Source of the DNA: Pseudomonas sp. BN417
GTDB taxonomy: Bacteria; Pseudomonadota; Gammaproteobacteria; Pseudomonadales; Pseudomonadaceae
Direction of reading: 5' to 3'
Assembly: GCF_029871205.1 (NCBI RefSeq)
Contig: NZ_SSOJ01000145.1
Span: 15,906-48,086 of the forward strand
DNA length: 32,181 nucleotides
The translations under genes and the position numbers were made by a program. A model generated the notes under the pieces. The model saw only the letters and a program-made list of their open reading frames with translations. It made no database searches and had not been told where the DNA came from. Every line of letters begins with the position of its first letter. Position 1 is the first letter of the stretch. Positions 1 to 32,181 of the stretch are shown here, one piece after another.

Positions 1-118
1 TCCCCCTCTGCAACGATTCCGCTCGGCCTTCTGACGGGGCGGGGTCCTTGCCTCACCTCTTTCACACAAGTTCAGGCAACGACTGGGCATCAGAATTGCT
101 GCGCCCTATCCGGCGCGA

Positions 119-157
119 GTCACCCCTCTACCCCTGGGAGAGGGGCGGGGGTGAGGG
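119..157. repeat. Intergenic inverted repeat, purine-rich arm type
   Basis: A short inverted repeat built on CCCCTCT / AGAGGGG is followed by GGGGGTGAGGG. The same arms occur in the larger nested repeat at 15169-15270, so this appears to be one copy of a dispersed family. The rest of 1-352 holds no convincing gene; the only other structure I see there is the repeat at 239-326. Confidence 0.55.
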
Positions 158-238
158 ATGTATCAGGCAGGCGTGCAGGCCTAAAAGGTCCGTGCTAGAC
201 GCTTCTATTCGGTACTGCAACAGCTAACGCAGACAGAG

Positions 239-326
239 CCAATTCATTCGCTTTGGGCAGCACAGCTGCCCCCCTGGAATCTTCCTGGGCAGGCCTTCGG
301 CCTGCTGAGCCAATGAATTCGCCGCC
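239..326. repeat. REPIN-like element, GAATTCATTCGC family, copy A
   Basis: The outer arms read AATTCATTCGC and CAATGAATTCGCC, the inverse of each other. Inside are two small hairpins, GGGCAGC-type and GGCAGGCC-type. Further copies lie at 19001-19096, 22144-22240, 25994-26033 (half), 27939-27960 (half), about 29298-29320 (half) and 30679-30725 (diverged). It sits just downstream of the MFS gene and may help end its transcript. Confidence 0.7.
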
Positions 327-352
327 ACGGATTCACACATTCTCCAGACCGC

Positions 353-1552
353 TCACCCCGCCGCCGAAACCGCCGCGCTGCGTGCCTTGCGCGTCATCAC
401 CGTAAAGGCGCTGATGGCGGCCAGGGCGAACAGGGCTTGCACGCCGATCATCGGCCAGGCGGTGCCGTCCTGCAGGGCGCCGAGCAGCAGGCCGCTGCAA
501 GTGGCGCCGAGCATCTGGGCGAAGCCCATCAGGCCGGCGGCCAGGCCCGCTCGGTGGGCGTTGGGCATGACCACACCGGCCACCGAGGCCGGGATCAACA
601 TGCCGCCGCCCAGGGTCACCAGCACCTGCGGCAGCGAGAGGCCGAGCACCGAGAGCCCGAGGGAGGCGTGCACCAGCAGGGTGCCGGTGGCGCCCAGGGC
701 CACCAGGCTGACGCCGATGCCGACGATGCGCTGCGGCCCCAACTGCATGATGCGCCGCTGGGTGAACAGGGCCCCGGCGATCAACCCGGAAATGGTCGCG
801 CCGAAGGCCAGGCCGTATTCCGCCGAACTCAGGCCCAGCAGGCCGATATAGACCGCGGATGAGCCCGCCACCACCGCGAACATCGCTCCGTAAGTGCCCG
901 CGAGGGTCAGCGCCAGGGCGCGGCTGGATCGCTGCGTCAGCAGGTCGAAGTAGTCCCGCGCCAGGGTCGCCGGGTGGCCGGCCTTGGGATCGAGGCTCGG
1001 GTTCGATTCGCGGTAGAAGGCCAATACCGCCAGCAGAGCGAGGCTGCCCAACGCCAGGGAGGCGAAGATGGGCGCGTGCCAGCCGCCCCACTGGGTCAGC
1101 AGGCCGCCCAGCATGGGGGCCAGGGCGATGGCGGTGAGCATCCCGATCACGGTCATCGCGAGGGCTGGCGCCGCCTGGGCCTTCCACACATCGCGGACGA
1201 TGGCCCGTGCCAGCACCAGCGCGGCGCAGGCGCCCAGACCCTGGGCGACGCGGCCGAGGATGAAGTCACTCATGCTGTCGGCCAGCAGCATCCAGGCTGT
1301 GGCAGCGAGGTAGAGGCTGAGCCCGCCGATCAGCACCGGGCGGCGGCCCACCCGGTCGGACAGCGGCCCCAGCAGCAATTGGCCGAGACCGAAGGCGGCG
1401 ACGAAAGCGGACAGTGCGGCGAGGCTGGCGCCATGCCCGGCGCCCAGGCCCTGCTCGATGCCGCCGAGGGCGGGAATGATGAGTTGGGTGGAGATTTCCC
1501 CCAGGGCGGTCAGCACCATGAGGATCGCCAGCAGCAGGCGGGACGGGTTCAT
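353..1552 (-). CDS. MFS drug-resistance transporter, Bcr/CflA type
   Basis: This is a 399-residue inner-membrane protein with about 12 hydrophobic helices. It carries the MFS motif A between helices 2 and 3 (GPLSDRVGRRPVL), typical of proton-coupled drug exporters of the Bcr/CflA (DHA1) group; the length is normal for the family. I place the start at 1552 because AAGGAG lies at good spacing before it. An upstream in-frame ATG would add 22 Arg-rich residues that overlap the small gene at 1549-1689. The TGA of that small gene overlaps this ATG, so the two are probably translationally coupled. Substrate is unknown. The neighbouring divergent RND pump suggests an export locus. Confidence 0.9.
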   Translation of the reverse strand: MNPSRLLLAILMVLTALGEISTQLIIPALGGIEQGLGAGHGASLAALSAFVAAFGLGQLLLGPLSDRVGRRPVLIGGLSLYLAATAWMLLADSMSDFILGRVAQGLGACAALVLARAIVRDVWKAQAAPALAMTVIGMLTAIALAPMLGGLLTQWGGWHAPIFASLALGSLALLAVLAFYRESNPSLDPKAGHPATLARDYFDLLTQRSSRALALTLAGTYGAMFAVVAGSSAVYIGLLGLSSAEYGLAFGATISGLIAGALFTQRRIMQLGPQRIVGIGVSLVALGATGTLLVHASLGLSVLGLSLPQVLVTLGGGMLIPASVAGVVMPNAHRAGLAAGLMGFAQMLGATCSGLLLGALQDGTAWPMIGVQALFALAAISAFTVMTRKARSAAVSAAG

Positions 1553-1689
1553 TGCTCGGCTCCTTCTTCGTCGGTAGCCAACGCCAGGGACATCAGCTGC
1601 CATTCCAGGGCCTGCCAATCATCGCTGCCGACACCGGAGGGCGCAGCGCAGCTCGCACCGTTCTCCACCTTTTCTTCTACGTGGTTCAT
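1549..1689 (-). CDS. Hypothetical 46-aa protein coupled to the MFS exporter
   Basis: A small reading frame begins MNHVEEKVENG and ends in an acidic tail (ATDEEGAEQ). It has a strong ribosome site, CGGAGG, about seven bases before the ATG, and its TGA overlaps the ATG of the MFS gene in an ATGA arrangement. Composition is acidic and soluble with two Trp (around DDWQALEW) and no membrane segment. I recognise no family. It could be a true micro-protein partner or simply a leader whose translation opens the MFS start. The ribosome site and the exact overlap argue against chance. Confidence 0.6.
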   Translation of the reverse strand: MNHVEEKVENGASCAAPSGVGSDDWQALEWQLMSLALATDEEGAEQ

Positions 1690-1742
1690 CGCGGGTACCT
1701 CCGTTGGTCGCTCAGCCCCTGGGCCGACGATTTAAATGACGA

Positions 1743-1783
1743 GTGACATATATACACGAAATTAGATTATGCCTATCATATTT
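1743..1783. promoter_or_regulatory. AT-rich divergent promoter region with weak Fur-box-like palindrome
   Basis: The gap between the divergent MFS and RND transcription units is much more AT-rich than its surroundings. For the plus strand, GTGACA at 1743-1748 and GATTAT at 1765-1770 are spaced 16 bases, giving a possible sigma70 promoter for the RND genes. Bases 1765-1783 match the Fur consensus at 12 of 19 positions, which is suggestive only. Confidence 0.35.
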
Positions 1784-1833
1784 TCGACTTGCGGTTGTCC
1801 CGCCCCGTCGCCGCCGAACCCGAGGATCGCTCC

Positions 1834-2931
1834 ATGAATCGTCCGCACAACGCCCTTCTTGCCCTGATCCCCGTCGCCCTGCTGGCCTTGAGTGGCTGCC
1901 ACAGCCAGGCCGACAGCACAGTGACAGCTCCCCTGCCCCGCGCCGTGCTGGTGACCCAGGTGCAGGCCGCCGTCCAGCAGGACGCGCTCTATACCGGCGT
2001 GGTGGCACCCCGCACGGCCAGTGACCTGGGCTTTCGCGTCGGCGGCAAGGTGATCGCGCGCAAGGTGGACCCGGGCACCCGCGTGGCCAAGGGCGACGTC
2101 CTTCTGGTGCTGGACAACACCGATTTCGAACTGGCCCTGCGCGCCGCCCGCAACCGGGTGACGGCCGCCGAAGCCGAACTTCGCCAGGCCAGTGACGACG
2201 AAAGGCGCTACCGCCGCCTGACCGGCACCGGTGCCGTGTCCCGGCAGATCTACGATCAGGCCAACACGCGCCTGCGGGTGGCCCAGGCCGAGCAGGCCGC
2301 CGCCACTTCCGAAGCGGCCCAGGTGGAGAACCGCCGCGCTTACTCCACCCTCAAGGCCGATGCCGATGGCGTGATCACCGACGTGCGGGTCGACCGCGGC
2401 CAGGTGGTCGCCGAGGGTCAAGTGGTGGCCAGCCTGGCCCACGACGGCGCCCGCGAGGCGGTGATCGACATCCCGGAAACCCAACGCGCCCTGGCCAACC
2501 ATCCGGCGCGTGCCTATCCCTACGGCGCCACGGCCGACGCGGTACCCGCCACCCTGCGCGAACTCTCCGCAGCGGCCGACGCTACCACCCGCACTTTCCG
2601 CGCCCGCTACACCCTGGGCGGCGATTCGGCGGCCCTGGCCATCGGCTCCACCATCACCCTGCGCCTGGACGGCGCCACCAAGGCGCAGCAGTTGCGCGTG
2701 CCCATCGGCGCCCTTCACGACAAGGGCCAGGGCACCGGTGTCTGGGTCATAGGCGCGGACAACAAGGTGGAATTGCGACCAGTGCGCGTCGTGCGCCTGG
2801 AGCAGGAACAGGCGGTCCTGGAAGGCAGCCTGCAGCCCGGTGAGCGCATCGTCGCCCTCGGCGCCCACCTGCTGAACGCGGGCGACAGCATTCGCGAACT
2901 GCCGGCGCCCTCGCTGGCCATGGAGCGCTGA
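1834..2931 (+). CDS. RND efflux periplasmic adaptor lipoprotein
   Basis: This 365-residue membrane fusion protein would link the RND permease encoded next to it to an outer-membrane channel. The N-terminus is a lipoprotein signal with lipobox LSGC (Cys about residue 21). After it come the split lipoyl/barrel-sandwich region (FRVGGKVIARKVDPG and later TDVRVDRGQVVAEGQ), a helical hairpin rich in Ala/Glu/Arg between them, and beta-barrel plus membrane-proximal domains. The ATG at 1834 follows GAGGATCG; a start 45 bases upstream would put charged residues ahead of the signal and is rejected. Only one base separates it from the permease gene. No outer-membrane factor gene is present in the window. 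Confidence 0.9.
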   Translation: MNRPHNALLALIPVALLALSGCHSQADSTVTAPLPRAVLVTQVQAAVQQDALYTGVVAPRTASDLGFRVGGKVIARKVDPGTRVAKGDVLLVLDNTDFELALRAARNRVTAAEAELRQASDDERRYRRLTGTGAVSRQIYDQANTRLRVAQAEQAAATSEAAQVENRRAYSTLKADADGVITDVRVDRGQVVAEGQVVASLAHDGAREAVIDIPETQRALANHPARAYPYGATADAVPATLRELSAAADATTRTFRARYTLGGDSAALAIGSTITLRLDGATKAQQLRVPIGALHDKGQGTGVWVIGADNKVELRPVRVVRLEQEQAVLEGSLQPGERIVALGAHLLNAGDSIRELPAPSLAMER

Positions 2932-2932
2932 C

Positions 2933-5900
2933 ATGGGCCGCTTCAACCTCTCCGCCTTCGCGGTACACAACCGGGCCGTCACCCTGTTCCTGATCATCGC
3001 CACCCTGGTCGCCGGCGCCTTCGCCTTCAGCAAGCTGGGCCGCGCCGAAGACCCGTCCTTCACGGTCAAGACCATGACCGTCACCGCCGCCTGGCCCGGC
3101 GCCACCGCGCGGGAGATGCAGGAACAGGTGGCCGACCGCCTGGAGAAGCGCCTGCAGGAACTGGACTTCTACGACCGCGTGGAAACCATCTCCCAACCCG
3201 GCTTCGTCTCGATGAAGATCCAGTTCCTCGACTCCACCCGGCCGGGGGACATCCAGGAGCTGTTCTACCAGACCCGCAAGAAGCTCTCCGACGAAGCCAA
3301 GCGCCTGCCCCAGGGCGTGATCGGGCCCTTCTTCAATGACGAATACTCGGATGTCTACTTCGCCCTGTATGCCCTGGAGGCCGAGCAACTGCCCCACCGC
3401 CAGCTGGTGCAGATGGCCGAGGACATGCGCCAGAGCCTGTTAGGCCTGCCCGGGGTGAAGAAGGTCAACATCCTCGGCGAGCAGCCCCAGCGCATCTTCG
3501 TCGAGTTCTCCTACGAGCGCCTGGCCACCCTGGGCCTCAAGCCCGAGCAGATCTTCGAGGCCCTGGCCAAGCAGAACGGCGTGGCCCCGGCGGGCTTCGT
3601 CGAGACCGCCGGCCCGCGCGCCTACATCCGCCTGGACGGCGCCTTCGACAGCCTGAAACTGATCGAGAACGTACCGATCAACGCCAACGGCAAGCTGCTG
3701 CGCATCGCCGATGTCGCCACCGTGCAGCGCGGCTACGAGGACCCGCCGAGCTTCCGCATCCGCCACCAGGGCGCGCCGGCGCTGATGCTCGGCGTGATCA
3801 TGGACCCGCACTTCAACGGCCTGGACCTGGACAAGTCCCTGCAGGCGGCGGAAGAGCGCATCCACGCCGACCTGCCGCTCGGCGTACGCTTCGACAAGGT
3901 CTCCGACCAGGCCGAGAAAATCCGCCTGGCGGTGGGCGAATTCATGATCAAGTTCTTCGTCGCCCTCGGCGTGGTCATGCTCATCAGCCTGATCGCCCTG
4001 GGCTTTCGCGTTGGCCTGGTGGTGGCCGCCGCCGTGCCACTGACCCTGTCCATCGTCTTCGTGGTGATGCTGATGACCGGTCGCGAGTTCGACCGCATCA
4101 CCCTCGGCGCGCTGATCCTCTCCCTCGGTCTGCTGGTGGACGACGCCATCATCGCCATCGAGATGATGGTGGTGAAACTCGAGGAAGGCCTGGACCGCGT
4201 CCAGGCCGCTACCTTCGCCTGGACTTCGACCGCCGCGCCCATGCTCACCGGCACCCTGGTGACCGTGATCGGCTTCCTGCCGGTGGGCTTTGCCAAGTCC
4301 GGTGCGGGCGAATATGCCGGCAACATCTTCTGGATAGTCGGCTTCGCCTTGCTCGCCTCCTGGCTGGTGGCGGTGTTCTTCACGCCCTACCTGGGGGTCA
4401 AGCTGCTGCCCAACATCAAGCCGGTGCCTGGCGGCCACGAGGCGCTCTACGCCACCCGCCTCTACCAGCGCCTGCGCGCCCTGGTCACCTGGTGCGTAAG
4501 CCACCGCAAGACGGTCACCGCCCTGGTGGTGCTCGCCTTCATCGGCAGCGGCCTGGGCATGGGCGTGGTGAAGAAGCAGTTCTTCCCCAACTCCGACCGA
4601 TCGGAGCTGCTGGTAGAGGTCTACATGCCCCCGGGCAGCGCCTTCAAGGCCACCGAGGCCGTGGTCGCGCAACTGGAAAAAGCCCTGCTGGAAGAGCCTC
4701 AGACCCGTCTGGTGGACGCCTATGTGGGTGGCGGCGCGCCGCGCTTCTTCCTCTCCCTGAACCCCGAGTTGCCGGACCCGGCCTTCGCCAAGCTGATCGT
4801 GCAGACCGCTGACTCCAAGGCGCGCGACGCCCTCAAGGCGCGCATGCGCGAGCGCATCGCTGCCGGCGAATTCCCCTCGGCGCGGGTGCGCGTCACCCAA
4901 CTGGTGTTCGGCCCGCCGGTGCCCTTCCCGGTGGTGTTCCGCGTTTCCGGCCCGGACCTCGACCAGCTGCGGCAGATCAGCGAAGAGGTGCGCACCGTGG
5001 TCGCCGCCAACGCCATGACCCGCGACACCTTCGTCGACTGGGGCGAGCGCAGCAGCGCCTATCGCCTGGTGCTGGACCAGGACCGCCTGCGCCTGCTCGG
5101 CTTCACTCCCAATGAGGTGAAGTCGCAGCTCAATGCCCTGCTTACCGGCAACCCGGTGACCGAAGTGCGCGAAGGCACTCGTACCGTGGCTGTGATGGTG
5201 CGGGCGCTGAATGCCCAGCGGGAAAACCTAGGCGGTATCGAGGGCCTGACCATCACCAACGCCGCCGGCGTCTCGGTGCCCCTGGAACAGGTGGGTCGCT
5301 TCCAGGCGGTGATGGAGGAACCCATCCTCAAGCGCCGCGACCGCGAGCCCACCTTCGAAGTGCGCGCCGACATCATTGCCGGCACCCAGCCGCCGGATGT
5401 GGAAAAGGCCGTGTACGCCGAGTTGCAGCCGCTGATCGCCAAGCTGCCGGCGGGCTACAAGGTGACCATCGCCGGCCCGGTGGAGGAAAGCGCCAAGGCC
5501 AACAAGGCCCTCGCCGCGCTGTTCCCGGTGATGATCCTGCTGACCCTGGTGGTAATCATGTTCCAGGTGCGCTCCTTCGGCGTGATGTTCATGGTCTTCG
5601 CCACCGCCCCGCTGGGAGTCATAGGCGCGGTGCCGGCGCTGCTGCTGTTCGACCAGCCCTTCGGCTTCAATGCCATCCTGGCGCTGATCGGCATCGGCGG
5701 CATCCTGATGCGCAACACCCTGATCTTCACCGACCAGATCGAGCAGGAGCGGGCTCACGGCCGGCCGCTGCGCGAGGCGATCATCGAGGCCACGGTACGC
5801 CGCGCCCGCCCGGTGCTGCTCACCGCCCTGGCCGCAGCCCTGGCCTTCATTCCCCTGACCTTCTCGGTGTTCTGGTCATCCCTGGCCTATGTGCTGATCG

Positions 5901-6010
5901 GCGGGGTTCTGGTGGGTACCGTGCTGACCCTGCTGTTCCTGCCGGCGCTCTGTGCGTTGGTCCTGCGGACCCGGGAAAAACCGGCAGAGGCCGATCTGGC
6001 CCTGAACTGA
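2933..6010 (+). CDS. RND multidrug efflux permease (TriC/VexK-like)
   Basis: This 1025-residue inner-membrane proton antiporter has the RND plan: TM1 (about 14-34), a first porter domain, a TM block about 335-500 with the proton-relay Asp pair D403-D404 (LLVDDAIIAIE), a second periplasmic domain, and a final TM block. The N-terminus (SKLGRAEDPSF) and the PGATAREMQEQVADRLEKRLQEL segment resemble the TriC/VexK subgroup rather than AcrB/MexB. The TM10 position that is Lys940 in AcrB appears to be Arg, near residue 927 (GGILMRNTL); as I recall this is usual in that subgroup. Length matches the family. It is co-transcribed with the adaptor. Substrates are not predictable. Confidence 0.92.
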   Translation: MGRFNLSAFAVHNRAVTLFLIIATLVAGAFAFSKLGRAEDPSFTVKTMTVTAAWPGATAREMQEQVADRLEKRLQELDFYDRVETISQPGFVSMKIQFLDSTRPGDIQELFYQTRKKLSDEAKRLPQGVIGPFFNDEYSDVYFALYALEAEQLPHRQLVQMAEDMRQSLLGLPGVKKVNILGEQPQRIFVEFSYERLATLGLKPEQIFEALAKQNGVAPAGFVETAGPRAYIRLDGAFDSLKLIENVPINANGKLLRIADVATVQRGYEDPPSFRIRHQGAPALMLGVIMDPHFNGLDLDKSLQAAEERIHADLPLGVRFDKVSDQAEKIRLAVGEFMIKFFVALGVVMLISLIALGFRVGLVVAAAVPLTLSIVFVVMLMTGREFDRITLGALILSLGLLVDDAIIAIEMMVVKLEEGLDRVQAATFAWTSTAAPMLTGTLVTVIGFLPVGFAKSGAGEYAGNIFWIVGFALLASWLVAVFFTPYLGVKLLPNIKPVPGGHEALYATRLYQRLRALVTWCVSHRKTVTALVVLAFIGSGLGMGVVKKQFFPNSDRSELLVEVYMPPGSAFKATEAVVAQLEKALLEEPQTRLVDAYVGGGAPRFFLSLNPELPDPAFAKLIVQTADSKARDALKARMRERIAAGEFPSARVRVTQLVFGPPVPFPVVFRVSGPDLDQLRQISEEVRTVVAANAMTRDTFVDWGERSSAYRLVLDQDRLRLLGFTPNEVKSQLNALLTGNPVTEVREGTRTVAVMVRALNAQRENLGGIEGLTITNAAGVSVPLEQVGRFQAVMEEPILKRRDREPTFEVRADIIAGTQPPDVEKAVYAELQPLIAKLPAGYKVTIAGPVEESAKANKALAALFPVMILLTLVVIMFQVRSFGVMFMVFATAPLGVIGAVPALLLFDQPFGFNAILALIGIGGILMRNTLIFTDQIEQERAHGRPLREAIIEATVRRARPVLLTALAAALAFIPLTFSVFWSSLAYVLIGGVLVGTVLTLLFLPALCALVLRTREKPAEADLALN

Positions 6011-6019
6011 CGACGGGCA

Positions 6020-6047
6020 CGCCCGGGGCCGCGAGGCAGCCCCGGGC
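6020..6047 (+). terminator. Possible terminator hairpin after the RND operon
   Basis: GCCCGGGGC pairs with GCCCCGGGC across an 8-9 base loop directly after the permease stop. No T-run follows, so intrinsic termination would be weak. It may instead act as a 3' stabiliser. Confidence 0.4.
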
Positions 6048-6235
6048 ACCTGGCTCAGTCACCAGCGGTACCTCCCCCCCGACCAACGGTCCCACCGCTC
6101 GACCTTTTAGGTTGCCGGCTCTAGGGCGCCCGACCGATCCTCGCCCCCGATCCATGCCTCCAACAAGAACCAGGCGAGTGCAGTCCCATCCACCACTGCC
6201 GATCGAACCAGGGGGTCAGCCCCGGGGGAGGAGCC

Positions 6236-6388
6236 ATGCGTATTCGTTGCTTTCTGTTCGGTTGTCGCTGGACCGAGGGTTTCCGCACCGAGGTGGGCGC
6301 CGTGCCCATGATCTGCCAGCGCTGCCTGCGCTGCGGTGCCCAGCGCTACCTGAGCCTGCCGGAGGAGGAGGCAGAAACGACCGGATGA
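6236..6388 (+). CDS. Cys-rich 50-aa small protein (PSPA7_2676-like)
   Basis: The reading frame starts MRIRCFLFGCRW and has a strong GGGGAGGAG ribosome site just before the ATG. Five cysteines (C5, C10, C27, C30, C33) form a CxxxxC and a CxxCxxC-G arrangement, the latter resembling half of a zinc ribbon. The pattern matches my memory of a Pseudomonas family of Cys-rich mini-proteins annotated after PSPA7_2676; function is unknown. It lies alone between the RND operon and the chemotaxis cluster. Confidence 0.72.
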   Translation: MRIRCFLFGCRWTEGFRTEVGAVPMICQRCLRCGAQRYLSLPEEEAETTG

Positions 6389-6436
6389 ATGGCGAAGGAA
6401 GCTGGCAGATAGCCATTTGACAGCACGCCACGACCC

Positions 6437-6463
6437 TCTAGTTTTAACCAGCGTTGCCGATGG
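6437..6463 (+). promoter_or_regulatory. Sigma28 (FliA) promoter candidate for the che cluster
   Basis: TCTAGTTT at 6437-6444 and GCCGATGG at 6456-6463 are separated by exactly 11 bases. The enterobacterial FliA consensus is TAAAGTTT-N11-GCCGATAA, so each half matches 6 of 8 and the spacing is perfect. It lies 50 bases before the first MCP start, as expected for a flagellar-class chemoreceptor promoter. Confidence 0.6.
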
Positions 6464-6513
6464 CCTCTACAGGCACCGTCGTTCGGTCAAACAACCTGGC
6501 AAGGGAGTGCACC

Positions 6514-7668
6514 ATGTCGCATTCGTCGTCCGTCAACGCCTGCAAGGGCCTGGCACTGCACTCCCTGGTCTGGCTGGCCTGCGCCGGCATGCTCGCCCTC
6601 GACCTGCCGGCCTGGCCGGCCTTGGGCGGGGGATGGCTGGCCAGCCTGCTGCTGGTCTGGCTGCAACGGGAGACAGCTTCCGTTGCGACCGCGGCCAGCC
6701 AGCAGCAACCCACCGCAGCGCCTGACTGGCGGCAGGCCCAGGATGCCCTGGACGACCAGCTCGGCACCCTCCAGGCCCATACCGGGCAGATAGACGGCCT
6801 GCTGCAGGACGCCATCCAGCGCCTCGGCGACAGTTTCCGCGGCCTCGCCGCACGCATCGATCAGCAGCGCACCCACTCCCATTCCCTGATCGAACGCTTC
6901 GGCAGCCAGCAGGCGGACAACGACGGCATGAACTTCCAGGAGTTCATCGCCACCACCCGCAACACCCTAGGCCTGTTCGTCGAGGCCACCCTGGAAACCA
7001 GCCAGACCTCCCAGGAGCTGGTGAAACGCATGGACCGGGTGACGCAGAAGATCGCCGATATCCTGAAATCCACCCAGGATATGGACGCCATCGCCAAGCA
7101 GACCAACCTGCTGGCGCTGAACGCCGCCATCGAGGCGGCTCGCGCCGGCGAGAGCGGCCGTGGCTTCGCCGTGGTGGCGGACGAGGTGCGCGCCCTGTCC
7201 ACCCGCTCCACCGGCTTCTCGGAACAGATCCGCCAGCACGTCGACGTGGTCTATCGGGAACTCCAGGACGCCGACGCCGCCATCGCCCAGCTGGCCGACA
7301 AGGACATGGGCTTCGCCCTGGACTCCAAGCAGCAGGTCCACCACATGCTGGAAGACCTGGAAGGCATGAACCGCCACACCCTGAAGGTGATCCAGGAACT
7401 GGACCGTCTATCCCTGGAAGTGGGCACGGGCGTCGACCAGGCCATCACCGCCCTGCAATTCCAGGACATGAGCAGCCAGTTGCTCGGGCAGATGTGCAGG
7501 CACTTCGCCAAGCTCGGCGGATTCGCCGCCGGCCTCGGCGGCCTGCGCAGCCTGGCGCCGGAGCAATGGCCGGAGCGGATGGAAAACGAGACCGCCGAAC
7601 TGCGCAAACCCGTCGCCAACCCGGTGAGCCAGAGCAGCGTCAAGGCGGGTGAGGTGGAGCTTTTCTGA
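6514..7668 (+). CDS. Short methyl-accepting chemotaxis protein without ligand domain
   Basis: This 384-residue chemoreceptor has two closely spaced hydrophobic segments (about 12-30 and 37-50) and no periplasmic sensor domain between them. A cytoplasmic coiled coil follows, with the highly conserved signalling tip at about 191-230 ([19 protein letters not shown]). The start at 6514 follows AAGGGAG; an upstream in-frame ATG would overlap the FliA-like promoter. By position it corresponds to the first gene (cttP/mcpA, PA0180) of the P. aeruginosa che2 locus, although this protein has almost no room for external sensing. The C-terminus ends in VELF and lacks the WEEF tether seen in the Aer2-like receptor. 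Confidence 0.85.
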
Positions 7669-7798
7669 TCGGATAGGCATCAGCCCTTCGCCGCCCATCA
7701 GGACGACGAATGACTGACGCCAGGAACTGGACGCACCGAGGGCACCCATCTACACATAAGCATGGCCACTAGCCATCAACCCTGAAGGCAAGGGTTCC

Positions 7799-7879
7799 GT
7801 AGGTTGGCGCAGAGCGAAGCCCAACATGCGGGCTTTCAGCTGCAATCGTTGGGCTTCGCTTCGCTCTGCGCCAACCTAC
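7799..7879. repeat. Intergenic inverted repeat, GTAGGTTGGCGCAGAGCG family
   Basis: An arm of about 27 bases at 7799-7825 is repeated inverted at 7848-7879, with a small TTCGC insertion in the right arm. It fills the 254-base gap between the first receptor gene and cheY; I see no gene there. Related GTTGGG.CCCAAC arms recur near 26036-26081 and 27969-28003. Confidence 0.75.
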
Positions 7880-7922
7880 AAAAGCTTCATCCCAGAAAAA
7901 GCGGCATGGAGAGCGGCACCTG

Positions 7923-8288
7923 ATGAGCAAGCAGATCCTGATAGTCGACGATTCGGCATCGATAAGGCAGATGCTGAGCTTCACCCTCAAGGCCGCCGGC
8001 TACCTGGTGGACGAGGCGGTGGATGGCAAGGACGGCCTGGGCAAGGCCCAGAGCAAGGCCTACAACCTGGTCTTCACCGACCAGAACATGCCGAACATGG
8101 ATGGCATCAGCCTGATCCGCAGCCTGCGCGGGCTGCCCGGTTACCGCGCCACGCCGATCCTGATGCTGACCACCGAATCCAGCGACGCCATGAAGCAGCA
8201 AGGCAAGTCGGCCGGGGCCACCGGTTGGCTGGTCAAGCCCTTCGATCCGTCGAAGCTGCTGGAAGTCACCCGCAAGGTCCTCCCCTGA
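7923..8288 (+). CDS. cheY: Chemotaxis response regulator CheY (che2 type)
   Basis: This 121-residue single receiver domain is the usual CheY length. The acidic pocket (D9, D10), phospho-acceptor D53 (VFTDQNMPNMDG), T83 and K105 (LVKPF) are all present, so it should accept phosphate from the adjacent CheA. GGAGAG precedes the ATG. It is followed after 21 bases by cheA. Confidence 0.93.
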   Translation: MSKQILIVDDSASIRQMLSFTLKAAGYLVDEAVDGKDGLGKAQSKAYNLVFTDQNMPNMDGISLIRSLRGLPGYRATPILMLTTESSDAMKQQGKSAGATGWLVKPFDPSKLLEVTRKVLP

Positions 8289-8309
8289 CCCTGGCACAAG
8301 GCGCTTTCC

Positions 8310-10082
8310 ATGAGCGACGGGATGAACCAGTTCCTCCAGGTGTTCTTCGAGGAAACCGAAGAACACCTGGCCAGCCTCGAACTGCTGCTGCTCGGCCTCG
8401 ACCTGCAGCGGCCCGACGCAGAAGAGCTCAACGGCATATTCCGCGCCGCCCATTCCATCAAGGGCTCGGCCGGCATGTTCGGCTTCGACGACCTGACCGC
8501 CGTGACCCACGAGCTGGAAACCCTGCTCGACCGCATCCGCAGTGGCCAGCTGGCCCTGCGCGCGGAAATGGTCGACCTGTTCCTGCAGGCCCGCGATGTA
8601 CTGATGCGCTTGCTCGACGCCCACCGCCGGCAGCGGCCGGATCCGAGCGTGCCGGTGGCGGAAACCGTCGCCCGCCTGCGAGCACTTCTGCAGGACGCCC
8701 CGGTTGCCGCCGAGGACAACGGCTTCGGTTTCTTCGATGACGCCCCTGGAGCGCCCTCCGAGGCCCAGGACACGGCCTTCGGCTTCTTCGAGCAGGCACC
8801 CGGCACCCCGTCCGCAGTGGTGACGTCCCCCGAGCCGCCAAATCCGGCCCCTGCCTCGCCATTACCAGCGGGCAAGCCGGGCGAAAGCGAATCCAGCTCG
8901 ATCCGCGTCAGCGTGGAAAAGATCGACAGCCTGATCAACCTGGTGGGCGAGCTGGTCATCACCCAGGCCATGCTCGGTCAGCTCGGCGGCGCCCTGGACC
9001 CCAGCCAGCACGAGCGCATCCATCAGGCCCTGGCGCAGCTGGAGCACAACACCCGCGACCTGCAGGAATCGGTGATGTCGATCCGCATGTTGCCCATCAG
9101 CTTCATCTTCACCCGCTTCCCGCGCCTGGTACGCGACACCTCGGCGCGCCTGGGCAAGCAGGTCGAGCTGCTGCTGCAGGGCGAGCACACCGAACTCGAC
9201 AAGGGCGTGGCCGAGCGCCTGAGCGACCCGCTCACCCATATCGTGCGCAACAGCATCGACCACGGCATCGAACTGCCCGAGGCGCGACTGGCCGCCGGCA
9301 AGCCGGCCAGCGGCACGGTGCGCCTGGGCGCCTTCCACCAGGGGGGCAGCATAGTGGTCGAAATCAGCGACGACGGCCGCGGGCTGGACCGCGAGCGCAT
9401 CCTCGCCAAGGCCCGCGAGAAGAACCTGGCGGTGCACGACGCCATGAGCGACGCGGAGGTCTGGCAGCTGATCTTCATGCCCGGCTTCTCCACCGCCGAA
9501 GTGGTCACCGACCTCTCCGGGCGCGGCGTCGGCATGGACGTGGTCAAGCGCAATATCCAGGCCATGGGCGGGCGCATCGACATCGAATCGGCCGCGGGCC
9601 TGGGCACCCGCATCAGCATCCGCCTGCCGCTGACCCTGGCGATCCTCGACGGCCTGATTGTCGCCGTGGCGCGCACCCACTACGTGATCCCGCTGACCTA
9701 CATAGTCGAGTCCCTGCAACCCAAGGCCGCCGACATCCGCAGCCTGGGCGGCGAGGAAGGCGCGGTGATCCGCGTGCGCGGCGAATACCTGCCACTGATC
9801 TCGCTGCACGACCTGCTCGGCGAGACCACCCCGCCATTGCCGGCCGAGCAGTCCATAGTGGTCATCCTCGAAGCCGACGGCCGCCACTTCGCCCTGCAGG
9901 TGGACGACCTGGTGGGCCAGCAGCAAGTGGTGATCAAGAGCCTGGAACAGAACTTCCGCCGGATCGATGGCATCGCCGGCGCCACCATCATGGGCGACGG
10001 CAGCGTCGCCCTGATCCTCGACGTCGACGCCCTGCCGGGCCTGGCGCAACAACAAGGAGCAGCGCTGCATGAACTCCCCTAG
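8310..10082 (+). CDS. cheA: Chemotaxis histidine kinase CheA (che2 type, P2 domain absent)
   Basis: This 590-residue soluble kinase is scaffolded to receptors by CheW. It carries a P1 HPt domain with phospho-site H48 ([10 protein letters not shown]), a P3 dimerisation hairpin from about residue 197, a P4 ATPase with N-box ([12 protein letters not shown]), G1 (DDGRGLD) and G2 (GRGVGMDVV), and a C-terminal CheW-like P5 domain. The protein is shorter than enteric CheA (about 650) because a folded P2 is missing. In its place the linker holds two copies of an FGFF-[DE]-x-APG motif (about 138-150 and 156-168). Its 3' end overlaps cheW by 14 bases. Confidence 0.93.
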
Positions 10083-10554
10083 TGCGGAACAGGCCGGGCA
10101 AACGGCCCAGGAGTACCTGACCTTCACCCTCGGCCGTGAGGAGTACGCCATCGACATACTCCGGGTGCAGGAAATTCGCGGCTACGACCAGGTCACCGCC
10201 ATCGCCAACAGCCCGGCCTTCATCAAGGGCGTGATCAACCTGCGCGGCGCCATCGTTCCCATCGTCGACCTGCGCATCAAGTTCAACCTGGCCGACGTCG
10301 GCTACGACCAGTTCACCGTGGTCATCATCCTCAACGTCGGCCGGCGCATCGTCGGCGCGGTGGTGGACTCGGTGTCCGACGTGATCGCCCTCGGCCGCGA
10401 AGAGATCAAGCCGCCGCCGGAATTCGGCGCCAGCTTCGATACCGAATACCTGCTGGGCCTTGCCACCGTGGCCGAGCGGATGCTGATCCTGGTGGATATC
10501 GAGAAGCTGATGACCAGCCGCGAAATGGCCCTGGTCGAAGCAGCCGCAGCCTGA
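10069..10554 (+). CDS. cheW: Chemotaxis adaptor CheW (che2 type)
   Basis: This 161-residue single CheW domain ([21 protein letters not shown], then [15 protein letters not shown]) bridges receptor tips and the CheA P5 domain. The ATG at 10069 lies inside the end of cheA and is preceded by AAGGAG, so translation is coupled and CheA/CheW stoichiometry is probably fixed. Length and sequence are ordinary for the family. Confidence 0.93.
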
Positions 10555-10570
10555 CACAAGGGGAAAATCC

Positions 10571-12577
10571 ATGGGTCTGTTCAACGGAAAAGCACAAGCA
10601 CAGCTTCGCGCGCAGCATCTGGCCGGCCTGATCCAGGCCCTGGCCGACGGCAACCTCGATCAACCCATAGGCCAGAGCGACGACCCCATCTGGACGCAGG
10701 TCTATGACGGCCTCGCGCGCCTGCAGAAGGGGCTGCGCCAGCAACAGGCGGAAGCCGTGCAGACCGAGGCGCTGGACAAGGCCCTGGTGGAAATGACCCG
10801 CCAGCACAGCGACGGCTGGATCGACCAGATCATCCCGGTGGAGCGCCTTTCCGGCACCCAGGCACGCATCGCCACCGGCATCAACGAGCTGGTGGCCGCG
10901 CACATTGCGGTGAAGATGCAGGTGGTGCGGGTGGTCACCGCCTACGGCAACAGCGACTTCAGCCGCGACATGGACCGCCTGCCGGGCAAGAAGGCACAGA
11001 TCACCGAAGCCATCGACGGCGTGCGCGACCGCCTCCAGGCCGCCGCCCGGGCCGCCGCTGAGAACACCCGGATCAAGAGCGCCCTGGACAATTGCAGCAC
11101 CAACGTGATGATCGCCGACGGCGATCGCACCATCATCTACATGAACAAGACCGTCACCAGCATGCTGCAGAACGCCGAGGCGGACCTGCGCAAGGCACTG
11201 CCCAGCTTCTCGGTCAGCAAGTTGCTGGGCGGCTCGATCGACCAGTTCCACAAGAACCCCGAGCACCAGAAGCGCCTGCTCGCCACCTTCACCAGCACCT
11301 TCAAGACGCAGATCGAAGTCGGCGGGCGGACCTTCGGCCTGGTGGCCAACCCGGTCATCAGCGACAGCGGCGAGCGTCTGGGCTCGGTGGTGGAATGGGC
11401 CGACCGCACGGCGGAGGTCCAGGTCGAGCGCGAAGTGGCCGCGCTGGTCGGCGCCGCGGCGGCCGGCGACTTCTCCAAGCGCATCAGCGAAGAAGGCAAG
11501 AGCGGCTTCATCCTCAACCTCGCCAGCGGCCTGAACAGCCTGGTGGACACCGCCGACAAGGGCCTCAAGGATGTCTCGCGGATGCTCGGCGCCCTCGCCC
11601 AGGGCGACCTCTCGCAAAGCATCAGCGCCGACTACCAGGGCACCTTCGGTGAGCTAAAGGATTACTCCAACGAAACCGCGCAGAGCCTGTCACGCATGCT
11701 CGGGCAGATCCGCGAGGCCGCCGACACCATCAACACCGCCGCCGGCGAAATCTCCAGCGGCAACGCCGAACTCTCCACCCGCACCGAGCAGCAGGCCTCC
11801 AGCCTGGAAGAAACCGCTTCGAGCATGGAGGAACTGACCAGCACGGTGAAACTCAACGCCGAGAACGCGCGACAGGCCAACTCCCTGGCGGTGAACGCCT
11901 CGGAAGTGGCCACCGAGGGCGGCAACGTGGTGCAGAAGGTGGTCAGCACCATGACCGCCATCAACGAGTCGGCTCGGAAAATCGCCGACATCATCGGCGT
12001 TATCGACGGCATCGCCTTCCAGACCAACATCCTCGCCCTCAACGCCGCAGTGGAAGCCGCCCGCGCCGGCGAGCAGGGCCGCGGCTTCGCCGTGGTGGCG
12101 GCCGAGGTGCGCACCCTGGCGCAGCGCTCGGCGGCGGCGGCCAAGGAGATCAAGACGCTGATCTCCGACTCGGTGAGCAAGGTAGAAAACGGCAACACCC
12201 TGGTGGCCCAGGCCGGCCAGACCATGAGCGACATCGTCATCGCCATCAAGCGGGTCACTGACATCATGGCCGAGATCGCCGCCGCCTCCACCGAACAGAG
12301 CCGCGGCATCGAGGAGGTCAACGGCGCAGTGAACCAGATGGACGAGATGACCCAGCAGAACGCCGCCCTGGTGGAACAGGCCGCCGCGGCCGCCGAAGCC
12401 CTGCAGGAACAGGCCGGCCTGATGGCGCAGTCGGTGGCGGTGTTCAAGCTGGACCCGGCCCACGCCGGCCAGCCTTCCGCCGCCCGCAGTGGCACCCGTC
12501 AGGCCCCGGCGGCGCGGCAGCAGCGGGCCGCCGGGCGCCCGGCACGGAGCAAGGAAGAGGAATGGGAAGAGTTCTAG
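10571..12577 (+). CDS. aer2: Aer2/McpB-like soluble heme-PAS chemoreceptor
   Basis: This 668-residue receptor lacks membrane segments. N-terminal poly-HAMP-like helices (about 1-165) lead into a PAS domain (about 166-285), further HAMP repeats (about 285-375) and a methyl-accepting signalling domain with its tip at about 478-512. In P. aeruginosa Aer2 the heme pocket uses H234, H239 and W283. Here FHKNPEH supplies H227 and H232 and VVEWADRT supplies W276, each offset by exactly seven. An O2-binding b-type heme is therefore likely. The C-terminus ends EWEEF, matching the GWEEF tail known to tether CheR2. GGGGAAAA lies before the ATG. Confidence 0.9.
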
Positions 12578-12595
12578 CAGTCGGCTGACGATGCT

Positions 12596-12625
12596 CCCCC
12601 CGGCACCCTGGCGCCGGGGGTTTCC
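12596..12625 (+). terminator. Hairpin between aer2 and cheR
   Basis: CCCCCGGC pairs with GCCGGGGG, then TTTCC follows. It sits in the only sizeable gap between aer2 and cheR and could attenuate expression of cheR-cheD-cheB. The T-run is too short for a strong terminator. Confidence 0.4.
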
Positions 12626-12636
12626 GAGGTAACGCG

Positions 12637-13482
12637 ATGAACGCGCTGGTTCTGGGCGAACACGAGTTCGGCTACAACGACCACGACTTCGAGCAGGTGC
12701 GCAGCCGGCTCTATCGCCGTGCCGGGATCAGCCTGGCCGCCAGCAAGCGGCAGATGGTCTACAGCCGCCTGGCGCGACGCCTGCGCCGGCTCGAGTTGCC
12801 ATGCTTTTCCAGCTACCTGGCCTACCTCGACCAGCACCCCGAGGAATGGCAGCCCTTTATCAATTGCCTGACCACCAACATCACCGCCTTCTTCCGCGAA
12901 CGGCACCACTTCGCGCATCTCGCCGCCCTGGCCAGCGAACCCCAGCGCCGAGGCCGGCCACTGCGCTTCTGGTCAGCCGCTTCCAGCACCGGGGAAGAGC
13001 CCTACTCCATGGCGATCGCCCTGCACCAGGCCCTGGGCGACCGCGCCCAGGGCGTGCAGATCATCGCCTCGGACATCGACACCGGCGTGCTGGAAACCGC
13101 GCGGCGTGGCGTCTATTCGCTGGAGCGCATCGACCAGTTGGAGCCTGAGCTGAAGAAGCGCTACTTCCAGCGCGGCACCGGCAGCAATTCCGGCCTGGCG
13201 CGTGTGGTCCCGGAGTTGCGGCAGATGGTGGAGTTCCGCCGCATCAACCTGCTGGATGTGGACTGGCGCCTGCCCGGCGGCTTCGACGGGATCTTCTGCC
13301 GCAACGTGATGATCTACTTCGACAAGACCACCCAGTCCCAGCTTCTGGAGCGCATGGTGCGGCTGCTGCGGCCGGACGGTCTATTCTTTGCCGGGCACTC
13401 GGAGAGCTTTGTCCAGGCCAGCCATGTGGTGAAGCTGGTCAGCCGCACCGTCTACAGGCCCATTACAGGAGTTCCGGCATGA
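12637..13482 (+). CDS. cheR: Chemoreceptor methyltransferase CheR (che2 type)
   Basis: This 281-residue SAM-dependent enzyme methylates glutamates of the receptor coiled coil. The N-terminal helical domain ends in the conserved TTNITAFFRE (about 80-89). The SAM-binding motif FWSAASSTGEEPYSMA is at about 111-126, followed by the acidic SAM contact (IIASDIDTGVL) and the CRNVMIYF motif. It probably docks on the EWEEF tail of the Aer2-like receptor. GAGGTAA precedes the ATG. Its TGA overlaps the cheD ATG. Confidence 0.92.
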   Translation: MNALVLGEHEFGYNDHDFEQVRSRLYRRAGISLAASKRQMVYSRLARRLRRLELPCFSSYLAYLDQHPEEWQPFINCLTTNITAFFRERHHFAHLAALASEPQRRGRPLRFWSAASSTGEEPYSMAIALHQALGDRAQGVQIIASDIDTGVLETARRGVYSLERIDQLEPELKKRYFQRGTGSNSGLARVVPELRQMVEFRRINLLDVDWRLPGGFDGIFCRNVMIYFDKTTQSQLLERMVRLLRPDGLFFAGHSESFVQASHVVKLVSRTVYRPITGVPA

Positions 13483-14090
13483 AAGGAGAAACCGCAGGCG
13501 CCATCGCCGCCAATCGCTACTTCGACCCCGACTACCAGCTGCCGGCAGTCAAGGTGCTGCCAGGCGAGTACTACGTCACCAGCGAAGACCAGGTGCTGGT
13601 CACCGTGCTCGGCAGCTGCCTGGCCGTCTGCCTGTTCGACCACCAACGCGGCATTGGCGGCATGAACCACTTCCTGTTGCCCGAGACCGGCCGAGGCAGC
13701 GGGCTGGCCAGCGCCGTCACCCACCACGGGGTGCGCATCATGGAACAGCTCATCGAGGAGATGCTGCGCCAGGGCGCCCGCCGCCACCAGCTGGAAGCCA
13801 AGGTGTTCGGCGCCGGCAACCTGCCCAACGACCTGCTGCGCCACGACGCCACCCTGCGCACCGTGGAATTCGTCCACAGCTACCTGGACACCGAAGGCAT
13901 TCCCCTGCTGGGCGAGGATGTGCTGGGCGCATACGCGCGCAAGATCTACATCTTCCCGTCCAGCGGCAAGGTGCTGCTGAAGAAGCTCAGGAGCCTGCAC
14001 AACGACACCATCCTGCAGCGCGAACTGGAATACATCCTCTACCTCAAGCGCGGCGAAGCGTTGGGCCCCTACGACCTGTTCAAGGAGTGA
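13479..14090 (+). CDS. cheD: Chemoreceptor glutamine deamidase CheD
   Basis: This 203-residue CheD deamidates receptor glutamines. The catalytic Cys is C47 ([13 protein letters not shown]) and the catalytic His is H64 (GGMNHFLLP), 17 residues apart as in the T. maritima enzyme. The start overlaps the cheR stop by four bases (ATGA). cheD in this position is characteristic of the che2 locus. An acidic/aromatic C-terminal tail ends YDLFKE. Confidence 0.92.
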
Positions 14091-14094
14091 ACGC

Positions 14095-15147
14095 GTGGCG
14101 ATCAAGGTCCTGGTGGTGGACGACTCCGCGCTGATCCGCAGCCTGCTCAGCGAGATCGTCCGCGCCGACGCCGAACTGCAACTGGTGGGCGTGGCGCCCG
14201 ACGCTTTCGCCGCCCGCGACCTGATCAAGCAGCATTCGCCCGACGTCATCACCCTGGACGTGGAAATGCCGCGCATGGACGGCCTGACCTTCCTCGACAA
14301 GCTGATGAAGGGCCGGCCGACGCCCGTGGTGATGATTTCCTCCCTCACCGAGCGCGGTTCGGAGGCCACCCTGCGCGCCCTGGAGCTGGGCGCCATCGAC
14401 TTCGTCGCCAAGCCGAAGCTGGGCATCGCCGAAGGCATGCAGGCCTATGCCGAGGAGATCCGCGCCAAGCTCAAGGTGGCCGCCCGCGCGCGCATGGTCC
14501 GGCGCAACCCGGCCACCGCGCAGCGCCCCGTGGAGCGAGGCCTGCCCATAGTCGGTACCGAAAAACTCATCGCCATCGGCGCCTCCACCGGCGGCACCGA
14601 AGCCATCAAGGATGTGCTGCTCGGCTTGCCGGCGGACAGCCCGGGCGTGGTCATCACCCAGCACATGCCGCCGGGCTTCACCCGCTCATTCGCCGCGCGG
14701 CTGGACCGCCTCTGCCGCATCAGCGTCTGTGAGGCCCGCGACGGCGACCGCATCCTCCCCGGCACCGCCCTCCTCGCCCCCGGCGGCCTGCACATGGAAG
14801 TGGCGCGCTCCGGCGCCAACTACGTGGCACGGCTATCGGAAGCCCCGCCGGTCAATGGCCACCGCCCGGCCGTGGATGTGATGTTCAACAGCGCCGCCCG
14901 CTGCGCCGGGCGCAACCTGATCGCCGCCCTGCTCACCGGCATGGGCAAGGACGGCGCCCGCGGCCTGCTGGAAATCCGCGAGTCCGGCGGCTACACCGTC
15001 GCCCAGGACGAAGCCAGTTGCGTGGTCTATGGCATGCCCCGGGAAGCCGCCGAGATAGGCGCGGCGGAAGCGGTGCTGCCGCTGGAGGAGATAGGCCCGG
15101 CGCTGCTGGCGCAGGCCAGGAAAAGAGGGAGTGGCAACAGGGTGTGA
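14095..15147 (+). CDS. cheB: Chemoreceptor methylesterase CheB (che2 type)
   Basis: This 350-residue receiver-methylesterase starts with GTG, four bases after the cheD stop and behind AAGGAG. The receiver has D9, D10 and phospho-acceptor D55. The esterase triad is S164 (GASTGG), H190 (TQHMPPGFT) and D286 (GMGKDGA), the same numbers as in the enteric enzyme. It reverses CheR methylation when phosphorylated by CheA. It is the last gene of the cluster; a nested repeat follows. Confidence 0.93.
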
Positions 15148-15168
15148 GGCTCTGCGCGAGACTTACTT

Positions 15169-15270
15169 CCCTCACCCCCGGCCCCTCTCCCGAAGGGAGA
15201 GGGGTGACTCACGGCTCAGCCATCTCGCGGACTGCCCCCTCTCCCTCAGGGAGAGGGCTGGGGTGAGGGA
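15169..15270. repeat. Nested inverted repeat between convergent cheB and tesG
   Basis: Two hairpin units, each with CCCTCTCCC..GGGAGAGGG arms, face each other and are bounded by CCTCACCCC / GGGGTGAGG, giving a REPIN-like double hairpin. It separates the convergent ends of the chemotaxis and steroid operons, so it may act as a bidirectional transcript end. A single unit of the family is at 119-157. Confidence 0.75.
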
Positions 15271-15298
15271 AACCCGGTCCCGCTCGCTGCCTGGACCC

Positions 15299-16333
15299 TC
15301 AGGTCGGCAACACCCCACGCTGGCGCGACATGGTAAGGGCCAGGTCCTCGATCATGTCCTCCTGCCCACCCACGGTGCCGCGACGGCCCAGTTCCACCAG
15401 CAGCTCGCGGGCCTGGATGCCGTACTTCTGCTCGGCGCGCTTGGCGAACAACAGGAACGAGCTGTAGACGCCGGCATAGCCCAGGGTCAGGGCATCGCGG
15501 TCGACGCGGATCGGCTGGTCCATCATCGGCACCACCAGGTCCTCGGCCACGTCCATGATCTTGTAGAGGTCGATGCCGGTCTGCACGCCCATGCGCTCCA
15601 GCACCGCCACGAACACCTCCAGCGGGGTGTTGCCGGCGCCAGCGCCGAGGCCCGCCACCGAGCCGTCGATGCGCGCGGCGCCGGCCTCGATGGCCGCCAG
15701 GGAGTTGGCGATCGCCATGCCCATGTTGTGGTGGCCGTGGAAGCCCACCTCGACATTGGCATCCAGCCCGGCGCGCAGCACGCCGATCTTCTCGGTCACT
15801 TCGTCGGGCAGCATGTAGCCGGCCGAGTCGGTGCAGTAGATGCAGTTGGCGCCGTAGCTCTGCATCAGCCTTGCTTGTTCGAGCAATTTCTCGGCGCTGA
15901 CCATGTGCGCCATCATCAGGAAGCCGACGGTGTCGAGACCCATCTTCGCCGCCATGCCGATGTGCTGGCCGGAGACGTCGGCCTCGGTGCAATGGGTGGC
16001 GACGCGGATGGTGGACACGCCGCAGTCGTGGGCCATCTTCAGGTGGTCGACCGTGCCGATACCCGGCAGCAGGAGGGCGGAAACCTTGGCCTGCTTGAGC
16101 TTGGGAATCACCGCGTCGAAGTACTCCTCGTCGCTGTGGGCCGGGAAGCCGTAGTTCAGCGAGGAGCCGCCCAGGCCGTCGCCGTGGGTGATCTCGATCA
16201 GCGGCACGCCGGCGGCGTCGAGGCCGGTGGCCACCGCGACCATCTCGTCCAGGCTGATCTGGTGGCGCTTGGCATGCATGCCGTCGCGCAGGCTCATGTC
16301 GTGCAGGCGCACGCTCTTACCTTGAAGGTTCAT
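15299..16333 (-). CDS. tesG: 4-hydroxy-2-oxovalerate/2-oxohexanoate-type aldolase
   Basis: This 344-residue class II pyruvate aldolase (BphI/DmpG/HsaF family) would cleave 4-hydroxy-2-oxo acids to pyruvate and an aldehyde, channelled to the partner dehydrogenase. The BphI active-site residues are at identical numbers: R16, metal D17 and H20 in SLRDGMH, metal H199 and H201 in FHGHHNMG, and Y290 (GYAGVY). GGAGA precedes the ATG, 13 bases after the dehydrogenase stop. The hydrolase-hydratase-dehydrogenase-aldolase order equals tesDEFG of Comamonas testosteroni. With steroid genes next door, 4-hydroxy-2-oxohexanoate is the likely substrate. Sequence alone cannot exclude a different meta-cleavage pathway. 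Confidence 0.9.
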
Positions 16334-16346
16334 GGGGTATCTCCAA

Positions 16347-17255
16347 TCAACGGGCTGGGAGCGTCAGGGCGCCCTTGTGGGCTTCTTCGGCGAACATCTC
16401 GGCGGTGCGCAGGCCGGCGGCGGTCATGATGTCCAGGTTGCCGGCGGACTTGGGCAGGAAGTCGCCCAGGCCTTCTACCTCGATGAAGATCGACACCTTG
16501 CGGCCGTCGAACACCGGGCCGTTGATCAGCTTGTAGCCCGGCACGTAGCGCTGCACTTCCTTGACCATGTGCAGCACCGAGGCACGGATTTCCGCCTGGT
16601 CCGGCTCACCTTCGGTGAGGCAGTGGATGGTGTCGCGCATCATCAGCGGCGGTTCGGCCGGGTTGATCACGATGATGGCCTTGCCGCGCTTGGCGCCGCC
16701 GATTTTCTCCACGGCACCGGCGGTAGTGCGGGTGAACTCGTCGATGTTCTGCCGGGTGCCCGGGCCCACCGAGCGCGAGGACACGGTGGCGACAATCTCG
16801 CCATACTCCACCGGCTGCACGCGGGAGACCGCCGCCACCATGGGGATGGTGGCCTGGCCGCCGCAGGTGACCATGTTGACGTTCAGCGCCAGCTTGGCCG
16901 CATGCTCCTTGAGGTTCACCGGCGGCACGCAGTAGGGGCCGATGGCCGCCGGGGTGAGGTCGATCATGATCACGCCAAGCTCGTTGAGCTTGCGGCTGTT
17001 CTCCGCATGCACATAAGCCGAGGTGGCGTCGAAGGCGATGCGGATATCGTCGTCCAGCACATGGGGCAGCAGGCCGTCGACACCCTCTGACGTGGTCTTC
17101 AGGCCGAATTCGGCGGCACGCTTGAGGCCTTCGGAAGTCGGGTCGACGCCCACCATCCACACCGGTTCGATCCATTCCGAACGGCGCATCTTGATCAGCA
17201 GGTCGGTACCAATATTGCCCGGCCCGATGATGGCCGCTTTCAGTTTCTTGCTCAT
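16347..17255 (-). CDS. tesF: Acylating acetaldehyde/propanal dehydrogenase
   Basis: This 302-residue BphJ/DmpF/HsaG-type enzyme oxidises the aldehyde made by the aldolase to an acyl-CoA with NAD+ and CoA. It has the dinucleotide motif [10 protein letters not shown] near the N-terminus and the catalytic Cys at residue 131 ([10 protein letters not shown]). I start at 17255 (MSKKLK) because GGGGGA lies at good spacing. A longer frame would run over the hydratase stop region, and an ATG six bases upstream has no ribosome site. It forms a substrate-channelling complex with the aldolase in studied homologs. Confidence 0.9.
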
Positions 17256-17271
17256 CTCCATTCCCCCGGAG

Positions 17272-18063
17272 TCAGGCGCAGAAGGACACCCGGGCGCTGC
17301 CCAGGCCATCGATGGTCAGTGAGAATTCGTCGCCGGAGCGGGCCGGTTCCAGCGGCACCAGCGAGCCGGAGAGGATGATTTCCCCGGCCTTGAACGGGAT
17401 GCCGAAGGCACCCAGGGTGTTGGCCAGCCAGGCCACCGCGGTGAGCGGGTTGCCCTGCACCGCCGAGCCCAGGCCTTCGCTGATCTTTTCGCCGTTCTTG
17501 AATACCTGCATGCGCAGGTTCGGCAGGTCCAGCTCGCGCGGGTCGCGCGCCTCGCGGCCGATCACGAAGACTCCGCAGGAGGCGTTGTCGGCCACGGTGT
17601 CCTGGATGCGGATCTTCCAGTCGTGGATGCGCGAGTCGACGATCTCGAAGCAGGGCATCACGCATTCGGTGGCGTCCAGCACGTCCTGCTCGGTGACGCC
17701 GGGGCCCACCAGGTCGTGCTTGAGCTTGAAGGCAATCTCGCCCTCGGCGCGGGGCTGGATCAGGCGATTGGCGGAGAGGGAAATCTCCGCCCCGTCGTCG
17801 AACCACATCTCGCGGGTGATGAAGCCGAAGTCCGGCTGGTGCACGTTGAGCATGCGCTGCACGGCCTCGGAGGTGACGCCGATCTTCTTGCCGACTATGG
17901 CGTCGCCCGCCGCCACGCGGCGCTCGATGCTGTAGAGGGAAATGCGGTAGGCGTCCTCGATGGTGATTTCCGGCCAGCGGTCGGTCAGGGGGGCCAGGGT
18001 CTGGGCCTTCAGCAGGGCCTGGTAGAGCTCTTCACCGTACTGGCGTTGCAGGGCTTCGCTCAT
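17272..18063 (-). CDS. tesE: 2-hydroxypenta/hexa-2,4-dienoate hydratase
   Basis: This 263-residue hydratase of the BphH/MhpD/HsaE family (FAH superfamily fold) adds water to 2-hydroxy-2,4-dienoates released by the meta-cleavage hydrolase. Family segments include [23 protein letters not shown] and the C-terminal [16 protein letters not shown]. Its ATG overlaps the hydrolase TGA (ATGA), so the two are coupled. An upstream extension of 26 residues would read back into the hydrolase gene and is rejected. Length is normal for the family. Confidence 0.88.
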
Positions 18064-18887
18064 GGCCGGCCCTCCGCGAGGAAGTCCAGGCAGGTGCGGT
18101 TGAACAGCTCGCGGTGCTCCACCATCACCCAGTGGCCGCATTCGCTGAGCATCACGAAACGGATGTTGCGACAGGCCTCCAGCATGGTCTGGGCGCCGGA
18201 GGATGGGCAGAACTTGTCGTTCATGCCCCAGAAGCCGAGGATCGGGCAGGCCAGCTCGGACAGGCGCGCGGCCATGTTCGGCACCTGCATGGTGCTGAGC
18301 ACGCAGCGCGGCTGCTGCTGCACCACGGCAACGCGCTCGTTGACGGTTTCATCGCTGATCAGGCTCGGGTCGAAGAGCTGCAGCCCGAGCAGGCGGCGCA
18401 TGCCGTCGGCGTCGTTCAGCTCGCCGTTGGCAAAGGCCGCGCCCATCTTCTGGATGCCTTCCATCTGCAGGTAGTACTGCTCCTTCTCCATCAGTCCGCC
18501 GGGGGCCATCAGCACCAGGCGGCTGACGCGCTGCGGCGCATCCAGCGCCAGCTTGATGGCGATGGCGCCGCCCAGGGAGTTGCCCACCAGCACGCAGCGC
18601 TGGATATCCAGGGCGTCCAGCAGACCGGTCAGGGCGTCGACGAAGAAGTCCAGGCTGTAGGTGGTTTCCGGCTTGTCGGAACGGCCGTAGCCCGGCAGGT
18701 CCGGGACGATGGCGCGGTAGCCGAAGCTGGCAAACACCGGGTAGTTCTGCTTGAAGTTGCTGTGGCCGCTGGCGCCGGGGCCGCTGCCATGGATGAAGAC
18801 CACCGGCTCGCCCTCGCCGGCCTCCAGATAGTGCAGGCGCAGGCCATCCGGCAGCGTGACGAATCGCCCTTGCGGTAGCGCGTCCAT
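18060..18887 (-). CDS. tesD: Meta-cleavage product alpha/beta hydrolase (4,9-DSHA hydrolase-like)
   Basis: This 275-residue hydrolase splits the C-C bond of an extradiol ring-fission product. The oxyanion-hole motif HGSGPGASG is at about 33-41, the nucleophile is S104 (GNSLGG), the acid D224 (WGMNDKFCP) and the base H252 (ECGHWVMVEH). It belongs to the BphD/HsaD/TesD group. The steroid context makes the HsaD/TesD role likely, but an aromatic-pathway hydrolase cannot be excluded by reading alone. GGAGAG precedes the ATG. It opens the tesDEFG-like operon, 60 bases after a palindromic operator candidate. The matching ring-cleavage dioxygenase is not in the window. Confidence 0.85.
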   Translation of the reverse strand: MDALPQGRFVTLPDGLRLHYLEAGEGEPVVFIHGSGPGASGHSNFKQNYPVFASFGYRAIVPDLPGYGRSDKPETTYSLDFFVDALTGLLDALDIQRCVLVGNSLGGAIAIKLALDAPQRVSRLVLMAPGGLMEKEQYYLQMEGIQKMGAAFANGELNDADGMRRLLGLQLFDPSLISDETVNERVAVVQQQPRCVLSTMQVPNMAARLSELACPILGFWGMNDKFCPSSGAQTMLEACRNIRFVMLSECGHWVMVEHRELFNRTCLDFLAEGRP

Positions 18888-18946
18888 GGGACTCTCCTCG
18901 GCTTGTAGTTGTGTCGGGATTATTCGGGCGGGCCGGGCGGGCAACA

Positions 18947-18962
18947 TCGTCCGAGAGGACTA
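18947..18962 (-). promoter_or_regulatory. Operator candidate GTCC-N4-GGAC upstream of tesD
   Basis: TCGTCC-GAGA-GGACTA is a near-palindrome. Sixteen bases (18948-18963) recur exactly as the inverse at 19134-19149. Relative to each gene both copies read the same way and lie about 60 bases before the start codon. The third copy is at 25945-25960. Confidence 0.6.
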
Positions 18963-19000
18963 GCAACCGCAGCGGGCTGTTTCCTGTGGGCTGATTTTCT

Positions 19001-19096
19001 GTGGGGGCGAATTCATTCGCTAAGCAGACCGCAGGTCTGCCCTGCAAGGCCCCAGGGGCAGCTGCGCTGCCCGTAGCGAATGAATTCGCCCCCACA
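19001..19096. repeat. REPIN-like element, GAATTCATTCGC family, copy B
   Basis: Outer arms GTGGGGGCGAATTCATTCGC and its inverse enclose two hairpins, GCAGACC-GCA-GGTCTGC and GGCAGC-TGC-GCTGCC. It lies between the two operator candidates in the 323-base tesD/SDR divergent promoter region. Copy C at 22144-22240 is the same element in the opposite orientation. Confidence 0.85.
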
Positions 19097-19134
19097 AGGA
19101 GTCCCTCCACAAGATCTCTGCCCCGCATCGCCCC

Positions 19135-19150
19135 TAGTCCTCTCGGACGT
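19135..19150 (+). promoter_or_regulatory. Operator candidate GTCC-N4-GGAC upstream of the SDR gene
   Basis: TAGTCC-TCTC-GGACGT lies 60-61 bases before the SDR ATG and mirrors the tesD copy. The spacing and orientation relative to the gene match those at tesD, as expected for a shared regulator site. Confidence 0.6.
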
Positions 19151-19210
19151 GGGCGAATCGCCGTGCAATCCCTAGCCTCTCCCCATCGAGAACCGACAAG
19201 CGAGGCAGCC

Positions 19211-19984
19211 ATGGGCGACCCGATGGATTTCAGCGGCAAGGTGGTACTGGTGACCGGTGGCGGCAAGGGTGTGGGGCGCGGCATCAGCCAGCGCTTCCTC
19301 GAACGCGGCGCCCAGGTGGTGATCTGCGGGCGCAACGCCCCGGAGGAGCTGCCGGCCCACAATGGCCGCGAAGCGGCGTTCCTGCCCTGCGACGTGCGCG
19401 ACCTGGACCAGTTGCAGGGCCTGGTGGATGCCATTGCCGAGCGCTTCGGGCGCCTGGACGTGCTGGTCAACAACGCCGGCGGCGCACCTCATGCGGATGC
19501 CGCCACGGTTTCACCGCGCTTCTCCGAATCCATCATCCGCCTCAACCTGCTGGCCCCGCTCAACCTCTGCCAGCTGGCCAACCGGGTGATGCAGGAGCAG
19601 GTCGAAGGCGGCGTCATCATCAATATCTGCAGCGTCAGCGCCATCCGCCCCTCCCCCGGTACCGCCGCCTATGGCGCCGCCAAGGCCGGACTGCTCAACC
19701 TGACCCGCTCGCTGGCAGTGGAGTGGGCGCCGAAGGTGCGGGTGAACGCGGTGACTGCTGGGCTGATCCTCACCGAGCAGGCCGAGATGCATTACGGCGA
19801 TGCCGAGGGCGTGGCGCGGGTGGCCGCCAGCATTCCCCTGCAACGCATGGCCAGCCCTGGCGATATAGGCGATGCCTGCCTGTACCTGGCGTCACCCATG
19901 GCCGGGTACGTGAGCGGCGTGGATATCTGTGTGCATGGCGGTGGGGAGAATCCGGCGTTCCTGGAAGCGGCGGGAGTGAATTGA
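19211..19984 (+). CDS. SDR oxidoreductase of the steroid-catabolism type
   Basis: This 257-residue classical short-chain dehydrogenase has the cofactor motif TGGGKGVGRG (about 15-24), NNAGG (87-91) and the catalytic set S141, Y154 and K158 (YGAAK). The tail GVDICVHGGGENPAFL and the EWAPKVRVNAVTAG segment recall actinobacterial KstR2-regulon SDRs (Rv3549c-like) and ScdE-type proteins; I infer a role in C/D-ring beta-oxidation. The ATG at 19211 follows GAGG. A longer in-frame start would run through the repeat at 19001-19096 and is rejected. It is alone on the plus strand, divergent from tesD and convergent with the SnoaL gene. Confidence 0.85.
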   Translation: MGDPMDFSGKVVLVTGGGKGVGRGISQRFLERGAQVVICGRNAPEELPAHNGREAAFLPCDVRDLDQLQGLVDAIAERFGRLDVLVNNAGGAPHADAATVSPRFSESIIRLNLLAPLNLCQLANRVMQEQVEGGVIINICSVSAIRPSPGTAAYGAAKAGLLNLTRSLAVEWAPKVRVNAVTAGLILTEQAEMHYGDAEGVARVAASIPLQRMASPGDIGDACLYLASPMAGYVSGVDICVHGGGENPAFLEAAGVN

Positions 19985-19990
19985 GAAGCC

Positions 19991-20062
19991 GATGGGTATC
20001 GCTCCGCTCCACCCATCCTACGGAGTGCCACGTAGGATGGGTGGAGCAACGCGATACCCATC
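19991..20062. repeat. Inverted repeat, GATGGGTATCGC..CATCCTACG family
   Basis: Arms GATGGGTATCGC and GCGATACCCATC enclose an inner pair around CCACCCATCCTACG / CGTAGGATGGGTGG. It sits between the convergent SDR and SnoaL genes and ends exactly on the SnoaL stop codon, so it could serve as a terminator for both. A related copy is at about 29371-29458. Confidence 0.8.
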
Positions 20063-20504
20063 AGGTCCGCGCAGCGGACTCCACCATCGAATGCGCCCTG
20101 AAGGCCGTCTCGACTATCTTCCACTGCCCATCGATGCACCGGTAACGGTCCTGGTAGACCCCGCCCAGCTGCCGCGTGGCGCCGGTTTCCGCGTCCAGGT
20201 TGAAGTAGTACAGCGCCCAGCGCGCCTTGGCTTCGTCCTCGGCAACCAGCTCGATCTCCGGGTTGGCGCCGTGATGCAGGTCGATCACCCGCTCGTTGCA
20301 AGCCAGCGATTCGTAGAGCGCGACGAAGCTGTCGCGGTCCCCGAAGGAGCCGACGGGGCCGTAGTCGATGGCGATCTCGCCTTCGGCGAAGCAGTCGCGG
20401 ATCGCCGCCACCTGCTTCAGGTCGCAGGCGTTGAGGTAGCGGTGCTTGAGCTGGCGGATGGCCTCGACGGCTTCGAGGCGGGCAATGCGTTGTTCCAGGT
20501 TCAT
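20061..20504 (-). CDS. SnoaL-like NTF2-fold protein related to bile-acid dehydratase BaiE
   Basis: This 147-residue protein aligns by eye along its length with Clostridium scindens BaiE (bile acid 7-alpha-dehydratase): VEAIRQLKHRY, HHGANPEIEL and DRYRCIDGQWKIVET match BaiE IEAIKELKGKY, HMGHTPEITI and DKYEKIDGQWYILET. BaiE Y30 and H83 correspond to Y23 and H77 here and D35 to D28, but catalytic D106 aligns with Tyr (Y100). It may be a hydroxysteroid dehydratase or isomerase with altered chemistry; function is inferred. Its ATG overlaps the ketosteroid isomerase stop, and it is last in the operon. Confidence 0.75.
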   Translation of the reverse strand: MNLEQRIARLEAVEAIRQLKHRYLNACDLKQVAAIRDCFAEGEIAIDYGPVGSFGDRDSFVALYESLACNERVIDLHHGANPEIELVAEDEAKARWALYYFNLDAETGATRQLGGVYQDRYRCIDGQWKIVETAFRAHSMVESAART

Positions 20505-20887
20505 GGCTGTTCCCTCGCGATCATGTTGGCTTCGCCCCAATAGGCTTTCATGGAGCGGATTCGGCCGTCGGCGTCGAACTCCATCACATCGATCACCTCG
20601 ATGGTGCTGAGGCGACCGCCCCAGTCGAGGTCGACGCAAAAGGGCACGGCGCCGCAGCCGCGGGTGGCGCGGATCGAACCGTCGAGGCGGGCGGTGGCGT
20701 CCAGGCGCCCCAGCCCCTCGCGGTAGAAGCGCGCGATGGCCTCGATGCCCACGTAGGGCGGCTTGCCCACCGGGTCCTCGACCACCGCGTCCGCTGCATA
20801 CAGGGCGAGGATGCCGTCGATATCGACGGCACTCACCAGTTCCACATAGCGGGCGAGTGTCGCCCGCACCTGCTGTTCACTGATCAT
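20501..20887 (-). CDS. ksi: Steroid delta(5)-3-ketoisomerase (KSI)
   Basis: This 128-residue NTF2-fold enzyme moves the steroid C5-C6 double bond to C4-C5. It is clearly similar to Pseudomonas putida and Comamonas KSI: ARYVELV, VVEDPVGKPPYVG, GCGAVPF, EVIDVMEFDADGRI and MKAYWGEAN. The catalytic set is Y14, D38 (VEDP) and D100 (VIDV), essentially the Comamonas numbering (Y14, D38, D99). The start at 20887 follows AGGAGC; a longer frame adds 20 Arg-rich residues and is rejected. This gene is the main evidence that the surrounding cluster acts on steroids. Confidence 0.9.
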   Translation of the reverse strand: MISEQQVRATLARYVELVSAVDIDGILALYAADAVVEDPVGKPPYVGIEAIARFYREGLGRLDATARLDGSIRATRGCGAVPFCVDLDWGGRLSTIEVIDVMEFDADGRIRSMKAYWGEANMIAREQP

Positions 20888-20898
20888 CGAGATGCTCC

Positions 20899-22101
<1,203 letters not shown>

Positions 22102-22143
22102 CTGGTTGTCCTCGAATTCATTGGCCTGCTGGGGCCTCTTTTT

Positions 22144-22240
22144 GTGGGGGCGAATTCATTCGCTAAGGGCAGCGCAGCTGCCCCGTTTGGCCTCGCAGGG
22201 CAGACTTGCGGTCTGCATAGCGAATGAATTCGCCCCCACA
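22144..22240. repeat. REPIN-like element, GAATTCATTCGC family, copy C
   Basis: Same element as copy B in reverse orientation, with near-identical arms and inner hairpins. It lies inside the seven-gene steroid operon, between the MaoC stop and the thiolase start, where it may weaken read-through or protect the upstream message. Confidence 0.85.
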
Positions 22241-22259
22241 GGAAAAGCAAAGGCAGGCC

Positions 22260-22721
22260 TCAGCCCGCCGGGTAGTAGCGGCTGATGGTGTCCACCACAC
22301 AGCCGGGACGCTCTTCTCCCTCGATCTCCACGCTGACGCGGATGGTGGCCTGCACCCCGCCCTTCACTTCCTCGGCGGCCACCAGCTGGGCGCTGCCGCG
22401 TACCCGACTGCCGGCGCGCACCACGTTGGGGAAGCGCACCTTGTCGCAGCCGTAGTTCACCCCCATGGAAATGCCGCGTACCTCGACAATCTGCGGCAGG
22501 AACAGGTTGACCAGGGCCAGGGTCAGGTAGCCGTGGGCAATGCAGGCACCGAAGGGGCCGCTGGCGGCGCGAGCCGGGTCGACGTGAATCCACTGGTGAT
22601 CGCCGGTGGCTTCGGCGAACTGGTCGATGCGCGACTGCTCCACGCTGATCCAGTCGCTGTGGCCGAGTTGCTCGCCGACGCGTTCCAGCAGGGCGAAGGG
22701 AGTGTCGAAAATGACCGCCAT
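22260..22721 (-). CDS. MaoC-like (R)-specific enoyl-CoA hydratase
   Basis: This 153-residue single hot-dog domain carries the hydratase-2 signature FAEATGDHQWIHVD, with D41 and H46 as the expected catalytic pair, followed by GPFGACIAHGYLTLAL. It resembles the NodN-like branch of MaoC proteins. It probably hydrates an enoyl-CoA from the neighbouring acyl-CoA dehydrogenases. The start lies two bases past the dehydrogenase stop; a much longer in-frame extension runs antiparallel to nothing and overlaps the SDR gene, so it is rejected. Confidence 0.85.
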   Translation of the reverse strand: MAVIFDTPFALLERVGEQLGHSDWISVEQSRIDQFAEATGDHQWIHVDPARAASGPFGACIAHGYLTLALVNLFLPQIVEVRGISMGVNYGCDKVRFPNVVRAGSRVRGSAQLVAAEEVKGGVQATIRVSVEIEGEERPGCVVDTISRYYPAG

Positions 22722-22723
22722 GC

Positions 22724-23506
22724 TCAGGCCCTCTGGCTGGAGACCGACAGCACTTCGCCGGTCATGTAGGAGCTGTAGTCGCTGGCCAGGAACATCATCA
22801 CGTTGGCCACTTCCCAGACTTCGGCGGCGCGGCCGAAGGCCTCGCGCGAGGCGAGCTGGTCGAGGAGTTCCTTGGGCGCGGATTTCTTCAGGAAGTCGTG
22901 CAGGGCGATGCTCGGGCTCACCGCGTTGATGCGGATGCCATGCTCGGCAGCTTCCACCGCCGCGCAGCGGGTCAGTGCCATCACCCCGGCCTTGGCCGCG
23001 GCGTAGTGGCTCTGCTCCTTCTGCGCACGCCAGCCGAGCACCGAGGCGTTGTTGACGATCACGCCCCGCTGGCGCTCCATCATCTTCGGCAGCATGGCGC
23101 GGGTCATGCGCATGGTGCCGGTGAGGGTCACGTCCAGCACCCGGTTCCACTCCTCGTCGCTCATCTCCACCAGCAAGCGGGAGCCGCCCATGCCGGCGTT
23201 GTTGATCAGCACATCGACGCCGTCCAGGTCACGTTCGGCGGCGGCCACCAGGGCCTGCACCTGTTCTTCCGAGGTGACGTTGCACTCGCGGGTGTAGACC
23301 CTGTCCAGCCCGGTGGCTTCGCGGATCTTCAGGGCCGCTTCCTGCAGACGGCCTTCGTGGATGTCGCTGATCATCAGCGCCCGGCAGCCTTCCTCGGCGG
23401 CACGCAGGGCGGCGGAGTAGCCGATGCCGGCGCCGGCCGCGGCGGTAATCAGCACCGACTTGCCGCGCAGCAGGCCATGGCCGGGAACGTAGTTGGGAAT
23501 GTTCAT
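22724..23506 (-). CDS. ipdF: IpdF-like SDR (5-OH-HIP-CoA dehydrogenase type)
   Basis: This 260-residue SDR has an N-terminal GHGLLRGKSVLITAAAGAGIG and the catalytic triad S155, Y168 and K172. The segments NNASVLGWRAQKEQSHYAA and ALTRCAAVEAAEHGIRINAV match my memory of Rv3559c/IpdF almost residue for residue. IpdF oxidises the 5-hydroxyl of HIP-CoA during C/D-ring degradation. GAGGACC precedes the ATG, 14 bases after the acyl-CoA dehydrogenase stop. This gene and KSI together define the pathway. Confidence 0.87.
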   Translation of the reverse strand: MNIPNYVPGHGLLRGKSVLITAAAGAGIGYSAALRAAEEGCRALMISDIHEGRLQEAALKIREATGLDRVYTRECNVTSEEQVQALVAAAERDLDGVDVLINNAGMGGSRLLVEMSDEEWNRVLDVTLTGTMRMTRAMLPKMMERQRGVIVNNASVLGWRAQKEQSHYAAAKAGVMALTRCAAVEAAEHGIRINAVSPSIALHDFLKKSAPKELLDQLASREAFGRAAEVWEVANVMMFLASDYSSYMTGEVLSVSSQRA

Positions 23507-23520
23507 GCAAGGTCCTCGAA

Positions 23521-24714
23521 TCAGGCGCGCACGCGCGGCTCGCGGGGCATGCCCAGCGCGCGTTCGGCGATGATGTTGCGTTGGATTTCGTTGGTGCCGC
23601 CGTAGATGGTGTCGGAGCGGCTGAAGAGGAACATCGACTGCAGGCGGCCCAGCTCGTAGGGACCGCCTTCCAGCAGCTCGGCGTCCGGGCCGAGCACGTC
23701 CATGGCCAGCTTGCCCAGGTCGACGTGCCAGTTGGCCCAGCACAGCTTGTAGATCATCGCCTCGCGGCGCAGCGAGCCGTCCTGGGCACCGGAAAGCATG
23801 CGCAGGGAGTTGTAGCGCAGGATGCGCAGCCCGCCCCAGGCTTCGGCGATGCGCTGGCGCAGCAGCGGGTCGCGGTCGGCGCCGTTGGCCTTGGCAATGC
23901 GGATGATTTCTTCCAGTTCGTTCTGGAACAGCATCTGCTGGCCGAGTGTAGACACGCCGCGCTCGAAACCGAGCAGGGCCATGGCGATCTTCCAGCCATC
24001 GCCGGGCGCGCCGAGGATATTGGTGGCGTCGGTTTCGGCATCATCGAAGAACACCTCGTTGAACTCCGAGGTGCCGGTGAGCTGCTCGATCGGGCGCACC
24101 GTGATGCCGGACTGGGCCATGGGCACCAGCAGGAAGGACAGGCCCTGGTGGCCGACGCTGCCCGCTGTGGTGCGGGCAATCACGAAGCACCACTCGGACT
24201 CGTGGGCGAGCGAGGTCCAGACCTTCTGCCCGCTGATGCGCCATTTGCCGCTGGCTTCGTCCAGCACCGCGCGGGTCTTCACGTTGGCCAGGTCCGAGCC
24301 GGCACCCGGTTCGGAATAACCCTGGCACCAGAATTCGGTGCCGGCGACTATCCCCGGCAGCAGCCGGCGCTTCTGCTCCTCGGTGCCGAACGCGGCGATG
24401 GTCGGCCCGGCCAGGCCTTCGCCTATGTGGCCCATGCGCCCCGGCCCGCCGACGCGGGCGTATTCCTCGTGGAAGATCACCTGCTGGCTGATGGACAGGC
24501 CGCGCCCGCCGTGCTCCTTCGCCCAGCCGACGCAGGTCCAGCCACCTTCGGCGAGCTTGCGCTCCCAGGCCTTGCGCTCCTCGGGGAAGCTGTGTTCGTC
24601 CCCCGGCCCGCCGCGAAAGCGCAACGGCTCGAACTCGCCGCACAGGTTGTCCGCCAACCAGCTGGCGACCTCGAGGCGGAAGGCTTCATCGGCCTCACTG
24701 AAACTGATCTTCAT
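23521..24714 (-). CDS. ipdE1: Acyl-CoA dehydrogenase, catalytic subunit type (IpdE1/FadE30-like)
   Basis: This 397-residue flavoprotein of the acyl-CoA dehydrogenase family has CQGYSEPGAGSDLA and WTSLAH for flavin/substrate contacts. In MCAD the base is Glu376 in IYEGT; here that position is Gly (TIYGGTNEIQ). E251 in ALLGFERGVS is in place for the isovaleryl-type/ChsE base instead. Steroid-specific dehydrogenases are heteromeric with a base in one subunit only. The neighbour lacks the residue, so this is the probable catalytic half. ATG and upstream TGA overlap (ATGA). Confidence 0.83.
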   Translation of the reverse strand: MKISFSEADEAFRLEVASWLADNLCGEFEPLRFRGGPGDEHSFPEERKAWERKLAEGGWTCVGWAKEHGGRGLSISQQVIFHEEYARVGGPGRMGHIGEGLAGPTIAAFGTEEQKRRLLPGIVAGTEFWCQGYSEPGAGSDLANVKTRAVLDEASGKWRISGQKVWTSLAHESEWCFVIARTTAGSVGHQGLSFLLVPMAQSGITVRPIEQLTGTSEFNEVFFDDAETDATNILGAPGDGWKIAMALLGFERGVSTLGQQMLFQNELEEIIRIAKANGADRDPLLRQRIAEAWGGLRILRYNSLRMLSGAQDGSLRREAMIYKLCWANWHVDLGKLAMDVLGPDAELLEGGPYELGRLQSMFLFSRSDTIYGGTNEIQRNIIAERALGMPREPRVRA

Positions 24715-25868
24715 GCGATTTCCCCCAGGAGGGCGGCGGCGATGCGCTCGCGGTGCCAGGACGGCGCGCCGAGGAAGGCCTCGCTGGCCCGGGCGCGCTT
24801 GAAATAGAGGTGCGGGTCGTATTCCCAGGTGAAGCCGACGCCACCGTGCAACTGGATGGACTCCGCCGCGCAGTGGAAGAAGGCTTCCGAGCAGCGCGCC
24901 TTGGCCAGGGCAGCGGCCAGGGGCAGTTCGCCGGCGACCGCGGCCTCGCCATTGGCCGCCAGGGCTTCCTCGGCCACACAGGCGGCGTAGTAGGCGGCGG
25001 AGCGTGCGCACTCCACCTCCAGCATCATGTCGGCGGCGCGGTGCTTGATAGCCTGGAAGCTGGCGATGGCGCGGCCGAACTGCTGGCGCTCGGCGACGTA
25101 GGCCAGGGTCAGGTCGAGGGCCTGCTGGGCGCCGCCGGTCTGCTCGGCGGCCTGGGCCGCACAGGCCAGCTGCAGGACCTTCTCCAGCAACTCGCCACCC
25201 TGCCCCGGCGCGCCCAGGCGGGCATCGGCCTGCACATAGACCTGCTGCAGGCTCACCTCGGCGAGCTTGCGGGTCTGGTCCAGGGTGGGCGTGAGGCGAC
25301 GGCTGATGCCGGCGGTGTCGGCCGGCACGGCAAACAGGCTGACGCCCTCGCTGTCGCGAGCGGCGACGATCAGCAGGCCGGCGCTGTGGCCATCCACCAC
25401 CTGGCGCAGGGTGCCGTCGATCACGAAACCGCTGCCCTCGGCACGGACGCTGGCCTGCACCGCGTCCAGGCCGTTGCGGTTGTTGCTCGCCCAGGCCAGG
25501 GTGGCGGTCAGGCTGCCCTCCGCCAGCTGCGGCAGCCAGCGCTGCTTCTGCGCCTGGTCGCCGCCCAGCAGCAAGGCCGGGGTGGCCAGGCAGGCGCTGG
25601 CGAAAAAGGGTGAACAGAGCAGGCGCCGGCCCATCTGCTCCAGCAGGATGGCCAGCTCGACGAAGCCCAGGCCAAGGCCGCCGTACTCTTCGGGGATATG
25701 GATGGCCGGCCAGACCATCTCGGTGCACAGGCGCTGCCAGAGCGCGGGGTCATGGCCCAGCTCGCTGGCCATGGCCGCCCGCACGGCGGCGGAGTCGGAT
25801 ACATCCGCGAGAAAGCTCTCGGCGGACTCGCGGATCATCTCCTGCTCATCGCTGAACGCGAATTCCAT
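24711..25868 (-). CDS. ipdE2: Acyl-CoA dehydrogenase, partner subunit type (IpdE2/FadE33-like)
   Basis: This 385-residue acyl-CoA dehydrogenase homolog has an intact N-terminal helical domain (IPEEYGGLGLGFVELA) and the C-terminal QLHGGVGFTWEYDPHLYFKRA. The two positions that usually supply the catalytic Glu are not Glu, as in the non-catalytic partner of the actinobacterial ChsE/IpdE heterotetramers. I therefore infer an alpha2beta2 enzyme with the downstream gene product. AGAAGG lies before the ATG at 25868. It is the first gene of the operon, 76 bases after the third operator copy. Confidence 0.83.
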   Translation of the reverse strand: MEFAFSDEQEMIRESAESFLADVSDSAAVRAAMASELGHDPALWQRLCTEMVWPAIHIPEEYGGLGLGFVELAILLEQMGRRLLCSPFFASACLATPALLLGGDQAQKQRWLPQLAEGSLTATLAWASNNRNGLDAVQASVRAEGSGFVIDGTLRQVVDGHSAGLLIVAARDSEGVSLFAVPADTAGISRRLTPTLDQTRKLAEVSLQQVYVQADARLGAPGQGGELLEKVLQLACAAQAAEQTGGAQQALDLTLAYVAERQQFGRAIASFQAIKHRAADMMLEVECARSAAYYAACVAEEALAANGEAAVAGELPLAAALAKARCSEAFFHCAAESIQLHGGVGFTWEYDPHLYFKRARASEAFLGAPSWHRERIAAALLGEIA

Positions 25869-25944
25869 AAGGCTGCCTTCTTGTCGTTCTGGGGGCGCGC
25901 GCCCCCGGTGGGGAGGAGTCTGGCGGCTTGCTCGAGGCGGGGAA

Positions 25945-25960
25945 TCGTCCGGATGGACGA
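25945..25960 (-). promoter_or_regulatory. Operator candidate GTCC-N4-GGAC upstream of the ipdE2 operon
   Basis: TCGTCC-GGAT-GGACGA is a perfect palindrome with a four-base spacer, 76 bases before the ATG. It shares the GTCC-N4-GGAC core with 18947-18962 and 19135-19150. The 8-mer CGAGAGGA, also within the tesD site, directly adjoins it at 25961-25968. Confidence 0.6.
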
Positions 25961-25993
25961 CGAGAGGAACGGCCGTTGTGGCGGGGTAAATCT

Positions 25994-26081
25994 GTAGGGG
26001 CGAATTCATTCGCCAAGGGCAGCAAAGCTGCCCAAGTAGGATGGGTCGAGCGGCGTTCCGTGAGTGCAGTGAAACCCAACG
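25994..26081. repeat. Composite of two dispersed repeat fragments
   Basis: A half copy of the GAATTCATTCGC element (25994-26033) is joined to a GTAGGATGGGT..AAACCCAAC fragment. Together with the operator and the HipBA promoter this accounts for much of the 444-base gap 25869-26312; I find no gene there. Confidence 0.65.
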
Positions 26082-26212
26082 CGGGGCCTCGCAGGCAATG
26101 AAGGCCCGGTGGCCTGTATGGCGGGCATGCGCCTAGGCGAGACAGTTGAACGACGTGCGAAGAAATGGATTGGCACGAAATTAAAATGCCACCTAATCGC
26201 ACCTTATGACCT

Positions 26213-26282
26213 ATAAGATGTCATCAAGCGAACGTAATACGCTTTTAATCTAACCATTAACGTGTATTAGATGACATCTTAT
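26213..26282. promoter_or_regulatory. HipBA promoter with paired operator arms
   Basis: ATAAGATGTCAT at 26213-26224 recurs as its exact inverse at 26271-26282, 46 bases apart, in an AT-rich stretch ahead of the HipB-like gene. Between them, TAATACG and CGTGTATTA form a second imperfect inverted pair. HipB-type antitoxins repress their own operon through paired palindromes, so this is the probable autoregulatory region. Confidence 0.6.
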
Positions 26283-26312
26283 GCAGCATAGGATTCCTCC
26301 TGGTGAAACCTT

Positions 26313-26636
26313 ATGAAAGACTACTTTCCCGTACAAAGCACATCCCTGCTGTACCGCGTCGCCCTACTGGTGAAAGAGGCGCGCCTGCGCATGGGCATAC
26401 GACAGGCTGACCTTGCAGAGCAAGCCGGGATCTCCCTTCGTGCGATTCGGCATATCGAGGCTGGGAAAGCAGAGGGCGTTTCATTACGCGATTTCATGCT
26501 GGCGCTGTTTACCGTAGGGATTTCTGACAGGGTGTTCCAAGCACTGCTGGATGACCCCGCATTCGATGCCGATTTTCTGGAAACCAATGCCAACAAGCGT
26601 GTACGACTACCGCGTAGCAATGCAGAGGACTTCTGA
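26313..26636 (+). CDS. hipB: HipB-like XRE antitoxin/repressor
   Basis: This 107-residue protein has an XRE helix-turn-helix at about residues 22-65 (RMGIRQADLAEQAGISLRAIRHIEAGKA). It is predicted to neutralise the HipA kinase and repress the operon. Its TGA shares the A of the HipA ATG (TGATG), a one-base overlap typical of toxin-antitoxin pairs. GC content and codon use are lower than in the steroid genes, suggesting acquisition. The start follows CTGGTGAAACCTT, a weak ribosome site; ATG 26313 gives the full domain. Confidence 0.83.
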   Translation: MKDYFPVQSTSLLYRVALLVKEARLRMGIRQADLAEQAGISLRAIRHIEAGKAEGVSLRDFMLALFTVGISDRVFQALLDDPAFDADFLETNANKRVRLPRSNAEDF

Positions 26637-27862
26637 TGCCCAGTGCCTACATCTACATGGAGTGCCCGATCACGGGTGCGACAGTGACCTTAGGCAGGCT
26701 TACCTTGGACGGTGGCATCGGCACATTCCTCTATGCGCCGGAGGCAGTTGAGGGCAAGTACTGGGTGCCGGACCCGATTCGGTTCCCGCTGTCCAGTCGC
26801 CCGATTACCGTGCTCAAAAATGGCGGTGTGCCCGGATTCATCGACGATGCGATGCCTGACGGTTGGGGGGAGCGGTTGTTACGGCGCACACGCAACGGCG
26901 CGCTCGATCCGATTCAACTCCTGCTGTTGTCACCGAACGAGGATCGTGCAGGAAACATCATGGCCGGCGAGCAGCGTACGCCCAGGCCGGGTGTGGGCGA
27001 GAAGCCCATGAAAATGCTCGACGCCAAGGGGCTCGACCAATTCATAGAGGTCTGCGCGGCGATCTATGACAGCCAGCTGACCAATGAACAGCTGGAGGCG
27101 TTGAAAATACGGGATCAGCGCTCGGCAGTCGGTGGCGCAAGGCCGAAGCGCACATACCGTTTCGACCACAGGCTGATTTTGGCGAAGCCGCGCGATAAGT
27201 TCGATCACTACGACCTGCCGGCATTCGAGTACGCCTGCATGACCTTTGCGGCTCACAAGGGGATGAGCGTTGCCCGTACCGCCTTACATCGCAGCGAGAG
27301 AGGCAACACGCTCCTGGTCGAGCGATTTGACCGGAAGTGGTCTGAGGATCAGAAGAAATTTCACCGTATCCCAATGATGAGTGGTTTGACCCTGCTTGAT
27401 GCCGAATGGCGTGTGCAAACCAAAAAGGGATGGATTTACGCCGCGCTGGCCGATGAGCTGTACCGCAGAGGTGCGCCAGATGCCGATCGGCAAGAGCTCT
27501 ATCGGCGAATGGCGTACAACGCCCTGGTGGGGAATAGTGATGATCATCCCCGCAACCACGCGGTGATCTGGCAGGACGGAGTTTGGCGGCTCTCGCCCAT
27601 GTACGACGTACTACCAGTGTTGGGAGAGGGCCCAGCACAGGGGCTCGCGATGGATGTTGGAATGAAAGGGCCCCTGTTGAGCCGAGGCAACCTGTTGAGT
27701 CACCACCAGCACTTTGCGCTGTCCGAGGAGACGGCGGCGGGTATTTTGGATGAGGTCGCAGCCTGGGAACCGGAATTGAAAGACCACTATGCGCAGCACT
27801 TGGCTGGAGCCGAGCTGGATGCCGCAGTGGAAGCAACCAGCGGAAAGAAACTGCTGACCTAA
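26636..27862 (+). CDS. hipA: HipA-like serine/threonine kinase toxin
   Basis: This 408-residue HipA-fold kinase includes the N-subdomain (GGVPGFIDDAMPDGWGERLL), the Gly-rich loop with possible autophosphorylation serine S163 (QRSAVGGARPK), ATP lysine K184 (ILAKP), the catalytic motif N300-D302-H304-N307 (NSDDHPRN) and metal-binding D324 (SPMYD). All key residues are present, so it is likely active. E. coli HipA phosphorylates GltX; the target here is not predictable. It is translationally coupled to hipB. Downstream is repeat-rich non-coding DNA. Confidence 0.87.
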   Translation: MPSAYIYMECPITGATVTLGRLTLDGGIGTFLYAPEAVEGKYWVPDPIRFPLSSRPITVLKNGGVPGFIDDAMPDGWGERLLRRTRNGALDPIQLLLLSPNEDRAGNIMAGEQRTPRPGVGEKPMKMLDAKGLDQFIEVCAAIYDSQLTNEQLEALKIRDQRSAVGGARPKRTYRFDHRLILAKPRDKFDHYDLPAFEYACMTFAAHKGMSVARTALHRSERGNTLLVERFDRKWSEDQKKFHRIPMMSGLTLLDAEWRVQTKKGWIYAALADELYRRGAPDADRQELYRRMAYNALVGNSDDHPRNHAVIWQDGVWRLSPMYDVLPVLGEGPAQGLAMDVGMKGPLLSRGNLLSHHQHFALSEETAAGILDEVAAWEPELKDHYAQHLAGAELDAAVEATSGKKLLT

Positions 27863-27938
27863 GCACTGAGCTGGGCGATCTGAAATGACAAAAATGGGGA
27901 CCTTGGCTTCCCCTTTTCTGCATATCACCGGCCCCAAT

Positions 27939-28050
27939 CGCGAATGAATTCGCTCCCACAACGCGCCCCGTATGTTGGTCTGAGCGCAGCGAGGCCCAAC
28001 AACCCGCGCATCGCTCAACACCGTCGTAGGGTGGGCCACGCTCCACCAGT
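27939..28050. repeat. Composite of dispersed repeat fragments after hipA
   Basis: A half copy of the GAATTCATTCGC element (27939-27960) is followed by GTTGG..CCCAAC arms (about 27969-28003) and a GTAGGGTGGGCCACGC fragment. These are pieces of three families also seen elsewhere in the window. No gene is seen in the 646-base gap 27863-28508. Confidence 0.6.
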
Positions 28051-28147
28051 CTACCTTCCGGTAAAAGAGCGACGTCCTCCACGAGCCAGTTACGAATGGC
28101 AGTAAAGAGCTCAGCCCAACGCAACAGCATCGCCCGCACGACTACTT

Positions 28148-28202
28148 CCTACAGATTTTTCTGACTCTCTTTTCTCCAGCCTACAGAGAAATTTCCTACA
28201 GA
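28148..28202 (+). promoter_or_regulatory. Three direct repeats CCTACAGA ahead of the structured RNA
   Basis: CCTACAGA occurs at 28148, 28180 and 28195 in a T-rich stretch about 70-120 bases upstream of the RNA candidate. They may be binding sites for a regulator; no known motif is recognised. Confidence 0.35.
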
Positions 28203-28264
28203 CCGTTAGCCTTGAGGCCCTACGCGCGCCATAGCTAGTGTCCCTCCGTCACGGTCAATCCCGT

Positions 28265-28476
28265 GGCTGGGTTTGGCGACCCGATACTGACAGGCGCGAT
28301 AGCGCCATAAGGTGCTTGCGAGAACGGCGAACGTTCTTGCAGGTCCCCGCACGAATGCAGAAAAGCTGCATCGCTTTATGGCAGATCGCGCGGGGAGACC
28401 TTCGGGTCTGCCGGGTCCTGTTAGCCGGCTCGCCAACCCCGCGCGATTTGCCACCTACGTTTGGCGACTCAGGTGG
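28265..28476 (+). ncRNA. Structured leader RNA candidate upstream of the BRO-N gene
   Basis: Consecutive helices can be drawn by hand: 28293-28297/28302-28306 (5 bp, GATA loop); 28318-28326/28332-28340 (9 bp with one GU); 28355-28360/28366-28371 (6 bp); and a 17-bp helix 28379-28395/28437-28453 with one GU. That helix encloses two hairpins, 28396-28400/28405-28409 with a C(UUCG)G tetraloop and 28410-28414/28425-28429, making a three-way junction. The 10-mer GTTTGGCGAC flanks the structure at 28271 and 28459. An alternative helix, 28451-28455/28472-28476, would compete with the base of the 17-bp stem. I recognise no named RNA family. Confidence 0.6.
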
Positions 28477-28477
28477 C

Positions 28478-28502
28478 AACTCCCAAGCAACTAACAGGAG
28501 TT
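28478..28502 (+). promoter_or_regulatory. Hairpin sequestering the BRO-N ribosome binding site
   Basis: AACTCC at 28478-28483 is the exact inverse of GGAGTT at 28497-28502, which contains the GGAG ribosome site eight bases before the ATG at 28509. With a 13-base loop this would hide the site unless opened. Confidence 0.5.
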
Positions 28503-28508
28503 CTACCT

Positions 28509-28976
28509 ATGCAAGACGCATATTCCCCTCTCGTTTTCTTCCACCATTCCCTCCGCCTGCGCGCCCTGATGGTCGATAACCAGCCCTGGTTCGTCGCCCA
28601 TGACTTCGCCCGGTTGATCGGCGCCCCCGATGCCCAATCCGTGCTTGCGGCCCTGGAGCCACACGAGCAGCAGGCGCTCTGCCTCGAATACACCCGCGGC
28701 TTCCATGAAGACGTGACGGCGATCAGCGATATCGGTGCCTACAAGGCGCTGTTTCATTTCGGCGAGCCGGAGCATGGCGATATCGGTCGTTGGCTCAGCG
28801 AGGTGCTGGTGCCGACGCTGCATGACTATCACCGAGTGCCGGATGCGGCACCGTGCCGTTCCTTTATGAGTTGTGCGGGCCGGCAGATGGGTGTGGTGCG
28901 CTGGCAGGGCGAGGTCTGGGTGGCCTGGCGCGATCTGCCGGCCATGATGGCCTCGGGCAAGGAGGTGTCGGCATGA
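28509..28976 (+). CDS. BRO-N domain protein
   Basis: This 155-residue protein is mostly a BRO-N domain (LVFFHHSLRLRALMVDNQPWFVAHDFARLIG, then ISDIGAYKALF and GDIGRWLSEVLVPTL). Such domains are common in phage antirepressors and are thought to bind DNA. The usual second domain is missing; the remainder (about 115-155) is unrecognised. The ATG at 28509 follows CAGGAG. A longer frame reads back through the leader structure and is rejected. The stop overlaps the next start by four bases (ATGA), so the two proteins are made together. Confidence 0.8.
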   Translation: MQDAYSPLVFFHHSLRLRALMVDNQPWFVAHDFARLIGAPDAQSVLAALEPHEQQALCLEYTRGFHEDVTAISDIGAYKALFHFGEPEHGDIGRWLSEVLVPTLHDYHRVPDAAPCRSFMSCAGRQMGVVRWQGEVWVAWRDLPAMMASGKEVSA

Positions 28977-29224
28977 GCATCGATTTCGAGCAGCGTCGGT
29001 TGCGGGAGCTGTTGGACCGCCTGGATTCGCGGCTGCAAACGGTGCAGATGCTGGCCGAGGTCATCCTGGACAATGCGGCGTTAAGGGAGGGGATTCCCGG
29101 GCCCTATCTGAACAACATCAGGGAAAGTGCGCTGATGGATGCGGTGATTCATCTGTCCCGCAGCAACCTGGAGGATTTCTGGCAGTTGGTGAAGCTGGAG
29201 CAGTTGCCGTTGGGGAGTGGGTGA
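28973..29224 (+). CDS. Hypothetical 83-aa helical partner of the BRO-N protein
   Basis: This 83-residue protein is predicted mostly helical, with a heptad-like N-terminus (FEQRRLRELLDRLDSRLQTV), a central IPGPYLNNIRES and no membrane segment or cysteine. Its ATG overlaps the BRO-N stop. I recognise no family. Tight coupling suggests a complex with, or modulation of, the BRO-N protein. Confidence 0.72.
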   Translation: MSIDFEQRRLRELLDRLDSRLQTVQMLAEVILDNAALREGIPGPYLNNIRESALMDAVIHLSRSNLEDFWQLVKLEQLPLGSG

Positions 29225-29240
29225 TTGTGGGGTGTGGGTT

Positions 29241-29278
29241 GGCCCCTCTCCGGTGTTGGGGAGGGGCCTTGGTTTTTT
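29241..29278 (+). terminator. Intrinsic terminator of the BRO-N operon
   Basis: GGCCCCTC pairs with GAGGGGCC, extended by inner TCC/GGG pairs, and TTGGTTTTTTGG follows, including six consecutive T. It starts 16 bases after the last gene. Confidence 0.75.
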
Positions 29279-29280
29279 GG

Positions 29281-29535
29281 GGCAACGGGGTTGCCCTTGG
29301 CGAATGAATTCGCCCCTACAGGGGTGGGGCTTTTCCCGGATTTCATCCGGGGGTACCAATGCCGCATGGCCCGTAGGATGGGGCGGGCGGCGCGCTGCGA
29401 GCTTGCAGTATCCATCAGCTCCACAGCATGGGTATCGCTCCGCTCCACCCATCCTACGAGTTGGCGAGAATCGTAGCCCGGATGCAATCCGGGAGCGGCG
29501 GTGGGATTTTTCCCGGATTGCATCCGGGCTACGCG
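29281..29535. repeat. Cluster of four dispersed inverted-repeat fragments
   Basis: In order: a half GAATTCATTCGC element (to about 29320); a CCCGGAT-TTC-ATCCGGG hairpin (about 29337-29353); a CGTAGGATGGG..CCCATCCTACG unit (about 29371-29458); and a perfect 22-base inverted repeat, 29473-29494/29511-29532, with a 16-base loop. None overlaps a gene. Confidence 0.75.
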
Positions 29536-30083
29536 CGTGGCGAGTTGCGCGGGGTGGGGATGGCGAAGGGCGGCATCGCATTGCATCACAGTGTGTCTGC
29601 ACGGCATCGGGATACATGGGCATTGCACCGCCCCGGAAAACGACACAGGCCTGATACGTCGCGGTGTTCAACTGCTAGCGAGACATTGAAGGGGAGCGAC
29701 CCGCCCCCGCCAATCGCTTGCAACGGGGACATCACCATGAAGATGGCATTGCAGAACCCGGCAATCAGCATCGTCGCTGGGTCGGCTGGTCGATCCTTCC
29801 GCTGCCGCTGCTGCAGTTCGGATTCACGAAGTGCTCAGAAAACGAGCAAATCCAGCCCATATATATCTAACAACCTGATTATTCCAGCTGACGGAAAAAG
29901 TCTTTCCAATTAGCGCAACTTCGCCGCAAAAATAATTTTAACTAATTGTTTTTATTGGCACTCACACAACTATCACTCACATCGATGGTAACCATCACGC
30001 TGCATCACTTCTTCATCGAAATCACATCAGTAACATGGGCCCCGTAGACGAATTCCACCCCCCTCTAACCAAGGTGACCAGAA
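29536..30083. other. Gene-poor AT-rich stretch before the repeat protein
   Basis: From about 29830 the composition turns AT-rich. A reading frame of 58 codons from 29737 follows GGGGAC, but its composition is unconvincing and no family is apparent, so it is not called. GATGGTAACCATC at 29984-29996 is a perfect 13-base palindrome about 90 bases before the next gene and may be an operator. Confidence 0.4.
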
Positions 30084-30548
30084 ATGAAAAAGCAAATCTT
30101 CGCCAGCCTGTTCATCGCCAGCCTGTCCGCCTCCGCTTTTGCACTGTCGGTTGCTGAGGGTGGTGCCGACCGCACTTCCGCCCACCGCGTTGCCGAAGGT
30201 GGCGCTGACCGCACCAGCATTCATCGCATTGCCGAGAATGGTTCCGAGCGTTCCGAGTCCCTGCGCGTTGCCGAAGGGGGTTCCGACCGCACCAAGGCCT
30301 TCGACGTGGCCGAAAACGGTTCCGAGCGCTCCGAGTCCCTGCGTGTAGCCGAAGGCGGTTCCGACCGTACCAAGGGCTTCGACGTGGCCGAGAACGGCTC
30401 CGAGCGTTCCCACTCCCTGCGTGTAGCCGAAGGCGGCTCTGATCGCACCAAGGCTTTCGAAGTAGCCGAAGGTGGCTCCGACCGTACCAAGGCTTTCGAA
30501 GTTGCCGAAGGTGGTGCCGACCGCACTGGCGCCAACCGCATCAGCTAA
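30084..30548 (+). CDS. Exported protein of ten 13-residue VAEGGSDR repeats
   Basis: The 154-residue product has a signal peptide (MKKQIFASLFIASLSASAFA, cleavage likely after AFA). Ten tandem 13-residue units then run to the end, leaving only IS. Units are of two types: VAEGGSDRTKAF[DE] and [VI]AENGSERSESLR, alternating in the middle and reverting to the first type at the C-terminus. The repeats are 39 bases each at DNA level. It resembles small Pseudomonas proteins that I recall being labelled phage infection protein; that label is not evidence of function. It is predicted soluble, highly charged and periplasmic or secreted. AAGGTGACC precedes the ATG. Confidence 0.82.
   Translation: MKKQIFASLFIASLSASAFALSVAEGGADRTSAHRVAEGGADRTSIHRIAENGSERSESLRVAEGGSDRTKAFDVAENGSERSESLRVAEGGSDRTKGFDVAENGSERSHSLRVAEGGSDRTKAFEVAEGGSDRTKAFEVAEGGADRTGANRIS
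30150..30539 (+). repeat. In-gene tandem array, 10 units of 39 bases
   Basis: The array encodes the 13-residue units of the exported protein. Some neighbouring units (for example those around 30280-30400) are nearly identical, indicating recent duplication or gene conversion, whereas the first two and the last diverge. Confidence 0.85.
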
Positions 30549-30601
30549 CTTCCGGAGCAGTACAGAGGCAGGCAATTCATGATGTATGCACCTCGAAAGG
30601 C

Positions 30602-30635
30602 AGAAGGCGCCACATGTGGCGCCTTCTTTCTTTTT
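30602..30635 (+). terminator. Strong intrinsic terminator after the repeat-protein gene
   Basis: A perfect palindrome AGAAGGCGCCAC-AT-GTGGCGCCTTCT runs straight into TTCTTTTT. It is the best terminator in the window. Confidence 0.9.
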
Positions 30636-30675
30636 GCGGCCAGTAAAAGCCGATGGGGTGGGAGCGGCGCTTCTT

Positions 30676-30960
30676 TCTGTGGGGGCGATTTCAATCGCGA
30701 AGCGGACCGAAGGTTCGCCCTGCTGCCGCAACGGTGGCTCAGAGCTGGTAGATAGAAGAGCGCTATCCACCCTTGGGCTGGCAAATAGTAGCCCGGATGA
30801 AATCCGGGCTACTGACTGATGGGTTTCGCTTCGCTCTAGCCGAACGCCGCCCGCCGCATCCTACGGAGGGGCGTAGGGTGGACCACGCTTTACCGGTCCA
30901 CCATCGGCGCACGGCATGGCAGAGACGGTGGAAATAGAAAGCGATTTCCACCCTTGTATC
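30676..30960. repeat. Cluster of REP-like fragments upstream of the IS110 element
   Basis: The cluster contains a diverged GGGGGCGATTTCAATCGCG unit (30679-30725), GGTAGATAG..CTATCCACC (about 30749-30773), GTAGCCCGG..CCGGGCTAC (about 30788-30812), GGTGGACC..GGTCCACC (about 30876-30902) and GGTGGAAA..TTTCCACC (about 30928-30955). No gene is seen in 30549-31190. Confidence 0.7.
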
Positions 30961-31054
30961 TCGACTATCGCTCTGTGATGGGGCGATAGTTCCCGACTGA
31001 TCATCGGGGGAGGGTCAGGAAGCCGTTTCCACCCTAAGGCCTCGAGCCAGCAAC

Positions 31055-32181
31055 GTAGATAGTGCTCCTGCCCTCCACACTCACTCGAATAGCTCGAACG
31101 GTATCCAGAGCCCACCTCAGGTGAGAGCTCGCATTCACAAGGTCGTGCCGAGTGCAGTGATGATCCTTCTGGAGAGATTGAGGAGTTCGCATGTCCGGCA
31201 TCGTTGGCATTGACATTGCCAAGCACAGTTTCGATATCGCCACCCAGCAGGCCAACGGCAAGTACCGCACCAAAGCCAAGCTGGCCAATAGCGCGGCGGG
31301 TTTTCAGGTACTGCAGGAGTGGCTGCTCAAATACAGCGAACCAGGGGCCTGGATCGTGATGGAGGCCACGGGGACCTACCACGAGGCGCTGGCCGAATAC
31401 TTCCATGGCTTGGGCTACCGGGTTTGCGTGACCAATCCGGCGCAGATTGCCCTCTATGCCCGCAGCCAACTGCAACGGGTGAAGACGGACCAGGTCGATG
31501 CCAAGCTGATTGCCGACTATGGCGCCCGGCACGTGGACGAGTTGCGTGCCTGGCGGCCCGAACCGCCGGCCATCCGCCGCCTGCGGGCCCTGGTACGGCG
31601 CCTGCAGGACCTCCAGGAGATTGCCCAGATGGAGCGCAATCGCTTGGACGTCGCCGATGTCAGTGTGCAGGACTCGATTCGTTCGGTGCTGCAACACATC
31701 GAACAGCAGATCGCCGAAACCTTGAAGGCGATTCAGGCGCACATTGACGACGATCCCGATTTACGGGGTAAGCGCGACTTGCTGACCAGTATCGACGGCG
31801 TCGCGGACAAGACTGCGGCCCTGCTTCTGGCCGAGCTGGGAGACCCGCTGCAATTCAAGAATGCCCGGGCCATCACGGCGTTTGCCGGGCTGAATCCGCA
31901 GCTGCGGGAGTCCGGCACCCAAAAGGCCTACGCCTGCATTTCCCGGATGGGCTCCAGCCGACTCCGCGCGGGTCTCTACATGCCGGCCATCGTTGCGCTG
32001 ACCCACAACCCGGCGATCAAAGCGCTGGGACAACGCCTGCGAAGTCGAGGCAAGGCCGGGAAGCAGATCGTCTGCGCCGCGATGCGCAAGCTGCTGCACA
32101 TCGCTTATGGCGTCCTGAAATCGGGCCAGCCTTTCGATGCAAAACTGGCCCTTGCGCACTAGGTTCCAAGACGGTATCTAC
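31055..32181 (+). mobile_element. IS110-family insertion sequence (right end near window edge)
   Basis: Transposase gene plus about 135 bases of upstream non-coding DNA. The left end is tentative: GTAGATA at 31055-31061 mirrors TATCTAC at 32175-32181, only seven bases. IS110 elements generally lack clear terminal repeats, so the limits are uncertain. The upstream part can fold (GAGC/GCTC and CACC/GGTG at 31108-31130) and is where IS110-group bridge RNA is encoded. Confidence 0.55.
31191..32162 (+). CDS. IS110-family DEDD transposase
   Basis: This 323-residue transposase has an N-terminal RuvC-like DEDD domain with D8 (GIDIAK), E58 (VMEATGTYHE), D100 and D103 (VKTDQVDAK). A coiled-coil middle follows, then a C-terminal Transposase_20 domain with the serine S241 (LNPQLRESGTQ). 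These match the catalytic residues described for IS621 in kind, and S241 in number. All are intact and the length is complete, so the element could be active. GAGGAG precedes the ATG. It ends 19 bases before the window edge. Confidence 0.92.
   Translation: MSGIVGIDIAKHSFDIATQQANGKYRTKAKLANSAAGFQVLQEWLLKYSEPGAWIVMEATGTYHEALAEYFHGLGYRVCVTNPAQIALYARSQLQRVKTDQVDAKLIADYGARHVDELRAWRPEPPAIRRLRALVRRLQDLQEIAQMERNRLDVADVSVQDSIRSVLQHIEQQIAETLKAIQAHIDDDPDLRGKRDLLTSIDGVADKTAALLLAELGDPLQFKNARAITAFAGLNPQLRESGTQKAYACISRMGSSRLRAGLYMPAIVALTHNPAIKALGQRLRSRGKAGKQIVCAAMRKLLHIAYGVLKSGQPFDAKLALAH

Follow-up and report, generated by a model that had tools for sequence, protein, structure and literature searches.

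What joins the promoters of a divided steroid pathway is the question raised by the window analysed here, a stretch of 32,181 nucleotides of Pseudomonas sp. BN417 that carries tesDEFG, an SDR gene and the ipdE2 (C/D-ring) operon. A short palindrome-like sequence stands in front of all three; is it a shared regulatory element, and if so, which regulator reads it?

Three boxes in front of steroid genes

The core GTCC-N4-GGAC was found at 18949-18960, 19137-19148 and 25947-25958, in each case inside one of the 16-mers that a sequence-only reading of the window had put forward as a palindromic promoter motif (Table 1). The three proposed sites are real; the core matches once more at 1972-1983, but there it is intragenic and its flanks fail. 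Oriented to their own genes, the tesD and SDR boxes indeed have 16 exact bases in common (CTAGTCCTCTCGGACG), and the distances of 60 and 61 bases before the start codon are correct, there being 59 and 60 bases between the box and the ATG (at 18887 on the minus strand and at 19211, respectively). The ipdE2 box is the perfect palindrome TCGTCC-N4-GGACGA, also as described, and is located 76 bases upstream of the ATG of the ipdE2-like gene (25868, minus strand), the best match of which is pimD_small (218.1 bits, cut-off 652.7). Within the window the core is only modestly enriched (4 found against 0.68 expected, with 2 of 100 shuffles reaching 4), and therefore the case is not built on window statistics. 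The statement that the window holds no regulator gene is true for steroid regulators, but it does encode a HipB-like HTH protein as well as chemotaxis regulators.

Table 1. Promoter elements and genes of the window, and the TesR paralogues encoded elsewhere in the genome
Feature	Position	Strand	Remarks
tesD promoter box	18947..18962	-	TAGTCCTCTCGGACGA then TG; identical in 12/12 TesB+ congeners
tesD promoter -10 AATAAT	18919..18924	-	22 bases after box; 12/12 congeners
SDR promoter variant box	19135..19150	+	TAGTCCTCTCGGACGT; GACGT variant retained in 12/12 congeners
SDR promoter -10 TAGCCT	19173..19178	+	22 bases after box; kept in congeners
ipdE2-operon promoter box	25945..25960	-	TCGTCCATCCGGACGA; conserved in 12/12 congeners
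ipdE2-operon promoter -10 CAGACT	25917..25922	-	kept in congeners
tesD, HsaD/BphD-like meta-cleavage product hydrolase	18060..18887	-	best NCBIfam HsaD, 189.6 bits, below 400-bit cut-off
tesE, 2-oxopent-4-enoate hydratase type	17272..18063	-	388.6 bits, cut-off 408.8
tesF, acetaldehyde dehydrogenase (acylating)	16347..17261	-	above cut-off
tesG, 4-hydroxy-2-oxovalerate aldolase	15299..16333	-	above cut-off
SDR family oxidoreductase (PRK07856 type)	19211..19984	+	above cut-off
ipdE2-like acyl-CoA dehydrogenase, C/D-ring operon gene 1	24711..25868	-	IpdE2 195.8 bits, cut-off 450
ipdE2 operon, second acyl-CoA dehydrogenase	23521..24714	-	pimC_large 225.1 bits, below cut-off
ipdE2 operon, SDR	22724..23506	-	
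ipdE2 operon, MaoC-type hydratase	22260..22721	-	
ipdE2 operon, thiolase	20899..22101	-	
ipdE2 operon, SnoaL-like protein	20501..20887	-	
ipdE2 operon, SnoaL-like protein	20061..20504	-	
TesR paralogue	C24:6634-7728		
TesR paralogue	C150:56605-57771		
TesR paralogue	C150:57970-59133		

Distribution of the box in the genome

The exact motif, TMGTCC-N4-GGACKA, occurs at 13 places in the genome. The proposed check of its frequency inside genes against that in promoters gave mostly intergenic sites, 11 of the 13 by our gene calls; the other two lie in unrelated core genes, which we take to be nusA and astA. Ten of the intergenic sites belong to the three steroid contigs (C24, C139 and C150) and the remaining one precedes a KstD-like gene on C75. 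For one of the 11, at C24:5883, our calls start no gene in the 300 bases that follow it. Since a reversed-pattern control roughly matched or exceeded the motif's counts in many genomes (7 against 9 in this one), raw counts prove nothing alone, and they are used below only as contrasts between genomes with and without TesB, the steroid dioxygenase.

A model trained on other genomes (R1, 58 of the 91 non-redundant sites outside this genome, with L106 and one L135 site among those omitted) placed its 13 best matches in this genome all on the three steroid contigs, which make up 2.5% of the bases; the scan scored 150 of 2266 first-look candidates, so that weak sites may be missed. The tesD box is the top match (E 2e-7) and the ipdE2-operon box has a genome-wide E of 0.033, whereas the SDR variant was missed by R1 at E<=5. 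For genes beyond the window, the start codons given are approximations. The names of the cysDN, hsaB-like and KshA-like Rieske genes of the cluster, and of the genes in the Burkholderiaceae stretches, were assigned by eye and are presumptive; the hsaB-like and Rieske genes had no NCBIfam match at E 1e-60.

Conservation and spread

All three boxes, together with their -10 elements, are retained at the orthologous promoters of 12 out of 12 TesB-positive congeners. Neither of the two outcomes named beforehand as refuting the shared motif, equal frequency inside genes and lack of conservation at orthologous steroid promoters, was thus observed. Among 398 Pseudomonadaceae genomes, at least three exact sites are present in 46 of the 68 that encode TesB and in none of the 330 that do not. 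The remaining 22 TesB-positive genomes have fewer than three, and the exact motif seems to be lacking from three TesB-positive clades (g5, g15 and g18). A looser scan of five TesB-positive genomes with no or one exact site (G124, G021, G232, G167 and G059) recovered relaxed forms, TAGTCY, TAGGCY or TAAGCC before GGACGA or AGACGA, also at the tesB promoter. We read this as divergence of the motif rather than its loss; of the further low-count TesB-positive genomes, G032, G237 and G351 were inspected likewise.

The box is not confined to the family. The best 80 of 213 TesB-encoding stretches, all of them named loci and none from Comamonas, were compared, and in 60 of the 80 the box is found upstream of tesB with at most one mismatch, compared to 0.0 expected from mononucleotide shuffles; the other 20 have no box directly upstream, and for 11 of those the fetched stretch contains no box at all. 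The box precedes tesB in Burkholderiaceae, Endozoicomonas, Marinobacterium and on one Vibrio plasmid, and is present in six Pseudoduganella-family genomes with a strong TesB match (of the six such G763-family genomes, parts of five were read). Together, the genome-wide sites and their conservation strongly support the claim that one regulatory element is common to tesDEFG, to the SDR gene and to the operon of ipdE2.

A directional operator at a fixed distance from the -10

The idea of a plain palindrome needs correction: the element has a direction, comprises a -10 at a fixed distance and, at the SDR promoter, is a GACGT variant. The box reads TAGTCY-N4-RGACGATG, pointing towards the gene, and a sigma70-like -10 begins 22 bases past the 16-base core. 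In an alignment of 175 non-redundant sites (reduced from 218, below 70% identity) a -10 with at least four of the six TATAAT letters starts at column 39 in 108 sites and at the adjacent column 40 in 21, while every other offset accounts for 0 to 12 sites. The hexamer is TAnAAT-like (columns 39-44, with A40, A42, A43 and T44); the block upstream of it, over columns 1-18, has the form of a 6-4-6 inverted repeat. At 6 of the 20 oriented sites of the BN417 genome no more than two -10 letters are in place.

From this spacing the centre of the palindrome would be near -42.5 relative to a presumed start site, which is the usual position for LuxR-type activators. The arrangement seen here, an inverted repeat at a fixed position that would overlap the -35 region, followed by a sigma70 -10, is that of a LuxR-activated promoter. 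The motif of the actinobacterial repressors KstR and KstR2 probably differs from this box.

TesR/TeiR as the candidate regulator

The sequence-only reading had predicted that a conserved regulator gene would accompany the motif. Such genes exist outside the window: three LuxR-type relatives of TesR/TeiR are encoded on the other two steroid contigs (Table 1). The GerE domain is above the 23.5-bit cut-off in two of them (C24_5, 26.9 bits; C150_50, 36.3 bits) and below it in the third (C150_49, 20.8 bits). A LuxR-family (GerE) regulator is thus encoded with the steroid genes, as expected for a TesR/TeiR regulon, and a box lies approximately 62-70 bases upstream of tesR itself.

TesR relatives were found in 73 of the 398 Pseudomonadaceae genomes, including all 68 that are TesB-positive, although this co-occurrence is partly hitchhiking, as TesR sits inside the steroid cluster. 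Of the other genomes tested, 18 have a strong TesB match, and TesR relatives are present in all 18; for the named loci beyond Pseudomonas the test covers 12 chosen genomes, a selection from those loci. Three genomes that encode a TesB-like protein and have no or one relaxed site each (G414, G558 at 95% completeness and G640 at 84%) gave no TesR match at E 1e-20. The recognition-helix pattern NTx(R/K)x(H/Q)LR is present in 61 of 67 distinct TesR relatives and the helix is common to all three paralogues of BN417; the 27 relatives from outside the Pseudomonadaceae that have the pattern show 32-62% identity to the nearest of these paralogues. Of the two families suggested for the regulator, TetR and LuxR, the latter is favoured by the constant placement near -42.5 and by a LuxR recognition helix that is conserved along with the box. 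The structure model of TesR (mean pLDDT 77, pTM 0.53) has Foldseek matches that include VqmA and EL222, proteins that would resemble TesR in combining a PAS or LOV sensor with a GerE/LuxR-type HTH; the VIA-align rows span mostly residues 9-190 of the model, and its PAS and HTH parts are barely tested by them, so that the absence of a family from these matches carries little weight.

For Comamonas testosteroni, PMC13101464 and PMC6895838 describe TesR/TeiR as regulating steroid genes positively, the latter reporting that it is required for their induction; the clusters that reportedly depend on TesR are those of tesB, tesA1 and tesA2 in strain TA441. According to PMC6895838, tesR-like genes among testosterone degraders are reported only from C. 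testosteroni strains, whereas here relatives occur in the 73 Pseudomonadaceae genomes given above. In Pseudomonas stutzeri Chol1 deletion of a TeiR-like gene delays growth on cholate, according to unpublished data cited in PMC8399759. In PMC6678751 and PMC8399759 TeiR is described as a membrane protein of polar location that has kinase activity, which is not predicted by our reading of TesR as a soluble activator and counts against it.

Alternative explanations

Given this evidence, the box is very probably the operator of a TesR/TeiR-type LuxR activator and forms, with the -10, a compound promoter element. A palindrome overlapping the -35 region would also suit repression, and the box might be the operator of a TetR-like or other repressor released by a steroid CoA-ester, like KstR/KstR2 in actinobacteria. 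Several repressors have been reported for C. testosteroni steroid genes, among them a different LuxR-type repressor for one such gene (PMC6678751 and PMC8700777), and the estrogen regulon of Caenibius is served by the TetR-type operator of EdcR. We nevertheless consider repression improbable, because a single fixed position relative to the -10 (108 of 175 sites) is expected of an activator and unnecessary for a repressor, and because, of the regulators compared, TesR is the only one found to be co-conserved with the box. The one TetR gene that was scanned (C139:14311-14886) encodes a BetI-type C-terminal domain and is located approximately 16 kb from tesG. An AraC-type gene (C150:10277-11236) was rejected as a candidate: at E<=1e-25 it is found in none of 104 other steroid loci, compared to 30 for TesR; 20 of these loci were fetched around TesR or TesB matches, and in the 80 chosen by TesB the counts are 0 and 13. 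A BLAST comparison of the AraC-type gene with one HTH gene of Vibrio showed no similarity.

That the reader of the box is some LuxR-type protein other than the three TesR paralogues seems more doubtful still. The divergent paralogue at C150:86803-88008 shares a contig with two of them and has a GerE domain, but its recognition helix is AVSAARNYSKNIYAKLG, against RNTxxAHLRxxFxKxG in TesR. Relatives of the divergent paralogue were noticed in L100 and L135, and in part in L111. The fixed distance to a -10-like hexamer could also mean that the block is simply the -35 part of an alternative-sigma promoter with no separate operator; this is very unlikely, as the -10 is sigma70-like and a -35 alone would sit closer to it than the 6-4-6 repeat at columns 1-18 does. 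An ECF promoter would combine a non-sigma70 -10 with a -35 element 16-17 bases upstream, and the positions of block (columns 1-18) and -10 (columns 39-44) do not agree with that. Chance or base composition might account for the modest count in the window (2 of 100 shuffles) and for reversed-pattern controls that are equally frequent genome-wide, yet as an explanation it is practically negligible, since it is refuted in comparative tests by the dependence on TesB, the position, the conservation and the -10 spacing.

Comparison with known systems

The TesR/TeiR regulon of C. testosteroni, as described in print, is alike in regulator family, position in the steroid cluster, kind of target gene and sense of regulation. 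The box, the -10 spacing and a regulon of many genera are defined here; among the papers listed in the literature searches, none showed a printed TesR/TeiR operator or this box sequence. CrbR/ACTU, in Pseudomonas acetate utilisation, similarly consists of a LuxR-family activator and an imperfect inverted repeat conserved in gammaproteobacterial promoters (PMC5715377); unlike TesR, CrbR is a two-component response regulator with another regulon. KstR and KstR2 control the same pathway, KstR2 covering C/D-ring genes including the ipd genes (PMC5380842), but they are TetR-type repressors. For EdcR of Caenibius tardaugens a steroid-pathway operator palindrome was likewise derived from promoter comparison; EdcR differs in being a repressor, with a TetR-type operator (TnnCnnTACnAnTnGTAnnGnnA) that overlaps the -10.

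Proposed mechanism and implications

A TesR/TeiR-type homodimer, whose genes lie next to steroid genes on the other contigs and whose sensor domains (GAF-like and PAS-like) are joined to a GerE helix-turn-helix, would sense a steroid or a degradation intermediate. It would then bind TAGTCY-N4-RGACGATG at approximately -42.5, overlapping the -35 region, and recruit sigma70 RNA polymerase to the -10 that starts 22 bases past the 16-base core. In this way it would jointly switch on the three promoters of the window, for tesDEFG, the SDR gene and the operon of ipdE2, and some ten more, among them those of tesB, of the gene for an hsaB-like flavin reductase, of a kstD-type gene and of one tesR paralogue. 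More tentatively, several TesR paralogues with differing sensor domains and the same helix may read one steroid box, such that various steroids or successive intermediates feed a single regulon; the operator and its regulator could then be a portable pair that travelled together with the pathway through the Gammaproteobacteria and the Burkholderiales, also on plasmids.

The box allows candidate pathway genes to be listed in any genome, here those for EthD, DUF1214, SRPBCC, SnoaL and NUDIX proteins and, weakly, cysDN. Operator and promoter geometry lead to direct tests of pathway control, and the box is a possible part for steroid biosensors. Many bacteria that feed on steroids, for instance bile salts and hormones, have in common a short DNA switch before their steroid-degrading genes; most likely this is where TesR docks, an activator that is known but little understood.

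The box in the BN417 genome

The sequence-only reading of the window had claimed a palindrome, GTCC-N4-GGAC, common to the tesD, SDR and ipdE2-operon promoters. When the sequence was re-read, the positions of its three 16-mers proved correct, and the distances it gave also hold: at the divergent tesD and SDR genes 59 and 60 bases separate the site from the start codon. Judged on the window by itself, the core palindrome is mildly unusual, with four occurrences against 0.68 expected, a number reached in 2 of 100 shuffles. The fourth core match is intragenic and has the wrong flanks. Adjoining the ipdE2 promoter is a HipBA-type pair, made up of an HTH_3 gene and, after it, a HipA-like gene, which our home-made codon model missed.

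The genome comprises 6.56 Mb in 166 contigs, and the window lies on contig C139. TMGTCC-N4-GGACKA occurs exactly at 13 places (six on C150, two each on C24 and C139, one each on C75, C81 and C148). Genes around these sites were called with the codon model, on fetched contigs or parts near the matches. As the sequence-only reading had anticipated, most sites (11 of 13) are intergenic, ten on the steroid-gene contigs C24, C139 and C150 and one on C75; the other two lie within unrelated core genes. The genes that follow, named from domain or family matches or by eye, include tesD, the ipdE2 operon and genes of the 3-ketosteroid-dehydrogenase type, hsaB-like flavin reductase, SDR, SnoaL-like, EthD and SRPBCC types; according to the gene calls, no gene begins within 300 bases downstream of the exact site C24:5883. 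One-mismatch sites stand before tesB, the LuxR-type gene tesR, and DUF1214, NUDIX and Rieske-oxygenase genes. The sites are directional, with TAGTCC upstream and GGACGA on the gene side, and the start codon usually lies 55-85 bases on. The box-bearing EthD-domain, SRPBCC, DUF1214 and NUDIX genes are candidate members of the steroid regulon. The first gene past a perfect-palindrome box on C24 is an ORF of 67 aa with an SDR-like start and an abrupt end; it has no Pfam match and looks like a remnant.

Near the end of C139 lies an IS110-family transposase, and at the end of C150 an ORF with the same start. Many boxes of the congener G016 stand on a single contig, so the two "halves" of the steroid pathway are probably one cluster split by the assembly.

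Coordinates of the features (C, contigs, of BN417 unless a genome is named; G, compared genomes; L, fetched loci)
Feature	Location	Strand	Remark
tesD box	window 18947-18962	-	
SDR box	window 19135-19150	+	
ipdE2-operon box	window 25945-25960	-	
Fourth core match	window 1972-1983		intragenic, wrong flanks
HTH_3 gene	window 26313-26636	+	
HipA-like gene	window 26636-27862	+	
IS110-family transposase	window 31191-32162		near C139 end
ORF with same start	C150:98930-99901		C150 end
Box before FAD-binding, KstD-like gene	C75:33658-33673 (L023)		away from main cluster; weak model score, E 0.6
Boxes before EthD-domain, SRPBCC, DUF1214, NUDIX genes	C150:44221, 62781, 62925; C24:6498		
67-aa ORF	C24:10248-10451 (L016)		
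TesR paralogues	C24:6634-7728; C150:56605-57771; C150:57970-59133		
Fourth LuxR-type gene	C150:86803-88008 (L022:6656-7861)		
TesR paralogue in L104	G040:C1:3076081-3077040		
cysDN, BN417	C150:59354-62127 (L020/L021)		named by eye
cysDN	G850:C33:26294 (L330)		named by eye
cysDN, Vibrio plasmid	L276:24142-26547		annotated
Boxes of congener G016	G016:C75:395,892-517,506		single contig

Promoter geometry

Sites of less than 70% identity, 175 in number, were aligned on the core pattern. Beyond the selecting pattern the informative columns are T17 (0.91) and G18 (0.83) and, in the hexamer of columns 39-44, A40 (0.70), A42 (0.63), A43 (0.61) and T44 (0.81). A TATAAT score of at least 4 of 6 is reached at column 39 by 108 of the 175 sites, and elsewhere in the offset range 20-80 by 0-12 sites, save 21 at the adjacent column 40. 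The -10 boxes of the window (AATAAT for tesD, TAGCCT for SDR, CAGACT for ipdE2) each begin 22 bases past the 16-base core; in BN417 at least three -10 letters are in place at 14 of 20 oriented intergenic sites, and at most two at the other six. If T44 is taken as -7, the palindrome centre (8.5) would lie at -42.5 from a start site predicted from the alignment. This position, overlapping the -35 region, is the classical one for LuxR-type activators, and the element very probably acts by activation at about -42.5.

Conservation in the genus and the family

The orthologous promoters were located via the tesD box in 12 congeners, which are all the other genomes of the genus positive for the steroid dioxygenase TesB in our search. 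The conservation posited by the sequence-only reading was found in full: all 12 retain the three boxes and also the three -10 boxes, while the 22 bases between them vary. The SDR box is a stable variant and not a decaying one, since its GACGT ending is kept in all 12. Within the genus (n=18), 13 genomes have 6-10 directional sites and five have 0 or 1; many N4 spacers repeat between genomes.

Exact TAGTCC-N4-GGACGA sites were counted, and TesB searched, in 398 Pseudomonadaceae genomes. There are 5-11 sites in every one of the 31 genomes whose TesB is about 70% identical or more, 0-7 in the 37 whose TesB is 51-61% identical, and 0-2 (mean 0.21) in the 330 that lack TesB. At least three sites occur in 46 of the 68 TesB-positive genomes, versus none of the 330 others (Fisher p about 8e-44, relatedness ignored), and relaxed forms stand ahead of genes, tesB included, in five TesB-positive genomes that have no more than one exact site. 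Since a reversed-pattern control gave counts about equal to those of the motif or higher in many genomes, the evidence lies in the TesB contrast and in location, not in the counts.

R1, a sequence-only profile, was made from 58 sites of other genomes, with BN417 excluded. Among the 150 of 2266 first-look candidates that were scored, its 13 best matches in BN417 (E 2e-7 to 0.033), headed by the tesD box, all fall on C139, C150 and C24, which together make up 163 kb of the 6,563 kb; the first match elsewhere has E 0.084, and twelve outscore the best match (0.029) obtained from five congeners lacking TesB. The SDR variant box was not detected by R1 in this genome.

Occurrence beyond Pseudomonas

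In 60 of 80 named tesB loci (the best 80 of 213) a box of no more than one mismatch stands within 250 bases upstream of tesB, where mononucleotide shuffles expect 0.0. These include Endozoicomonas arenosclerae, an Oceanospirillaceae MAG, Marinobacterium halophilum, Pseudoduganella and a Paucimonas MAG. Of the 20 loci without an upstream box, nine hold a relaxed site at another position of the fetched stretch, and the stretches of the other 11 hold none. In the family of Pseudoduganella, which we take to be the Burkholderiaceae, 12 of 195 genomes gave TesB matches at E 1e-60. All six with a strong match have a box of at most two mismatches upstream of tesB; the fetched loci of the six weak ones hold no site of at most one mismatch. 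Stretches from five of the six strong genomes contain 22 pattern matches (20 with at least three -10 letters in place). Besides tesB, the genes that follow these matches include ones judged by eye to be HsaA-like, TesD-like and flavin-reductase-like. Several places with at most one mismatch lie on a Caballeronia plasmid, and the Burkholderia arboris tesB site has two mismatches. In two sphingomonad tesB stretches R1 found no match at E 0.5, and the pattern scan no site of at most one mismatch.

The 174-kb plasmid plas1 of Vibrio alfacsensis (L243/L276), from the intestine of a diseased turbot, bears a cluster of the steroid-degradation type with boxes and a TesR relative. Three places with at most one mismatch lie ahead of tesB-like, acyl-CoA-dehydrogenase-family and FixA-like genes, and the run of the FixA-like gene terminates in the TesR relative. 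The sulfate-activation genes cysDN are found in or beside the steroid clusters of three lineages; a box precedes cysD in two of them, that of BN417 being weak.

TesR as the candidate reader

The papers cited here name TesR/TeiR as positive regulator of the C. testosteroni steroid clusters (PMC6678751; PMC13101464; PMC6895838), and TeiR is said to be a polar membrane protein and to have kinase activity (PMC6678751, PMC8399759). The P. stutzeri Chol1 cluster has two TeiR-like genes, and deletion of one delays growth on cholate (unpublished data cited in PMC8399759). N. tardaugens reportedly lacks a TeiR-like gene and shows slight cluster induction (PMC6895838), which agrees with the absence of the box from the two sphingomonad stretches; a later paper describes two LuxR-type genes for this species, one within the progesterone cluster and one on plasmid pNL2 (PMC12239570). 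According to one paper, C. testosteroni strains were the only testosterone degraders with reported tesR-like genes (PMC6895838), whereas we find TesR relatives to be far wider spread.

The steroid clusters of BN417 contain four LuxR-type genes, three of which have a common recognition helix, RNTxxAHLRxxFxKxG. The helix of the fourth differs, and this gene has relatives in L100, L135 and L111 (partial). TesR relatives (E <=1e-30) occur in 73 of the 398 Pseudomonadaceae genomes, among them all 68 TesB-positive ones, in line with the conserved regulator gene predicted from the sequence; the five with TesR and no TesB have zero exact sites. In other families a relative (best E 1.1e-80 or better) was found in all 18 genomes tested that have a strong TesB match. 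In three genomes (G414, G558, G640; two of them incomplete) a TesB-like gene occurs without any TesR match at E 1e-20, and none of the three has more than one relaxed site. The pattern NTx(R/K)x(H/Q)LR is present in 61 of the 67 distinct TesR-like C-terminal ends in the loci collected here, and the 27 such ends from outside the Pseudomonadaceae are 32-62% identical to the nearest BN417 paralogue. Six ends lack it: four belong to distant homologues (26-28% identity), one to the paralogue of the fourth type in L100, and one to the copy in L104, whose frame enters a histidine-threonine repeat ahead of the HTH and looks broken in the assembly.

The tesR and tesB genes of Pseudomonas sp. 30_B and P. 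citronellolis LMG 18378 diverge from each other, with one box each, and the tesR box, TAGGCCGAACGGACGA, closely resembles the C150_50 promoter of BN417. A box at the tesR promoter in all three suggests that tesR may be autoregulated. In the predicted structure of one TesR protein (389 aa; mean pLDDT 77, pTM 0.53) an N-terminal domain and a long helix are seen, together with a PAS-like domain and a helical HTH part at the C-terminus. The N-terminal part resembles phytochrome GAF regions, VqmA and EL222 are among the Foldseek rows for the whole model, and the PDB profile matches include the HTH domains of GerE, NarL and VpsT.

A LuxR-type activator with an inverted-repeat box is a kind of system already known. 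The literature searched, seen in part and without the original TeiR paper, yielded no TesR operator, and as far as could be searched the operator, its geometry and its breadth are unpublished. We are virtually certain that the box is a real and widely conserved promoter element of the steroid regulon, and hold with good confidence that it is read, through putative binding, by TesR-type proteins.
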